A program made the translations under genes and the position numbers. Shown piece by piece: positions 1-64,000 of a DNA stretch of 64,000 bases. The notes beneath the pieces were generated by a model that saw only the letters and a program-made list of their open reading frames with translations, did not search any database and was not told where the DNA came from. Every line of letters begins with the position of its first letter. Positions within the stretch are counted from its first letter, which is position 1. This DNA is from Microbacterium sp. 1.5R (GTDB lineage: Bacteria; Actinomycetota; Actinomycetes; Actinomycetales; Microbacteriaceae). The DNA lies in assembly GCF_001889265.1 (NCBI RefSeq), contig NZ_CP018151.1, positions 1,674,001 through 1,738,000 of the forward strand, written 5' to 3'.

Positions 1-1061
1 TTCCACGCCTGCACCATAGAGGCCCAGTCCGCGTCAGGGTGCACGAAGATGCAGAGGGCAGAGACCTTGGGAGCCTCGGTCCAGTCCGGCAGCGCAGAGG
101 CCAGCCAGAGCGGCTGCGGGATGAGCGCAGTATTAGAGCCTTCTGCGCCGAAGAGGTTGAAGTACTCGCGGGTGTACTTCTTCACGCCCAGGCGTTCGTA
201 GCTGTTCTCGATGCGGTCCAGGGTGGTGAGGGTCCCGATACCGGGGTGCATCGCCAGCGTCAGCTCACGGGCACGGGCGCGCGGGTGGTCGGCGTCGGGT
301 ACCCACGCCTCCAGCTCCTCAGGGTCGGTGTCGTCCGCGAGCATGTACGCCACGCGTCCGGCGCGCTCATCGTGCAGCGTCTTCCAGAACTCGGAGCCGT
401 CACGGTAGTCACCGGCTGTACCGGCAAGGATGAGCTGGCCCTCAGGGCGCGTGTCGAAGGCGGGGATGACCGCCCCAATGATGTCCTCCCAGCGCTCAGG
501 GCTGGACTCTCCCGCCTCGTCCAGGAGGAGGGTGTCATACGCGCCGGAGCGCACGGCGTCACCGTCCGGCGAGAGCACGGAGAGGACCGAACCGTTGGGG
601 AACTCCACGCGCTCGGAGCCGTTGGAGCGGATGAGCTTGACGGGGCGCGCGTCATCCTCGGGCCAGCGGCGCGCAATGGGTCCATACACGTCCAGGCGGT
701 AGCGCTCTGAGGACTTCTTCTGGGTAGTGAGGAGCGTGAACGCGGCGAAGTGGACGGGACGCAGGTAGCAGCGACCCAGCAGAATGCAGAATAGGGTGGT
801 GGTCTTTGCGCTTCGACGCGGCATAATGACCGCATTCATGAGCGCGCCACCATTGAGCATGTCCGCAATTCGCAGCATCTGCGGGTGCACGGTCGCGAGA
901 ATCCCCAGCAGCCACGCGCCTACCAGGAACTCGTCCCGGCTCTGCTGCGTGGTCGTCAGCTCGGACTGGTACAGCGGTGCAATTCCTGAGTCGCGCTTGG
1001 CTAGCCACTCAGACTCCTCGCGGAGCGGGTGATTGGTTACCTCATCCGGTAGGGCTGTCAT
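1..1061 (-). CDS. terL: Phage terminase large subunit (3' end beyond the window)
   Basis: This is the ATPase and nuclease motor that packages phage DNA into proheads. The open frame has no stop before the window edge and gives at least 353 residues. The Walker A-type segment MPRRSAKTTT lies at residues 80-89, in the divergent R-x-x-x-K-T form usual for terminases, and the Walker B segment LLLDEAGE at about 178-185. The nuclease domain would lie in the missing C-terminal part. The ATG at 1061 overlaps the preceding 50-aa gene by 20 bp, so translation is probably coupled; the frame stays open upstream of it, so the start is not certain. An HNH gene a few genes upstream fits the usual HNH-terminase pairing of actinophages. 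Confidence 0.85.
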   Translation of the reverse strand, partial: MTALPDEVTNHPLREESEWLAKRDSGIAPLYQSELTTTQQSRDEFLVGAWLLGILATVHPQMLRIADMLNGGALMNAVIMPRRSAKTTTLFCILLGRCYLRPVHFAAFTLLTTQKKSSERYRLDVYGPIARRWPEDDARPVKLIRSNGSERVEFPNGSVLSVLSPDGDAVRSGAYDTLLLDEAGESSPERWEDIIGAVIPAFDTRPEGQLILAGTAGDYRDGSEFWKTLHDERAGRVAYMLADDTDPEELEAWVPDADHPRARARELTLAMHPGIGTLTTLDRIENSYERLGVKKYTREYFNLFGAEGSNTALIPQPLWLASALPDWTEAPKVSALCIFVHPDADWASMVQAW

Positions 1062-1194
1062 CGTCCATCCGTTCCAGAAGGTTTGCGGACTGAAGTTCAA
1101 TCGCCCGCGCGATGCGGTCCTCTGCGATTCCGGAGGGCGCGTACAGACGTACCTGTGCGGTTGCGCAGAGAGTTGCGAGGTCGGACACGTTCAT
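1042..1194 (-). CDS. Small 50-aa phage protein upstream of terL
   Basis: A 50-residue frame starts MNVSDLATLC and ends just inside terL. It is helical in character (RIARAIELQSANLLERMDDD) with no recognised domain. Its place directly before terL is where a small terminase subunit often lies, but it is too short for a normal TerS and I cannot assign it. An in-frame ATG five codons upstream (1209) is an alternative start; neither has a strong ribosome-binding site. The 20-bp overlap with terL argues that it is a real coupled gene. Confidence 0.5.
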   Translation of the reverse strand: MNVSDLATLCATAQVRLYAPSGIAEDRIARAIELQSANLLERMDDDSPTG

Positions 1195-1281
1195 GTGATT
1201 TCCATTCATGTGAATACGGGGAGAGAGACGCCTGTTAGAGCCGAAGGCGGGGATTGCTCTGCCGTGTCTTAAAAAACTCGG

Positions 1282-1404
1282 TCAGCGTGCGAATATCTCG
1301 GTGAAGTGTGCGAGGATCGCGTCACGGTCTAGCTGCTTGGCATCTACGTATCGCTGCTGCTCAGCCAGCTTCATGAAGAGGTCGGTTGCTTCATCGGGTG
1401 TCAT
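1282..1404 (-). CDS. Small 40-aa phage protein
   Basis: A 40-residue frame (MTPDEATDLFMKL...) whose ATG overlaps the stop of the upstream 71-aa gene as ATGA, the standard sign of translational coupling. It reads as a single amphipathic helix, rich in Asp, Glu, Lys and Gln. No family is recognised. The roughly 87 bases between it and the next gene hold nothing I can name. Confidence 0.5.
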   Translation of the reverse strand: MTPDEATDLFMKLAEQQRYVDAKQLDRDAILAHFTEIFAR

Positions 1405-1616
1405 GCCTTGTCCTTCGGTGCGTAGTCCATGACCTGCGCCCACGCCTCTCGCATCGCACGGCTTAGCTGCTCACGGAAGGCCAGCTCACGGTCCATCCAG
1501 CGCTGCGCCCACGCCACAACCTCGGCGTCTGCTGCGCCTCGCAGCCGGTCAGGTCCGTGCTCGGCAGCGATGTGACGGGCAAGGTCTACCTGTTCGGTGA
1601 AGTAGTCGCGGCTCAC
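1401..1616 (-). CDS. Hypothetical 71-aa phage protein
   Basis: A 71-residue soluble, mostly helical protein with several Trp residues (VAWAQRWMDRELAF). The GTG start overlaps the stop of the coiled-coil gene upstream as GTGA, and its own stop overlaps the next start as ATGA. No known domain is seen; the role is unknown beyond membership of the terminase-linked operon. Confidence 0.6.
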   Translation of the reverse strand: MSRDYFTEQVDLARHIAAEHGPDRLRGAADAEVVAWAQRWMDRELAFREQLSRAMREAWAQVMDYAPKDKA

Positions 1617-1819
1617 TCCTCTACCTCCTCGGGCAGGGCAGCAGCCAGCTCCTCGCGCTCTGTCTCCAGTGCGTCAAGCTGTGCAGCCGATGCGTCTAGC
1701 TGGGTCTGTAGGTTGGTGAGCTGTGACTCATAGCTGGTGAGTACCTGCGTCTCCTGCTCGATGCGTACATCTAGCTCGGTGATGCGTGCCTCAATGGCTG
1801 CGCGTACGGCGGCGTTCAT
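1613..1819 (-). CDS. Small coiled-coil phage protein, 68 aa
   Basis: Almost the whole protein is a predicted coiled coil: repeated leucine/isoleucine heptads run from ITELDVRIEQETQVL through LQTQLDASAAQLDALETERE, and the C-terminus is acidic (EEVEE). Its ATG overlaps the stop of the upstream IF-2-like gene as ATGA. Small coiled-coil proteins next to terminases can be small-terminase or scaffold-type helpers, but the sequence gives no specific assignment. Confidence 0.6.
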   Translation of the reverse strand: MNAAVRAAIEARITELDVRIEQETQVLTSYESQLTNLQTQLDASAAQLDALETEREELAAALPEEVEE

Positions 1820-2118
1820 GCCTGTGCCTCCACGTCTCCGACGCGCTGATACAGCACGTCACCTACCTGCACGTCTTCCCATACGCCCAGGCCCACGCCA
1901 GCCTCTAGTCCCTGCTCTGCCTCGGTGAGGTCGTCGGCGTACCGGCGAAGGCTCGCAACCTCCAGGTCGGAAGCCAGGTAGTCGTCTCCTCGTGTGAGGA
2001 CAACGGCGTCTGTGCGCGTGAAGGTGCCGTGAGTCACGATGACCCCGGCGATGTTGCCGAACTTCTTCGAGCGGAAGACCTCGCGGACTTCGGCGCGTGC
2101 TGCGGTTGATGCGGTCAT
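1816..2118 (-). CDS. Free-standing translation initiation factor IF-2 C-terminal (C2, domain IV) protein
   Basis: A complete 100-aa protein aligns by eye end to end with the last beta-barrel domain of bacterial IF-2, which in the full factor binds the formyl-methionyl end of initiator tRNA. Landmarks are AEVREVFRSKKFGNIAG (residues 8-24), a V-x-x-G turn, SLRRYADDLTE (about 57-67), GLEAGVGL and DVQVGDVLY. The G domain and all other IF-2 domains are absent. The Cys that many IF-2 proteins carry in IAGC and ECG are Val and Ala here. The start is the ATG at 2118, preceded by GGAG at a good distance and lying 10 bp after the HNH stop; a longer frame reaching 2355 only runs through the HNH gene in another phase. 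The role is unknown; binding initiator tRNA or the ribosome is an inference from the domain. Confidence 0.8.
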   Translation of the reverse strand: MTASTAARAEVREVFRSKKFGNIAGVIVTHGTFTRTDAVVLTRGDDYLASDLEVASLRRYADDLTEAEQGLEAGVGLGVWEDVQVGDVLYQRVGDVEAQA

Positions 2119-2128
2119 GGTGTTCTCC

Positions 2129-2440
2129 TCATACCCAGGGCGGACCCTGGAACTTGGTGCGGGTCTTTCCCGCGTTGGTGATGCGTGCACCTGAGCGGCC
2201 ACCCAGGTTGCGGTTGCCCGGGCATACCCCGGTCTTGGATCGATGCTCAGGTGCCAGGTTCTCCAGGCCCTCACCACCGAACGGGTCAAGGTGTCCCACG
2301 TCGAAGGGCGTGGTCTCGAAGATGAGACGCCCACAGCGCCAGCACGCCACGTCATCGCCGTTGTCCCACGCTGCGCGTACGCGCTTGCGCAGGTGCTTGG
2401 CGTTGCGCTGGTACTCGGTGGTCGTGTGCTTCTCGGACAT
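2129..2440 (-). CDS. HNH endonuclease
   Basis: A 103-aa metal-dependent HNH nuclease. The pattern is CWRCG (residues about 33-37), then DVGHLDPFGG with the central DxGH, a conserved Asn-Leu-Ala-Pro-x-His, and a final C-x-x-N. Phage HNH proteins beside terminases assist terminase cleavage during packaging in several phages (family knowledge). The ATG directly follows the TAA of the upstream gene with no spacer (TAAATG), so the two are probably co-translated. Confidence 0.85.
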   Translation of the reverse strand: MSEKHTTTEYQRNAKHLRKRVRAAWDNGDDVACWRCGRLIFETTPFDVGHLDPFGGEGLENLAPEHRSKTGVCPGNRNLGGRSGARITNAGKTRTKFQGPPWV

Positions 2441-2812
2441 TTAGCTCACCACAATGTGAGTAAAGCCCAGGTCACAGGTGATAACACTTTGGGTCTGGTC
2501 AACGCTCTGGACGGGTGCAACGCTGGTCTCATGAGACACAGCAGCAGCGGCCTTCAGACGGGCACGGGCAAGGCGCGAGTTAGCCGCCCAACGGGACCGG
2601 CAGCGGGTGCAGCGACATCCCCAGTTCGTGTATGTCCCCAGGCGTCCGTGCGCCTCGTCGGGCAGCTCAGCGATACGCTCACGGCGCTTGATGGTGCCCT
2701 CTAGCTGGTAGAGCGCGTGATCGGCCTTGCAGATATCACAACGGCATCGCCCGGTGGTGTACCGGGTGTTTGAGTGCGGGACTCCCTCCCGCTCGAATAG
2801 GTCTTCGGGCAT
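2441..2812 (-). CDS. Phage protein with two CxCxxC zinc-binding-like repeats
   Basis: A 123-aa protein with two similar modules: YTTGRCRCDIC near residue 18 and YTNWGCRCTRC near 62, each followed by a basic helix. The spacing C-x-C-x-x-C suggests paired metal-binding knuckles, perhaps a small DNA- or RNA-binding protein. Similar repeat proteins are common among unnamed actinophage products. It is the first gene of the leftward operon and seems leaderless: a TACAAT box stands six bases before the ATG, within an inverted repeat that could be an operator. Confidence 0.7.
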   Translation of the reverse strand: MPEDLFEREGVPHSNTRYTTGRCRCDICKADHALYQLEGTIKRRERIAELPDEAHGRLGTYTNWGCRCTRCRSRWAANSRLARARLKAAAAVSHETSVAPVQSVDQTQSVITCDLGFTHIVVS

Positions 2813-2845
2813 ATCACTATTGTACCAACCCGGCGTAATAGTGAT
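2813..2845 (-). promoter_or_regulatory. Operator-like inverted repeat over the leftward promoter
   Basis: A perfect 9-bp inverted repeat, ATCACTATT (2813-2821) and AATAGTGAT (2837-2845), has a 15-bp spacer. The minus-strand box TACAAT (2824-2819) sits at the inner edge of the left arm and exactly six bases upstream of the ATG at 2812; the right arm covers the -35 position. This is how a repressor site over a leaderless promoter would look. The protein that would bind it is not identified. Confidence 0.5.
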
Positions 2846-2850
2846 GAAGC

Positions 2851-2856
2851 ATTATA
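2851..2856 (-). promoter_or_regulatory. Possible second leftward -10 box (TATAAT)
   Basis: The minus strand reads a perfect TATAAT in the most AT-rich part of the region, about 40 bases upstream of the first leftward gene. No convincing -35 hexamer is at the right distance, so this may simply be part of an easily melted AT-rich stretch beside the repeat array. Confidence 0.3.
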
Positions 2857-2912
2857 TAACTCGCTACAGCCACACTACTGAAAGCAACTGAACACAACTA
2901 AACAGGGCATTT

Positions 2913-3129
2913 GGGGTAGTTTTTTCTCAGTCGCGCTGACACACTCCTAGAACGGCTTCAACCGATTTCCTGTAGAATAACTACCCTAGCTACCCTTTCC
3001 CTTTAGAGAGTAAGGGACTACCTACCCCAAACTTCACCCCAGAACTACCCCATGAATTACCCCAAGGTGTCGGTCACTTCTGAGCTGTCAAGGGCTGGGG
3101 TAGTTTTGGGGTAGTTTTTCGGGGTAGAA
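2913..3129. repeat. Phased GGGGTAGTT repeat array (iteron-like; candidate replication origin or operator cluster)
   Basis: The 9-mer GGGGTAGTT occurs at 2913-2921, 3097-3105 and 3108-3116, with GGGGTAGAA at 3121-3129. Inverted copies are AACTACCCT 2979-2987, CTACCC 2990-2995, CCTACCCC 3021-3028, AACTACCCC 3043-3051 and AATTACCCC 3055-3063. Neighbouring copies are often 10-13 bp apart, about one helical turn. The array lies just upstream of the helicase-primase operon next to AT-rich DNA, as iterons of phage and plasmid origins do. A cluster of repressor sites is the main alternative. Confidence 0.6.
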
Positions 3130-3172
3130 CTGCCCCAGCCACATGTCCTCATCTGAGGACGCATTCCATTTC

Positions 3173-3181
3173 TGCTAATAT
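3173..3181 (+). promoter_or_regulatory. Possible extended -10 promoter, copy 1
   Basis: TGCTAATAT is an extended -10 box (TG-n-TAATAT) reading toward the helicase-primase operon. The surrounding TTCTGCTAATATGGT closely resembles the second copy 85 bp downstream. The -35 region is weak (CTGAGG at a 17-bp spacing). Confidence 0.4.
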
Positions 3182-3257
3182 GGTCTTACTGGGTCGCCCA
3201 CGGATGAAAGCACTCCGAAAGTCCGCCCAGCCTTTCCGTCCAGGATCACGCCAATTC

Positions 3258-3266
3258 TGCTACAAT
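3258..3266 (+). promoter_or_regulatory. Possible extended -10 promoter, copy 2
   Basis: TGCTACAAT is again a TG-n extended -10 box inside TTCTGCTACAATGGT. Transcription from it would start about 90 bases before the 85-aa gene and would include the leader hairpin. No clear -35 hexamer is present. Confidence 0.4.
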
Positions 3267-3297
3267 GGTAGAGAGGCATTTCACCTTCTTTCTTATA

Positions 3298-3334
3298 GAG
3301 GCCCCGCATCGCCCTGGACGGTATGCGGGGCCTC
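3298..3334 (+). promoter_or_regulatory. Leader hairpin before the helicase-primase operon
   Basis: A perfect 12-bp stem (GAGGCCCCGCAT at 3298-3309 with its complement at 3323-3334) encloses a 13-base loop. No T-run follows, and a strong ribosome-binding site (AAGGAAG) comes shortly after. It may attenuate or stabilise the early transcript; it resembles a terminator stem but lacks the rest of one. Confidence 0.55.
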
Positions 3335-3357
3335 AGCGCATATAAGGAAGATTCACA

Positions 3358-3615
3358 ATGTCAAGCTTTGCTGACCTATTCGCGCAGGGAGAGCCTGCGA
3401 ACGATGTCACCCCGGAATACCACCCCTTCGGACCCAACCACTCGCTGCGTATCAACGGCGTGGCCTACTTCTACGAACCGGCAGAAGACCGCTGGCTCCG
3501 TGGCACGGTCACCCCGGCGCAGATGGACTACGCCTACAGCCTGAGCGCGGAGGACATCATGTACGGCATGGCCGATGGGTCGATGCACGTTGCCGTCTGG
3601 GTGGTGACACGATGA
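3358..3615 (+). CDS. Hypothetical 85-aa phage protein
   Basis: An 85-residue protein with a good ribosome-binding site (AAGGAAG, eight bases before the ATG). It is acidic and aromatic-rich (VAYFYEPAEDRWLRG) and shows no known domain, signal or membrane segment. Its 3' end overlaps the helicase-primase start by four bases, so the two are coupled, pointing to a role in element replication or its control. It has no visible helix-turn-helix and I would not call it a repressor. Confidence 0.65.
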   Translation: MSSFADLFAQGEPANDVTPEYHPFGPNHSLRINGVAYFYEPAEDRWLRGTVTPAQMDYAYSLSAEDIMYGMADGSMHVAVWVVTR

Positions 3616-4961
3616 CCGCCTACGATGCTGCGAAGATCAAGCGCAAGGACGCCTTCTCCGAAGAGGGCAAGTTCACCCCCAACGCCCTAGCCGTAGCCGT
3701 CTCGGACGGCGTGGCGGTCGGACCAGACGGCACGCTCTGGAGCTACCAGAGCGGCGTCTGGCGCTCGGACCCCGATGTCATTGACCACCGCGTAGCGCGC
3801 GTGCTGCGAGACGACTACACGATTGCGCGCGGCTCGGTCGTGGAGCGTCTGGTCCGCTACCTGCCGACGACGGACAAGCTGGAGACACCTGAGCCGAAGC
3901 AGTGGGACCCCATCATTAACTTCCGCAACTGCATGGTGGACTGGCAGCGCCCGGACGGCATCCTGGCCTTCGACCACGAGCCAACCGAACACTCGATGAT
4001 CCAGCTACCTGTGATGTACGACGCGGACGCTACCTGCCCGAACTTCCTGCGCTGGCTAGATGAAGTTCTCCCGGACGATATGCACCAGTTCTTCTGGGAG
4101 GTACTGGGGTACCTGCTCATGACCGGCAACCCTCTTCAGACAGCCGTACTGCTGCTCGGTGACCCGGGCACGGGCAAGTCCACCCTCCTCCACGTCCTGG
4201 AGGAGCTGCTGGGTCGTGAGAACCTGTCTGCGGAGTCGCTGAAGTCGCTGACCGAAAACCGGTTCTCGGCCTCCAGCCTCTACGGGAAGAGTGCCAACAT
4301 CGTGGGCGATATTGATACCGCCTACATGAATGACACCAGCCTCTTCCTACAGATCACGGGCGGCGACACCATGACCCATGAGCGCAAGGGTAAGGACGCC
4401 TTCCCGTTCCGCCCGTTCGCGGTCCCGGTCTTCTCCACCAATAAGGTCTGGCAGTCTGCGAACACATCGGGCGCGTACTTCCGACGCTGGACGATTCTGC
4501 CGTTTGACCGCAAGGTGGACCGGTCGAAGCCGTTCGATGAGACCACCCTGTTTGATGAAACCTCGGGTATCGCCAACCATGCCCTGCATGCCCTGCGCGA
4601 GCTGTACTACCGCACGGCTCCGGGACCGAAGGGCGAGGACATCCCCGCCCGTCATTTCGAAATCCTCGGCTCGGCACGTGAGGCGCGCGAGCGGTTTGCT
4701 CGGGAGTCTGACCCGATCCGCGAATGGCTGGATGAGGATGAGCTGGTTAACGCGGACGCGGGCAATGACCGCATGCGCGTTGCCCGGACCACGCTCTACG
4801 CGCGGTACGCGAGCTGGTGCGAGACCAACAACGTGAAGCCGAAGACGGGACCGAAGTTCTATCAGTCGATCCGTAGCCTCGGGCACAAGGAAATCAAGTC
4901 CAACGGGACGCTCCACTTCCTAGGCATTGATACGTGGACCCGGGATACGGTGGCAGCATGA
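3612..4961 (+). CDS. Phage D5-type helicase-primase (SF3 ATPase)
   Basis: A 449-aa D5_N/SF3 replicative helicase that would melt and unwind element DNA. The D5_N-like region is about residues 40-160. Walker A GDPGTGKST is at 183-191, the B segment NIVGDID at about 229-235, the sensor FSTNK at 274-278 and an arginine finger pair RRW at 291-292. A C-terminal winged-helix-like tail follows. The archaeo-eukaryotic primase domain of longer relatives is not evident, so primase activity may be absent or come from the host. The neighbouring repeat array is the likely place of action. The ATG at 3612 overlaps the upstream gene by 4 bp (ATGA). Confidence 0.88.
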   Translation: MTAYDAAKIKRKDAFSEEGKFTPNALAVAVSDGVAVGPDGTLWSYQSGVWRSDPDVIDHRVARVLRDDYTIARGSVVERLVRYLPTTDKLETPEPKQWDPIINFRNCMVDWQRPDGILAFDHEPTEHSMIQLPVMYDADATCPNFLRWLDEVLPDDMHQFFWEVLGYLLMTGNPLQTAVLLLGDPGTGKSTLLHVLEELLGRENLSAESLKSLTENRFSASSLYGKSANIVGDIDTAYMNDTSLFLQITGGDTMTHERKGKDAFPFRPFAVPVFSTNKVWQSANTSGAYFRRWTILPFDRKVDRSKPFDETTLFDETSGIANHALHALRELYYRTAPGPKGEDIPARHFEILGSAREARERFARESDPIREWLDEDELVNADAGNDRMRVARTTLYARYASWCETNNVKPKTGPKFYQSIRSLGHKEIKSNGTLHFLGIDTWTRDTVAA

Positions 4962-5167
4962 AGCGTCTAGCCGCCCTCGCGCTCGCGTCCGCGCTGCTCC
5001 TCACCGGCTGCGCAGCACCCACGCCCACGGACACGGCGATGTCTCGATGCATCGCCTTTGAGGTTGAGCAGATGGGTAGCTCGCCCGATGAGGCTCGGGA
5101 CAATTGCGTCAGCATCCAGGACGCGACCACCCCGGAGGAGTTCCTGGAACTCTGGAGCGAAGAGTGA
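4958..5167 (+). CDS. Small phage-encoded lipoprotein, 69 aa
   Basis: The protein begins MKRLAALALASALLLTGCAA, a textbook lipoprotein signal with lipobox LLTGC. The mature part is about 50 residues with two further Cys, and acidic. The ATG at 4958 overlaps the helicase stop as ATGA, so the lipoprotein is made from the replication operon. Small phage lipoproteins often act in superinfection exclusion by blocking DNA entry (known for some streptococcal phages); that role here is an inference. An upstream in-frame ATG (4934) would spoil the signal peptide. Confidence 0.75.
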   Translation: MKRLAALALASALLLTGCAAPTPTDTAMSRCIAFEVEQMGSSPDEARDNCVSIQDATTPEEFLELWSEE

Positions 5168-5295
5168 GCGCCGAACTCGCGGAGCTAAAGGCGCTCCAGC
5201 TCGACGCCCTCCGCAAGCAGCTCGAAGCCGCGCAGGACCTGGTGGCGTTCTACCGGCAGCAGTACCAGGACGCGCTGCGAGAGCAGACGCGTTAA
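5164..5295 (+). CDS. Short coiled-coil phage protein, 43 aa
   Basis: Starts with GTG overlapping the lipoprotein stop as GTGA. The 43 residues form one long amphipathic helix (LAELKALQLDALRKQLEAAQ). No family is recognised. It is the last gene before a strong hairpin terminator, so it closes the rightward operon. Confidence 0.6.
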   Translation: MSAELAELKALQLDALRKQLEAAQDLVAFYRQQYQDALREQTR

Positions 5296-5300
5296 CGAAA

Positions 5301-5327
5301 GAGGCCCGGGCATTGCGCCCGGGCCTC
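5301..5327. terminator. Bidirectional hairpin terminator
   Basis: An 11-bp GC-rich stem (GAGGCCCGGGC / GCCCGGGCCTC) with a 5-base loop lies between the converging 43-aa gene and the integrase gene. Short T-rich flanks follow on the plus strand and an A-rich run precedes it, so it can serve both strands. Confidence 0.8.
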
Positions 5328-5334
5328 TTGATGT

Positions 5335-6702
5335 CTACGGGCGCTGCTCGACCCTCAGGCCCTGGAGGCCCGGGTGTGCCTCCGTACGACTCTCCACTCT
5401 CACGCGGTCCAGACCTCGACCCTTCGTGACGGTGATGGTCAGGCGGTTATCGACCAGGGTTCGCTGCGCGTCCAGGTCCAGCGCGTCGAAGTACTCCAGC
5501 CATGCACCCAAGTCCATCGTCACGGACCCGTCCTCTTCCTCCACCAGGTCCTTCGTGGCGTCCGCCATGTGCCGAAGCAGACGCTGGACGTGGTTGGACA
5601 CCCGGGACTCTGCAAGCTGCGCCGCGACCGCCTGAATCTCCAGACCCACGCGGTTTAGCTCCTTCTCGATGAGCGGGAAGGATGCACCCGGCAGACCGGC
5701 AGCGCGGGTCCAGCGGTCCCGCTCCTCTTCCAGCTCGCGGAGCTTCCCGGCGAGCGGACCCAGCGCCGCCTCACCCGGCTTGCCCGCCTCCTGGAAGAGG
5801 TCCAGAGCCAGGTACCCCTTGACGTGCGGCTCCAGGTCGCGGCGGTAGATGGTCGCGTGCGAGGAGTCAGCCGAACACTTGTAGTAGATCGAGAGGGCGC
5901 GCATGCTCGCTCCGCACTCGCAGCGTGCGATGCCAGACAGAAGGTGCTTGCGCTGAGGACCGGGGGACACCCGGCGCGCCTCATCTGCCAGGAGGTCCTG
6001 GACCGCGTGCCAGGTGTCACGGTCTACGATGCGTGCGACCTCGGGCGCGGCCTCGAAGCGCTCGCCTCCACGGACGACCCAGCCCGCATAGGAGGGGTTG
6101 GTCAGAATCTCGCGGACCCGCACGGGAGGCCTACCCCACTCGCCCGCGATGGACCGGAGCGAACGTCCTGTGAGGATGTCCTTGTACGCCTCCCGCACCT
6201 GGTCCGCCTCCTCGGGACGCTCCTCGATGTTGCGCAGCTCGAAGCCGAAGCGCCGCTTGCCCGGAACCGGCAGACCCCGGCGCGCCACCCGGTCCGCGTT
6301 TGCACGGACGGACCGCTCACCCTTGCGCCGAACCTCGAAGCGGGCGAGGGCGGCAATCATCGTGGCGCGGAACTCACCGTCTGCGGTGGAGAGGTCAATC
6401 TCACCGTCTACGGTCACTACCCGCTTGCCCGCCTCCAGGAGCGTGAGGAGGTCGCGCTGGCTGCGGACCATGCGGTCCAGGTCCACACTCACCACGACTT
6501 CATGCGGGGACGCGAGGAGCCGCGCCCACGCGCTCTGTGCGCCTCGCGCCTTGGTGGCGCTGGTGGCGTTGTCCTCGAAGGTTTCCGCGATGGTCCAGCC
6601 TCGCGACTCGACCAGTGCGCGGCAGCGGGCAAGCTGGCGCTTGATGCCCTCCGCATGCTCGACGGACTGACGCACATAGACCGCGACCGCGTTACTTGAC
6701 AT
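5335..6702 (-). CDS. int: Large serine recombinase (phage integrase)
   Basis: A 455-aa site-specific integrase. The resolvase-type catalytic domain starts at the N-terminus with VAVYVRQS, placing the nucleophile at Ser13, and carries LDRMVRSQRD near residue 75. The recombinase domain spans about 150-250 (GKRRFGFELRN...). A zinc-ribbon-like segment has CEC at 261-263 and Cys276, and a coiled coil with LRELEEERDRW lies around 320-335. Enzymes of this group join attP and attB and need a directionality factor to excise; no such factor is recognised nearby. The gene points away from dprA, with its ATG almost at the element boundary. Confidence 0.93.
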   Translation of the reverse strand: MSSNAVAVYVRQSVEHAEGIKRQLARCRALVESRGWTIAETFEDNATSATKARGAQSAWARLLASPHEVVVSVDLDRMVRSQRDLLTLLEAGKRVVTVDGEIDLSTADGEFRATMIAALARFEVRRKGERSVRANADRVARRGLPVPGKRRFGFELRNIEERPEEADQVREAYKDILTGRSLRSIAGEWGRPPVRVREILTNPSYAGWVVRGGERFEAAPEVARIVDRDTWHAVQDLLADEARRVSPGPQRKHLLSGIARCECGASMRALSIYYKCSADSSHATIYRRDLEPHVKGYLALDLFQEAGKPGEAALGPLAGKLRELEEERDRWTRAAGLPGASFPLIEKELNRVGLEIQAVAAQLAESRVSNHVQRLLRHMADATKDLVEEEDGSVTMDLGAWLEYFDALDLDAQRTLVDNRLTITVTKGRGLDRVRVESRTEAHPGLQGLRVEQRP

Positions 6703-6712
6703 AGCTGAGATT
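6703..6712. other. Inferred element/chromosome junction (attachment-site core)
   Basis: Reading rightward, the DprA frame is open from 6705 (Leu-Arg-Phe-Tyr-Ser-Arg-Asn-Arg-Leu-Ile-Ala-Ala-Leu) and closed by TAG at 6702, which overlaps the integrase start codon. DprA proteins usually have Arg-Phe or Trp-Arg-Phe just before this R-N-R motif, so host sequence probably begins within a few bases of 6705. The exact core cannot be fixed without the other junction. Confidence 0.55.
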
Positions 6713-7172
6713 CTATTCGCGCAACAGACTCATCGCCGCTCTCGGCGACGCGACGGTCGTGGTGGAGGCAGGGTGGCGGAGCGGTTCACTGAACACCGCA
6801 GGACACGCGGCTGCGCTCGGACGGCCGCTCGGTGCGGTGCCTGGGCCTGTGACCTCCGCATCGTCGGCCGGCTGTCATCGGCTTCTTCGTGAATACGACG
6901 CGAGATGCGTCACGACCACCGCCGAGATACGCGAGTTGTGGGGTGACGCCGCACCCGGGACGACCGTTGGCGGAGCCACGGACCCGGATCGGTCTCGGGT
7001 GCTCGACGCCCTGAGCAGTCGCTCCGCACGACCCGTTCTCGAGCTGTCCCGAAGATCGGGGCTCGCTCCCGAGAGGATCGGCGCCCTCCTCGGGCTCCTG
7101 GAGCTGGATGGGATTGTCACGCGCGTCGAGAGCGGATGGCGGAAACGGCCGGACGGAGAGCGGCGCGGCTGA
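6705..7172 (+). pseudogene. dprA: 3' remnant of dprA, interrupted by the element
   Basis: DprA loads RecA on incoming single-stranded DNA during natural transformation. Only the C-terminal part is here: the end of the Rossmann-type domain (RNRLIAALGDATVVVEAGWR, then SGSLNTAGHAAALGRPLGAVPG) and the winged-helix tail. The frame is cut by TAG at 6702, exactly at the integrase. A GTG at 6759 could start a 137-aa fragment, but this lacks most of the core fold. The 5' part should lie beyond the far end of the element, outside the window. xerC follows, as expected for dprA in this group. Confidence 0.85.
6711..6716 (-). promoter_or_regulatory. Possible -10 box of the integrase gene
   Basis: The minus strand reads TAGAAT seven bases before the integrase ATG, similar to the leaderless promoters elsewhere in the window. 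The box and everything upstream of it lie in what appears to be dprA coding sequence, so expression of the integrase in the integrated state may depend on host DNA. Confidence 0.4.
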
Positions 7173-7207
7173 CACCGCGCGGATTCGCGCTCCTGCACAC
7201 TTGATCC

Positions 7208-8110
7208 ATGCAGTTCCAGGCAGCAGCACACGCCTTCACCGAGCATCTCTCCCGAGTGCGTCGGCTGTCTTCAGCGACTGTGCGGGCCTACCGATCTGAT
7301 CTCCGTGATCTCGCGGAGACCGTCGGCGATCGCGAGCTCGAAGACGTCACACTCGAGACACTGCGCGACTGGCTGTGGCGCGCGACTCAACGGGGGGACG
7401 CGCGGTCAACACTCGCGCGGCGCGCCGCGGCGGCGCGGTCCTTCTTCAGCTGGGCGCAGGAGCAGCAGCTCGTCGCACACGATCCGAGTCTCCGGCTGGT
7501 AGCCCCGAAGCGGGGGCGGACGCTGCCCGTCATCGCCTCTCAGGACGCGATGACGACTCTTCTCGAGGCGCAACGGCACGCCGCCGCCGCCGGTGATCCG
7601 ATCGCGCTCCGCGACCATGCGATTCTCGAGCTGCTGTACGGGGCAGGCATCCGAGTCTCCGAGCTGTGCGGACTCGATGTCGACGATCTGGACCTCGACC
7701 GGGGCACGGCGCGCGTGTTGGGAAAAGGCGCGAAAGAGAGGGTGGTGCCCTACGGTGCTCCTGCACGTGATGCCACCGGTGCCTACCTGTCTCGAGGGCG
7801 GCCCTCACTGGCAGCACGAGCTACTCGGCCGTCGCCCGCTCTGCTACTCGGCAGTCGAGGCGCGCGGATCGGACCGCGCGCGGTCTATTCGCTCGTCGCC
7901 GAGGTGCTCGCACCGTTCATCGGGGCGGACACGGTCGGCCCGCATGCGCTGAGACACACTGCCGCGACCCACCTCCTGGACGGCGGCGCGGACTTGCGAG
8001 CGGTGCAGGAGATCCTCGGCCATGCGAGTCTCGGTACGACCCAGATCTACACCCACGTGTCCGCCGAACGGCTGACCGCGACGTATCGCCTCGCACACCC
8101 GCGCGCCTGA
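7208..8110 (+). CDS. xerC: Tyrosine recombinase XerC
   Basis: A 300-aa chromosome-dimer recombinase that acts with XerD at dif. The SAM-like core-binding domain covers residues 1-90; the catalytic domain carries Arg149 (GAGIRVSEL), Lys173 (LGKGAKE), His246 and Arg249 ([13 protein letters not shown]), His272 (LGHASLGTT) and the nucleophile Tyr281. The length is normal. It follows dprA closely, and a weak CACACT box six bases before the ATG suggests a leaderless start. Its position upstream of rpsB is typical of Actinobacteria. It is chromosomal and not part of the phage element. Confidence 0.9.
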
Positions 8111-8126
8111 ACACCCGGTCACCGAT

Positions 8127-8654
8127 TCATGGGGTCGTGCAGCAGGGGAGCAGCACCGCCCTGGGTACGGCGCCGAAGAGGAGCATCGGGTTGATGTACG
8201 CGCCATCCATTCGCACACCGAGGTGCAGAGTGCCGGGCGCCGCGTGGCCACCGGCAGCCACGGTGCCGATCACCTGCCCCGATGAGATCGCGTCTCCCGG
8301 CGAGAGCTCGGAGGACAACGGCTCGAACGTCGACACGTAGCCACCGGGGTGCTCGATCGTGATCAGAGGCCTGTCGACGACGGTTCCGCGGAATGCGATC
8401 GTCCCGTCGGCGGGAGCGCGGATCACAGCCCCCGGCGTCGTCGCGAGGTCCATCCCTCGATGGCCGGCACCGTACTCGTGCGCGGGAGCGCGATACGGCG
8501 ACGCGATCGCGCGGCGCTCATCGGTCGGCCAGAGCCAGACGGGATACCTCTCACCTTCCGCGGATGACGCGCGCGCACGCGCCGGGATCGGAGCGACGAG
8601 AATCAGGACGACCAGCAGAAGGAACGCGATGGTCGCGCGTGCGCGGGAGTTCAT
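8127..8654 (-). CDS. Secreted M23 (LytM-like) peptidase-domain protein, probably non-catalytic
   Basis: A 175-aa protein with an N-terminal signal or anchor helix (IAFLLLVVLILVAPI) followed by an M23 fold from about residue 45. The first zinc motif HRGMD is present. The second motif, normally H-L-H, reads T-L-H-L: the metal-binding His is kept but the catalytic first His is Thr. This suggests a peptidoglycan-binding or amidase-activating role rather than an endopeptidase. It is convergent with xerC and divergent from rpsB, the usual actinobacterial place for this gene. Confidence 0.8.
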   Translation of the reverse strand: MNSRARATIAFLLLVVLILVAPIPARARASSAEGERYPVWLWPTDERRAIASPYRAPAHEYGAGHRGMDLATTPGAVIRAPADGTIAFRGTVVDRPLITIEHPGGYVSTFEPLSSELSPGDAISSGQVIGTVAAGGHAAPGTLHLGVRMDGAYINPMLLFGAVPRAVLLPCCTTP

Positions 8655-8960
8655 GAGGCAATGGTCCGTCGCTCCCGCCGGCGGAGGGACGCGTCATCGC
8701 AACCCTCGCGATCCATGTGGGGAAGACATGGCTTCGGTGCATCGTGCAGGAGGAGTGAGGCCGCCGCATCCTGTATGCTGTTGGAGCACCTCGATCTCGG
8801 GGTGACTACGCGTGCCCAGAGCGACTTCGGTCGTGGCATCCACTCCCACTGGTCCTGATTCCACTCAGGCGGGTGTGCGCCCGGGCACCAGGGAGTTCGG
8901 TCGTCCGATCGACTCGACAACCTCAAGGGCGCAGAATCGCGCCGGAACAAGGAGACGACC
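8655..8960 (+). promoter_or_regulatory. rpsB upstream and leader region
   Basis: About 306 bases without a convincing gene separate the divergent M23 gene and rpsB. A TATGCT box at 8774-8779 could be the -10 of the rpsB operon, giving a leader of roughly 180 bases, which would fit S2-mediated autoregulation known in other bacteria; no specific S2-binding structure is identified. A clear ribosome-binding site (AAGGAG) precedes rpsB. Confidence 0.35.
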
Positions 8961-9905
8961 ATGGCTGTGGTCACCATCCGCCAGCTGCTCGACAGCGGCG
9001 TGCACTTCGGACACCAGACCCGTCGGTGGAACCCGAAGGTCAAGCGCTTCATCCTCACGGAGCGCAGCGGCATCCACATCATCGACCTCCAGCAGTCGCT
9101 CGGCTACATCGACAAGGCCTACGACTTCGTCAAGGAGACCGTCGCGCACGGCGGCACGATCCTCTTCGTCGGCACGAAGAAGCAGGCGCAGGAGATCCTC
9201 GCGGAGCAGGCCACGCGCGTCGGCCAGCCCTACGTCAACCAGCGCTGGCTCGGTGGACTCCTCACCAACTTCCAGACCATCGCGAAGCGTCTCGCTCGCA
9301 TGAAGGAGCTCGAGGAGCTCGACTACGAGAACCCGGCTGCCTCGGGCTTCACCAAGAAGGAACTCCTTCTCAAGAAGCGTGAGCTCGACAAGCTCCACAA
9401 GTCGCTCGGTGGTATCCGCAACCTCACCAAGACGCCGTCCGCTCTCTGGGTCGTCGACGCCAAGCGCGAGCACCTCGCCATCGACGAGGCCAAGAAGCTC
9501 GGCATCCCGGTGATCGGCATTCTCGACACCAACGCCGACCCGGACGACTTCCAGTACCCGATCCCCGGCAACGACGACGCCATCCGCTCGGTCTCGCTGC
9601 TCACCCGCATCATCGCGGACGCAGCGGCAGAGGGCCTGCAGCAGAAGCACAACCCCGAGACGGGCGACGCTGAGCCGCTCGCCGACTGGGAGAAGGAGCT
9701 CCTCGAGGCTCCCGTCCAGGAGTCGGCTGACGCCGCAGAGGTCGATGACGCCGCAGCTGACGAGGCTGCCACCGTCGAGACCCCCGCTGCCGACGAGACC
9801 GCTGCTGACGAGGCCGGCGCCGAGGCGCACGACGAGGCCATCGCTGCCGCTTCCGGCGAGGAGACCGCTGAGGTCGCCGCCGCCGAGGCAGCAGACGCCA
9901 AGTAA
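8961..9905 (+). CDS. rpsB: 30S ribosomal protein S2
   Basis: Begins [20 protein letters not shown], the S2 signature, and continues with WNPKVKRFI and [15 protein letters not shown]. It is needed for small-subunit assembly and for S1 docking in species that have it. At 314 aa it is longer than E. coli S2 (241): the last 70 or so residues are a low-complexity acidic Ala/Glu/Asp tail, common in Microbacteriaceae. AAGGAGA lies before the ATG. It is followed by tsf as in nearly all bacteria. Confidence 0.97.
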
Positions 9906-9949
9906 TTCCGCGACCACCACACACATCACGAAGCAAGGAGCCACCACAC

Positions 9950-10777
9950 ATGGCCAACTTCACCATCGCCGACCTCAAGGCGCTGCGTGAGCAGCTCGGA
10001 ACGGGAATGGTCGACACCAAGAAGGCGCTCGAGGAGGCCGACGGAGACGTCGAGAAGGCCACCGAGATCCTGCGTCTCAAGGGTGCCAAGGGCAACGCGA
10101 AGCGTGCCGACCGTTCGACCAGCGAGGGCCTCATCGTCGCTCGCGAGCAGGACGGCGCAGTGACGCTGATCGAGCTCGCCTGCGAGACGGACTTCGTCGC
10201 GAAGAACGAGCGCTTCATCGCACTGGCCGACAAGGTCGCCGACGCTGTCGCGGCAGTCAAGGCCGACTCGGTCGAGGCCGGACTCGCCGCCCAGGCAGGC
10301 GACAAGAGCGTCGAGCAGGTCATCTCGGAAGAGGCTGCGATCATCGGCGAGAAGGTCGAACTTCGTCGCGTTCGCACGATCACCGGCGACAACGTCGAGG
10401 TCTACCTGCACCGCACGAGCAAGGACCTCCCGCCGCAGATCGGCGTCGTCGTCGCCTACACGGGTGACAACGCCGAGACCGCTCGCAGCATCGCGCAGCA
10501 CATCTCGTTCGCGAACCCGTCGTACCTGTCCCGCGAGGACGTCCCGGCTGACGCCGTGGAGAAGGAGCGCGAGATCGTCACCGAGATCTCCCGCAACGAG
10601 GGCAAGCCGGAAGCGGCTCTGCCCAAGATCGTCGAGGGCCGTGTCTCCGCGTTCATCAAGCAGGTCGCACTGCTCGAGCAGGACTACGCGAAGGACAACA
10701 AGCTCTCCGTCGCCCAGGTGGCGAAGGACGCCGGTATCACCGTGACGGACTTCGCGCGCTTCAAGGTCGGCGCGTAA
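9950..10777 (+). CDS. tsf: Elongation factor Ts
   Basis: The guanine-nucleotide exchange factor for EF-Tu, 275 aa. The N-terminal UBA-like domain (IADLKALREQLGTGMVDTKK) and the TDFVAKNERF core motif, whose Asp-Phe inserts into EF-Tu, are intact. AAGGAG precedes the ATG at nine bases. It is co-transcribed with rpsB and ends at a strong hairpin. Confidence 0.97.
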   Translation: MANFTIADLKALREQLGTGMVDTKKALEEADGDVEKATEILRLKGAKGNAKRADRSTSEGLIVAREQDGAVTLIELACETDFVAKNERFIALADKVADAVAAVKADSVEAGLAAQAGDKSVEQVISEEAAIIGEKVELRRVRTITGDNVEVYLHRTSKDLPPQIGVVVAYTGDNAETARSIAQHISFANPSYLSREDVPADAVEKEREIVTEISRNEGKPEAALPKIVEGRVSAFIKQVALLEQDYAKDNKLSVAQVAKDAGITVTDFARFKVGA

Positions 10778-10784
10778 CACCGTC

Positions 10785-10818
10785 GAAGGGGTTCGGATCA
10801 CATGATCCGAACCCCTTC
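10785..10818 (+). terminator. Terminator after rpsB-tsf
   Basis: A perfect 16-bp inverted repeat (GAAGGGGTTCGGATCA and complement) separated by two bases, followed by TTCATG. The pairs nearest the loop would open, leaving a stem of about 13 bp. It separates tsf from pyrH. Confidence 0.8.
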
Positions 10819-10867
10819 TTCATGCCCAGAAGGCACTATCTTGAATCGGGACGAGAGGAACACCCCC

Positions 10868-11584
10868 ATGACCGAAGGCAACGGACGCCGTCGCGTTCTC
10901 CTGAAGCTCTCCGGTGAGGCGTTCGGCGCCGGACAGCTCGGCGTCAACCCCGACGTCGTCAGCCAGATCGCCCGTGACATCGCCGCGGCCGTCGACCGCG
11001 TAGAGATCGCGATCGTCGTCGGCGGCGGCAACTTCTTCCGCGGAGCGGAACTCAGCCAGCGCGGAATGGACCGGGGGCGAGCCGACTACATGGGCATGCT
11101 CGGCACGGTGATGAACGCCCTCGCGCTGCAGGACTTCCTCGAGCAGGCCGGAGCGCCGACCCGCGTGCAGTCCGCGATCTCGATGACGCAGGTCGCCGAG
11201 CCGTACATCCCGCTGCGGGCCGAGCGGCACATGGAGAAGGGCCGCGTCGTCATCTTCGGCGCCGGAGCGGGCCTCCCGTACTTCTCCACCGACACGGTCG
11301 CCGCGCAGCGCGCGCTGGAGATCGGGGCGCAGGAGGTGCTCGTGGCCAAGAACGGCGTCGACGCCATCTACACCGCGGACCCGAACAAGCACGCCGACGC
11401 CGAGCGCATCGAGCGCGTGACCTACCGCGATGCCCTTCAGCGCGGCCTCAAGGTGGTCGACTCGACCGCGTTCAGCCTCTGCATGGACAACAACATGGAC
11501 ATGAGGGTGTTCGGCATGGAGCCGGCGGGCAATGTCACGCGTGCGCTCCTCGGAGAGCCGATCGGCACTCTCGTCACCGCCTGA
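10868..11584 (+). CDS. pyrH: UMP kinase
   Basis: Phosphorylates UMP to UDP in pyrimidine nucleotide synthesis; a hexameric amino-acid-kinase-fold enzyme. The 238-aa product starts [19 protein letters not shown], and the ATP/UMP motifs [24 protein letters not shown] and [12 protein letters not shown] are present. An in-frame ATG at 10802 would add 22 residues not seen in the family and lies in the tsf terminator, so 10868 is preferred. It precedes frr and cdsA. Confidence 0.95.
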
Positions 11585-11650
11585 GTCCCTGACGGTGCTC
11601 ACGCGCCGCGCCAGATAGAATTTCAGAACACCCCGACGATAGGAGTCACC

Positions 11651-12205
11651 GTGATCGCGGATGTCCTCGCTGAAACCACCTCCCGTATGGCACGAGCGGT
11701 CGAGGCCGCCAAGGAGGACTTCTCCACGGTGCGCACGGGTCGCGCCAACCCGCAGCTCTTCCAGAAGGTGCTCGTCGACTACTACGGAACGCCGACGCCG
11801 CTCGCCCAGCTCGCCTCTCTGGCGAACCAGGAGGCGCGCACCCTCATCATCACTCCCTACGACAAGAGTGCTCTGAAGGGGATCGAGCAGGCGATCCGGG
11901 ACATGCCGAACCTCGGCGCGAACCCCACGAACGACGGCAACCTCGTCCGCGTGACGATGCCCGAGCTCACGGCTGAGCGCCGCAAGGAGTACGTCAAGCT
12001 CGTCAAGACCAAGGCCGAGGACGCCAAGGTGCACGTGCGCGGCATCCGTCGCAAGGCCAAGGACGAACTCGACGGTCTCAAGAGCGAGCTCGGAGAAGAC
12101 GAGATCTCTCGCGGAGAGAAGGAACTCGACGCCCTCACGCGCCAGCACGTCGACCTCATCGACGACGCACTCAAGCGCAAAGAGGCTGAGCTCCTCGAGG
12201 TGTAG
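11651..12205 (+). CDS. frr: Ribosome recycling factor
   Basis: Splits post-termination ribosomes together with EF-G. The 184-aa, all-helical arm plus small hinge domain is typical: [23 protein letters not shown], then [14 protein letters not shown], and [20 protein letters not shown] at the hinge end. GTG start with TAGGAG upstream. A TAGAAT box about 35 bases before the start could be its own promoter. Normal length. Confidence 0.96.
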
Positions 12206-12210
12206 GCGGC

Positions 12211-13350
12211 ATGTCCGACGAACGCACCGATGACGGCACCGACAAGCCGCAGACGCGCCGGGAGGCGCGCGACTCGTCGACCTCGACCGGCGCCATCCCG
12301 CTGGTCGACGGCGCCTTCCCGGCGTTCGACGCGACGAGCATCCCGCCACGTCCACCTCTCCCCGCCGAGGAGCGCGCGATGACGGAGTCTCCGTTGGACA
12401 CAGCTGATCACAACGCGATCAGAGAGCAGTGGCGTGCCGCACGCGACGAGTTCGGGACCCACGTCACGAATGCTCGCGGGCAGCTCGACCAGGCGAACGA
12501 GCGCATCAAGGAGCGCACAGGGCGTGACCTGATCCTCGCGACGCTGATCGGGCTGGCGTTCGGCGCCGCCCTGCTCGCCTCGCTGCTGTTCATCAAGGTC
12601 CTCTTCGTGCCGTTCGCGTTGGCAGCGGCGCTGCTCGGGGTGTACGAGCTTTCCCTGGCACTGCGCGCGTCCGGGCGGCGGATCGACGTGATCGCTCAGT
12701 TCGTGGCGGCGACGCTGCTCGTGCTGTCCGCGTTCTTCCTCGACCTGTGGTTCGTCTGGGTGATGCTGTTCTTCGCCGTCGCATTCGTGATCGTGTGGCG
12801 GTTGGTCGCCCAGATGGTCGCCAAGGACGGCAGAACCTACGGCGATGTGCTGACGGATGCCGTCATCGGAGGCTTCGTTCAGATCTACGTGCCGTTCCTC
12901 GCGGCGGTCGCCCTGATCCTGCTCAAGCAGGAGGGTGGCCAGTGGTGGGTGCTGAGCTTCATCGCCATCGCCGTCGTGGCGGACACCGGCGCGTATGCCG
13001 CCGGGCTGGCCTTCGGCCGGCATCCGATGGCCCCGCGAATCAGTCCCAAGAAGACGTGGGAAGGGTTCGGTGGAGCCGTGGTGGGTTCCATCACGGCGGG
13101 TGTCCTCCTCGCGATCTTCCTGTTGCATCTGCCCTGGTGGATCGGCGTGATCTTCGGCGTCGCCATCCTGCTGTCCGCGACCCTCGGCGACCTCGGGGAG
13201 TCCATGCTCAAGCGTGATCTCGGAATCAAGGACATGAGCTCCTGGCTGCCCGGTCACGGCGGGCTCCTCGATCGACTCGACAGCATCCTTCCGTCGACGG
13301 TGCCCGCGCTGTGCCTGTATTTCCTCTTCTCCTCCTGGGTGGTGCTGTGA
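12211..13350 (+). CDS. cdsA: Phosphatidate cytidylyltransferase
   Basis: Makes CDP-diacylglycerol from phosphatidate and CTP at the membrane, the branch point of phospholipid synthesis. The protein has 379 aa. The first 110 residues are hydrophilic and poorly conserved (actinobacterial extension); about eight membrane helices follow. The C-terminal signature KKTWEGFGGA, then ESMLKRDLGIKD (S-x-x-K-R-x4-K-D) and LPGHGGLLDRLDS is intact. The stop overlaps the next start by one base (TGATG). Confidence 0.93.
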   Translation: MSDERTDDGTDKPQTRREARDSSTSTGAIPLVDGAFPAFDATSIPPRPPLPAEERAMTESPLDTADHNAIREQWRAARDEFGTHVTNARGQLDQANERIKERTGRDLILATLIGLAFGAALLASLLFIKVLFVPFALAAALLGVYELSLALRASGRRIDVIAQFVAATLLVLSAFFLDLWFVWVMLFFAVAFVIVWRLVAQMVAKDGRTYGDVLTDAVIGGFVQIYVPFLAAVALILLKQEGGQWWVLSFIAIAVVADTGAYAAGLAFGRHPMAPRISPKKTWEGFGGAVVGSITAGVLLAIFLLHLPWWIGVIFGVAILLSATLGDLGESMLKRDLGIKDMSSWLPGHGGLLDRLDSILPSTVPALCLYFLFSSWVVL

Positions 13351-13934
13351 TGGTCTCCGACGACGTGCGAACATCGGACGGTTCGGTTCAGCCTCCGGCC
13401 GCGTTCTCTGTGACGACCGGTCGCGTGCGCGGCTATCACCGCGCAGCGGTCGACACGTTCCTGGCAGCCGCTCGGGCTGCATTCGAAGGCGACGCGGACG
13501 ATCTCGGCGCAGCCGACGTACGCGTGGCGTCCTTCCCGCTGGTGAAGAACGGCTATGTCGTGGCAGAGGTCGATGCCGCGCTCGGGAGAGTCGAGGACGC
13601 GCTGGCGGCTCGCGCGCGTGACCGGGCCGTCCGGTCGCAGGGCGCGGGGGCATGGGTCGAGCAGGCACGAGACGATGCCCAGATCATCCTCGACCACCTC
13701 GCGCGTCCGAAGCGTCAGCGTTTCGCGCGGACGGGCGTCCTCACCTTCGGGTATCGCATCGACGAGGTCGACCATGTGGGCACCCGCATCGCCCGCTATC
13801 TGCGAGACGGCGAACCGCTGACGGCCGAGCAGCTGCGTTCGGCGGCGTTCCGCATGCAGCGCGGCGGGTACCGGGAAGAGCAGGTGGATGCCCTTCTCGA
13901 CGCTACCGTCGATGTGATCCTGGCGGTTCGCTGA
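13350..13934 (+). CDS. DivIVA-domain repeat protein
   Basis: A 194-aa cytoplasmic protein with four short copies of the DivI1A motif, an aromatic or Phe followed by Gly-Tyr and then Val-Asp: GRVRGYHRAAVDTF, KNGYVVAEVDAAL, FGYRIDEVDHVG and RGGYREEQVDALL. DivIVA-type motifs occur in actinobacterial polar-growth and septum proteins. The coiled coil of true DivIVA/Wag31 is missing, so this is not the main polar scaffold. The start is the ATG overlapping the cdsA stop, which fits the repeat boundaries; an earlier ATG lies inside cdsA. Confidence 0.75.
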   Translation: MVSDDVRTSDGSVQPPAAFSVTTGRVRGYHRAAVDTFLAAARAAFEGDADDLGAADVRVASFPLVKNGYVVAEVDAALGRVEDALAARARDRAVRSQGAGAWVEQARDDAQIILDHLARPKRQRFARTGVLTFGYRIDEVDHVGTRIARYLRDGEPLTAEQLRSAAFRMQRGGYREEQVDALLDATVDVILAVR

Positions 13935-13982
13935 GCGTTCTGATGGCCGACTCACGCCTCACCGGGTAGACTGCCACTCATC

Positions 13983-14666
13983 GTGAACTCCCGAAACGAC
14001 ATCACACCTCATCGCAAAGACGTCACGCCGGTGCCTGCATCGGCGGCGCTTTCGGCGCGCAGCGGTAGCCGCCGACGGGGCGTCGTCGGTTTCGTCAGCG
14101 CCCTCGCGGTCGTGGGTTTCGCGGCCGCGATGGTCGCCCCGACCGGCGTCGCGCTGGCTCAGCAGCCTGAGACGGAAGGCCCCGAGTCGGCGTACTCAGC
14201 GGCGCTCACGGAGACGCAGAATCTCACGGTGACCGCAGAGGGTGCCGCTATCGCACCGGTTCAGCGTGGATCGTTCTCGGTCTACGTGACGCCCAAGCCG
14301 ACTCCCACCCCGACACCGACGACCGCGTCGTCCGGGTCATCCGGGTCATCGAAACCCGGTCCCAGCGCTCCTCTGTACTACACCGGCGGGGGAGCCCCTG
14401 CGGAGTGGATGGCCGCAGCGGGCATCGCGGAGTCCGACTGGGGCTTCGTCGACTACATCGTCTCCCGCGAGAGCGGCTGGAACCCGAACGCGACGAATAA
14501 GTCCTCTGGAGCGTGTGGGCTCGTCCAGGCTCTGCCATGCAGCAAGGTTCCCGGCAATGGCTACGACCCGGTGGACAACCTGCGCTGGGCAACGGGCTAC
14601 GCCACGGGTCGATACGGAAGCTGGGCGGGCGCCCACGCCTTCTGGACGAACAACCACTGGTGGTGA
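13983..14666 (+). CDS. Secreted lysozyme-fold (transglycosylase-like) protein
   Basis: A 227-aa exported protein. A long basic N-terminus precedes a signal helix (GVVGFVSALAVVGFAAAMVA), then a Pro/Thr/Ser-rich linker (PKPTPTPTPTT), then a C-terminal lysozyme-like domain: FVDYIVSRESGWNPNATN with the catalytic Glu, GACGLVQALPCSK with two Cys that may pair, and AHAFWTNNHWW. This arrangement is that of actinobacterial resuscitation/APF-type wall hydrolases. GTG start; a TAGACT box lies ten bases upstream, so the leader is very short. Confidence 0.85.
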   Translation: MNSRNDITPHRKDVTPVPASAALSARSGSRRRGVVGFVSALAVVGFAAAMVAPTGVALAQQPETEGPESAYSAALTETQNLTVTAEGAAIAPVQRGSFSVYVTPKPTPTPTPTTASSGSSGSSKPGPSAPLYYTGGGAPAEWMAAAGIAESDWGFVDYIVSRESGWNPNATNKSSGACGLVQALPCSKVPGNGYDPVDNLRWATGYATGRYGSWAGAHAFWTNNHWW

Positions 14667-14675
14667 GTCGGCCTC

Positions 14676-14963
14676 ATGGCCCGCTCTCGCAGACGCCGTC
14701 CGGCGCGCCCTGACACCGACGATTCGCTCGATCGACTCCTCGCGTCCTGGAAGCGCACGGAAGTCCGTCGTGGTTCCGAGTGGACCGTCCAGCCGGTGTC
14801 GGCAGCTCAGGCGCTGAAGGAGTACATCTGTCCTGGGTGCGGGCGATCGGTTGTTCCCGGAACCGCTCATCTCGTGATCTGGCGCGCGGACGGGGTGCTC
14901 GGTGACGCCGCAGACCTCGCGGCACGCAGGCATTGGCACACACACTGTTGGAGGATTGCGTGA
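14676..14963 (+). CDS. Conserved small protein with CPGCG motif
   Basis: A 95-aa basic protein; the N-terminal Arg-rich stretch is followed by YICPGCGRSVVPG and a C-terminal HWHTHCW. Two Cys plus His/Cys could hold zinc. It is commonly found in this position in related genomes (impression, not searched) and has no assigned function. Its stop overlaps the start of the following hydrolase (GTGA). Confidence 0.65.
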   Translation: MARSRRRRPARPDTDDSLDRLLASWKRTEVRRGSEWTVQPVSAAQALKEYICPGCGRSVVPGTAHLVIWRADGVLGDAADLAARRHWHTHCWRIA

Positions 14964-15679
14964 GCATGGAGATCCGTGGACCGATCGAGCTGCCTGCGCG
15001 GCGCGAAGACATCGCACTGGAGACCGCAGACGAGCTGACACTGGTCGGAGAGCTGGCGGTTCCCGAGTCGTCGGCGCCCGTGGCCACGCTCGTCACGCTG
15101 CATCCTCTCCCGACGGCCGGCGGGTTCATGGACTCGCACATCATCCGCAAGGCTGCCGCCCGTCTGCCTGCGCTGGCGGACCTCGCTGTGCTGCGCTTCA
15201 ACACGAGAGGGACGACCTCTCCGCGTGGCACCAGCGATGGCGCGTTCGATGAGGGAGAGGCGGAGCAGTTCGACGTCGCGGCGGCGATGGGCTTCGTGCG
15301 CGAGCGCGGCCTTCCGCGCCCATGGCTGCTCGGCTGGTCGTTCGGCACCGAACTCGCGCTGAAGTACGGTCGGGAACACGATGTCGAGGGGATCATCCTC
15401 CTGTCCCCGCCACTTCATCGCGCCACAGACGCCGAGGTGGCGGCGTGGGCCGACTCCGATGTTGACGTCGTCGTGCTGGTACCCGAGCTCGACGACTACC
15501 TCCGTCCGGCCGAAGCACGCGAGCGCTTCTCCGCGATTCCGCATGCGAAGCTGATCACCGTCGAGGGTGGCAAGCACCTCTGGGTGGGGGAGAGCCAGAC
15601 TCGGAGAGTCCTCACTGAGATCGTCGCTGCCGTGAACCCAGCAGCTCTTCCGCTGCCGACGGAGTGGCCCGCCGACTAG
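14960..15679 (+). CDS. Alpha/beta hydrolase
   Basis: A 239-aa cytoplasmic alpha/beta hydrolase fold. The oxyanion/HP segment TLHPLPTAGGFMD, the nucleophile elbow LLGWSFGTELA (G-x-S-x-G) and the final His in EGGKHLWVG are visible. The substrate is unknown; the family resembles short-chain esterases. The GTG at 14960 overlaps the previous stop and has GGAGG five bases upstream; the ATG two codons later is also possible. The 3' end overlaps the convergent transporter gene by four bases. Confidence 0.8.
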   Translation: MSMEIRGPIELPARREDIALETADELTLVGELAVPESSAPVATLVTLHPLPTAGGFMDSHIIRKAAARLPALADLAVLRFNTRGTTSPRGTSDGAFDEGEAEQFDVAAAMGFVRERGLPRPWLLGWSFGTELALKYGREHDVEGIILLSPPLHRATDAEVAAWADSDVDVVVLVPELDDYLRPAEARERFSAIPHAKLITVEGGKHLWVGESQTRRVLTEIVAAVNPAALPLPTEWPAD

Positions 15680-16737
15680 AGCTCGTTCATGCGAGGGATC
15701 AGCACCTGCCGGTAGAGGATCAGGATGCTGGCTGCCACCGGAATCGCGATCAGCGCGCCGAGCAGCCCCAGGAGGCTTCCGCCCGCCAGCGCCGCGACGA
15801 CGACGACCGCTCCGGGTACGGACACGGCCCGGCTCATGATGCGCGGCGAGATCACGTACGCCTCGATCTGCATGTAGATGAGGTAGTAGATGGCGGCGGC
15901 GATCGCTGTCGCCGGTGATCCCAGGCCGGGGATCAGGCACACGAGCACGATGATGGTCGACCCCGTGAGGGTGCCGACGAGTGGAATCAGTGAGAAGAAG
16001 AAGGCGACGACGGCGAGCACGGCCGGGAACGGCGCATCGATGATCGTGAGGAAGATCATGCTCAGGATGCCGTTGATGACGCCCTGGGAGACCTGGCCCA
16101 TGACGTAGTAGCCGACCGAATCGGTGATCTGCTCGGCCAGGTCGATGAAGCGCTCGCGCTTGGATGCAGGAGCGAGCTGGTAGACGGCGCGCTTGAGCGA
16201 CGGTGTCGAGGCCGTCAGATAGATCGTCAGGATGAGGATGATGAACGCGCCGAACAGTCCGCTCAGCAGTGCCCCGCCGGCGGCGAGCACGCCCTGCCCG
16301 ATGGACCCCCCGATCTGGGCGAGGTTCGTCTCCAGCCAGTCGGTCACATAGGCGAAGACGTCATCCACCTTGAGATTGGGGAACGTGTCGACCATCCACT
16401 GGCGCAGGTCGAGGAGAAATGTCCCGCGTTGGACGATGGCCGTGATCTCGGCGATGAGCTGCGAGATCTGGTCGACCAGCACGGGGATGACGATCAGGAT
16501 GATCCCGGCGAAGATCCCGAGCACCGCGAGGATCGTGATGAGCACGGCGAGCCAGCGGGGGAGACGCCTGCGCTCGAGGAAGGAGACGAGCGGGTCCAGG
16601 CCGAGACTGAGGAAGAGAGCCGTACCGACGTAGAGCAGCACGGTCGACAGGCTCTCCACGCTTCCGATCAGCAGGATTCCCAGTCCCACGCCGAGCGTCG
16701 CCACGAGGGCGGTGCGGAACGGGTTGTGGATCTTCAT
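15676..16737 (-). CDS. AI-2E family transporter (PerM/YdiK-like)
   Basis: A 353-aa inner-membrane protein with about seven helices, including the paired N-terminal helices VATLGVGLGILLIGSVES and LPRWLAVLITILAVLGIFAG and the C-terminal group after PLVGTLTGSTIIV. The family includes autoinducer-2 exporters and many paralogues of unknown substrate, including a Na+/H+ antiporter-like subset. The ATG at 16737 is preferred over a 16842 start because the added 35 residues are unlike the family. Confidence 0.85.
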   Translation of the reverse strand: MKIHNPFRTALVATLGVGLGILLIGSVESLSTVLLYVGTALFLSLGLDPLVSFLERRRLPRWLAVLITILAVLGIFAGIILIVIPVLVDQISQLIAEITAIVQRGTFLLDLRQWMVDTFPNLKVDDVFAYVTDWLETNLAQIGGSIGQGVLAAGGALLSGLFGAFIILILTIYLTASTPSLKRAVYQLAPASKRERFIDLAEQITDSVGYYVMGQVSQGVINGILSMIFLTIIDAPFPAVLAVVAFFFSLIPLVGTLTGSTIIVLVCLIPGLGSPATAIAAAIYYLIYMQIEAYVISPRIMSRAVSVPGAVVVVAALAGGSLLGLLGALIAIPVAASILILYRQVLIPRMNEL

Positions 16738-16916
16738 CGTTGCTCCTCGGAATGGGGGACTCTGCAAGCGTATCCACCGCACCACGACCGGCCGGGACGA
16801 CGTGCCGCACGTGGTGCCGCATGCCCCTCGTGGGCAACACACAGGTGATTTCGCTAGTCTGAAATGTCGAGTGTTGCGACTCGGGCGTGCGTCCGGGCCG
16901 TGTGAGGAGACTATTC

Positions 16917-18935
16917 GTGCGTTTCGTATGGGCCGTCGTGGCCTTCGTGCTGGCTGCGGGACTGATCGCTGCGGGCATCGCGCAGCGAACCATCTTCATG
17001 GGTCCGTCGACTCAGGAGGTCTCAGTCGCTGCAGAGGAACCCGCCCCGTTTGTGCTGATGGACGGCGACGTCCTTCGTGAGCACCCGGGATCTCAGACCT
17101 TGCTGGTGCGCGGAGAGGGCGAGATCTTCGCCGCCTATGGCCGCACCGCCGACATGGAAGCGTGGCTTGCCGACTCGTCGTACAACCGCGTGACGGTCGG
17201 CGACGACGGTGACCTGGAGGTCGAGCTGGTCCCCGCCGGATCAGCACCGGAAGGTGATGGGGCCTCCGAAACCCCCGCCCCTGCCGAGACCCCGGCCGCG
17301 GCCGAGACTCCGGCACCGGCGGAGACGCCCGCCGAGGGCGATGCAGCCGCAGAGCCGGGCCGCAACCCCGCCGGCTCCGACCTCTGGCTGGACTCCTTCA
17401 CCGAGACCGACACACTCATCGCAGACAACATGCAGCTGCCCGAGGGCGTGAGTCTGATCATCGCGTACGACGGCACCGCCGACGCACCGGACGACATCGT
17501 GGTGTCCTGGCCGCTGGACACGTCCACCCCTCTCGCCGGACCGCTCATGGCGGCGGGCGCGGCGATGCTTCTCGTCGGACTCGTGCTCTACGTCCTCGCG
17601 ATCCGGCACCAGCGTCGCGGGCGAGGACCGCGGCGCAAGGGCCCCGGCCCCCTTCCGGCCACCGAGCCGATCGACGTGGCTCAGCTGCCGCCATCGGAAC
17701 GCGCGGCGATCGACGACACCTCGACCACCGCTGCCGGGGATGAGCCCGGTCGGACCGGCGCAGACTCCGACGCGGCAGCCGCCGGTGACCCGGGGGCAGT
17801 CGACGCCGCCGGTCCGAAGAACCCAGACCCCGATCGGAAGACGGAGATGCGTGCGCGACCCGTGAACCGTCGACGGCGCCTGCTCGCGGTCCCCGCCCTC
17901 GCCGTGACCGCGTTGCTCGCGAGCGGCTGCTCGCCTGACTCATGGCCGCAGCTCGGAGAGGGAACGCCCTCGCCGTCTCCCAGCGCGACGGTGATCGCCC
18001 CGGACAATCAGAAGCCCCCGGCAGTGACGGAGGCCCAGGCGAAGCGGATCCTGCAGGAAGTGTCGACGACCCTGTCCGACGCGGACGCGTCGATGGACAT
18101 CGCTCTGGCCGGCACTCGTCTGGACGGCCCGGCGCTCACGGCTCGCACCACCGAGTACGCGCTTCGGACAGCTCTTCCGGAGACCGCACCGCCCGCCGCA
18201 CTCCCGACCGATGACGTCGAGGTCGTGCTTCCCGAAGCCACCGACCGGTGGCCGCGCACGGTGCTCCTGCTCTCGAAGAGCGCTGACGACGACACCGTTC
18301 CCCCCGTCATCCTGACCATGACGCAGCAGGATCCGTGGTCGAACTACAAGGTCACGAACATGGCCGAGATGTCTGCGGATGCCGTCTTCCCCGACGTGGC
18401 TGCAGCGTGGCTCGGCACCTCGCTCGTTCCCGACGATTCCGCATTCCTCAGCATCCCGCCGGGAGAGCTAGCGGAGACTTTCGCCGACGTCGTCGACGCG
18501 GGCGAGGCCAGCCCTTCGTACGGCATGTTCGACGAGATCTCGCAGAACCTCGCCCAGTCGATTCGCGACAGCCGGCAGGCGGTCGTGCAGACCCTGGCGG
18601 ACAACGGAGCGGCGGAGACTTCTCAGACCGCCTTCGACATCCTCCCGGCCGATTCCGAGCCGGTCTCGATGACCACGCTGGACAGCGGTGCGATCGTGGC
18701 CGTCTCGCTCATCGACACCGAATCGGTCACCCCGACGTCACCGGACGCCGTCATCCGACTGGAAGACGCGAATCCGCAGGCGAAGGCGCTGACGGGTGTC
18801 ACGGAGTCCGCGAAGGGCTTCACGACCAAGTACGAATTCCAGCTGTTCTTCTCCGTTCCCGCGCAGGGCTCGACGGAGCAGATCCGACTCATGGCGGTCC
18901 GACAGGACCTACTCTCCGTCGAGGTGATCAAATGA
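16917..18935 (+). CDS. Membrane-anchored hypothetical protein with internal lipobox-like segment
   Basis: A 672-aa protein with an N-terminal membrane helix (FVWAVVAFVLAAGLIAAGIA), an Ala/Pro/Glu-rich stretch, a second helix (AAGAAMLLVGLVLYVLAI), a basic/acidic linker, then a third hydrophobic segment ending in LLASGC, followed by a large extracytoplasmic domain. No family is assigned. The GTG at 16917 has GAGGAG seven bases upstream and is preferred to 16887. An in-frame ATG at 17847 directly before the third hydrophobic segment (MRARPVNRRRRLLAVPALAV) would give a separate lipoprotein; the single open frame suggests a fusion of a membrane protein and a lipoprotein. The stop overlaps the YbbN start. 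Confidence 0.65.
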   Translation: MRFVWAVVAFVLAAGLIAAGIAQRTIFMGPSTQEVSVAAEEPAPFVLMDGDVLREHPGSQTLLVRGEGEIFAAYGRTADMEAWLADSSYNRVTVGDDGDLEVELVPAGSAPEGDGASETPAPAETPAAAETPAPAETPAEGDAAAEPGRNPAGSDLWLDSFTETDTLIADNMQLPEGVSLIIAYDGTADAPDDIVVSWPLDTSTPLAGPLMAAGAAMLLVGLVLYVLAIRHQRRGRGPRRKGPGPLPATEPIDVAQLPPSERAAIDDTSTTAAGDEPGRTGADSDAAAAGDPGAVDAAGPKNPDPDRKTEMRARPVNRRRRLLAVPALAVTALLASGCSPDSWPQLGEGTPSPSPSATVIAPDNQKPPAVTEAQAKRILQEVSTTLSDADASMDIALAGTRLDGPALTARTTEYALRTALPETAPPAALPTDDVEVVLPEATDRWPRTVLLLSKSADDDTVPPVILTMTQQDPWSNYKVTNMAEMSADAVFPDVAAAWLGTSLVPDDSAFLSIPPGELAETFADVVDAGEASPSYGMFDEISQNLAQSIRDSRQAVVQTLADNGAAETSQTAFDILPADSEPVSMTTLDSGAIVAVSLIDTESVTPTSPDAVIRLEDANPQAKALTGVTESAKGFTTKYEFQLFFSVPAQGSTEQIRLMAVRQDLLSVEVIK

Positions 18936-19861
18936 CCGATATCTCTCCCGCCGCGCTCCGTGGAGCCGTCGACCTCTCCTCTCTGCGAAACCGGCCCGCG
19001 GCTGCTGCCGCCGGAGCGCAGAGCCCTGCTCCCGGGGCCGTGGACATCGTCGTCGATGCGACCGACGAGTCGTTCGGTCAGATCCTCGAGCTCTCCCGGA
19101 CAGTGCCGGTGGTCGTCGACCTCTGGGCCGAATGGTGCGGGCCCTGCAAGCAGCTGAGCCCCATCATCGAGAAGGTGACGCGCGAACTCGGCGGCAGGGT
19201 GCTTCTCGCGAAGGTCGATGTCGACGCCAACCCGCAGCTGGCCCAGGGATTCCGCGCGCAGTCGATCCCGATGGTCGTGGCACTCATCGCCGGTCAGCCG
19301 GTTCCGATGTTCACCGGTGCAGTGCCCGAGCAACAGGTCAGAGAGGTCTTCGCGCAGCTGCTTCAGCTCGCTGCTCAGAACGGGGTGACGGGCACGTTGA
19401 ACGTCGGAGAGGCGCCCGAGGGCGAGCAGACGCCGGAGGAGCCGCCGATGCCGCCGCTGCACGCGGAGGCTTTCGCCGCGATCGAGAACGGCGACTACGC
19501 CGCGGCGGTCGTGGCATACGAGAAGGCTCTCGCGGAGAACCCGCGCGATGAGGATGCGATCGCAGGCCTGGGCCAGGTCCGTCTGCTCGACCGCGTCCAG
19601 AAACTCGATCTCCAAGATGCTCGGGCCGCGGCCGCAGCCGGACCCCTGGACATCCAGGCCCAGTTCGATGTCGCCGACCTCGACCTCGCGGGAGGCCATG
19701 TCGAAGATGCGTTCGGAAGGCTTCTCGACCTGTTCGCCCAGCTGCCCTCGGATGAGCGAACGCCCGTGCGCGAGCGTCTTCTCGAGCTGTTCGGCCTGAT
19801 CGGCGTCGCAGATCCACGCGTCATCACCGCGCGCAACAGACTGTCTTCCCTGCTGTTCTGA
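18932..19861 (+). CDS. ybbN: Thioredoxin-fold/TPR co-chaperone, YbbN/CnoX-like
   Basis: A 309-aa protein with a thioredoxin domain (about residues 37-145) carrying WAEWCGPCKQ, and a C-terminal TPR-like half (AFAAIENGDYAAAVVAYEKA and following repeats). E. coli CnoX protects proteins from oxidative aggregation and hands them to GroEL/DnaK; in that protein the active-site motif is SxxC, whereas here CxxC is complete, so redox activity is possible. ATG at 18932 overlaps the previous stop. Confidence 0.85.
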   Translation: MTDISPAALRGAVDLSSLRNRPAAAAAGAQSPAPGAVDIVVDATDESFGQILELSRTVPVVVDLWAEWCGPCKQLSPIIEKVTRELGGRVLLAKVDVDANPQLAQGFRAQSIPMVVALIAGQPVPMFTGAVPEQQVREVFAQLLQLAAQNGVTGTLNVGEAPEGEQTPEEPPMPPLHAEAFAAIENGDYAAAVVAYEKALAENPRDEDAIAGLGQVRLLDRVQKLDLQDARAAAAAGPLDIQAQFDVADLDLAGGHVEDAFGRLLDLFAQLPSDERTPVRERLLELFGLIGVADPRVITARNRLSSLLF

Positions 19862-19871
19862 GCTGAGAGTG

Positions 19872-19915
19872 CAGCGAGACGGCCCAGGCTCTGTCGGGCC
19901 GGGGCCGTCTCGCTG
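19872..19915. terminator. Hairpin between convergent ybbN and glgB
   Basis: A 14-bp perfect stem (CAGCGAGACGGCCC and complement at 19902-19915) with a 16-base GC-rich loop, placed between the two converging genes. Lacks a long T-run on either side but is the only termination structure in the gap. Confidence 0.65.
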
Positions 19916-19929
19916 ATCGGCAGAGGCCG

Positions 19930-22134
19930 TCAGCCGCGGCTGATCGTGGGTACGTGCGGGTCGCTCTCGTGGCGCAGCCAGATGGTCGCCAGTGCGGGAA
20001 CCGTGATCGTCGCCACGGCCGGTCCGTCGTCCTCCGAGTGCGCGACGACCATGCCGAGATTGCCGGATCCGCGACCGCCGTATTCTGCGGCGTCCGTGTT
20101 GAGGATCTCCTGCCACACGCCGGGGATCGGCAGCGCGAGGCTGTAGCCGCTGCGCTCGACGCCGGCGAAGTTGCTGATCACCACGAGACGGCCGCCATGT
20201 GCGTCGCGGCGTTCGAAGGCGATGACATTGGGATCCCAGCTCGGGGCGCCGAGGCGTGAGAACGAGGATCCGTCGTTGTCCCGCTCCCAGAGCGGGGCCT
20301 GAGCGCGATAGGTGCGGTTGAGCTGTCCGACGAAACCCTGCAGCTGCGCGTGCGACGGCTGGTCGAGGAGCCACCAGTCGAGCTGGCGGGATTCCGACCA
20401 TTCGGCGAGCTGCCCGAACTCCTGCCCCATGAAGAGGAGCTTCTTCCCGGGGTGACCCCACATGTATCCGAGGTATGCGCGGACATTGGCGAGCTTGTGC
20501 CAGTGGTCGCCGGGCATCTTCGAGACGAGGCTGCCTTTTCCATGCACGACCTCATCGTGGCTGATCGGCAGCAGATAATTCTCCCCGAACGCGTAGACGA
20601 ACGAGAACGTCATCTCACCTTCGTGGTGCGCGCGATACATCGGGTCTCGTTCGATGTACTGGAGGGAGTCGTTCATCCAGCCCATGTTCCACTTGAACCC
20701 GAAGCCGAGACCCGCGTGGTCGGTGGGTGCGGTCACACCGGGGAAGCTCGTCGATTCCTCAGCGATCATCAGCACGCCGGGGTGCAGGCGGTAGGCGGTC
20801 GCGTTGACCTCCTGGAGGAAGCGGATCGCTTCGAGGTTCTCCCGACCCCCGTGGATGTTCGGCTCCCACTCGCCTTCGTTACGTGAGTAGTCGAGGTACA
20901 GCATCGAGGCCACGGCATCCACTCGCAGGCCGTCGACATGGAACTCGCGCAGCCAGAACAGTGCGTTCGCGACCAGGAATCCGCGCACCTCAGGGCGACC
21001 GTAGTCGAAGATGAGCGTTCCCCAGTCCTGATGCTCACCGCGACGAGGGTCGGGGTGCTCGTACAGCGGCTGTCCGTCGAACCTCGCGAGGGCGAACGCG
21101 TCTTTGGGGAAGTGCCCGGGCACCCAGTCCATGATCACGCCGATTCCGGCCTGATGCAGTTGGTCGATGAGGTATCGCAGGTCATCCGGGCTGCCGAAGC
21201 GACTGGTCGCCGCGTAGTACCCGCTTACCTGATAGCCCCAGGAGCCGCCGAACGGATGCTCGGCGAGCGGCATGAACTCGATGTGCGTGAAACCGGCCTC
21301 GATGACGTGTGCGATCAGCGGTTCTGCGGCATCGCGGTAGCTCAGGCCTCCGCGCCAGGAGCCGAGGTGCACCTCGTAGACCGACAGCGGCTGAGCGACC
21401 GCGTGAGTCGCCGCCCGGCGGGTCATCCACGCGCCGTCTGACCATGCGTAGTCCGACCGCGTGACCACCGACGCGGTCTCGGGCGGCACCTGCGCGGCCT
21501 GCGCCATCGGGTCGGCCTTGAAGATCCAGGAGCCGCCGCGGGTGCGGATCTGATACTTGTATGTCGTTCCGACGGCGAGATCGGGGATGAACAGCTCCCA
21601 GACGCCACTCACGCCCATCGAGCGCATCGCGTGCGCTTCGCCGTTCCACCCGTTGTGATCTCCGACGACTCGCACGGCTGTGGCGTTCGGGGCCCAGACG
21701 GCGAATGCGACGCCGTCTTCGCCGTCTGCGACCGTCGCGTGCGCACCCAGCACCTGCCACAGCCGCTCGTGCCGCCCTTCGGCGATCAGATGGAGATCGA
21801 CGTCGCCCAGAGTCGGGAGGTGCCGGTACGGGTCGCCGGTGATCGTCTCGTCGTCGTCGCCGTACGCGGTGGCGATGCGATACGCCACCGGGGCACCGTC
21901 GTGCTGGGCCTCCCAGATGCCGTGTGCGACGTGATCGAGCTCCAATCGGCTCCCGTCCTCGAAGACGGCTGCGACCGAGGACGCGAGAGGTCGGCGAGCG
22001 CGGATCACCGTGACAGTCCGGTCACTCGCATCCGTGAACGGGTGGGAGCCGAGCACCGCGTGCGGGTCGTGATGGGCGCCGGCTGCGACAGCCGCCCAGT
22101 CCGGCGATGTAGTGGCATCTTCGACGTAGCTCAT
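19930..22134 (-). CDS. glgB: 1,4-alpha-glucan branching enzyme
   Basis: Creates alpha-1,6 branches in glycogen/alpha-glucan. It has 734 aa: a CBM48 N-terminal region (HHDPHAVLGSHPF, then FAVWAPNATAVRVVGDHNGW) and a GH13 barrel with MDWVPGHFPKDAF, the nucleophile in GLRVDAVASMLYLDY, the acid Glu in MIAEEST, and ISHDEVVHGKGS. The start ATG at 22134 overlaps the glgE stop (ATGA). GlgE-made chains are the natural substrate of GlgB in Actinobacteria. Confidence 0.95.
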   Translation of the reverse strand: MSYVEDATTSPDWAAVAAGAHHDPHAVLGSHPFTDASDRTVTVIRARRPLASSVAAVFEDGSRLELDHVAHGIWEAQHDGAPVAYRIATAYGDDDETITGDPYRHLPTLGDVDLHLIAEGRHERLWQVLGAHATVADGEDGVAFAVWAPNATAVRVVGDHNGWNGEAHAMRSMGVSGVWELFIPDLAVGTTYKYQIRTRGGSWIFKADPMAQAAQVPPETASVVTRSDYAWSDGAWMTRRAATHAVAQPLSVYEVHLGSWRGGLSYRDAAEPLIAHVIEAGFTHIEFMPLAEHPFGGSWGYQVSGYYAATSRFGSPDDLRYLIDQLHQAGIGVIMDWVPGHFPKDAFALARFDGQPLYEHPDPRRGEHQDWGTLIFDYGRPEVRGFLVANALFWLREFHVDGLRVDAVASMLYLDYSRNEGEWEPNIHGGRENLEAIRFLQEVNATAYRLHPGVLMIAEESTSFPGVTAPTDHAGLGFGFKWNMGWMNDSLQYIERDPMYRAHHEGEMTFSFVYAFGENYLLPISHDEVVHGKGSLVSKMPGDHWHKLANVRAYLGYMWGHPGKKLLFMGQEFGQLAEWSESRQLDWWLLDQPSHAQLQGFVGQLNRTYRAQAPLWERDNDGSSFSRLGAPSWDPNVIAFERRDAHGGRLVVISNFAGVERSGYSLALPIPGVWQEILNTDAAEYGGRGSGNLGMVVAHSEDDGPAVATITVPALATIWLRHESDPHVPTISRG

Positions 22135-24194
22135 GCTCGTCTCCTCACCTTCAGAATGTGCACCGGCTCGGCGAAGGCGTCGAGGCGCACGTAGTTGTGA
22201 TCGGCCCACGTCCACACCGCACCGGTCAGGAGGTCCTCCACCTCGAACGGCTCGCCAGGTGGTACGCCCCAGATCGTGGTGTCGAGGTGCACGGTGGTCT
22301 CACGCACGGAGTGCGGATCGACGTTGGCGACGACGAGGATCGTATCGGAGTGGCCCGTGCCGGTGAACGCGGCATCGAGGTGCTTGCTGTAGACGAGCAC
22401 CGAGTCGTCGTCGCTCCAGTGCACGGAGAGATTGCGAAGCTGTCGAAGAGCCGGGTGCTCACGGCGGATCTCGTTCAGTCGACGCAGGAGAGGCGCAAGC
22501 GAGTCACCCGATGCCTCCGCGCCCTCCCAGTCCCGGAACTTGAACTCGTACTTCTCGTTGTCGATGTTCTCCTCGGAACCGGGCCTCGCCACGTTCTCGA
22601 AGAGCTCGTACCCGGCGTACACGCCGTACACAGGGGCGGCGGTGGCGGCGATGCAGGCGCGGATCCGATAGGCGGCGCGGCCACCGAACTGCAGGTACTC
22701 CGTGAGGATGTCATGCGTGTTCACGAAGAGATTCGGCCGCATGTAGTCGCTCGTCTCGTGCGAGACGCTGGTGAGGAACTCCTCGAGCTCCGCCTTGGTG
22801 TTGCGCCAGGTGAAATAGCTGTAGCTCTGTTGGAACCCCACGGCCGCGAGCGCACGCATCACGGCGGGTCGGGTGAACGCCTCGGCCAGGAAGATCACGT
22901 CCGGGTCCTGGGCGTTCACCGTCGCGATGAGCCATTCCCAGAACTGCAGCGGCTTCGTGTGCGGGTTGTCGACGCGGAAGATCTTCACGCCTTCGCGAAC
23001 CCAGTGCTGCACGATGCGGAGCATCTCCTGGTAGATACCGGCGGGATCGTTGTCGAAGTTCAGCGGGTAGATGTCCTGGTACTTCTTGGGCGGGTTCTCT
23101 GCGTAGGCGATGGTGCCATCCGGGAGAGTGGTGAACCACTCGGGGTGCTCATCGACCCACGGGTGGTCCGGAGAGGCCTGCAGCGCGAGATCGAGAGCGA
23201 CCTCCAGCCCTTCGTTCTTCGCCGCCCTGACGAATGCACGGAAGTCGGCCGGCTTGCCGAGCTCCGGGTGGATCGCGTCGTGGCCGCCGTCTGCGGAGCC
23301 GATGGCATACGGTGAGCCCGGATCGCCTGGCTCCGTCGTCAGAGTGTTGTTGCGTCCCTTGCGGTTGGTCGTTCCGATCGGATGGATCGGCACCAGGTAG
23401 ATGACGTCGAAGCCCATGGCGGCGACAGCGGGAAGACGTTTGGCGGCTGTCCTGAACGTACCGCTCTTGACAGTGCCGTCCTTCAGGCGTTTCGCGCCCT
23501 CCGAGCGGGGAAAGAACTCGTACCAGGCACCGACGCCTGCGGCGGTCCGCTCCACGAGCAGAGTGTGCGTGGCAGATGCTGAACGCAGCGTCATGAGAGG
23601 CCGCTCATGGAAGAGACCGCCCAGCTCGGCGTCGGTCGAGACCGCGGTGGTGGTCTCTGCATCGCCCCCCGCCAGTGCGGTGGCGAGTTCGCTGATGCGT
23701 CTGCGCTGAGCCGCAGGGCGATCCTTCTCTTTCGCTGCGCGCGCGAGAAGTTCGGCGCCGAGGGCTGCCATGACCGGCACATCGACGCCCGCGGCGACCT
23801 TCACCTCGGCGGCGTGCGCCCAGGTCGCGAAGTCGTCGGAGAACGCCTCGAAGCGAAACGTCCACTGTCCCTGCATGTCCACAGCGACCTCTGCTGCCCA
23901 GCGATCGCTCCCATCGAGCAAGGGCGTCAATCGGTGCAGGGACTCCTCGCCGTTCGGGGCCCCCAACCGAAGCTGCACCCCGATCAGGTCGTGCCCTTCA
24001 CGGAAGGCGACGACGCTGAACGGCACCACCTCGCCGACGAACGCCTTGGGCGCGAAGCCTCCGGGGACGGACGGTGCGCCGCCCACCAGAGGAATTCGCG
24101 TCGCGACGAGTCCGTCGCCGTCCGAGACGGCGCCCAGCGGGCGCGACGGGATCTGCGCGGGGCTTCGGAGAGCCTTCGGACTGATGCTGCTCAT
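22131..24194 (-). CDS. glgE: Alpha-1,4-glucan:maltose-1-phosphate maltosyltransferase
   Basis: GlgE extends alpha-1,4-glucans from maltose-1-phosphate, the central step of the actinobacterial trehalose-to-glucan route. The 687-aa protein has an N-terminal beta-sandwich region (FVGEVVPFSVVAFREGHD) and a GH13_3 barrel: DVIYLVPIHPIGTTNRKGRN, KIFRVDNPHTKPLQFWEW with the nucleophile Asp, FLAEAFTRP with the acid Glu, and NTHDILTEYLQ. The ATG at 24194 fits the family N-terminus. TreS and maltokinase, which supply its substrate, are not in the window. Confidence 0.94.
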   Translation of the reverse strand: MSSISPKALRSPAQIPSRPLGAVSDGDGLVATRIPLVGGAPSVPGGFAPKAFVGEVVPFSVVAFREGHDLIGVQLRLGAPNGEESLHRLTPLLDGSDRWAAEVAVDMQGQWTFRFEAFSDDFATWAHAAEVKVAAGVDVPVMAALGAELLARAAKEKDRPAAQRRRISELATALAGGDAETTTAVSTDAELGGLFHERPLMTLRSASATHTLLVERTAAGVGAWYEFFPRSEGAKRLKDGTVKSGTFRTAAKRLPAVAAMGFDVIYLVPIHPIGTTNRKGRNNTLTTEPGDPGSPYAIGSADGGHDAIHPELGKPADFRAFVRAAKNEGLEVALDLALQASPDHPWVDEHPEWFTTLPDGTIAYAENPPKKYQDIYPLNFDNDPAGIYQEMLRIVQHWVREGVKIFRVDNPHTKPLQFWEWLIATVNAQDPDVIFLAEAFTRPAVMRALAAVGFQQSYSYFTWRNTKAELEEFLTSVSHETSDYMRPNLFVNTHDILTEYLQFGGRAAYRIRACIAATAAPVYGVYAGYELFENVARPGSEENIDNEKYEFKFRDWEGAEASGDSLAPLLRRLNEIRREHPALRQLRNLSVHWSDDDSVLVYSKHLDAAFTGTGHSDTILVVANVDPHSVRETTVHLDTTIWGVPPGEPFEVEDLLTGAVWTWADHNYVRLDAFAEPVHILKVRRRA

Positions 24195-24270
24195 ACGTGC
24201 GGCCACCCCCCGAATGTACCGCTCGCGGCGTGAAGCGGGTAGCTCGCGGAGGGCCCCGGCGCGCCGCCGT

Positions 24271-26343
24271 TCATTCCACGCGGAAGAGTCGCATGGAGGT
24301 GCCGGGGATGGGAAGGACGTCGCCGGGGGCGAACACCTCGCCGCCGTCTTGCGGGCGGTCGTCGGCGCTCGACCACAGCGAGACGAAACGCGTCGCCTCC
24401 TCGAGGTCGTCGGGCAGACGCACGTCGATGGGCGACTCCGTCCCGTGCACGATGAGGAGGATCCGATTGGCCGATTCGCGATCGGGGGTCGAGGCCGCCA
24501 CATACTGCAGAGTGCGGTTACCAGGGTCCGTCCACTGCTGGCTCTCCATCGTCTCGCCGTTCTGATCGAACCAGTCCATGACAGAGGCGTTGGGGATGTG
24601 CTCACCGAGTCGGGCGTACCGGCTCGGACGCAGGGCGGGATTCTCGGAACGGAGCTGGATGAGTCGAGCGACGTGTGCGCGCAGGTCCTCCTGCCACGGT
24701 TCCGCGTCCCAGCCGAGCCACGTCATCGACGAATCCTGGGCGTAGGCATTGTTGTTTCCGCGTTGCGTCCGACCGACCTCATCGCCGGCCGTGAGCATGG
24801 GGATCCCGGCGGACAGCAGCAGGGTGCCGAGCAGGTTGCGCATCGCCTTTCGCCGGGCAGCGAGGATCGCAGGGTCGTCGGTCGGCCCCTCGATACCGTG
24901 ATTGAAAGCCCGATTCATGTCGGCACCATCGCGATTCTGTTCGCCGTTCGCCTCATTGTGCTTGACGTCGTACGACACGAGGTCGTGCATGGTGAAGCCG
25001 TCGTGCGCGGTGACGAAGTTGATGCTGGCCAGCGGCCCCCGAACATCGGCGAAAGTGTTCGACGAGCCGGCGAGACGCGTCGCGAAGCCCCCGATGCCGA
25101 CCGGCGCGGACGCACGACGCGCATAGTCGATGTCGCTCAGCCAGAAGTTCCTGACCCGGTCGCGGTAGCGGTCGTTCCACTCCATCCAGCCGTTCGGGAA
25201 GTTGCCGGTCTGCCAGCCGCCCATGCCGACGTCCCACGGCTCGGCGATGAGCTTGGTGTCGCGGAGGATCGGATCGTTCGCGATGGCGGTGAGAAGCGGG
25301 TGCTCGGGCGTATAGGTGTGCGAGCCGTCGCGCGCGATCGCGGCCGCGAGATCGAAGCGGAATCCGTCGATCTGCATCTCCTGCGCCCAGTAGCGCAGCG
25401 AGTCGAGCACGAGGCGCGCTCCGGCATCGGTCGAGGTGTCGAGCGTGTTGCCGCAGCCTGTCGTGTCGATGTACGCGCCTGATGCGTCCTGTCGGTAGTA
25501 GCTGGCGTTGTCGATGCCGCGCAGACTGGACCGAGGTCCACCGAGGCCCTCTTCCGACGTGTGGTTGTACACGACGTCCAGGATGACTTCGAGTCCGGCT
25601 TCGTGCAGCAGTCGCACCATGCCTTTGAACTCGGCGAGAACGGCCTCGGGGCCGCCCTTGCGTGCGTCCTCCGTGGCGTAGGCGTTGTGCGGTGTGAAGA
25701 AGTTGAGGGTGTTGTAGCCCCAGTAGTTCGTGAGGCCGCGCTCGAGCAGGCGAGGCTCCGGAACGAACGCCTGAACGGGCAGGAGCTCGATCGAGGTGAT
25801 CCCGAGAGAGTGGAAGTACTCGATCATCGCGGGATGCGCGAGTCCGGCGTATGTGCCGTGCAGAGCCGGGGGCACATCGGGCTGACGCTTGGTCAGCCCC
25901 TTCAGGTGCCCTTCGTAGATCACGGTGCGGTCGAGCGGTATCCGTGGCTTGACGGACTCTCCCCAGTCGAACCCGTCGACGATCACCACGGAGCGCCACT
26001 CCTCGTAGCCGTCGCCCTGCGCGAGACCGCGAGCGTAGGGGTCGAGGAGCAGAGTCTCGGGGTTGAACGTGTTCCCCGGCCCGTGTGGCCCTCCGACGCG
26101 GATCGCATACCGGGTGCCGGGCTGGAGCAGTTCTGTCGTCACCTCCCAGATGCCGCCGGGAAGGCGTGCGAGATCGACCTGGTCGATGACCCAGTCGAGG
26201 TCGGTGGCATCGAAGACGACGAGTTCGATGGAGGACGCGTTCTGCGACCAGACGCGGAGGGTTCCGACGCCGTCGTGAAGGCGCACACCGAGGTTGTCGA
26301 GTGCAGTACCGCCGGGCACGGTGATGTCTCGGATCGCGGGCAT
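24271..26343 (-). CDS. glgX: Glycogen debranching enzyme GlgX
   Basis: Hydrolyses alpha-1,6 branches in glycogen and limit dextrins. It has 690 aa with a CBM48 N-terminus (NLGVRLHDGVGTLRVWS) and an isoamylase-type GH13 barrel: VILDVVYNHTSEEG, GFRFDLAAAIARDG with the nucleophile, KLIAEPWDVG with the acid, and NFVTAHDGFTMHDLVSY. A TATGGT box six bases before the ATG suggests a leaderless transcript of its own, separated by 76 bp from the downstream glgE-glgB pair. Confidence 0.94.
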   Translation of the reverse strand: MPAIRDITVPGGTALDNLGVRLHDGVGTLRVWSQNASSIELVVFDATDLDWVIDQVDLARLPGGIWEVTTELLQPGTRYAIRVGGPHGPGNTFNPETLLLDPYARGLAQGDGYEEWRSVVIVDGFDWGESVKPRIPLDRTVIYEGHLKGLTKRQPDVPPALHGTYAGLAHPAMIEYFHSLGITSIELLPVQAFVPEPRLLERGLTNYWGYNTLNFFTPHNAYATEDARKGGPEAVLAEFKGMVRLLHEAGLEVILDVVYNHTSEEGLGGPRSSLRGIDNASYYRQDASGAYIDTTGCGNTLDTSTDAGARLVLDSLRYWAQEMQIDGFRFDLAAAIARDGSHTYTPEHPLLTAIANDPILRDTKLIAEPWDVGMGGWQTGNFPNGWMEWNDRYRDRVRNFWLSDIDYARRASAPVGIGGFATRLAGSSNTFADVRGPLASINFVTAHDGFTMHDLVSYDVKHNEANGEQNRDGADMNRAFNHGIEGPTDDPAILAARRKAMRNLLGTLLLSAGIPMLTAGDEVGRTQRGNNNAYAQDSSMTWLGWDAEPWQEDLRAHVARLIQLRSENPALRPSRYARLGEHIPNASVMDWFDQNGETMESQQWTDPGNRTLQYVAASTPDRESANRILLIVHGTESPIDVRLPDDLEEATRFVSLWSSADDRPQDGGEVFAPGDVLPIPGTSMRLFRVE

Positions 26344-26438
26344 GAGTACACCATAGAGGTCTGCGCTCGGGTCTCAGGACAGCATGCACTCAGTTCGATG
26401 TGCACGCCACTGCGCGGAAAATGGGGGAGAGTGGAGGG

Positions 26439-27614
26439 ATGCAGCACTATCTCGACCACGCCGCGACGACGCCGCTGCGTCCCGAGGCGCGGGAGGCGTG
26501 GCTCGAAGCGAGCGAGATGGTCGGGAATGCGTCATCGACGCACGGTGCCGGCCAGGACGCGCGGCGCCTGCTCGAGGAGGCACGCGAGCGCTCGGCCGCA
26601 GTGCTCGACTGCGACCCCATCGAGGTCGTGTTCACCTCCGGGGGTACGGAGTCGATCAATCTCGCGCTTCAGGGGTTGTGGCAGGCGCGGCCGGCGGAGT
26701 CGGATGCCATCGTGATGCCGGATGCCGAGCACCACGCGACGATGGACACCGTCGAGGCCCTGGTGGCGGCAGGGGCGGTGCTACGCGCTGTTCCGGTATA
26801 TCGCTCGGCGGCCATCGACGTGGACGAGTTCACTGCCCAGCTTCCGGGCGCGGCGCTGGCGACCGCGCTCGTCGCCAACAACGAGGCCGGGACGATCAAC
26901 GACGCCGCGATGCTGGCGTCGTCGACCGCGCAGGCCCTCGTTCCCCTCCATCTCGATGCGGTCGCGGCCCTCGGCCACCTGCCTCTGTCGTTCCGCGCGC
27001 TGAGAGGCGATGCGCCCGACTCGGTCGGTCTTGTCGCGATGAGCGTGGCCGGACACAAGATCGGCGCGCCGGTCGGCGTCGGAGCCTTGGTGGTCGCTCG
27101 CACCGCGCGGCTCTCCGCACTCCTTCGCGGCGGCGCGCAGCAGCGCGGACTTCGCGCCGGAACGCAGGACGTGGCCGGTGCCGCGGCCTTCGCCACCGCG
27201 CTCGAGCTCGCCGAGTCGGAGCGAGAGACGGAGACCGCGCGGCTGGCGACGATGCGCGATCGGCTGATCGACGGCATCCTGGCGCGGGTGCCGCAGGCCG
27301 AGCTTCTGGGAGACGGCTCGCGACGGCTCCCCGGCAACGCCCACATACTGTTTCCCGGAGCGGTGGGGGAGAGCCTGCTCTTCCTTCTCGACATGGCAGG
27401 CGTCGCCGCGTCGACCGGGTCGGCCTGCCAGGCGGGTGTGGCGGAGCCATCGCATGTCGTGATGGCGATGGGGCGCAGTGAGCAGGACGCGCGCAGCGCC
27501 CTCCGATTCACGCTGGGACGCACATCGACGGACGCCGACGTCGATGCCGTCCTCGCATCCATCGGCGAGGCCTACCTGCGGGCTTCCGGCTCCGGCTCAG
27601 CCGCACGCTCGTAG
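26439..27614 (+). CDS. Cysteine desulfurase (NifS/IscS family)
   Basis: A PLP enzyme that takes sulfur from cysteine. The 391-aa product starts MQHYLDHAATTPLRPEA; TSGGTESINLAL binds phosphate, HLDAVAALGH and AGHKIGAPVGVGAL contain PLP contacts and the Schiff-base Lys, and STGSACQAG holds the catalytic Cys. It lies 9 bp upstream of mnmA, so its likely task is supplying sulfur for tRNA 2-thiouridine. Upstream in-frame ATGs at 26400 and 26421 are possible but the family begins at the DHAATTP segment; a GGAGGG lies unusually close to the chosen ATG. Confidence 0.9.
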   Translation: MQHYLDHAATTPLRPEAREAWLEASEMVGNASSTHGAGQDARRLLEEARERSAAVLDCDPIEVVFTSGGTESINLALQGLWQARPAESDAIVMPDAEHHATMDTVEALVAAGAVLRAVPVYRSAAIDVDEFTAQLPGAALATALVANNEAGTINDAAMLASSTAQALVPLHLDAVAALGHLPLSFRALRGDAPDSVGLVAMSVAGHKIGAPVGVGALVVARTARLSALLRGGAQQRGLRAGTQDVAGAAAFATALELAESERETETARLATMRDRLIDGILARVPQAELLGDGSRRLPGNAHILFPGAVGESLLFLLDMAGVAASTGSACQAGVAEPSHVVMAMGRSEQDARSALRFTLGRTSTDADVDAVLASIGEAYLRASGSGSAARS

Positions 27615-27623
27615 ACTGGTCCC

Positions 27624-28721
27624 ATGAGGATTCTTGCGGCCATGAGTGGCGGAGTGGACTCCGCAGTCGCGGCCGCACGGGCCGTGGACGCGGGGCACGA
27701 CGTCGTCGGCGTGCATCTCGCGCTGTCCCGGGCGGGCGGCACGCTGCGCACCGGAAGCCGGGGATGCTGCACGATCGAGGATGCGCTCGATGCGCGTCGC
27801 GCGGCCGATCTCCTGGGCATCCCGTTCTACGTCTGGGACTTCTCCGAGCGCTTCCGCGACGACGTGATCGCCGATTTCGTCTCGGAGTACCAGGCAGGGC
27901 GCACCCCCAATCCCTGCATGCGCTGCAATGAGAAGATCAAGTTCGCCGCCCTTCTCGAGCGCGCCATCGAGCTCGGTTTCGACGCGGTGTGCACCGGGCA
28001 CTACGCGACGCTGATCCCCACGGACGCCGGTCTCGAGCTGCACAGAGCCGCGGACAACGCCAAGGATCAGTCCTATGTGCTCGGCGTACTCACCGCCGAG
28101 CAGCTCGCGCACACCTACTTCCCGCTCGGAACGACTCCGTCCAAAGCAGTCGTGCGTGCCGAGGCGGAGGAGCGTGGGCTGAGTGTCGCGCAGAAGCCCG
28201 ACAGCCACGACATCTGCTTCATTCCCGACGGTGACACGCGAGGCTGGCTGGCCGAGAAGGTCGGTACCGCCACCGGTGAGATCGTCGACCGCACGGGCTC
28301 CGTCGTCGGCTCGCACGAGGGCGCGCACGCTTTCACGGTCGGTCAGCGCCGTGGTCTGAAGCTCGGCGTCCCGGCCCCCGACGGCAAGCCCCGCTTCGTA
28401 CTCGAGGTGCGGCCGGTGTCCAACACGGTGGTCGTGGGGCCGAAGGAGGCTCTCGCGACACGTGAGATCTCGGGCGATCGATTCAGCTGGGCGGGCGCAG
28501 CGCCCGTCGACTCCGAGTTCGACTGCGAGGTGCAGATCCGCGCCCACGCCGAGCCGGAAGCAGCCCGGGCATTCGTCTCGCCCGAGGGCGTGCGCGTCGT
28601 TCCCGAGCAGCCGCTCAACGGCGTCGCGCCGGGCCAGACCGCCGTGCTGTACGTCGGAACGCGTGTGCTCGGCCAGTTCACGATCGACCGCACCGTGTCC
28701 GCAGTGCCGGTCGACGCATAG
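27624..28721 (+). CDS. mnmA: tRNA-specific 2-thiouridylase MnmA
   Basis: Adds sulfur to U34 of tRNA-Lys, -Glu and -Gln. The PP-loop [11 protein letters not shown] is at residues 6-16; the catalytic Cys pair lies in [13 protein letters not shown] and in the more C-terminal [13 protein letters not shown]. The 365-aa length is normal. TAGACT stands six bases before the ATG with no Shine-Dalgarno sequence, so the gene looks leaderless even though it also follows the desulfurase closely. Confidence 0.95.
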
Positions 28722-28754
28722 CGCCTGCCTCTCGATGTCGGCGCCCGCTCGTAG

Positions 28755-31552
<2,798 letters not shown>

Positions 31553-31594
31553 CGCGCAGGCTGGCCCTTCAGGATGGCTGCCCATCGGTGCACG

Positions 31595-31638
31595 CGAGCG
31601 CGCCGTGCCCGGACTTTCGTCCGGGCACGGCGCGCTCG
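31595..31638. terminator. Very strong bidirectional hairpin terminator
   Basis: A perfect 20-bp stem, starting CGAGCGCGCCGTGCCCGGAC, with a 4-base TTTC loop, between the convergent ligA-linked gene and the DEAD-box helicase gene. No long T-run follows. Confidence 0.8.
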
Positions 31639-31655
31639 ATGCGTTCTACGGCTGA

Positions 31656-33500
31656 TCAGCCCTTGTGTCGGGGCTTGCGGAACGGCTTCTCGCCTCGCTC
31701 ATCGGTGCGAGCAGGACGGTCGTCACGGTCGTAGCGCGGACGGTCATCGCGGCGCTCGAACCCACCGCGGGCGCCGTCACGAGGGCCGTCGTTACGACGG
31801 GCTCCAGGCCCACGGTCGGGCTTGATCTCGATGAGCCGACCCGAGATGCGGGTGTCCTTCAGCTTCTCCAGGACGGACGAATCGAGGTTCGCCGGCAACT
31901 CGACGACAGTGAAGTCCGGCCGGATGTTGATCGCGCCGAAGTCATCACGACCCAGGCCGCCCTCATTCGCGAGTGCGCCGACGATCTGACGGGGCTCGAC
32001 GCGGTGACGGCGTCCGACCTCGATGCGGTACGGCTTGTAGTCGCCGCGCCCACGGCGCTCGCGCGGTTCGCGGGTCTCGCGACGCTCGCGAGTGTTGCTC
32101 TCGCGCGGCGGACGGTTGTCGTACTCGACCGCTTTCGACAGGGCGTCGTCGGCCGGGTCGAGCAGCAGAGGAGTATCGCCCTGGGCGACGACAGCGAGCG
32201 CAGCTGCGACATCGGCCTCGGGCACATCGTGGTTGCGCACGTAGTGGTCGATGATGTCGCGGAACTTCTCGATGCGGGTGCTATCGCTGAGCGCGGTCGT
32301 GATCGCGTCGTCGAAGCGGGCGAGGCGCGTGGTGTTCACGTCGTCGAGGCTGGGCAGCTGCATCTGAGTGGGCTGCTGACGCGTGGCCTTCTCGATCGAC
32401 TTGAGCAGGTAGCGCTCACGCGGGGTGATGAAGCTGATCGCGTCTCCGGTGCGTCCCGCGCGGCCGGTGCGGCCGATGCGGTGCACGTACGACTCGGTGT
32501 CGGTGGGGATGTCGAAGTTGATGACGTGGCTGATGCGCTCGACGTCGAGACCGCGAGCGGCCACGTCGGTCGCGACGAGGATGTCGAGCTTGCTCGCCTT
32601 GAGCTGGTTGACGCTGCGCTCACGCTGGACCTGCGGCACGTCGCCGTTGATGGCGGCGGCGGAGTATCCGCGGGCACGCAGCTTCTCGGCCAGCGTCTCG
32701 GTCTCGTTCTTCGTGCGGACGAACACGATCATGCCGTCGAAGTTCTCGACCTCGAGGATGCGAGTGAGCGCATCCACCTTCTGCGCGTACGACACCACGA
32801 GGTACCGCTGCGTGATGTTGGTGCCGGTGGCGGTCTTCGACTTGATGCTGATCTCTTCGGGCTCACGCAGGTACTTCTGCGCGAGTCGGCGGATCTGCGG
32901 GGGCATCGTCGCTGAGAAGAGGGCTACCTGCTTCTCCTCGGGCGTCTGCGCGAGGATCTGCTCGACGTCTTCGGCGAAGCCCATCTTGAGCATCTCGTCG
33001 GCTTCATCGAGCACCAGGTACTGCAGCTGGGACAGGTCGAGGGTGCCCTTGGCGAGGTGGTCCATGATGCGACCGGGGGTGCCGACGATCACGTGCACGC
33101 CGCGGCGCAGCGCCGACAGCTGCACGCCATAGCCCTGTCCGCCGTAGACGGGGAGGACGTGGACGCCCTTCATCTTCGAGGCGTACGACTCGAACGCCTC
33201 GCACACCTGCAGAGCGAGCTCGCGGGTCGGAGCCAGCACGAGAGCTTGCGGGGTCTTCTGGGACACGTCGAGGCGCTCGAGCACGGGGAGCGCGAATGCC
33301 GCGGTCTTTCCCGTTCCGGTCTGCGCCATACCGACGACATCGCGACCGGAGAGCAGGGTCGGGATCGTGGCGGCTTGGATGGGGGAGGGGGTCTCGTAGC
33401 CGAGGTCCTTGATGGCCTTGAGGACGGGGCCGGTGATGCCGAGCTCCTCGAATCCAGGGGTCTCGGGGGCGTCGGTGGGCACAGCGTCTTCAGGAGTCAC
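31656..33500 (-). CDS. deaD: DEAD-box ATP-dependent RNA helicase (CsdA/DeaD type)
   Basis: A 614-aa RNA helicase for ribosome assembly and mRNA unwinding in the cold. Motifs in order: the Q motif (GITGPVLKAIKDLGYETPSPIQ), AQTGTGKTAAF, PTRELALQ, GTPGRIMDH, VLDEADEML, FSATMP, and HRIGRTGRAG. The C-terminus has a DbpA-type RNA-binding region (YRIEVGRRHRVEPRQIVGAL) and an Arg/Gly/Asp-rich tail typical of actinobacterial DeaD. Confidence 0.94.
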   Translation of the reverse strand: MTPEDAVPTDAPETPGFEELGITGPVLKAIKDLGYETPSPIQAATIPTLLSGRDVVGMAQTGTGKTAAFALPVLERLDVSQKTPQALVLAPTRELALQVCEAFESYASKMKGVHVLPVYGGQGYGVQLSALRRGVHVIVGTPGRIMDHLAKGTLDLSQLQYLVLDEADEMLKMGFAEDVEQILAQTPEEKQVALFSATMPPQIRRLAQKYLREPEEISIKSKTATGTNITQRYLVVSYAQKVDALTRILEVENFDGMIVFVRTKNETETLAEKLRARGYSAAAINGDVPQVQRERSVNQLKASKLDILVATDVAARGLDVERISHVINFDIPTDTESYVHRIGRTGRAGRTGDAISFITPRERYLLKSIEKATRQQPTQMQLPSLDDVNTTRLARFDDAITTALSDSTRIEKFRDIIDHYVRNHDVPEADVAAALAVVAQGDTPLLLDPADDALSKAVEYDNRPPRESNTRERRETREPRERRGRGDYKPYRIEVGRRHRVEPRQIVGALANEGGLGRDDFGAINIRPDFTVVELPANLDSSVLEKLKDTRISGRLIEIKPDRGPGARRNDGPRDGARGGFERRDDRPRYDRDDRPARTDERGEKPFRKPRHKG

Positions 33501-33547
33501 TGACCAAGGGTAGCGCTTCGCGGGATTCCGCGCCTGTGAGGGCGCCC

Positions 33548-35248
33548 TCAGGAGCCGGAAGTCAGAGTGAGCAGTCTCTCCTTGACCTGGCGACGCAGCA
33601 CCTTGCCGATCAGCGATTTGGGCAGCTCGTCGACGATGAACAGACGCCGCGGAACCTTGTACGGGGTGAGGATGCTGCGCGCATACTCGCGGATCGCTTC
33701 GACGTCGACGTCTGCCCCCGCGTCGACGACGATCGCGGCGACGACCTCCTCGCCGGAGTGGTCGCTCGGCAGACCGACCACGGCAGCGTCCACGACCTGA
33801 GGATGCTGACGCAGAGCGCTCTCGACCTCGGTGGGGGCCACATTGAAGCCGCCGGTGATGATCAGCTCCTTGATGCGGTCGACGATCCGGATGAAACCCG
33901 CCTCATCGACCGTCACGATGTCACCGGTGCGGAACCAGCCGTCGACGAAGACGGCCTCCGTCTCCTCCGGCTTGCCGTAGTAGCCGGAGAACACCTGGGG
34001 GCCGCGCACCAGGAGCTCGCCCGCGGATCCCTCAGGAACGTCGACGGTCGGGTTCTCGGGATCGACGACGCGGCATTCGGTTCCCGGAAGAGGAAGTCCC
34101 ACGGTGCCGGGCACGCGGTTGTCAGCTACGGGGTTCGCCATCAACACGGGGGAGCACTCGCTGAGTCCGTATCCCTCGACGAGGAAGCCATGCGTCGCCG
34201 CCTCGAACGGCACCACGAGTTCGTGCGGCAAAGCCATGGCACCGGAGATCGCGACCTCGATGCCGTCGAGCGAGACATCCTTCGCCTTCGCCGCCGACAG
34301 CAGGCGGTCGGCGATCGGGGGCACGAGGGGAAGGAAGGTGGCGGGGTGCTTCTTCATCACGTCGAGCACGAGATCCGGATCGAACTTCGGGAAGAGCACC
34401 AGGCGCGCACCCATGGACATCGCGAACGTCAGGCAGAGCGTCAGACCGTATGCGTGGAACATCGGCAGCACCGCGTACACGACGCAGCCCTTGCCGCGCT
34501 GGATCGACGGAACCCATGCCTGCGACTGCGCGGCGTTCGCGAGCAGGTTGCCGTGGGTCAGGGCGGCGCCCTTGGGGGTTCCCGTCGTGCCGGACGTGTA
34601 TTGGATGATCGCGAGGTCGTCGGTGGCGGGCTTCGGGTGCGCGGCAGGGATCGGGGCGGACTGCACCAGCGAGTCCCAGGTGACGGTTCCTCGCACCTTC
34701 TCGGTCAGAGCGGCGCGAGACTCACGGGCCTTCGCCACCGGCAGCCGTAGCGCCACACGAGTGAGAAGGGGCATCGCGCGCGTCACATCGACGGAGATGA
34801 GGTTCGTCACGGCGAGGTCGGCGGGGAACTCCTGCACCGTGGCGACGACCTTGTTCCACACGATCGCGTGCTTCGCGCCATGGTCCTCGAACTGCTTCCG
34901 CAGCTCGCGCGGGGTGTAGAGCGGGTTGTGCTCGACGACGACGGCGCCGAGACGGAGCACCGCGTAGAACGCCACGATGTGCTGCGGACAGTTCGGAAGC
35001 ACGATCGCCACGGGATCGCCCGCCCGCACGCCGAGGTCGCGCAGTCCTGCGGCTGCTCGGTCGATCGCATTCTGCAGTTCTGAGTACGACGTCTCACGAC
35101 CGAAGAACTGCAGGGCGGGGGCATCCGGGTAGTCGCGGGCGGACGCGGCGACGATGTCGACCAGCGATCCGGACACGGGGGAGAGGTCTTCCGGGACGCC
35201 TGCGGCATAGCTGGCGATCCATGGGCGAGGAGGCTGGTACGAGCTCAC
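33548..35248 (-). CDS. Long-chain-fatty-acid--CoA ligase (AMP-forming)
   Basis: A 566-aa ANL-superfamily enzyme. The P-loop YTSGTTGTPKGAALTHGNL, the acyl/AMP region EGYGLSECSP, WFRTGDIVTVDEAGF, VDRIKELIITGGFNVAPTEVE and the C-terminal Lys in KSLIGKVLRRQ are intact. It activates fatty acids for degradation or lipid synthesis. The GTG at 35248 is chosen: TATGCT lies exactly six bases upstream, indicating a leaderless start; a more distal ATG adds 18 proline-rich residues unlike the family. Confidence 0.9.
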   Translation of the reverse strand: MSSYQPPRPWIASYAAGVPEDLSPVSGSLVDIVAASARDYPDAPALQFFGRETSYSELQNAIDRAAAGLRDLGVRAGDPVAIVLPNCPQHIVAFYAVLRLGAVVVEHNPLYTPRELRKQFEDHGAKHAIVWNKVVATVQEFPADLAVTNLISVDVTRAMPLLTRVALRLPVAKARESRAALTEKVRGTVTWDSLVQSAPIPAAHPKPATDDLAIIQYTSGTTGTPKGAALTHGNLLANAAQSQAWVPSIQRGKGCVVYAVLPMFHAYGLTLCLTFAMSMGARLVLFPKFDPDLVLDVMKKHPATFLPLVPPIADRLLSAAKAKDVSLDGIEVAISGAMALPHELVVPFEAATHGFLVEGYGLSECSPVLMANPVADNRVPGTVGLPLPGTECRVVDPENPTVDVPEGSAGELLVRGPQVFSGYYGKPEETEAVFVDGWFRTGDIVTVDEAGFIRIVDRIKELIITGGFNVAPTEVESALRQHPQVVDAAVVGLPSDHSGEEVVAAIVVDAGADVDVEAIREYARSILTPYKVPRRLFIVDELPKSLIGKVLRRQVKERLLTLTSGS

Positions 35249-35315
35249 CCGCCCAGCATAGGGCGGCTTCGCCGGACTGCAGGGACCCGGTGAGCACGGC
35301 AACTAGACTGGGGCC

Positions 35316-35615
35316 GTGTCTGAAATCACCCCTGATCTCGTGCGTCATCTCGGCGTGCTCGCGCGCATCCAGCTCAACGACGACGAGGTGTCCCGACTCA
35401 CGGGCCAGCTCGATGCCATCGTCGACAACATCGCGAAGGTGTCGGAGGTCGCAGGCCCCGACATCGCAGCGACGAGTCATCCGATTCCGCTGAGCAACGT
35501 CTACCGTCCCGATGTGGTGGGCGAGACCCTCACACACGAGCAGGTGCTCCAGAACGCGCCGGATCAGGCCGACGGCCGATTCCGCGTCACCGCGATCCTG
35601 GGAGAAGAGCAGTGA
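35316..35615 (+). CDS. gatC: Asp/Glu-tRNA amidotransferase subunit C
   Basis: A 99-aa scaffold subunit that wraps around GatA and GatB. The core [20 protein letters not shown] and the LNVYRPD-like segment [18 protein letters not shown] are typical. TAGACT lies six bases before the GTG start, so the gatCAB mRNA is probably leaderless. Four-base overlap with gatA. Confidence 0.94.
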
Positions 35616-37129
35616 GCGACATCATCCGCATGACTGCGGCGGAGCTTGCCGACAAGCTCGCCAGCCGCGAGATCTCGAGCGTCGAGGCCACTCGCGCTCA
35701 CCTCGACCGCATCGCAGCCGTCGACGGCGACGTTCATGCCTTCCTGCACATCAACGAGGGTGCGCTCGAGGCGGCCGCCGCTGTCGACGCCCAGCGTGCG
35801 GCGGGTGAGCAGCTCGGCCCGATCGCCGGCGTGCCGCTCGCGATCAAGGACGTCCTCGTGACGACCGACCAGCCGACGACGAGCGGCTCGCGGATCCTCG
35901 AGGGCTACCGCTCGCCGTACGACGCCACGGTCGTCGCCCGCTCGCGCGCGGCGGGGCTGATCCCGCTCGGCAAGACCAACATGGACGAGTTCGCCATGGG
36001 GTCCTCGACAGAGCACTCCGCCTACGGTCCCACCCGCAACCCGTGGGACCTCGACCGGATCCCGGGCGGTTCCGGCGGCGGATCGGCGGCAGCAGTCGCC
36101 GCTTTCGAGGCTCCGCTGGCACTCGGCTCCGACACCGGCGGCTCGATCCGTCAGCCTGCTCATGTCACCGGCACGGTGGGCGTCAAGCCGACCTACGGCG
36201 GCGTCAGCCGCTACGGGGCCATCGCACTCGCCTCCAGCCTCGACCAGGTCGGACCCGTCACGCGTACAGTGCTCGACGCGGGTCTCCTGCACGATGCGAT
36301 CGGCGGGCACGACCCGAAGGACTCCACGTCTTTGCGTGACGTGTGGCCCTCATTCGCTGACGCGGCCCGTGAGGGCGCGCGCGGTGACGTGCTCAAGGGG
36401 CTCAAGGTCGGTGTCATCCGAGAGCTGCCGGACAGCGGGTTCCAGCCCGGTGTCGCGGAATCGTTCCGCAGCGCGCTCGCGGTGATGGAGGCGCAGGGCG
36501 CGGAGATCGTCGAGATCGGCGCTCCGCACTTCGAGTACGGCGTCGCGGCCTACTACCTGATCCTGCCTGCGGAGGCGTCGAGCAACCTCGCGAAGTTCGA
36601 CTCGGTGCGTTTCGGCCTGCGCGTCACGCCCCACGGCACCCCCACCGTCGAGGACGTCATGTCCGCCACGCGTGACGCCGGGTTCGGCGACGAGGTGAAG
36701 CGACGCATCATCCTCGGCACCTACGCGCTGTCGGCCGGCTACTACGACGCGTACTACGGCAGTGCTCAGAAGGTGCGCACGCTCATTCAGCAGGACTTCG
36801 CGAACGCCTTCGCGGAGGTCGACGTCATCGCGACGCCCTCGGCTCCGACCACTGCGTTCAAGATCGGCGAGAAGATCGACGATCCGCTGCAGATGTATCT
36901 GAACGACATCACGACCATTCCCGTCAACCTCGCGGGCGTTCCCGGCATCTCGGTCCCCAGCGGACTCGCGTCGGAAGACGGATTGCCCGTCGGCATCCAG
37001 TTCATCGCACCGGCGCGGGAGGATGCGCGACTCTACAAGGTGGGCGCCGCCGTCGAGACGCTGCTCGTCGATTCGTGGGGAGCGCCGCTTCTCACGCGTG
37101 CACCCCAGCTCGTGGGAGGGACCCGCTGA
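35612..37129 (+). CDS. gatA: Asp/Glu-tRNA(Asn/Gln) amidotransferase subunit A
   Basis: The glutaminase/amidase subunit that releases ammonia for transamidation. The catalytic triad is visible: Lys79 (PLAIKDVLV), cis-Ser154 (IPGGSGGGS) and the nucleophile Ser178 ([12 protein letters not shown]). 505 aa, normal length. GTG start overlapping the gatC stop (GTGA); the stop overlaps gatB by one base (TGATG). Confidence 0.97.
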
Positions 37130-38643
37130 TGGCCACCGCCAAGCTCATGGACTTCGACAAGGCGCTCGAACTGTACGAGCCCGTGCTCGGGTTCGAGGTC
37201 CACGTCGAGCTCAACACGCACACCAAGATGTTCTCGGACGCGCCGAACCCGGCGAACGAGCTCTACCACGCCGCCGAGCCCAACACGCTGATCGCGCCGG
37301 TGGATCTGGGCCTGCCCGGATCGCTCCCGGTCGTGAACGAGACGGCGATCCGTTCGTCGATCAGTCTCGGTCTCGCTCTCGGATGCTCGATCGCACCGTC
37401 GAGCCGCTTCGCCCGGAAGAACTACTTCTACCCGGATCTCGGCAAGAACTACCAGATCTCCCAGTACGACGAGCCGATCGCGTTCGAGGGTTCCGTCGAG
37501 GTGGAGCTCGAGGACGGCACGATCGTGCAGATCCCCATCGAGCGCGCCCACATGGAGGAGGACGCCGGCAAGCTCACCCACATGGGTGGCGCGACCGGAC
37601 GCATCCAGGGAGCCGAATACTCGCTCGTCGACTACAACCGCGCCGGTGTGCCGCTCGTCGAGATCGTGACGAAGACGATCTTCGGCACCGAGCACCGCGC
37701 CCCCGAGGTCGCCAAGGCATACGTCGCGACGATCCGTGACATCGTGCGCAGCCTCGGGATCTCCGAGGCGCGTCTGGAACGAGGCAACCTGCGCTGCGAC
37801 GCGAACGTGTCGCTGCGTCCCCGCGGACAGGAGAAGCTGGGCACCCGCACCGAGACGAAGAACGTCAACTCGATGCGCTCGGTCGAGCGTGCCGTCCGGT
37901 ACGAGATCCAGCGTCAGGCGCAGATCCTCGCCGATGGCGGGGCCATCACTCAGGAGACGCGACACTGGCACGAGGACACCGGGACGACCTCGCCCGGTCG
38001 TCCGAAGTCGGATGCGGACGACTATCGCTACTTCCCTGAGCCCGACCTCCTGCCGGTGGAGCCTGCAGCAGAGCTGATCGAAGCCCTGCGTGCCGAGCTC
38101 CCGGAACAGCCCGTCGCCCGTCGACGCCGTCTGATGGCCGAGTGGGGCTTCACGGACCTGGAGTTCCAGGACGTGCGCAATGGAGGGCTGCTGGAGGTCG
38201 TCGAAGCGACGATCGCCGCCGGCGCGACTCCGGCGACGGCCCGGAAGTGGTGGACGGGCGAGATCACGCGCCTCGCCAACTCACAGGAGAAGGACGTCAC
38301 CGAGCTGGTCTCGCCGGAGAACGTCGCGGCCCTGCAGAAACTCGTCGACGCCGGAACGCTCACAGACAAGCTCGCGCGTCAGGTGCTCGAGGGCGTCATC
38401 GCGGGCGAGGGCACGCCTCAGGAGGTCGTCGACGGCCGCGGACTCGCGGTCGTCTCGGATGACGGTGCGCTGATCGCAGCGATCGACGACGCACTCGCAG
38501 CGCAGCCCGATGTGCTGGCCAAGATCAAGGACGGAAAGGTCCAGGCCGCCGGGGCCGTTATCGGCGCTGTGATGAAGGCGATGAAGGGCCAGGCGGACGC
38601 CGCCCGTGTCCGCGAACTCGTCCTCGAGCGCGCTGCGCAGTAA
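37129..38643 (+). CDS. gatB: Asp/Glu-tRNA(Asn/Gln) amidotransferase subunit B
   Basis: The kinase/transamidase subunit that binds misacylated tRNA. The 504-aa protein has the GatB signature [42 protein letters not shown] and the C-terminal YqeY-like tail ([20 protein letters not shown]). Presence of GatCAB implies indirect synthesis of Gln-tRNA and/or Asn-tRNA. The ATG at 37129 overlaps the gatA stop; an upstream ATG lies within gatA. Confidence 0.97.
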
Positions 38644-38649
38644 CCGATT

Positions 38650-38679
38650 CCCCCGGGCCTCATGTCCGAGGCCCGGGGG
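38650..38679 (+). terminator. Terminator after gatCAB
   Basis: A 12-bp GC-rich stem (CCCCCGGGCCTC and complement) with a 6-base loop, seven bases after the gatB stop. No T-run, as usual for actinobacterial hairpins. Confidence 0.8.
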
Positions 38680-38690
38680 AGAATGGTGTC

Positions 38691-39947
38691 ATGGGTCACG
38701 GTGACGGCAGAGGGCGCATCGTGTCGTCCGCGGATGCCGACGACACCGGCACGAGCATCCTGCACGTCGATATGGATGCGTTCTACGCGGCCGTCGAGGT
38801 GCTCGATGATCCGAGCCTGCGAGGACTGCCGTTGATCATCGGAGCGCCTGACGGTCGCTCGGTGGTGTCGAGCGCCTCGTACGAGGCTCGTCGCTACGGC
38901 GTTCGCGCAGCTATGCCGGTCTCTCAGGCTCTGCGCCTGTGTCCTTCTGCGCGCATCGTCCCTCCGCATTTCCATCGATACCACGCCGTCTCGCGACAGG
39001 TCATGGCGATCTTCGAGTCGTTCACGCCTCTCGTCGAGCCGCTCTCTGTCGACGAGGCGTTTCTCGATGTGCGGGGCGTCCGACGTCTGTGGGGGAGCCC
39101 TGCGAGAATCGCGTACCTCGTTCGCGAGCGAGTCAGAGAAGAGGTCGGGATCACCTGCAGCGTCGGCGTCGCTGCGACCAAGCATGTGGCGAAGATGGCC
39201 TCGACGATCTCGAAACCTGACGGGATGCTGGTCATCGCCGCATCGGAAACCCAGGACTTCCTCGATCCGCGCCCAGTGCGTGCGATGTGGGGTGTGGGCC
39301 CGAAAGCCGCCGAAGCGCTGGAGGGACGAGGAATTCGCACAGTGCGGGACATCCGCACCTCGTCGCGGGCGATTCTCGACCGTGCCGTCGGACCGGCTCT
39401 GAGCGCTCGGCTCTCGGAACTCGCCCGCGGGGAGGACCCCCGTGCAGTCGAGACCGAGCGGGTGGAGAAGAGCATCGGGCACGAGGAGACCTTCGACACG
39501 GACATCATGGACCGATCGTTCCTCAGGGCTGAGCTGCTGCGCCTCGCGGACCGCGTCGCGGCGCGTCTGCGGAAAGCAGAGTGGGAGACCTCGACCGTCG
39601 CCATCAAGATCAGGTTCGACGACTTCCGCACCATCAGCCGTTCACAGACGCTCCCGGAACCCACCGCGGTGGGGCAGCGCATCGGCGAAGCGGCTCAGAC
39701 GCTCTTCGATCAGATCGAGCGACGCGATCCTGTGCGGCTCGTCGGGGTGCGCGCAGAGAAGCTGCGTCCCGCCGGCGGTGGCGGGTTCGGCCTGTGGGAC
39801 GACGATGAGGACTGGCGACGCGTCGAGGGCGCGGTCGACGACGCCGTGGCACGGTTCGGGAGCGCCACGATCAGTCGAGCGCGCCACATAGGGCGCGGTG
39901 ACGGCCGCGGTGCTGCCCAGCATCCCAAGGCCCATGGACTGGATTGA
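38691..39947 (+). CDS. dinB: DNA polymerase IV (Y family)
   Basis: Translesion polymerase. The 418-aa protein has the palm motifs HVDMDAFYAAVEVLDD and PLSVDEAFLDV with the catalytic acidic residues, YEARRYGVRAAMP in the fingers, the HhH thumb (MWGVGPKAAEALEGRGI) and a little-finger domain. The C-terminus lacks an obvious beta-clamp motif of the QLxLF type, so clamp binding is uncertain. The start at 38691 leaves about 20 residues before the first motif. Confidence 0.93.
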   Translation: MGHGDGRGRIVSSADADDTGTSILHVDMDAFYAAVEVLDDPSLRGLPLIIGAPDGRSVVSSASYEARRYGVRAAMPVSQALRLCPSARIVPPHFHRYHAVSRQVMAIFESFTPLVEPLSVDEAFLDVRGVRRLWGSPARIAYLVRERVREEVGITCSVGVAATKHVAKMASTISKPDGMLVIAASETQDFLDPRPVRAMWGVGPKAAEALEGRGIRTVRDIRTSSRAILDRAVGPALSARLSELARGEDPRAVETERVEKSIGHEETFDTDIMDRSFLRAELLRLADRVAARLRKAEWETSTVAIKIRFDDFRTISRSQTLPEPTAVGQRIGEAAQTLFDQIERRDPVRLVGVRAEKLRPAGGGGFGLWDDDEDWRRVEGAVDDAVARFGSATISRARHIGRGDGRGAAQHPKAHGLD

Positions 39948-39984
39948 CGCTTGTCGCGGACGATTCCTGGACTAGCGTGGAGCC

Positions 39985-40302
39985 ATGCCCAACATTGCAC
40001 TGGAACTCGGAAAGCAGGCCGCCGCGTTCGGCGTGAAGAGCGCGTACGGCGAACAGCAGGATGTCGATGGAGTGAGCATCACTCCTGTCGCTTTCACCTA
40101 CTCCGGCTTCGGCGGAGGCAGCGGTGACGGCGCCGAAGGCGGTGGTGGCGGCGGTGCCTCCGTTCCGGTCGGCGTCTACGTCCGCCGCGAGGAGGGACTC
40201 CGATTCGAGCCCAACATCGTGACGCTGCTCGTCGTCGCCGTGCCGTTCATCTGGGTCACCGGGCGCGCGCTCTCTCGCATCATCCGTGCACTCAAGAAGT
40301 GA
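39985..40302 (+). CDS. Small glycine-rich membrane-associated protein (GerW/YtfJ-like)
   Basis: A 105-aa protein: N-terminal part with YGEQQDVDGVSITPVAF, a glycine-rich stretch (GFGGGSGDGAEGGGGGG), then ASVPVGVYVRREEG and a C-terminal hydrophobic segment (NIVTLLVVAVPFIWVTGRAL). The order ITPVAF, poly-Gly, PV resembles GerW/YtfJ proteins of spore formers, but this organism type does not sporulate; the match is tentative. TAGCGT lies six bases before the ATG. It overlaps the next gene by 17 bp. Confidence 0.6.
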   Translation: MPNIALELGKQAAAFGVKSAYGEQQDVDGVSITPVAFTYSGFGGGSGDGAEGGGGGGASVPVGVYVRREEGLRFEPNIVTLLVVAVPFIWVTGRALSRIIRALKK

Positions 40303-40867
40303 CGACCCGGTCGCTGTCGCGCTCGAGCGCGCAGCGACCCGGATCGTCGAGGACATCCGGATGCTGTCTGCGGCCAATCCGGTCGTCCTCATCGACGGTC
40401 GCAGCGGTGCCGGTAAGACGACTCTCGCCCGGATGCTCGTCCAGCGCTGGCCGATCGCCGGACGGGTGCAGCTCGTCGCTCTCGACTCCATCTACCCCGG
40501 TTGGGACGGCCTCAGCGACGGAGTGGAGCGAGCACTGAACGGTATTCTGCGTCCGCATGGTCGCGGGTACCTCGGGGAGTGGCGACGCTGGGACTGGGCG
40601 AAGGGCGCCGAGGCTGAGACTCACGCGGTAGACCCCTCGCTGGGCGTGCTCATCGAGGGGAGCGGGATACTGACGCCGGCCACCGCGGCGATCGCGGACG
40701 TGCGCGTCTGGATCGAGTCCGCCGAAACCGGCCGCAAGGCGCGGGCTCTGGCGCGGGATGGGGAGACGTACCGGCCTCATTGGGAGCAGTGGGCGCGGCA
40801 GGAAAGCGATCACATCGCGCGCGATGATCCCCGCTCCCTGGCGACCAGGGTCGTCGAAGTGCCGTAG
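40286..40867 (+). CDS. P-loop nucleotide kinase-like protein
   Basis: A 193-aa cytoplasmic ATPase or kinase. Walker A GRSGAGKTTLA lies at about residues 38-48, and LVALDSIYPGWDGL resembles the uridine-kinase acceptor region. WRRWDWAK and LIEGSGILTP follow. The substrate is unknown. GTG start inside the 3' end of the preceding gene. One base separates its stop from the convergent DUF2017 gene. Confidence 0.7.
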   Translation: MHSRSDDPVAVALERAATRIVEDIRMLSAANPVVLIDGRSGAGKTTLARMLVQRWPIAGRVQLVALDSIYPGWDGLSDGVERALNGILRPHGRGYLGEWRRWDWAKGAEAETHAVDPSLGVLIEGSGILTPATAAIADVRVWIESAETGRKARALARDGETYRPHWEQWARQESDHIARDDPRSLATRVVEVP

Positions 40868-40868
40868 C

Positions 40869-41360
40869 TCAGAGGAGGCGGTCCGCCGCTTCGACAGTCA
40901 GCTCGAGACGATATCCGAGCCAGTCGTAGACGCCGTACCTCGGGTCGTCGGGATCATGATCGTCATCGTTCTGGATCCCGAGACGCTCGGCGATGACGAG
41001 TCGGAGGGCGGTGAGCGTGCGCATCCACGCGTCGACATCAGACAGGGGGATGTCGAGATCGTGCTCTGCGAAGGCTTCGTCCCGGGGCATGTCGCCGAGG
41101 TCCCCGCGCATCCCGGCGAGTGCGGTACGGACGATGTCCGCGTCCAGAGCGCGTCGATCCAAGAGATCGTCTCGGGTCGCGTCACGGAACGCGCGCGACG
41201 AGTCTTCGTCTTCGGGATAGGGGTCTGGAATCAGGCGACCGATCGCGGGATCCTCGACGTCGCGGTTCGCTCCCACGAGTTCACGGAAGTCGTCGACCAG
41301 GTGCAACAGCTGCGCACCCTCGACGCGGGCCATCCGCACCCGTACGGTCAGGTCGGTCAA
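40869..41360 (-). CDS. DUF2017 family protein
   Basis: A 163-aa protein of the actinobacterial DUF2017 family, function unknown, normally next to clpS. Conserved parts are AQLLHLVDDFRELVG, RLIPDPYPEDEDSSRAFRD and WMRTLTALRLVIAERLG, ending GVYDWLGYRLELTVEA. The start is uncertain: a TTG at 41360 overlaps the clpS stop as TTGA, giving tight coupling; GTG 41339 and ATG 41333 are alternatives. A much longer frame upstream only reads clpS in another phase. Confidence 0.75.
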   Translation of the reverse strand: MTDLTVRVRMARVEGAQLLHLVDDFRELVGANRDVEDPAIGRLIPDPYPEDEDSSRAFRDATRDDLLDRRALDADIVRTALAGMRGDLGDMPRDEAFAEHDLDIPLSDVDAWMRTLTALRLVIAERLGIQNDDDHDPDDPRYGVYDWLGYRLELTVEAADRLL

Positions 41361-41650
41361 CTCGAAGCCTTTCGGACGGTCGCCCAGAGGCCGCAGTCGT
41401 GCATCGCCTGCGCGTGCACCTCCATCGTCTCGCGCGGGCCGGTAGCGACGATGGCCTGACCGTCGTGGTGCACCTGTCGCATCAGCATCGTGGCTCGCTC
41501 GAGCGAATATCCGAAGTAGGTGCGGAAGACCCGCACGACGTAGCTCATCAGATTCACCGGGTCGTTCCACACGACGACCTCCCAGGGCTCGAGCGGGGCG
41601 GCCGAGAGATCGAGCTGTTCGTCGATGTCAGGTGTAGCGAGGGGACTCAT
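41357..41650 (-). CDS. clpS: ATP-dependent Clp protease adaptor ClpS
   Basis: Delivers N-degron substrates to ClpAP/ClpCP. The 97-aa protein has the core WEVVVWNDPVNLMSYVVRVF with the Asn-Asp-Pro substrate-pocket residues and YSLERATMLMRQVHHDGQAIV. The ATG at 41650 overlaps the stop of the metallopeptidase gene (ATGA); the ATG two codons upstream is less likely. Confidence 0.93.
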   Translation of the reverse strand: MSPLATPDIDEQLDLSAAPLEPWEVVVWNDPVNLMSYVVRVFRTYFGYSLERATMLMRQVHHDGQAIVATGPRETMEVHAQAMHDCGLWATVRKASS

Positions 41651-41994
41651 GCCCATCCCAGCGTGTGGAGCTGCTCGTCGTCGATGCCGTAGAAGTGCGC
41701 GATCTCGTGCACGAGGGTCGTGTGGATCTCGTCGCGAAGCTCGTCATCGGTGTCGCAGGCGGCCAGATGAGACTCGCGATAGACGACGATCCGATCCGGG
41801 AGCTCCCCGGAGCCGTATTGCGTTCGCTCCGTGAGGGCCAAGCCGTCATATAGTCCGAGCAGGTCGAGGCTTCCATCCTCCGGACGATCCTCGACGACGA
41901 ACACCACGTTCTCCAGCCCGTCGACCATCTCGTCGGGCAGGCGATCGAGCTCGTCGATCACGAGCTCTTCGAAGTCCGCTGCATCCATCTCCAT
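41647..41994 (-). CDS. Zincin-like metallopeptidase family protein
   Basis: A 115-aa member of the small zincin-like family often found beside clpS in Actinobacteria. The motif HEIAHFYGIDD (H-E-x-x-H-x-x-G-x-x-D) lies near the C-terminus, so metal binding is intact. Substrate unknown; the linkage to ClpS suggests a part in protein turnover, which is inference. TAGGCT lies seven bases before the ATG. Confidence 0.82.
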   Translation of the reverse strand: MEMDAADFEELVIDELDRLPDEMVDGLENVVFVVEDRPEDGSLDLLGLYDGLALTERTQYGSGELPDRIVVYRESHLAACDTDDELRDEIHTTLVHEIAHFYGIDDEQLHTLGWA

Positions 41995-42030
41995 CAGCTC
42001 CAGCCTATTGCCGGCTGGGGGAGCTGCGCG

Positions 42031-42660
42031 TCAGTGGAGGAAGACGAGGAGGCCTGCGACGGCGATGAAGAGGACGCCGAAGACACTGTTGAGCGTCCGC
42101 TGCCCCCGCGAGGATCTCGTGAGCCTGCGGAACGGCCCGGCCGCTGTGGCGAAGAAGCCCCACATCACCATGATGTCGACGATGATGACGGTGCCGATGA
42201 GAGTGAGGTACTGGGGGAGTTGGGGCTCGTCCAGTCGGATGAACTGCGGGATGAAGGCGAGGAAGAAGACGATCGCTTTGGGATTGAGCAGGTTGACCCA
42301 GAATCCGCGTCTGATCATCGACCAGTGGCCCTCGTGCAGGTCGACGGCCGTCCCGTCTTCATCGGCGGCACGTCGAGGCCTCGTGAGGATCAGTCGGATT
42401 CCGAGGAAGACCAGGTACGCCGCGCCGGCATACCTGATCACATTGAAGAGGACTTCGGACTGCGAGACGAGAAGCCCCAGGCCCGCGGCGACGATCACGA
42501 CATGGAGGATGAGAGCCAGCTGCTGCCCGAGGATGCCCCAGATCGATCGGCGCCAGCCCTGACTCAGAGCGTTCGACATCGTGTTGATGGCACCGGCGCC
42601 CGGTGTGAAGCTGATCACCACGCAGGCGGTCAGAAGCGAGAACCACACGGCGAGCGACAC
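42031..42660 (-). CDS. LysE/RhtB family amino-acid exporter
   Basis: A 209-aa inner-membrane protein with about six helices. The family start VWFSLLTACVVISFTPGAGAI and the conserved YAGAAYLVFLGIRLI and FWVNLLNPKAIVFFLAFIPQF are present. It exports amino acids or related metabolites; the substrate cannot be told. GTG start with TAGGAT six bases upstream. Confidence 0.9.
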   Translation of the reverse strand: MSLAVWFSLLTACVVISFTPGAGAINTMSNALSQGWRRSIWGILGQQLALILHVVIVAAGLGLLVSQSEVLFNVIRYAGAAYLVFLGIRLILTRPRRAADEDGTAVDLHEGHWSMIRRGFWVNLLNPKAIVFFLAFIPQFIRLDEPQLPQYLTLIGTVIIVDIMVMWGFFATAAGPFRRLTRSSRGQRTLNSVFGVLFIAVAGLLVFLH

Positions 42661-42744
42661 CCCGCAATCCTAGGGGCAGCTCAGCGTGCTCTCGATCACG
42701 GCCGCCTGGGCTCCAGGACCGAGGCGTCATCCGACGAGGAGAAC

Positions 42745-42782
42745 AGAAGAAGGTCCGAGTCTCTCGACTCGGACCTTCTTCT
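42745..42782 (-). terminator. Terminator downstream of tRNA-His
   Basis: A 16-bp perfect stem beginning AGAAGAAGGTCCGAGT with a 6-base loop lies just beyond the 3' end of the tRNA on the minus strand. The stem base gives an A-run and T-run on the two strands, as in intrinsic terminators. Confidence 0.8.
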
Positions 42783-42785
42783 GAG

Positions 42786-42862
42786 TGGGGTGAGTAACGG
42801 GACTCGAACCCGCGACATCCGGCACCACAAGCCAGCGCTCTACCAGCTGAGCTATACCCACC
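42786..42862 (-). tRNA. tRNA-His (anticodon GTG)
   Basis: The minus strand folds as a cloverleaf: acceptor GTGGGTA/TACTCAC, D arm TAGCTCAGCTGGTAGAGC, anticodon loop CTTGTGG with GTG, T loop GGTTCGAGTCC. The extra G at position -1 opposite C73, diagnostic for tRNA-His, is encoded, and the 3' CCA is also encoded. Confidence 0.95.
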
Positions 42863-42897
42863 ATGTGCCAATCGCGATTGGCAACCAGACGAGTCTA

Positions 42898-43524
42898 TTA
42901 CATGTTCGGGGTGAACTCTGACACGGTGCGAGTGGCGATGTCGCGAGCGTCGTCACTCGACGGTCCGGGCTCGTCGACGAAGACCGCCTCACGGTAGTAC
43001 CGCAGCTCGCGGATCGACTCGAGGATGTCCGCGAGGGCGCGGTGTCCGCCGTCCTTCGCCGGCGCCTGGAAGAACACTCGCGGGTACCACCGCCGCGACA
43101 ACTCCTTGATGCTGGAGACGTCGACGTTGCGGTAGTGCAGCCACTGGTCCACCTGGCTCATGTACTTCGCCAGGAACATGCGGTCGGTGCCGATGGTGTT
43201 GCCTGCGAGCGGAGCCTTGCGTTCGAGGGGGACGAACCGCTTGATGTAGGCGAGGGTCTGCTCCTCGGCCTCGGCCAGCGAGACGCCATGCGGGATCTCT
43301 GTGATCAGCCCGGACGACTCGTGCATCTTCGTCACGAAGTCGTTCATGTTCTCGAGTGCTGCGTCGCTCGGGCGGATCACGATCTGGAAGCCGGGATCGA
43401 CCGGACGCAGTTCGAAATCGGTGATGACGACGGCGATCTCGACGAGCTCGTCGACGGAGAGATCGAGACCGGTCATCTCACAGTCGATCCAGACGAGGCG
43501 GTCGTTCTCTGAGGCAGATACCAT
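42898..43524 (-). CDS. orn: Oligoribonuclease
   Basis: A 208-aa DEDDh exoribonuclease that degrades short RNAs, including pGpG from c-di-GMP turnover. The motifs are WIDCEMTGLDL (first Asp/Glu), GNTIGTDRMFL (second Asp) and KDGGHRALADI (His and last Asp). TAGGAT stands six bases before the ATG, so it is probably leaderless. Located between two tRNA genes. Confidence 0.95.
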   Translation of the reverse strand: MVSASENDRLVWIDCEMTGLDLSVDELVEIAVVITDFELRPVDPGFQIVIRPSDAALENMNDFVTKMHESSGLITEIPHGVSLAEAEEQTLAYIKRFVPLERKAPLAGNTIGTDRMFLAKYMSQVDQWLHYRNVDVSSIKELSRRWYPRVFFQAPAKDGGHRALADILESIRELRYYREAVFVDEPGPSSDDARDIATRTVSEFTPNM

Positions 43525-43583
43525 GTCGCCATCCTATCGACGGCTCCGACATCCGAGTCGGGCGCGGTACGGTAGTTCTGTGC

Positions 43584-43659
43584 GCCTCCGTAGCTCAGGG
43601 GATAGAGCAGGAGCCTTCTAATCTCTTGGTCGCAGGTTCGAATCCTGCCGGGGGCACCA
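43584..43659 (+). tRNA. tRNA-Arg (anticodon TCT)
   Basis: Acceptor GCCTCCG/CGGGGGC, D arm TAGCTCAGGGGATAGAGC, anticodon loop CTTCTAA with TCT, T arm GCAGGTTCGAATCCTGC, encoded CCA. The pair closing the anticodon loop is a C-T mismatch (C31, T39). Reads AGA codons, rare in this GC-rich genome. Confidence 0.92.
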
Positions 43660-43683
43660 TCGCCTGGGCCCGTGTGCGGAGGC

Positions 43684-43953
43684 TCATCCGTTCCGCAGCG
43701 CGGCCACCGCATCGTCTGCGCTCCAGAAGTCTCCGACGAGTCGGAAAGACGACGTGGCGAGGTGGAGGCGTTCCGCCCGATACCTGACCCCGAGGGGATC
43801 CGGGACGAGGCGCAGATGCCCGAGGACCCGGTCCTTCGCGTCCTGCACCCGCCAGAGATGGGCTGAGGCGCGCACCAGGTGCTCCTTCTTCGCCGACAGC
43901 CGCGGCGTCGCGTGGGGAACCTCGGGGACGGACGTGATCAGGGTGGCGGACAT
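43684..43953 (-). CDS. Hypothetical 89-aa protein
   Basis: An 89-residue soluble protein (MSATLITSVPEVPHATPRLS...) with a clear ribosome-binding site (GGAAAGGAG, five bases before the ATG at 43953). It includes HLWRVQDAKDRVLGHLRLVP and ends SADDAVAALRNG. No known family is recognised. The distal ATG at 44043 is rejected because the Shine-Dalgarno sequence marks the internal start. Confidence 0.65.
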   Translation of the reverse strand: MSATLITSVPEVPHATPRLSAKKEHLVRASAHLWRVQDAKDRVLGHLRLVPDPLGVRYRAERLHLATSSFRLVGDFWSADDAVAALRNG

Positions 43954-44155
43954 CGAATCTCCTTTCCTGATTCGAACGTATGACCGACCACCGACATTGC
44001 GCGGGTGGCAAGATGCGGCGGCAAGCGCAGTTCTTCTGCACATGCGGACGTCGATTCTGGTTGTTCAGGATCTGGTGTTCCGCGTGCGCAGGAAGCACCG
44101 CCGGAGCGCACTCTGTAGCGAGCCGGACGCACGTTCCGGGCACAGAGGAGCGAAC

Positions 44156-44701
44156 ATGTACGACACAGTGACGATCGTGGGAAACGTTGCGACCGATCCC
44201 ACCCAGGGGCGCACGACCAGCGGGATCCCTGTCACGAACTTCCGACTCGCCAGCACTCACAGGCGGTTCGACGAATCGACGCGGACCTGGATCGACGTGG
44301 TCACGAACTGGTATTCGGTCGCGGCGTTTCGCCAGTTGGGAGAGCATGCCAAGGCCTCGCTGCGGGCGGGCGACAGCGTGATCGTCACCGGGAGGATGAA
44401 GATCCGCGCCTGGGAGAACAACGGCAAGCAGGGGACCAGCGTCGACATCGACGCGGATGCGATCGGCCACGACCTCCGCTGGGGCACGACCGCGTACCGC
44501 CGTAGTTCCAGATCGACCGTCGACGCGCCTCCGCGAGGTGGCGCGGCGCCGTCGGATGCGGTCAGCGACGACGCGGGGAGCCTGCGCTCGAGCGATGAGA
44601 TGAAGGACATCGACACGTCGTGGGCCGCGAACGACGCCGAGCCTGGGGGATCAGGCAGCGACCTCGTGGGTTCGTTCCCCTCAGGTTCCGGTGCGTTCTG
44701 A
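44156..44701 (+). CDS. ssb: Single-stranded DNA-binding protein
   Basis: A 181-aa SSB with an OB fold (residues 1-105: MYDTVTIVGNVATDPTQGRT, NFRLASTHRRFD, VVTNWYSVAAFRQLGEHA, GDSVIVTGRMKIRAWEN) and a disordered Ser/Gly/Asp-rich tail. The C-terminus ends GSFPSGSGAF rather than the DDDIPF-type tip of replication SSB, so this is likely an accessory SSB; the main copy is normally next to rpsF, not in the window. AGGAG precedes the ATG. A different upstream frame start is ignored. Confidence 0.88.
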   Translation: MYDTVTIVGNVATDPTQGRTTSGIPVTNFRLASTHRRFDESTRTWIDVVTNWYSVAAFRQLGEHAKASLRAGDSVIVTGRMKIRAWENNGKQGTSVDIDADAIGHDLRWGTTAYRRSSRSTVDAPPRGGAAPSDAVSDDAGSLRSSDEMKDIDTSWAANDAEPGGSGSDLVGSFPSGSGAF

Positions 44702-44782
44702 GGGCGGGTGAGGACTGCGTCCGACGCACTCGATCGTGGTGAGCCGGACGCGTGCGGAGGAGGACGCCCGTAGACTCGGTTC

Positions 44783-45286
44783 GTGCTTCGACGACCGGAC
44801 TCCTCCGCACCGCGTTCAGCGATCGCAGTCGGCATCGGCACGACTCTGGTGCTGCTGCTGACGGCGTGCGGTCCGACAGCCTCGCCCGCACCGGCACCGG
44901 GTCCGACCGACGCCGCTGCGTCGCCGGGGCCGTCGGCATCTCCGGCAGGTCCCGTGTTCGTGGCGGACGGCAGTGCGGAGGACAACCTGCCGCTCTTCGC
45001 AGCCGTGACCGACGGCGTATGGGCATCCGAGCAGAGGGTTTCCGGCCGCGCGTATATCGATGCCCTGACAGCGGCCGGCTTCGACAAGGCCGCCATGCAG
45101 GTGACCGCAGACGTCACGACGGTCGGAAACCCGGTCGAGAGCCTGCAGTTCGCGGTGCGTTGGGGCGACGCGGAGTGCCTCGTCGGTCAGGTGGGACCGT
45201 CGACCGGCGAGCCCGTCGCCGTCGTGATGCCCCAGCTCGCAGAGGGGCGCTGTCTCGTCGGTGCGACGCGGGCAATCGACTGGTGA
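44783..45286 (+). CDS. Secreted lipoprotein, DUF6993-like
   Basis: A 167-aa lipoprotein: signal helix AIAVGIGTTLVLLLTACG with lipobox LLTAC, a Pro/Ala/Ser-rich linker, and a globular domain (NLPLFAAVTDGVWASEQRVS, then VRWGDAECLVGQVG) with two Cys that may pair outside the membrane. Function unknown. TAGACT lies six bases before the GTG start. Confidence 0.75.
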   Translation: MLRRPDSSAPRSAIAVGIGTTLVLLLTACGPTASPAPAPGPTDAAASPGPSASPAGPVFVADGSAEDNLPLFAAVTDGVWASEQRVSGRAYIDALTAAGFDKAAMQVTADVTTVGNPVESLQFAVRWGDAECLVGQVGPSTGEPVAVVMPQLAEGRCLVGATRAIDW

Positions 45287-45369
45287 TACGGCGGCTCCGG
45301 TAGCGAGCCCTGCGATCGCCGGTAGGCTGGAGTGTCGATCTTCGACGCCAACAGAAGGAGCGGTTTTCG

Positions 45370-47049
<1,680 letters not shown>

Positions 47050-47056
47050 CCGCCCG

Positions 47057-47545
47057 ATGTCCGACCTGACACCGGGATCCCGGCTGCACATCCCGATCCA
47101 CCTCCGCTGGGGGGATCTGGACGCCTTCAATCACGTCAACAACACCTCGATGCTGAAGCTCCTCGAGGAGGCGCGCGTACGCGCGTTCTGGCGTGCGGGT
47201 CCCGGTGAGCAGGCGCCATCCACGGCTGTGCTCGACTCAGGCATCGACGAGGGAACGCTGACGCTCATCGCTCGTCAGGAGATCGAGTATCTCGCACCGG
47301 TGCCTTATCAACGGCGCCCGCTCGAAGTGCAGATGTGGTTCGGCAAGCTCGGCGGCTCCAGCGTCGAGGTCTGCTACGAGGTGCACAACGACCCGACGGC
47401 GGAACCTCGTACGATCTATGCGCGCTCCACCGCCATCATCGTGCTCGTCGATGCGAAGACCGGACGACCCACGCGGCTCACGCAGGAGATGCGCGAGGCC
47501 TGGGAACCGTACGTCGGGCCGTCCATCGAGTACGCCCACCGGTGA
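47057..47545 (+). CDS. Acyl-CoA thioesterase, 4HBT hotdog fold
   Basis: A 162-aa hotdog-fold thioesterase: LRWGDLDAFNHVNNTSMLKL holds the catalytic Asp and the conserved His-Val-Asn-Asn, followed by IEYLAPVPYQRRPLEV. It hydrolyses an acyl-CoA whose identity is unknown. It starts 7 bp after the ettA stop. A longer in-frame start lies within ettA and is unlikely. Confidence 0.87.
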   Translation: MSDLTPGSRLHIPIHLRWGDLDAFNHVNNTSMLKLLEEARVRAFWRAGPGEQAPSTAVLDSGIDEGTLTLIARQEIEYLAPVPYQRRPLEVQMWFGKLGGSSVEVCYEVHNDPTAEPRTIYARSTAIIVLVDAKTGRPTRLTQEMREAWEPYVGPSIEYAHR

Positions 47546-47574
47546 GGTGAGCTGACTCGTCGGCGCCGGCCGGA

Positions 47575-48462
47575 TCACGCCGGTGCGGGCACCCTGACCA
47601 TGATCTCCTGCGCGACCGAGGCGACGAGGTCGCCCGACTGCGTGTAGATGCGTCCCTGGGCGAGTCCACGGCCGCCGCGCGCGTTCGGGGACTCCTGCAG
47701 ATAGAGCAACCACTCGTCGACACGTGCGGGACGGTGCCACCACATCGCGTGGTCCAGGCTCGCCACCTTGAGCCCGGGCAGGCCCCAATAGACGCCATGG
47801 GCCCGGAGGATCGATTCCTGGATCGTCATGTCGCTCAGGTATGCGAGAGCCGCCCTATGGATGCGCTGGTCATCGGGAAGCGGCGCCTTCATTCGCATCC
47901 ACACACCCTGTTGAGGGACGCGGTCGTCTGCGCTCGGCAGAAACAGAGGCGAGTCGATATGGCGCACGTCGGCCGCGCGATCACTGAGCATCCGCACGAC
48001 GCCGGACGGCAGACCGTCGACGCGCTGCTCATCGGGGAGCAAGGAGTCGGGACCGGGGACATCGGCGGGCATGGGGACGGCATGCTCGAGTCCCGGATCC
48101 TCGTCCTGGAAGGACGCGATCATCGAGAAGATCGGTACGCCGTTCTGATAGGCCTGTGATCGGCGAGTCGAGAAGGATCGCCCGTCGTGGATGCGATCCA
48201 CGGCGATCGTGATTCCCTGACTCGCGTCGCCCGGCCGCAGGAAGTAGCCGTGCATGGAGTGGACAGCCCGATCCTCCGGAAGCGTGCGCTCCGCGGCGAG
48301 CAGGCTCTGCGCGAGCACCTGGCCACCGTAGATCCGTCCGGACGGCATCGGATGCGACGAACCGGTGAAGATGTCCTCGGTGGTGCGTGCCTGCGTCGAG
48401 TCGAGATCGAGCACGTCGAGGAGTTGTTCGACGGTGCGGATCGCGTGGGCGTCGGCGGTCAT
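47575..48462 (-). CDS. tesB: Acyl-CoA thioesterase II
   Basis: A 295-aa double-hotdog thioesterase of the TesB family: IYGGQVLAQSLLAAERTLP and SMHGYFLRPGDASQGI in the first half, FEMRMKAPLPDD-like WMRMKAPLPDDQRIHRAA and LDHAMWWHRP with the catalytic Asp region in the second. A good GGAAGGAAG site precedes the ATG. Convergent with the small thioesterase. Confidence 0.92.
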   Translation of the reverse strand: MTADAHAIRTVEQLLDVLDLDSTQARTTEDIFTGSSHPMPSGRIYGGQVLAQSLLAAERTLPEDRAVHSMHGYFLRPGDASQGITIAVDRIHDGRSFSTRRSQAYQNGVPIFSMIASFQDEDPGLEHAVPMPADVPGPDSLLPDEQRVDGLPSGVVRMLSDRAADVRHIDSPLFLPSADDRVPQQGVWMRMKAPLPDDQRIHRAALAYLSDMTIQESILRAHGVYWGLPGLKVASLDHAMWWHRPARVDEWLLYLQESPNARGGRGLAQGRIYTQSGDLVASVAQEIMVRVPAPA

Positions 48463-48513
48463 GACTTCCTTCCCGCGACTGCGGATGCTTCTGGCGTTGC
48501 TAGTTTAGAGGGT

Positions 48514-49179
48514 GTGCCCCACCAGCTTCTTCTCGCAGACGCCGAGACCGCGAAGGACGTTCTGACCTTCCTCGGACGAGCGACCCGCATCTCCGATGAA
48601 GGGGTTCGGCTGCAGGCAGCGCGGGGAGTTCTCGCGCTGACGGGCGCCGCGCTCTCCCCCCACGGCCTGTTCGATCAGACTCCGACGGTGCTGGCGATGC
48701 GAGTCGTCCAGGCGGACCCCGAGCTCGAGTGCGACGTCGTCGTCGCCGCGCTCACAGCGACGGACGACGAGCGCGCCCTGACGCTGCCGGAGACCGGGCT
48801 CTCACCCGCGTGGGCCGGGGTCGCCCCGCCGCGCGGTCACTGGCGGGCGACGTCGACCCTGCCGGCATCCGTGATCGCCCGACGCGCCCAGTGGGGGATC
48901 AGCGCCGTCGCTCGTGGAGCGACGCCGGGCGCGGGCGAGGAGGCCGTCAGAGCCCTCCGTGCGGCCATCTGGGGCGAGCCCGATGACGATCTCGGCGGTC
49001 TGCCCCGCGGAGTGGCATTCGCGGCGGACGCGTTCGGCTTCATCTCCGGCGAGGAGGACGTTCCTGTCATGCAGTCGGGGCGATGGACTCGGCTCGCCTT
49101 CCGTCGCGGACACGTCCTCTCCCGAGGTCCCGTCGCCTCAGGGCTGACCGCCGTCAGGGGTACGGGCTCCGCACAGTAG
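48514..49179 (+). CDS. Conserved hypothetical protein
   Basis: A 221-aa soluble protein with no named domain (PHQLLLADAETAKDVLTFLG, then GVRLQAARGVLALTGAALSP). TAGTTT stands seven bases before the GTG at 48514, so it may be leaderless; divergent from tesB, with which it shares the short upstream region. The frame is open far upstream but there it only reads tesB antisense. Confidence 0.6.
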   Translation: MPHQLLLADAETAKDVLTFLGRATRISDEGVRLQAARGVLALTGAALSPHGLFDQTPTVLAMRVVQADPELECDVVVAALTATDDERALTLPETGLSPAWAGVAPPRGHWRATSTLPASVIARRAQWGISAVARGATPGAGEEAVRALRAAIWGEPDDDLGGLPRGVAFAADAFGFISGEEDVPVMQSGRWTRLAFRRGHVLSRGPVASGLTAVRGTGSAQ

Positions 49180-49191
49180 ACGGGTACGAGC

Positions 49192-50850
49192 TCACCGCGC
49201 GGCAGCGCGCCCGGCCTGACGACCCGAGAAGAGACATCCGCCGAGGAACGTGCCCTCGAGTGCGCGGTAGCCGTGCATCCCGCCGCCGCCGAAGCCGCTC
49301 GCCTCGCCCGCGGCATACAGGCCGGGGATCGGTTCGCCGTCGGCTCCGAGAGCGCGGCCGTCGAGATCGGTATTGATTCCGCCGAGTGACTTCCGCGTGA
49401 GGACGTGCAGTTTCACAGCGACGAGCGGACCTGCTGCCGGATCCTGGAGCCGGTGCGGTGCGGCGGTGCGGATCAGCCTGTCGCCGCGGTATCCGCGCAT
49501 GGAGCGAAGCATGCCGATCTGGGCGTCCTTCGAGAACTCGTTGTCCATCTCCAGGTCGCGCGCCACGACCTCCCGTCGGACGTGGTCGATGTCGAGCGAT
49601 TCGCCGCCGGGATGCCGCTTCATCTGCTCGAGCAGGGACTCGAGATCGTTCTCGACGATGAAGTCCTCACCCTCGTCGAGGAATGCCTGCACCGGGCCGG
49701 TCGGTCCCTTCGCCAGTCGGGACTTCACCAGCAGACCGACGTCCTTGCCCGTCAGGTCGGGGTTCTGCTCACTTCCCGAGAGGGCGAACTCCTTCTCGAC
49801 GATCTGACGAGAGGTGATGAACCACGAGTGGTCGTAGCCGGTGCGGCGGAGGTGGGCGAGCGTGCCCAGCGTGTCGAAGCCAGGAAACAAGGGGACAGGC
49901 AATCGCGTCCCCGTGGCATCGAGCCACAGCGACGAGGGTCCGGGGAGGATGCGGATGCCGTGGGACGGCCAGACCGGATCCCAGTTCGTGATGCCTTCGA
50001 CGTAGTGCCACATCCGGTCACCGTTCACGAGGCGAGCCCCCGCCGCGTCCGAGACGGCGTGCATCGATCCGTCCACGTACGCGGGCACCCCCGTCAGCAT
50101 GTGCTCGGGCGGCACGCCGAGGCTCGCAGGCCATGCCGCACGCACGAGATCGTGGTTGCCGCCGATGCCGCCCGAGGAGACGATCGTCGCTCCGGCGCTG
50201 ATCTCGAAGTCGCCGATCGCGGACCGTGACGACTCGACGCCGCGAAGCGCGGGGCTCGACTCCAGGATCGTTCCCCGTACGCCGGTGACGGCTCCGTCGG
50301 TGGTGACGAGTTCGGTCACCCGGTGGCGGGGCAGGATCGTGATCCGGCCCTCGCGCTCACCCTGTTCGACTGCTGCGGCGAACGGAGCCACGACACCGGG
50401 TCCGGTGCCCCAGGTGATGTGGAATCGCGGAACCGAGTTGCCCGGACCGAGTGCACCGTATCCGCCTCGCTCGGCCCATCCGACCACGGGGAAGAACGTG
50501 ACGCCGCGTTCGCGCAGCCACGCGCGCTTCTCACCGGCCGCGAACTGGAGGTAGGCCTCGGCCCACCGGCGCGGCCAGTGATCCTCCGGGCGGTCGAAGG
50601 AGGCCGTTCCGAACCAGTCCTGGGTCGCCAGCGCGAGCGAATCCCGGATCCCCATCCGTCGCTGCTCGGGCGAATCGATGAAGAAGAGTCCGCCGAACGA
50701 CCACCACGCCTGCCCGCCGAGATTCGTGCGCGGCTCCTGGTCGACGAGGATCACGCGACGCCCGGCATCCAACGCCTCACTCGCCGCGACGAGCCCGGCA
50801 AGCCCCCATCCGATGACCAGTACGTCTGCAGACAGGGGCGTGGTCGTCAT
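49192..50850 (-). CDS. FAD-binding dehydrogenase (COG3573 type)
   Basis: A 552-aa flavoprotein related to fumarate reductase/3-ketosteroid dehydrogenase. The N-terminal dinucleotide fold is [33 protein letters not shown] follows, and the C-terminal FAD contacts are [15 protein letters not shown]. The substrate is unknown. The ATG at 50850 overlaps the globin stop (ATGA), so it is co-translated with a heme protein. Confidence 0.87.
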
Positions 50851-51296
50851 GTGCTCTCCGTTGATTCCTGACGTGATCGCGTCTCGAGCTTGGGACGCCC
50901 GGCGGAGGGTGCGCCGATGCCGGACGGCTCGAATGTGTTCACCATGGCATACGCGGCTCGTTCCAGGTAGTCCCAGAGCGTCGATTCGTGGAGTGGCGAC
51001 AACTGCGCCTCGTCCACGGCCGTTCGCATGTGCCGGAGCCACCGGTCACGCGCGTCGGGGTCGACGTGGAACGGCATGTGGCGCATCCTGAGGCGGGGGT
51101 GGCCACGAGTCTCGCCGTACGTCGTGGGGCCACCCCAGTACTGCTCGAGGAACAGGAGCAGGCGTTCCTCGGCGGGGCCGAGATCCTCTTCGGGATACAT
51201 CGGCTTCAGGACAGGATCGAGTGCGACCTCGCGGTAGAAGACCGACACGATCTTCGCGAAGGTGTCGCGACCGCCGACCTCGTCGTAGAAAGTCAC
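50847..51296 (-). CDS. Truncated hemoglobin (group II)
   Basis: A 149-aa globin of the 2/2 fold: [20 protein letters not shown], then [40 protein letters not shown] with the proximal His region, and the TrHb2-type Trp in the G helix ([13 protein letters not shown]). It binds O2 or NO. GTG start overlaps the mechanosensitive-channel gene stop (GTGA), and its stop overlaps the FAD dehydrogenase start. Confidence 0.9.
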
Positions 51297-52363
51297 TTCT
51301 GGGAGCTCCCGTCGTCGTTCGTCTTCTTGCGTCGCCAGATTCCCCTGTCCGGGATCACAGGCACGCCGGTGACCGCGTTCGGACGGGTCTTGGGCGGATT
51401 CGCACCTCGAACCCGGCGTGCACCGTCGAGACCGGTGGGCACGACCGTCGTCATGCTCGGGAGCGCGATCTCGTTCTCGAGCAGGGCCGACCGCAGACGC
51501 TTGCGCAGCTCCTGCGCGACGTCGTCCTTGGCGTTCGCACGAGCCTTGATGACAAGACGGATGACCAGGGCGTCGCCGTCGATCGACTCGAGACCCCACA
51601 GCTCCGGCTTCTCGACGATGCGAGTTCGCCACTTCGGATCCTTGGCCAGCGCCAGCGCGGTGTCCAACATGGTCTGCTCGGCCTTGTCGAAGTCCGAGTC
51701 GACGGGCACACCGACGTCGATGATCGCGCGCGCCCAACCCTGGGACATGTTGCCGATGCGGAGCACCTCGCCGTTGCGGACGTACCAGAGGGTGCCGTTC
51801 ACATCACGGACCTGGGTGATGCGCACACTCACATACTCGACGACGCCTGACGCGAGACCGAGATCGACGACGTCGCCGATGCCGATCTGATCCTCCGCGA
51901 CGATGAACATGCCGTTCAGCACGTCCTTGACGATGTTCTGAGCGCCGAAGCCGAGGCCCGCGCCGACCGCCGCAGTGAGCAGTGTGAGGGAACCGAGCAG
52001 GGTGGGGGACAGATGATTGACCACCAGCACGATCGCGATCACCACGAGCATCACGTTGACGATGTTCTGCAGGATCGTCCCGAGAGTGCGCGTCCGCTGC
52101 ACGAGGCGCATGTCGGCGAGCGGAGATCGCTCGAGGGCCTGAGTGTCGTCGACGTCTGCCTTGCTCTTCGCACTGTCGACGATCCGGTGCACGACGCGTC
52201 GGATGACCACCCGGAGGACCAGACCGATCAGGATGCAGCCGCCGATGATCGCGACGACCCCGAGAGCTTGGAGGCCCACGTCGCGGAGCACGTTGACAGC
52301 ATCCATCCACCAGTCGGGGAGTGGGGTCTCTGCAGGGTCAGGGTTCGTATCGAATGGCTGCAT
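51293..52363 (-). CDS. mscS: Small-conductance mechanosensitive channel (MscS family)
   Basis: A 356-aa channel with three membrane helices; the pore helix region [20 protein letters not shown] is the MscS signature, followed by the beta domain ([20 protein letters not shown]) and a C-terminal cytoplasmic cage. The ATG at 52363 is five bases after GGAGG and is preferred to the adjacent ATG at 52366. It heads the channel-globin-dehydrogenase chain. Confidence 0.92.
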
Positions 52364-52380
52364 CATCCCCTCCAGAGTAG

Positions 52381-52428
52381 CGATCAGGCCTCTGCGCGGG
52401 CTGGATGCACCGCACAGAGGCCTGATCG
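52381..52428 (-). terminator. Terminator downstream of pepN
   Basis: A 14-bp perfect stem (CGATCAGGCCTCTG and complement at 52415-52428) with a 20-base loop lies between the pepN stop and the mscS start on the same strand. Confidence 0.7.
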
Positions 52429-52439
52429 GGAGAGACGGG

Positions 52440-54992
52440 TCAGTCCTCTGCGTCGCGAGACTGCGCGGCGAGCGACCGCTCGACGTCTGCGAGGTTCTCG
52501 AGCACGAGACGACGGAGTGCCGGTGCGGCGTCCTGATTCGCGGACAGCCAGGCCCGCGTCGCATCGCGCAGTTCGACATCCGCGATGGCGGTGGGGAACA
52601 GGCCGACGATGAGGTACTGCGCGATCTGGTAGCTGCGGGACTCCCAGATCGGCACGAGCATGTCGAAGTACGCCGGAACGAACTCGCGGAGCGATTCGGC
52701 GCCCGCCGGGTGGACGAAGCCGAGTGCGGCCGAACGCACGATCGTGTTCGGAGCGTCGTCACGATCGATCAGCGAGGCCCACGCGGCCTTCTTCGAGGCG
52801 GAGTCCGGCAGCGCGGCACGGGCCTGCGCGGCGAACTCGCCGCCCTTCGAGGTGTTGTCCGAGGACAGCGCGGCATCGATGGATGCTGCGTCCGTCGCTC
52901 CGATCGTGGCGAGGCCCACAAGGAGCTGCCAGCTGAGGTCCGCGTCGATCTCGAGACCGGGAAGCGTCTCCTCGCCGGAGCGCAGTCGACCCACGATGCC
53001 GGCGTGCTCGGGAGTGACGAGCGCGTTCGCGAAGGCCGTCACGAACTGGAGCTGGCTGTCGCTGCCCGATTCGGCGGATTCTGCGAGTGTCCAGAGACCG
53101 TCGGCGACCTTCTGGCGGGCCGCCAGGCGGTCCTCCGGCGTGACGTAGAGCGTCGCAGCCGTGCGCAGTTGCGCAAGGGTCGTACGGACCGTGGTCGACT
53201 CCGTCTCGCGGCCGATGTTCCCCAGCACCAGATCGATGTAATCGGATGCGGCGGTCTCGGCGTCGCGGGTCTGATCCCACGCCGCTCCCCACACGAGCGA
53301 GCGTGCGAGGGGATCACGGATGTCTGCGAGGTGCTCGATCGCCGTGGCGAGGGAACGGTCATCGAGGCGGATCTTCGCGTAGGCGAGATCGTCATCGTTG
53401 AGCAGCACCAGGTCGGGGCGCTTGAGGCCGTGCAGCTCGGGGACCTCGGTGCGGTCTCCGTCGACGTCGACCTCGGCATAGTGCGACCGCACGAGTGCGC
53501 CGTCCTGGAGGTTGTAGAAGCCGATGCCGAGGCGGTGAGGGCGGATGGTGGGGTAGTCCGCGGGAGCAGTCTGCGTCACGGCGAACCGCGTGATGGTGCC
53601 GTCGACGTCGTCGGCGATAACCGGTTCGAGCGTGTTCACGCCCGCGGTCTCGAGCCACTTCTTCGACCAGGTGCTCAGATCGCGACCGCTGGTGGCCTCG
53701 AGCTCAGTGAGCAGATCGCTCAGCTCGGTGTTGCCCCACGAGTGCTTCTGGAAGTACTGCGAGACACCCGCGAAGAACTCCTCGATGCCGACCCAGGCGG
53801 CGAGCTGCTTGAGAACCGAGCCGCCCTTCGCGTAGGTGATGCCGTCGAAGTTCACCTGCACGTCTTCGAGATCGTTGATCTCGGCCACGATCGGGTGGGT
53901 GGACGGAAGCTGATCCTGACGGTAGGCCCAGGTCTTCTCCATCGCGTTGAACGTGGTCCATGCCTCGGTCCACTCGGTGGCCTCGGCGGTCGCGATCGTC
54001 GACGCCCACTCGGCGAACGATTCGTTCAGCCAGAGGTCGTTCCACCACTTCATCGTGACGAGGTCGCCGAACCACATGTGTGCGAGCTCATGCAGGATCG
54101 TGACGACGCGACGCTCCTTGACGGCGTCGGTCACCTTGCTGCGGAAGACGTAGGTCTCGGTGAAGGTCACCGCGCCCGCGTTCTCCATGGCGCCGGCGTT
54201 GAACTCCGGGACGAAGAGCTGGTCGTACTTCGCGAACGGGTAGGGGACGCCGAACTTCGACTCGAAGTATGCGAATCCCTCGCGGGTCTTGTCGAAGATG
54301 TAGTCGGCGTCGAGGTGCTGCCAGAGGCTCTTGCGTCCGTAGACGCCGAGCGGGATCACCCGGCCCGAGGCGCTGGTGAGCTCGGAGAACGTCGCTTCGT
54401 AGGGCCCGGCGACGAGCGCGGTGATGTATGAGGAGATGCGCGGGGTGGGCTCGAAGCCCCAGGTGGCGACCGAGTGGTCGTCGTGCACGATGGGCTCGGG
54501 CGTGGGGGAGTTGGAGACGACCTTCCACGACGCCGGTGCGGTGACCGTGAACTGGAACGTCGCCTTGAGGTCGGGCTGCTCGAACACCGCGAACACGCGT
54601 CGGGAGTCGGGGACCTCGAACTGCGAGTAGAGGTAGACCTCGCCGTCCACGGGATCGACGAACCGGTGGAGTCCCTCTCCGGTGTTCGTGTAGAGGCAGT
54701 CCGCGTCGACCACGAGGACGTTCTCGGCCTGCAGACCGGCGAGTGCGATGCGCGAGTCGGCGAAGACCTCGTCGGGGTCCAGCTGCTCGCCGTTCAGCGA
54801 GATCTCGCGCACGTCGCGGGCGATCAGATCGATGAAGGTGGTGCTCTCCGGCGTCGCGGTGAACCGGACGACGCTGCGGGAGCCGAAGACCTCCGCACCC
54901 TTCGTCAGGTCGAGCGAGACTTCGTACGACTGAGTGTCGATGACGTCGCGGCGCTCCTGCGCTTCGATGCGGGTGAGGTTCTCTCCAGGCAC
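52440..54992 (-). CDS. pepN: Aminopeptidase N (M1 family)
   Basis: An 850-aa zinc aminopeptidase. The exopeptidase motif GAMENAGAV and the zinc motif HELAHMWFGDLVTMKWWNDLWLNE (split here as HELAH plus the distal Glu) are intact, with the catalytic Tyr expected in the later YAKGGSVLKQL-region helix. The C-terminal armadillo-like region completes a normal length. GTG at 54992 (VPGENLTRIEAQ) is preferred over the ATG at 55058, which adds 22 atypical residues. Confidence 0.95.
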   Translation of the reverse strand: MPGENLTRIEAQERRDVIDTQSYEVSLDLTKGAEVFGSRSVVRFTATPESTTFIDLIARDVREISLNGEQLDPDEVFADSRIALAGLQAENVLVVDADCLYTNTGEGLHRFVDPVDGEVYLYSQFEVPDSRRVFAVFEQPDLKATFQFTVTAPASWKVVSNSPTPEPIVHDDHSVATWGFEPTPRISSYITALVAGPYEATFSELTSASGRVIPLGVYGRKSLWQHLDADYIFDKTREGFAYFESKFGVPYPFAKYDQLFVPEFNAGAMENAGAVTFTETYVFRSKVTDAVKERRVVTILHELAHMWFGDLVTMKWWNDLWLNESFAEWASTIATAEATEWTEAWTTFNAMEKTWAYRQDQLPSTHPIVAEINDLEDVQVNFDGITYAKGGSVLKQLAAWVGIEEFFAGVSQYFQKHSWGNTELSDLLTELEATSGRDLSTWSKKWLETAGVNTLEPVIADDVDGTITRFAVTQTAPADYPTIRPHRLGIGFYNLQDGALVRSHYAEVDVDGDRTEVPELHGLKRPDLVLLNDDDLAYAKIRLDDRSLATAIEHLADIRDPLARSLVWGAAWDQTRDAETAASDYIDLVLGNIGRETESTTVRTTLAQLRTAATLYVTPEDRLAARQKVADGLWTLAESAESGSDSQLQFVTAFANALVTPEHAGIVGRLRSGEETLPGLEIDADLSWQLLVGLATIGATDAASIDAALSSDNTSKGGEFAAQARAALPDSASKKAAWASLIDRDDAPNTIVRSAALGFVHPAGAESLREFVPAYFDMLVPIWESRSYQIAQYLIVGLFPTAIADVELRDATRAWLSANQDAAPALRRLVLENLADVERSLAAQSRDAED

Positions 54993-55116
54993 AGCTGTAC
55001 TCCCAGGGGTGAGGGGATGCTGCCGCAACCCAGCGCAGTTGGCGCCCACGGCAACCATGACAGCCTACGCCAGCACGGCGGCCTGTCTCACGTCTGGAAG
55101 GTGAAAGGATGGAGGG

Positions 55117-56301
55117 GTGACCGCGATCGAGCCGAACCACGTCCTCTTTGCCTCTGCTGCCGCTGCCGAAGGTGCGCCCTACGTATCGACGCCGACGGCG
55201 TACGACGGCATCCTGCTCGCCGGATTCGGAGGGCCGGAGGGACAGGACGACGTCATCCCGTTCCTCCGCAATGTCACGCGCGGTCGCGGTATCCCCGATG
55301 AACGACTGGAAGAGGTGGCGCATCACTACCGCCACTTCGGTGGCGTGAGCCCGATCAACGGTCAGAACCGCATTCTCAAGGAGGCCCTGGAGGGCGAGCT
55401 CGCACGCCGCGGCATCGATCTTCCGGTGTACTGGGGCAACCGCAACTGGAGTCCGTACCTCGAGGAGGTCGTGACCGAGGCGGCCGCCGACGGGAAGACG
55501 ACCCTGCTCGCGTTCGCCACCAGTGCCTACAGCTCGTTCTCGAGCTGCCGACAGTATCGCGAGGACTTCGCACGCGTGCTCGAGGCGACGAAGCTCGGCG
55601 ACACGGTGACGATCGACAAGATCCGTCCCTTCTACGACCACCCCGGATTCGTCGAGTCGTTCGAGACGGGCGTCCGCGAGGCCGTGGAGGCGTTCCTCGG
55701 ACAGGGCATCGCCCCCGCGGACATCCAGATCCTGTTCTCGACCCACAGCATCCCGACGGCCGACGCGGAGCGCTCCGGTGCGCGGGACATCGACTGGGGC
55801 GAGGGCGGCGCCTACGCGGCGCAGCACCTCGCGGTAGCCGCGTGGGTCATGGATCGAGTCCGCGAGAGCATCCCCGAGGCGGCGGACGTGTCGTGGGAGC
55901 TCGTCTACCAGTCCCGTTCGGGTCCCGCCTCGCAGCCGTGGCTGGAGCCGGATGTGTGCGACGTCATCGGCGAACTCCCCGAGCGCGGTCGGAAAGCCGT
56001 GGCGGTCGTGCCGGTCGGTTTCATGAGCGACCACATGGAGGTCCTCTGGGACCTCGACACCGAGGCGGCCGAAGCGGCGGAAGAGGCCGGTCTGGCTTTC
56101 ACACGCACTCCCACGCCCGGGGTGGCGCCGTCATTCGTCACCGGCATCGTCGACCTGATCGTCGAGCGGCTGGAAGGCCGCCCCAACGAGGAGCGCCCTC
56201 ATGTGACGTCGCTGCCGGGTGCGTTCGACGTGTGCCGTCCGGGCTGCTGCGAGAACGTCCGCGCCGGATTCAAGCCGGCCGCCGCCGGCGTGGCCCCGTG
56301 A
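55117..56301 (+). CDS. hemH: Ferrochelatase (coproporphyrin ferrochelatase)
   Basis: Inserts iron in the last steps of heme synthesis; in Actinobacteria this is the coproporphyrin-dependent route (family knowledge). The 394-aa protein has LLAGFGGPEGQDDVIPFLRN, YRHFGGVSPIN, LFSTHSIP with the catalytic His, and VPVGFMSDHMEVLWDLD with the catalytic Glu. Internal FSSCRQY and the C-terminal CRPGCCENVR cysteines could hold the [2Fe-2S] cluster seen in mycobacterial ferrochelatase. GTG start; divergent from pepN. Confidence 0.94.
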   Translation: MTAIEPNHVLFASAAAAEGAPYVSTPTAYDGILLAGFGGPEGQDDVIPFLRNVTRGRGIPDERLEEVAHHYRHFGGVSPINGQNRILKEALEGELARRGIDLPVYWGNRNWSPYLEEVVTEAAADGKTTLLAFATSAYSSFSSCRQYREDFARVLEATKLGDTVTIDKIRPFYDHPGFVESFETGVREAVEAFLGQGIAPADIQILFSTHSIPTADAERSGARDIDWGEGGAYAAQHLAVAAWVMDRVRESIPEAADVSWELVYQSRSGPASQPWLEPDVCDVIGELPERGRKAVAVVPVGFMSDHMEVLWDLDTEAAEAAEEAGLAFTRTPTPGVAPSFVTGIVDLIVERLEGRPNEERPHVTSLPGAFDVCRPGCCENVRAGFKPAAAGVAP

Positions 56302-56338
56302 GCACCCGCTGACCCGCGGCGCTTCTAGGATGGATGCC

Positions 56339-56824
56339 ATGCGCATCCATATCGCCACCGATCACGCCGGTCTCGACTTCTCCACGCAGCTACAGGATCA
56401 CCTCCGCGGCGCGGGACACGAGGTCGTGGACCACGGGCCGATCGAGTACGACGCGCTCGACGATTACCCCGCATTCTGCATCCGTGCGGCGCAGGCCGTC
56501 GTCGCGGATCAGGCGGCCGGTGTCGAGACGCTCGGTGTGGTGTTCGGCGGCTCCGGCAACGGCGAGCAGATCGCCGCGAACAAGGTCGAGGGCGTCCGTG
56601 CCGCGCTGGTGTGGAACACGTCGACCGCCGAGCTGGCCCGCCAGCACAATGACGCGAACGTGATCTCGATCGGGGCGCGGCAGCATTCCTTCGACGAGGT
56701 CACCTCGTTCATCGACACCTTCATCGCGACGCCGTTCTCGGAGGACGAGCGCCACATCCGCCGAATCGGTCAGATCGCGGACTTCGAGCGCAACGGCTCG
56801 CTGCTCCCGGATCCGAGAGCCTGA
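56339..56824 (+). CDS. rpiB: Ribose-5-phosphate isomerase B
   Basis: Interconverts ribulose- and ribose-5-phosphate in the pentose phosphate pathway. The 161-aa LacAB/RpiB-fold protein begins RIHIATDHAGLDF. The active loop reads GGSGNGEQIAANK: the catalytic Glu replaces the Cys of E. coli RpiB, as in the M. tuberculosis enzyme. TAGGAT lies seven bases before the ATG at 56339; an ATG three codons earlier is also possible. Two bases separate it from the glycosylase gene. Confidence 0.93.
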   Translation: MRIHIATDHAGLDFSTQLQDHLRGAGHEVVDHGPIEYDALDDYPAFCIRAAQAVVADQAAGVETLGVVFGGSGNGEQIAANKVEGVRAALVWNTSTAELARQHNDANVISIGARQHSFDEVTSFIDTFIATPFSEDERHIRRIGQIADFERNGSLLPDPRA

Positions 56825-56825
56825 G

Positions 56826-57824
56826 ATGCCCGAGGGACATTCGGTCCACCGCATCGCGCGCCAGTTCGACCGTAACTTCGTCGGCAAGCAGATGCTCGCC
56901 TCGAGCCCCCAGGGACGATTCGCCGAGGGGGCGGCCGTCCTGAACGGTCGTGAGGCGATCAGCGTGCAGGCGGTGGGGAAGCAGATGTTCCTCGAGGCCG
57001 AAGGCGATGTGTGGCTTCGGGTGCACCTCGGCCTGTACGGCGCGTGGGACTTCGCCGGCGACATCCTGGTCGACCCGACGATCGCCTCTGCGAACGGCCG
57101 CATGGGCCAGACGAACCAGCGCGGAACTGTGGTCGACGAGGAGATCCTCGACGATGCCGGAGAGAACTCGCTCGCCTCGATCGGCGCACCTCGCCGGACT
57201 CGGGTGCACGTGCGCATGTCGGAGCAGACGAAGGGGCTCGCCGACGAGGGACTCGAATGGCCGCCGCCGGTCGTGGGTCAGGTTCGACTGCGTCTGATGA
57301 CCGACATCACGGCTGCCGATCTGCGCGGCCCCACGGCCTGCGTGCTCCAGAGTCCGGAGGAGATGCTCGCAAGCGTCGCCAAGCTCGGCCCGGATCCTCT
57401 CGTGGGGGATCCCGCGCAGAACGAGGAGCGCTTCGTGCAGGCGGTCCGTAAGAAGCAGACGGTGATCGCACTTCTGCTGATGGATCAGGCCGTGGTCAGC
57501 GGCATCGGAAACGTGTATCGGGCGGAGATGCTGTTCCGACAGCGGCTGAACCCCCACACGCCCGGCCGCGAGGTGCCCGAGGAGGTCGTGCGAGCACTGT
57601 GGCGCGACTGGGTGCGTCTGCTGGCCGTCGGTGTGGAGACCGGCCAGATGATGACCATGGATGATCTGTCGCCCGACGCCTATCGGGCGGCGATGGCGAG
57701 CCGCGACGATCGCCACTGGGTCTACCATCGTGCCGGTCTGCCGTGTCGTATCTGCGGCACCGAGATCGCCCTCGAGGAGATCGGCGCCCGCAAGCTGTAC
57801 TGGTGCCCGCGCTGCCAGGCCTGA
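56826..57824 (+). CDS. Fpg/Nei-family DNA glycosylase (Nei2-like)
   Basis: A 332-aa base-excision enzyme. The N-terminus PEGHSVHRIARQFD carries the Pro and Glu catalytic pair after Met1; an H2TH domain follows (PAQNEERFVQAVRKKQTVIA, VVSGIGNVYRAEMLF), then a C-terminal zinc finger with two CxxC pairs (CRICG...CPRC). A 40-residue insert around 80-120 (MGQTNQRGTVVDEEILDDAG) is typical of actinobacterial Nei2. Follows rpiB in one transcript. Confidence 0.9.
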   Translation: MPEGHSVHRIARQFDRNFVGKQMLASSPQGRFAEGAAVLNGREAISVQAVGKQMFLEAEGDVWLRVHLGLYGAWDFAGDILVDPTIASANGRMGQTNQRGTVVDEEILDDAGENSLASIGAPRRTRVHVRMSEQTKGLADEGLEWPPPVVGQVRLRLMTDITAADLRGPTACVLQSPEEMLASVAKLGPDPLVGDPAQNEERFVQAVRKKQTVIALLLMDQAVVSGIGNVYRAEMLFRQRLNPHTPGREVPEEVVRALWRDWVRLLAVGVETGQMMTMDDLSPDAYRAAMASRDDRHWVYHRAGLPCRICGTEIALEEIGARKLYWCPRCQA

Positions 57825-57847
57825 CCGGTCAGCCGTAGGCTGAGAGG

Positions 57848-58489
57848 ATGCGTCAGAACCCCAGTTTCACGCTCGCTGATGTGGCCGAGGTCCGTCGGGT
57901 CATCGATGCCGATCCGTGGGCGACCACAGTGAGCGACGGACCGGAGGGCCTCGTCTCCTCTCACTACGTCGTGCTGCTCGACCAGGATCGCGATGATCTC
58001 ACGGTCGTCGGTCACGTCGGCCGGCCCGACGACCTGATCCACGGCTTGGGCGAGAGGGAACTGCTCATCGTGTTCCAGGGGCCGCACGGCTACATCTCAC
58101 CGGGCTGGTATGGCGATGTCCCGTCCGTTCCGACGTGGAACTACACGGCCGTTCATCTTGCCGGAGTTCCCGAGATACTCAGCGACGAAGAGAATCTCGC
58201 CGTTCTCGATCGACTCGTCGACCGTTTCGAGGGGCGGATGCCGGAGCCACGGCAGATGTGGGAACGGCCGAACGACCCCGCGTTCATCACACGGCTGGCC
58301 GCAGGGACGGTGGGATTCAGGCTCACCCCGACACGCGTCGTCGCCAAACGCAAACTGAGTCAGAACAAGCCGGCCGAGACAGTGGAGACCATCATCGCCG
58401 AACTCGAGGCCGATGGGCCGTACGCACAGCCCGCCCTCGCCGCCGAGATGCGTCGCGCCCAGCAGGCGCGCGTCGGAGCCCGCTCGTGA
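57848..58489 (+). CDS. PaiB-like FMN-binding regulator
   Basis: A 213-aa PaiB-family protein with a split-barrel FMN-binding fold: FTLADVAEVRRVIDADPWAT, SSHYVVLLDQD, VVGHVGRPDD, and GYISPGWYGDVPSVPTWNY, the family signature. Bacillus PaiB represses protease and sporulation genes; in Actinobacteria the function is untested. TAGGCT lies six bases before the ATG. The stop overlaps the next gene (GTGA). Confidence 0.86.
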   Translation: MRQNPSFTLADVAEVRRVIDADPWATTVSDGPEGLVSSHYVVLLDQDRDDLTVVGHVGRPDDLIHGLGERELLIVFQGPHGYISPGWYGDVPSVPTWNYTAVHLAGVPEILSDEENLAVLDRLVDRFEGRMPEPRQMWERPNDPAFITRLAAGTVGFRLTPTRVVAKRKLSQNKPAETVETIIAELEADGPYAQPALAAEMRRAQQARVGARS

Positions 58490-59982
58490 CCGGAGCCGCA
58501 GACAGCGTGGCCACCCTGTCGGGCGTCCGGGTCTCAGGACCGGGCAAGGAGTTCCTGATCGACGACGAGCCCGTCGACATCTTCATCGAAGACGGCCGGA
58601 TCAGCGACATCGCCCCCGCCGGAGCGCTGCCGCCACAGGGGCGCATCCTCGACGGCAACGGAGCGTGGGCCGTGCCGGGCCTCTGGGACAACCACGTGCA
58701 CACGGTGCAGTGGGCTCTGGCCGCCGAACGCGTCGCTCTCGGCGGCGCGGGCTCCGCGTCGGAGGCGGCTGCGATCATGTCCTCCGCGGCGCCCCTCCCG
58801 GACGGGCGGAAGGTCGGCAGCGGGTTCCGTGATGCGATGTGGCCCGATCAGCCCTCGCTCGCACTTCTCGACAGCGCCACGGGAGAAGTGCCCACCTATC
58901 TCATCAACGCGGATGTGCACAGCACGTGGCTCAACTCGGCGGCGTTGCGGCTCGAGGGCTTCGACAGTCCGGACGGGATGCTCAGAGAGGAGCAAGCCTT
59001 CGAGATCTCCCGTCGCCTGAACGCCGTCGACCCGGAACGCGGCGACAGAGCGGTCCGCGACGCGGGGGAGAGGGCCGCCTCTCGAGGCATCACCGGCCTG
59101 GTGGACTTCGACATGGCCTGGAACGCCGATGCCTGGCCGCGGCGTATCGGCGCCGGGTTCGCTGCCCATCGTGTCGAGTTCGCCATCTACCCTTTCGACC
59201 TCGGACGTGCGATCCGCGCCGGGCTCCGGTCGGGCGAGCTGCACGAGGCGGCGGACGCGCCGGAAGCCGGGCGCGGCCTGATCCGGATCGGGCCGCTGAA
59301 GATCATCAGCGACGGCTCGCTGGGCACGCGCACCGCGGCCTGCTCGCATTCGTATCCTGGCGATCCCGAGAACTTCGGGGCGCTCAATGTGCCGACCGCC
59401 GAGCTCGCCGAGCTGCTCACGACAGCCACCGGCGCAGGGCTCTCGGTCGCGGTGCATGCGATCGGTGATCGCGCCGTCACCGGGGCGCTGGACGCCTTCA
59501 CGGTGTCGGGTGCCGTCGGAACCATCGAGCACGCTCAGCTGGTGCGGCACTCCGACCTCGCGCGGTTCGGCAGGCTCGGCGTCATCGCGAGTGTGCAACC
59601 GCAGCACGCGCTCGATGACAGGGATCTGGTCGGCCGGCACTGGGCCGGGCAGACGTCGATCGGCTATCCGCTCAGTGCCCTCCGAGACGCCGGTGTGGAG
59701 ATCCGCTTCGGATCCGACGCTCCCGTGGCTCCCCTCGATCCCTGGCAGGCGATCGCCGCGGCGGTCACCCGCACGGACGATGATCGCGACCCCTGGCACC
59801 CCGAAGAGCGACTGACGAGGGAACAGGCGATCCAGGCGAGCGTCCGCACGGCTCTGCGTCCGGGGGAGGCCGCAGACATCGCCCTGTGCGGCTACGACCC
59901 GCTCTCCGCATCAGGTGCGGATCTGCGAGGGATGCCGGTCATGGCGACGATGGTCGCCGGGCGGCTGACCTACGGCGGATGA
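58486..59982 (+). CDS. Amidohydrolase family protein (YtcJ-like)
   Basis: A 498-aa metal-dependent hydrolase. The first metal site is GLWDNHVHTVQWAL (HxH), later IHAIGDRA-type AVHAIGDRAV, IEHAQLVRHSD and the Asp in FGSDAPVAPLDPWQA. The composite beta-sandwich plus TIM barrel is complete. Substrate unknown; YtcJ relatives act on amides and cyclic urea-type compounds. GTG start overlaps the previous stop. Confidence 0.88.
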   Translation: MTGAADSVATLSGVRVSGPGKEFLIDDEPVDIFIEDGRISDIAPAGALPPQGRILDGNGAWAVPGLWDNHVHTVQWALAAERVALGGAGSASEAAAIMSSAAPLPDGRKVGSGFRDAMWPDQPSLALLDSATGEVPTYLINADVHSTWLNSAALRLEGFDSPDGMLREEQAFEISRRLNAVDPERGDRAVRDAGERAASRGITGLVDFDMAWNADAWPRRIGAGFAAHRVEFAIYPFDLGRAIRAGLRSGELHEAADAPEAGRGLIRIGPLKIISDGSLGTRTAACSHSYPGDPENFGALNVPTAELAELLTTATGAGLSVAVHAIGDRAVTGALDAFTVSGAVGTIEHAQLVRHSDLARFGRLGVIASVQPQHALDDRDLVGRHWAGQTSIGYPLSALRDAGVEIRFGSDAPVAPLDPWQAIAAAVTRTDDDRDPWHPEERLTREQAIQASVRTALRPGEAADIALCGYDPLSASGADLRGMPVMATMVAGRLTYGG

Positions 59983-59991
59983 GCGCGAGAA

Positions 59992-60027
59992 CGAAGAAGG
60001 GCACCGGAAGCCCGGTGCCCTTCTTCG
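59992..60027. terminator. Bidirectional terminator between the amidohydrolase gene and dps
   Basis: A 16-bp perfect stem (CGAAGAAGGGCACCGG and complement) with a 4-base loop between the two convergent genes; A- and T-rich arms at the stem base resemble an intrinsic terminator for both strands. Confidence 0.85.
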
Positions 60028-60039
60028 TCGCGTGGGTGC

Positions 60040-60525
60040 TCAGGCTGCGATGTGCGACACGAGGAACCAGCGGTCCTTCTCGAGCCCGCGCATGATCTCG
60101 ATCGCGACGTCCTGGCTCGTGAGGTCGACCTCGTCGAGCCCGTCGATCGCTGCCTTCACGTCGACGAGGATCGCGTCGATGTCGGAGATGACGGCGCGCA
60201 CGAGCTCATCGGACTGGGTGAAGCCAGCCGGAACCGACGTCGCACCGCCCTTGGCGGCGACGGCGCTGATGCGCGCGTCGATCGGGAGACCGAGGGCGAC
60301 GATCCGCTCGGCGGCCGTGTCGGCGAAGTCGCCGGCGTGCGCGACGATGGTGTCGAGGAGCTCATGAACTCCGACGAAGTTGGCGCCGCGGACATGCCAG
60401 TGCGCCTGCTTGCCGTCGATCGTCAGCGCCTGGAGACCGAGCACGACGGGGGAGAGGAACTGAGACGCTGCAGCGGCCACGGTCGGATCGCTGGCGGTGG
60501 TGGAAACGGTCTGTACCTTGCTCAT
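60040..60525 (-). CDS. dps: DNA starvation/stationary phase protein Dps
   Basis: A 161-aa ferritin-like dodecamer subunit that oxidises and stores iron and protects DNA. The ferroxidase site residues are in LTIDGKQAHWHVRGANFVGVHELLDT and GDFADTAAERIVALG. The N-terminal tail is short with one Lys, so DNA binding through it is uncertain. GGAG precedes the ATG. Confidence 0.94.
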   Translation of the reverse strand: MSKVQTVSTTASDPTVAAAASQFLSPVVLGLQALTIDGKQAHWHVRGANFVGVHELLDTIVAHAGDFADTAAERIVALGLPIDARISAVAAKGGATSVPAGFTQSDELVRAVISDIDAILVDVKAAIDGLDEVDLTSQDVAIEIMRGLEKDRWFLVSHIAA

Positions 60526-60665
60526 TGTGACTCCTCCGGAGTTGTCTCTTCGTGCCTGATGAGGACAACGCTACTCGTCTGAAATCATTCCGCAAGCAAG
60601 CGAAGGCTCGGCTTAGTGGCCCGGAATCACGCGGAAATCCGGGCTTGGGAGGATAGTCTCACCTT

Positions 60666-61202
60666 ATGAGCATCGCTGCCGGAGCCTCCGTCCTCGCCCT
60701 GCCGGGGAAGTCCCCGTCGGTCGCGGCCGACGCGTTCATCGCCGAAGGCGCACGCATCGTGGGAGACGTGTCGCTGGCCGAGGGCGCGAGTGTCTGGTAC
60801 AACGCGGTCCTTCGAGGCGACTCTGCCTCCATCGCGGTCGGACGCGACAGCAACGTCCAGGACAATGTCTCGGTCCATGTCGACGCGGCGCATCCGGTCG
60901 TCATCGGCGCGAAGGTGTCGATCGGTCACAACGCGGTCGTCCATGGGTGCACGATCGGAGACGGTTCGCTCATCGGCATGGGAGCCGTCGTGCTCAGCGG
61001 GGCCGTCATCGGCGCCGGCTGTCTCATCGCCGGTGGAGCCGTCGTGCTCGGAGGCACAGAGGTGCCGGACGGATCACTGGTGGCCGGGGTGCCCGCGAAG
61101 GTCCGCCGAGCGCTCAGCGACCAGGAGCGCGCCGACCTGATCGCGAACGCCGACGTCTACCTCGCGCACGTCCGGACCCACGCCGCGGCGACACCGATCT
61201 GA
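60666..61202 (+). CDS. Gamma-carbonic-anhydrase-like protein
   Basis: A 178-aa left-handed beta-helix protein with hexapeptide repeats (AEGARIVGDVSLAEGASVWY, LRGDSASIAVGRDSNVQDN). The three zinc-ligand His of gamma carbonic anhydrases are present: SVHVD and SIGHNAVVHG. Whether it has carbonic anhydrase activity is untested in most such proteins. TAGTCT lies six bases before the ATG, so it looks leaderless. Confidence 0.88.
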   Translation: MSIAAGASVLALPGKSPSVAADAFIAEGARIVGDVSLAEGASVWYNAVLRGDSASIAVGRDSNVQDNVSVHVDAAHPVVIGAKVSIGHNAVVHGCTIGDGSLIGMGAVVLSGAVIGAGCLIAGGAVVLGGTEVPDGSLVAGVPAKVRRALSDQERADLIANADVYLAHVRTHAAATPI

Positions 61203-61231
61203 TCGGAATCGACCGATAGGCTGGTCCTCAC

Positions 61232-61305
61232 GGGGCGGTGGCCAAGCTGGTTAAGGCAGTGGGCTCATAACCCAACGATCGCGGGTTCAAGTCCCGCCCG
61301 CCCTA
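61232..61305 (+). tRNA. tRNA with CAT anticodon (Met, or Ile2 after modification)
   Basis: Acceptor GGGGCGG/CCGCCCT (the first pair is G-T), anticodon loop CTCATAA with CAT, T arm GCGGGTTCAAGTCCCGC, discriminator A. CCA is not encoded. It lacks initiator features. Elongator tRNA-Met and lysidine-modified tRNA-Ile cannot be told apart by anticodon; the G-A opposition at the base of the anticodon stem is also unusual. TAGGCT lies about ten bases upstream as a likely -10 box. Confidence 0.88.
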
Positions 61306-61913
61306 CTCCTGCTCCGCTCCGCGGCGACGTCATCGGTCGACCGCTGTCGATCGAGGGACGACGTCGCGAGGACTGTTCCGGCGGCGATCCCGCCCAAGGC
61401 GCCGAAGACCATGTCGCCGATCGTGTCCTGGTAGGTGACGAAGATCTCGTCACTGAGGTAGGCCCAGCCGAGCCACTCGATCATCTCCCACACCGCGCTC
61501 AGCGCCAGCGCCAGGACGGGCGCGAGGATCAGCGAGGTGCGTCGGCTGGCGCCCGAGTCGCGAGTCAGGGGCACGACATCTGCCCGGGTGAGGATCAGTG
61601 CGGCGACGACCGTGAGAACCCCCGTGCAGATCAGGTGCAGGAGCAGGTCCCATCCGGGGATCGACCGGTACAGGTCGAGCACATTGCTCCACGCCGCCAC
61701 GAGCACGGTGGCGCATACAGTGAGGTCGAACCACCCGCGCATGCCCAGAACTCGCGGCAGCATCAGAGCGGGAAGCGCAAGCGCCGCGATGCCGGCGTCG
61801 GTCGGGGCGAGCCATACCAGCGCGACGGCGACCCCGATGATGCCCACCGCCCGCACGACGTCGGCCGACCACTCCGTGACGGTGCGCGGCGGTCGCAGGA
61901 AGTCCTCTTTCAC
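61287..61913 (-). CDS. Integral membrane protein, DUF2238-like
   Basis: A 208-aa protein with about five or six membrane helices (VGIIGVAVALVWLAP, FDLTVCATVLVAAW, WDLLLHLICTGVLTVVAALI, LILAPVLALALSAVWEMIEW, then YQDTIGDMVFGALGG). The WEMIEW and D-x-x-x-D-x-x-x-G pattern resembles DUF2238 (YjdF) proteins. GTG start overlapping the upstream stop (GTGA). The last six codons run antisense into the tRNA gene. Confidence 0.75.
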   Translation of the reverse strand: MKEDFLRPPRTVTEWSADVVRAVGIIGVAVALVWLAPTDAGIAALALPALMLPRVLGMRGWFDLTVCATVLVAAWSNVLDLYRSIPGWDLLLHLICTGVLTVVAALILTRADVVPLTRDSGASRRTSLILAPVLALALSAVWEMIEWLGWAYLSDEIFVTYQDTIGDMVFGALGGIAAGTVLATSSLDRQRSTDDVAAERSRSRAGGT

Positions 61914-62743
61914 GGTGTCCTCCCCGTCAGGCGCAGGAGCGCCTGCACCGGGCGATGATCCGAGGGTGCGATCCCGCCGAAGACGTGTGCGTTCACTGCA
62001 GCGGCACGGACTCGCACATCCGGACTGACGAGCAGCCAATCGATGCGTCGACCGCCGACCTTCGGACGCCGATATCCGCTGAGGGTGCTCCACAGGGGCG
62101 TCAGCCGATCGTCTGCCGCGTCCCAGGAGTCGCTCAGATCGGCGCGCGAGACGAGTGTGCGCAGGGCCTGGGAGCCGGGGCCCGCATTCAGGTCTCCCAT
62201 CACGACCGTCGGAAGGGCGCGCGCGCGAACCAGTGCGGCGATGATTTCGGCAGAACGTCGCCGAGACCGACGCGAGAGATGATCGAGATGGGTGTTGACG
62301 ACCAGGAACCCGACCCCTGTCGACCTGTCCCTGAACTCCGCGGAGACGAGGATGCGAGGAAAGAGCGCTCCCCATGACAGGCTGCCCGGCTCGTCGATCC
62401 GTGTCGAGAGAGCGTGCTGGTCCCACCCGCGCAGCTCCAGCCGCGACGCGTCGTAGAGGATGGGTGTTCCCTCACCCGTGCCATCGCGGTTCCTCCCTCT
62501 GCCGATGAACCGATGGTCCCGCCCGAGGGCGTCGGTGACGGCCTTCAGCGATCGGGGGAGCACTTCCTGCAGCCCGAGGACGGTCGGCCGCTCCGAGCGG
62601 ATCATCTCGGCGACCGCAGGCTCGCGATGGCTCCAGCGGTCACGCTTCCGACGCAGGGCGCCTTCCATCGCGCGACGGATGTTGAACGACATCACGTGCA
62701 GGTCCGGTGCAGCAACGGGACCGATCAGCGGCACGACCGTCAC
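61910..62743 (-). CDS. Endonuclease/exonuclease/phosphatase family protein
   Basis: A 277-aa EEP-fold phosphodiesterase: LHVMSFNIRRAM (Asn), VLGLQEV (Glu), VVNTHLDH (His and Asp), VVMGDLNAGPGS (Asp-x-Asn) and SDHRPVQALL (Asp-His). The fold hydrolyses nucleic acids, phosphoinositides or sphingolipid-type phosphodiesters; the target is unknown. GTG start overlaps the glycosyltransferase stop (GTGA). Confidence 0.87.
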   Translation of the reverse strand: MTVVPLIGPVAAPDLHVMSFNIRRAMEGALRRKRDRWSHREPAVAEMIRSERPTVLGLQEVLPRSLKAVTDALGRDHRFIGRGRNRDGTGEGTPILYDASRLELRGWDQHALSTRIDEPGSLSWGALFPRILVSAEFRDRSTGVGFLVVNTHLDHLSRRSRRRSAEIIAALVRARALPTVVMGDLNAGPGSQALRTLVSRADLSDSWDAADDRLTPLWSTLSGYRRPKVGGRRIDWLLVSPDVRVRAAAVNAHVFGGIAPSDHRPVQALLRLTGRTP

Positions 62744-63543
62744 CGGGCGCTCCGTCCCGCGGTGCTGAACAGGCGGCGGCGGACGATGAGCCGTCCCCAA
62801 CGCAGGGGTGGGAAGTCGCGGGGCCAGTGCACGAGCACGCTACGGACGCCTCGGTGCACGCGTCGACCGAACTGTCCTGCGGTGAGCGGCCTCATCGACA
62901 TCCCCATCGTGGTGTGCGGGAGCCGGGCGATGCGGTGGTTCTCGCCGAGGTGGAAGGCGAGGTCGAGGTCGTCGTGGATGTCGGGGTCTCCTCGGTGCAC
63001 GTCGGACCGCACGGCCTGCCAGGCCTCCCTGCGGAACGCGAGATTGGATCCGAAGAGGGGCAGATGTCCGAGAGTGACGCTCAAGAGGGTCATATAGGCG
63101 CCGAGATAGAGCCGCGAGAGTGGCGTGCGCAGGGCTGCCGGCCCGTCCGTGAAGCGCGCGGGCCCAGTGATCGCCCCGAGGTGCTCGTCGTCGTCGAAGG
63201 CCGAGACGATGGCCGTGATCCACTGAGCATCCGGTTCGCAGTCCGCGTCGAGGCGCAGGATCAGTTCGCCGAGAGCCGCGTCATACCCGGTCGACGCTGC
63301 AGCGGGAATGCCGGGATCGAGACACGTCAGCACGCGCGCACCCCAGGCGAGGGCGACGGAGGCCGACGAGTCGGATGAGCCGTTGTCGACGACGATGATC
63401 TCGTCGGCCGGCTGGTCCTGGGCGTGCAGAGCGCTCAGGCAGCGCGCCAGCAGCTCGGCATCGTCCTTCACCGGGATGACCACTGACGTGGTGAGCCGTG
63501 TGCCCTGATTCGCCGTCGACGGAATGCCATCGACCGTCTCCAT
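62740..63543 (-). CDS. Glycosyltransferase family 2
   Basis: A 267-aa GT-A fold transferase: TSVVIPVKDDAELLARCLSA, ADEIIVVDNGSSDSS, LILRLDADCEPDAQW with the metal-binding D-x-D, and DPDIHDDLDLAFHL near the C-terminal base. It has no strong membrane helix apart from SRLYLGAYMTLLSVTLGHLP. The ATG at 63543 has GAGGGG six bases upstream; 63570 is the alternative. First gene of the coupled three-gene set. Confidence 0.87.
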   Translation of the reverse strand: METVDGIPSTANQGTRLTTSVVIPVKDDAELLARCLSALHAQDQPADEIIVVDNGSSDSSASVALAWGARVLTCLDPGIPAAASTGYDAALGELILRLDADCEPDAQWITAIVSAFDDDEHLGAITGPARFTDGPAALRTPLSRLYLGAYMTLLSVTLGHLPLFGSNLAFRREAWQAVRSDVHRGDPDIHDDLDLAFHLGENHRIARLPHTTMGMSMRPLTAGQFGRRVHRGVRSVLVHWPRDFPPLRWGRLIVRRRLFSTAGRSAR

Positions 63544-63647
63544 CGTGTGCCCCTCGGTGCGTGCCGTCATCGGTTCGATCGTGGCATCACTCGACGTCGG
63601 GCGCGAGGGACTTGACACCGGCAGGTGCGTGCCGATGCCTGTGGACG

Positions 63648-63980
63648 TCAGTGAGTGCCCGCGGCGTCGAGGTCGGGCGAGGGGTCGATGACCTCGTCGA
63701 CGAGCGTGATGCCCCCGCTCGAGTTGGCCGAATGAGCGAGATCCTCGATCCATCGGCGGCTGAGCTCGGGCGTCTCGCTCTCGTCGAAGACGAACCGCAG
63801 CGGGATCGACGGATGCAGCCAGACCGTCGAACGGCCTTCCGTGTCACCGTCGGGATGCTTCCACGTGAGTGTGAAGCTCTCGTTGCGACGCAACTTCGTC
63901 GCGACGACGACCTTGAGGTGCGCGAGCGCCCGATCTTCGATATGGATCGGCTCCGAGCCGCCGTAATAGAGAGAACCCAT
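63648..63980 (-). CDS. Small conserved actinobacterial protein (DUF7882-like)
   Basis: A 110-aa protein starting MGSLYYGGSEPIHIEDRALA, then HLKVVVATKLRRNESFTLTW and VWLHPSIPLRFVFDESE. Such proteins are often labelled ATP-dependent DNA ligase in Microbacteriaceae genomes, but no ligase motif (KxDG) is present, so I treat that label as wrong. TATATT lies about seven bases before the ATG, suggesting a very short or no leader. Confidence 0.72.
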   Translation of the reverse strand: MGSLYYGGSEPIHIEDRALAHLKVVVATKLRRNESFTLTWKHPDGDTEGRSTVWLHPSIPLRFVFDESETPELSRRWIEDLAHSANSSGGITLVDEVIDPSPDLDAAGTH

Positions 63981-64000
63981 ATCTCGGAATATATGTCTCA

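What the first reader, a model, noticed from the sequence alone, without database searches (positions are those of the whole stretch)
1816..2118. Stand-alone IF-2 C-terminal domain encoded in a phage terminase operon
A complete 100-aa protein matches only the initiator-tRNA-binding domain IV (C2) of IF-2, without the G domain. It lies between an HNH nuclease and terL with tight coupling, so it is a maintained gene and not debris. The residues AEVREVFRSKKFGNIAG and SLRRY..DD are kept, while both Cys of the usual IAGC and ECG are Val and Ala. Possible roles are capture of fMet-tRNA, interference with host initiation, or use of the fold for another ligand. I do not know of a described phage system of this kind.
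Basis: partly seen in the sequence, partly recalled or inferred. Interest (0 to 1): 0.82.

Follow-up and report, generated by a model that had tools for sequence, protein, structure and literature searches.

The report
Phage-borne stand-alone IF2 C2 domain
A small prophage in a Microbacterium carries a gene for just the end domain of the bacterial translation factor IF2, the part that in IF2 grips the initiator tRNA; a second Microbacterium prophage has a diverged copy in the same place, so it looks like a real, rare phage gene, but its job is untested.

Summary
Window 1816-2118, minus strand, encodes a complete 100-aa protein homologous only to domain IV (C2) of IF-2, with a predicted IF2 C2 fold. 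It lies in an ~18-kb prophage inserted in dprA of a Microbacterium that keeps its own infB. A 77-aa homologue sits in the same slot (HNH - C2 - small ORFs - terL) in Microbacterium testaceum TPD7010; the two share residues seen in 0-1 of 49 IF2 rows, favouring one capture. With a cut-off that leaves out infB, 2 of 366 Microbacterium genomes have it; related prophages lack it. The residues shown in print to hold fMet-tRNA (E. coli Arg847, P. aeruginosa Phe799) are Arg59 and Tyr60 in both phage proteins, while the hairpin that docks on IF2 domain C1 is altered or largely deleted. Best explanation: a binder of the fMet-tRNA acceptor end, probably made late, that competes with or shields against other users of initiator tRNA. 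Binding and function are inferred, not shown.

The parts
1816..2118 (-). stand-alone IF2 C2 (domain IV) homologue, 100 aa
2125..2130 (-). GAGGAG, likely ribosome-binding site of the C2 gene, overlapping the HNH stop codon
   Evidence: sequence read
2129..2440 (-). HNH endonuclease, 103 aa, directly upstream of C2
   Evidence: PHROG 1808 HNH endonuclease E 2.2e-5; 59% aa identity to the TPD7010 HNH
1613..1819 (-). 68-aa protein, probably coiled coil; its ATG overlaps the C2 stop (ATGA)
   Evidence: many weak hits to coiled-coil-type families, all below cut-off; 44% and 42% identical over 62 columns to the ORF after HNH in L050 and L052, which lack C2
1401..1616 (-). 71-aa ORF, no family at E <= 0.1
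1282..1404 (-). short ORF (internal ATG at 1404 of the 53-aa GTG ORF 1282-1443), no family found for its 1285-1395 part
1042..1209 (-). 55-aa ORF ending inside the terL start
1..1061 (-). large terminase (terL), runs off the window; whole gene G000:C1:1673535-1675061
   Evidence: PHROG 9 terminase large subunit E 4.6e-22; 70% identical to TPD7010 terL
2441..2812 (-). 123-aa protein, HTH DNA-binding/HNH-like PHROG matches, upstream of HNH
   Evidence: PHROG 14857 E 2.4e-9
3612..4961 (+). phage primase/helicase (D5_N, DUF5906)
5335..6702 (-). serine integrase at the right end of the prophage
   Evidence: Resolvase and Recombinase Pfam; PHROG 95 E 1.8e-65
6700..6712 (.). approximate right prophage end; the dprA frame resumes just after it (left end near G000 1662709)
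   Evidence: both ends of L029 read; position approximate: no shared stretch of 7 or more bases found, a shared GATTC read by eye; the name dprA is recalled from the protein sequence

Best explanation
A small Microbacterium phage captured the last domain (C2, domain IV) of an actinobacterial infB and keeps it as a free 77-100-aa beta-barrel, encoded within the HNH/terminase block. SHOWN here by computation: homology to IF2 C2 and to no other IF2 domain, predicted fold, synteny in two diverged prophages, absence from related prophages, retention of the published fMet-tRNA contact residues. INFERRED: it binds the formyl-methionyl CCA end of initiator tRNA without GTP or ribosome control; made late with the packaging genes, it competes with host IF2 for initiator tRNA or caps that end, and so modulates or protects translation initiation while virions are assembled.
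Against: No binding datum exists. The kept residues are among the most conserved of IF2, so part of the retention could serve folding; the retention test was significant for the window protein (28 of 42 conserved vs 15 of 44 variable columns, p 0.002) but not for P0003 (18 of 38 vs 10 of 34, p 0.09), and identity to a consensus is lower in variable columns by nature. The window protein lost Lys61 (Lys in 48 of 49 IF2 rows); P0003 lost Glu72 (49 of 49). Only two members are known. dS is near saturation. Expression timing is inferred from gene order; no promoter-like site was found in 1000-3700. The tree does not make the two phage proteins sisters and puts the window protein outside the branch with the Microbacterium rows; both are very long branches whose place the program calls unsure.
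Confidence: 0.45

Rival explanations
1. The barrel was co-opted for packaging or another DNA/protein role in the HNH-terminase block and no longer meets tRNA.
For: Its place between HNH and terL with overlapping start and stop codons; host IF2 promotes phage Mu transposition-replication in vitro (PMC3334882, abstract and passages), so IF2 parts can meet phage DNA processes.
Against: Related prophages have HNH and terL without C2, so it is not a fixed part of that machinery; the tRNA-contact residues are kept while the C1-docking face changed.
Confidence: 0.25
2. Counter-defence: it shields the initiator tRNA end from, or acts as decoy for, host toxins or nucleases that attack initiator tRNA or IF2.
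For: Patchy distribution (2 of 366 Microbacterium genomes) and a fast-changing sequence (42% aa identity vs 70% for terL) fit an arms-race gene; tRNA-targeting defences are described (PMC10264068, title and start of abstract in the listing).
Against: No PADLOC match for either C2 protein at E <= 0.1; host toxins of this kind were not looked for in G000.
Confidence: 0.17
3. A decaying or recently captured passenger fragment of infB without function.
For: Only two copies found; strong divergence, with 23 residues fewer in one.
Against: Complete ORFs with a likely ribosome-binding site, same slot in two phages whose terL differ by 30%, shared residues rare in IF2, dN below dS.
Confidence: 0.08
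4. A generic EF-Tu domain-II barrel unrelated to IF2, resembling it by fold only.
Against: 34-44% identity to bacterial IF2 C2 chains vs 16-24% to EF-Tu/EF1A rows; NCBIfam IF-2 2.7e-17 at domain IV; 52% to the host IF2 C2.
Confidence: 0.02

Closest known systems
Bacterial translation initiation factor IF-2, domain IV (C2), e.g. PDB 1d1n and 7unv
   Same: Homologous sequence, same predicted barrel, fMet-tRNA contact Arg and aromatic residue kept
   Different: No N-terminal, G, II or C1 domain; 77-100 aa; phage-borne; C1-docking hairpin altered or largely deleted; 52% identical to the host copy
Phage-encoded translation factors of huge phages (PMC7162821, abstract and passages)
   Same: Virus carries genes of the host translation machinery
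   Different: The passages name IF1, IF3 and EF-G, -Tu, -Ts, not IF2; genomes over 200 kb rather than an ~18-kb prophage
Giant-virus IF2/eIF5B-like proteins, including a 127-aa 'translation initiation factor IF-2' of Indivirus ILV1 (A0A1V0SDY2, BFVD)
   Same: Viral proteins with this barrel; the Indivirus one is also short (TM 0.67 to the query, 20% id, E 3e-4). The 7 viral hits at E <= 0.001 bear giant-virus names (class recalled)
   Different: Viruses of eukaryotes, distant sequence (7-22% id); whether the Indivirus entry is a whole gene was not checked
Stand-alone EF-Tu-domain-2 barrels: Pyrococcus abyssi Pbp11 (PDB 7anu, 88 aa) and a Microbacterium chromosomal protein of 148 aa in L024
   Same: Single translation-type barrel without a G domain
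   Different: EF-Tu domain 2 type rather than IF2 C2 (16-17% identity to Pbp11); not phage genes
Small Microbacterium phage PensacolaC28 (PP978844.1, 16.7 kb)
   Same: Related terL (37% id); terL, portal, capsid/protease fusion, tail order; HNH at the right end of the linear record
   Different: No C2 match in it (not among the 17 records); tyrosine integrase; has an endolysin

Membership tests
IF-2 domain IV (C2) | Sequence similarity to IF2 confined to domain IV | tested here: met
IF-2 domain IV (C2) | Beta-barrel fold of C2 | tested here: met
   AlphaFold and Foldseek/VIA, (prediction only; 49 of the 51 alignment rows were IF2 pieces, which may lean the model)
IF-2 domain IV (C2) | Arg corresponding to E. 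coli R847 and the adjacent aromatic | tested here: met
   R59, Y60
IF-2 domain IV (C2) | Two Cys (E. coli C815, C861) at the site | tested here: not met
   Val26, Ala73; but the host's genuine IF2 lacks them too, and they vary among IF2 rows, so the feature does not define the family
IF-2 domain IV (C2) | Binds fMet-tRNA | not testable with these tools
   needs a bench assay
Translation initiation factor IF-2 (whole factor) | G domain with domains II and C1 | tested here: not met
   open frame 209 aa, ORF 100 aa, IF-2 profile matched at 492-574 of 587 only
Functional phage gene (not infB debris) | Conserved stand-alone ORF at the same place in a diverged phage | tested here: met
Known phage protein family (PHROGs v4) | Match to a PHROG profile | tested here: not met
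   0 families at E <= 1 for the window protein, 0 at E <= 0.01 for P0003

The most novel reading that the evidence does not exclude
A phage-encoded initiator-tRNA trap: a free IF2 C2 domain that captures fMet-tRNA outside GTPase and ribosome control and so lets an 18-kb phage throttle, redirect or protect translation initiation during virion assembly.
Probability: 0.35. Interest if true: 0.8.

Novelty: new variant of a known kind. Interest (0 to 1): 0.52.

Why it matters
Phage-borne pieces of the translation machinery are known, but the paper searches made here listed no description of a phage carrying only the initiator-tRNA-binding domain of IF2. If it binds fMet-tRNA, it is a minimal natural probe of what C2 does when freed from IF2, and a direct test of whether phages act on initiation through the initiator tRNA itself. 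The 77-aa homologue, with most of the C1-docking hairpin gone, would show how little of the barrel is needed.

Tried and rejected
Other members: the 5.8-billion-protein search with the window protein gave itself and one infB fragment among 14 candidates; with the pair A1, itself, P0003 and that fragment among 38 candidates; with the nine rows of A3, 7775 hits among 8000 scored, of which the best 120 are listed. Many of these are named IF-2 or carry the IF-2 domain PF11987, and none was opened for context, so a further stand-alone member there is not excluded. Viral-contig scans: with the window protein no relative; with P0003, A3 and a motif pattern only the TPD7010 contig. Second C2 matches in other genomes: G005 and G196 are a chromosomal EF-Tu-domain-2 protein; G066 (145-aa frame) probably the same, G599 an infB split over contigs, G616 a second infB (likely contamination), G648 a 612-aa frame; these last four are judged from frame length and place only. 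In the genus and family searches a genome with a single match was taken to show its infB without opening it. Of 17 phage-collection matches two were fetched: L003 has an 844-codon frame, L004 a frame open at the record's end, both taken as infB; the other 15 were not opened.

Origin by tree: 142 rows, 89 columns. The window protein falls outside the supported branch (96/99) that holds 14 Microbacterium rows and 10 of 11 other family rows, and not beside the TPD7010 protein; both are long branches (2.93 and about 10) and the program warns that their place is unsure. The Val/Ala pair and 52-57% identity to actinobacterial IF2 point to a source near the host lineage but do not settle it. The single capture rests on synteny and shared residues, not on the tree. 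The P0003 structure is weaker evidence: one of five models reached pLDDT 87, the other four 49-56. Rfam matches in window 1-7200 and tRNAs in L029: none. One search's fifth protein (L052) was given on the wrong strand and is not used. A search for papers with Pbp11 and PCNA found none.

Full report
What is there. The finding's coordinates hold a complete 100-aa ORF on the minus strand. Its start has a GAGGAG overlapping the stop of the HNH gene, and its stop overlaps the start of the next ORF as ATGA. The window's first ~6.7 kb is the right part of a prophage of about 18 kb, G000 ~1662.7 to ~1680.7 kb, that splits a gene I recognise as dprA. It carries a serine integrase, a D5-type primase, HNH, terL, major head and tail genes by profile; portal, tape measure and others are named only by order and length in comparison with PensacolaC28.

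Identity. Against solved structures the protein matches only IF2 chains, over residues 8-89 for the best hits, aligned to the C-terminal end of IF2. NCBIfam's IF-2 profile is matched at 492-574 of 587. Pfam sees an EF-Tu-domain-2-type barrel below cut-off. AlphaFold gives an all-beta barrel (mean pLDDT 82.6); Foldseek's best hit is P. aeruginosa IF2 (TM 0.80, rmsd 1.0, 44% identity), and VIA-align places IF2 chains first with EF-Tu domain II within one Z unit. So fold alone does not separate IF2 C2 from EF-Tu domain II; sequence does (34-44% to bacterial IF2 C2 chains, 16-24% to EF-Tu/EF1A rows).

Host comparison. The chromosome has its own infB at 1487 kb, 52% identical over 8-89. The genus is Microbacterium: G020, a 'same genus' genome, has the 88,016-base contig of M. 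testaceum TPD7010. The host IF2 C2 reads ...EVFRSSKFGNIAGVIV...SLRRFKDD...EAGIGL. Of 16 Microbacterium infB loci tallied (15 genomes, G000 twice) 15 have Val/Ala and 1, TPD7010's own, Val/Cys; of 12 loci of other genera of the family 7 have Val/Ala, 3 Val/Cys, 1 Ser/Cys, and 1 has Ala at the second site with the first not read. Among the 49 IF2 rows of alignment A4 the first site is Cys in 20, Val in 14, Ser in 13, others in 2; the second is Cys in 40, Ala in 8, Gly in 1.

A second member. Of 198 Microbacterium genomes searched with the protein, 197 matched, four of them (G000 included) with two matches. One of these, G020/TPD7010, encodes a 77-aa stand-alone homologue (P0003 in the protein database, named hypothetical protein) between HNH and a further small ORF upstream of terL. 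With a cut-off that leaves out infB, 2 of 366 Microbacterium genomes and, apart from the window's own, none of 396 genomes sampled from the order have a member; that cut-off would miss a member less alike than infB. In 299 family genomes at E 0.01, 292 matched; five had two matches, the window's own and four that were followed and rejected. The two phage proteins are 39% identical over 79 columns and share Tyr60, Glu68 and Leu71, found in 1, 0 and 0 of 49 IF2 rows, which favours one capture, though the tree does not show it. Their terL are 70% identical, HNH 59%, C2 42%. The ORF after C2 gave no BLASTP alignment between the two phages (30% in a forced alignment), but the window's is 44% and 42% identical to the ORFs after HNH in L050 and L052.

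Distribution in the slot. The terL search found a related terL in 41 of 366 Microbacterium genomes; 30 loci with up to about 1.5 kb of flank were fetched, and C2 is found in 2 of these 30, G000 and G020. Of the six loci listed in full, L050 (terL 70%) and L052 (62%) have HNH then the coiled-coil ORF with no C2, and L053, L054, L060 and L061 have HNH upstream of terL with no C2. Of 17 viral-contig loci only the TPD7010 contig has C2; four (L031, L034, L035, L036) do not hold the slot. So C2 is an accessory gene, gained by or lost from this block.

Mechanism. Published work, passages seen: C2 alone holds all determinants for fMet-tRNA and binds the acceptor end as strongly as the native factor (PMC4611024); R847G in E. 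coli C2 strongly lowers affinity (PMC8709274); P. aeruginosa Phe799 contacts fMet, and the hairpin 781-788 docks on domain C1 and touches the SRL (PMC9192638). Mapped to the window, Arg847 is Arg59 and Phe799 is Tyr60; P0003 has Arg-Tyr at the same columns. Of the five named hairpin residues four differ in the window protein, all five differ from the host's own IF2 by reading A3, and most of the region is deleted in P0003. Of the 42 near-invariant IF2 columns within residues 8-93, 28 are kept; 4 of 5 in 39-47 are lost and 10 of 37 elsewhere. This is what is expected of a C2 that no longer needs C1 but still meets the tRNA end. Against this, Lys61 is lost in the window protein and Glu72 in P0003, and the retention test is not significant for P0003. 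What the binding would do (compete with IF2, shield the fMet end, or answer a host toxin) is inference; timing is inferred from gene order.

Known or new. Huge phages carry IF1, IF3 and elongation factors (PMC7162821), and giant viruses carry IF2/eIF5B-like proteins. The searches listed no paper on a phage-borne IF2 C2 domain; only open-licence papers are held, so this is not proof of absence. PHROGs has no family for it. I rate it a new variant of a known kind, with interest limited by two members and no functional datum.

Noticed in passing
L029 about 1209-19206 (G000 ~1662709-1680706): The prophage splits a gene that reads as dprA (name recalled), with its serine integrase at the right end.
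   Followed up: partly
L029 1209-2308: In the ORF lists no endolysin or holin stands between the last minor tail gene and the left end, whereas PensacolaC28 has an endolysin and two membrane proteins after its minor tail gene; the element may be unable to lyse alone. No lysis-profile search was made.
   Followed up: no
L023 1480-2334 and L024 1480-1926 (G196, G005): A chromosomal EF-Tu-domain-2 protein without G domain (PF03144 above cut-off) in Microbacterium, away from the phage; function unknown to me.
   Followed up: partly
L003 745-3276: GenBank record OQ572408.1 'Pseudomonas phage Y6' (marked unverified) holds an 844-codon open frame with an IF2 C2 match, probably bacterial infB in a phage record.
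   Followed up: no
L048 648-902 vs window 1613-1819: The ORF after C2 is alike between the window and prophages without C2 but not by BLASTP between the two C2 prophages, so C2 may not travel with one fixed partner.
   Followed up: partly
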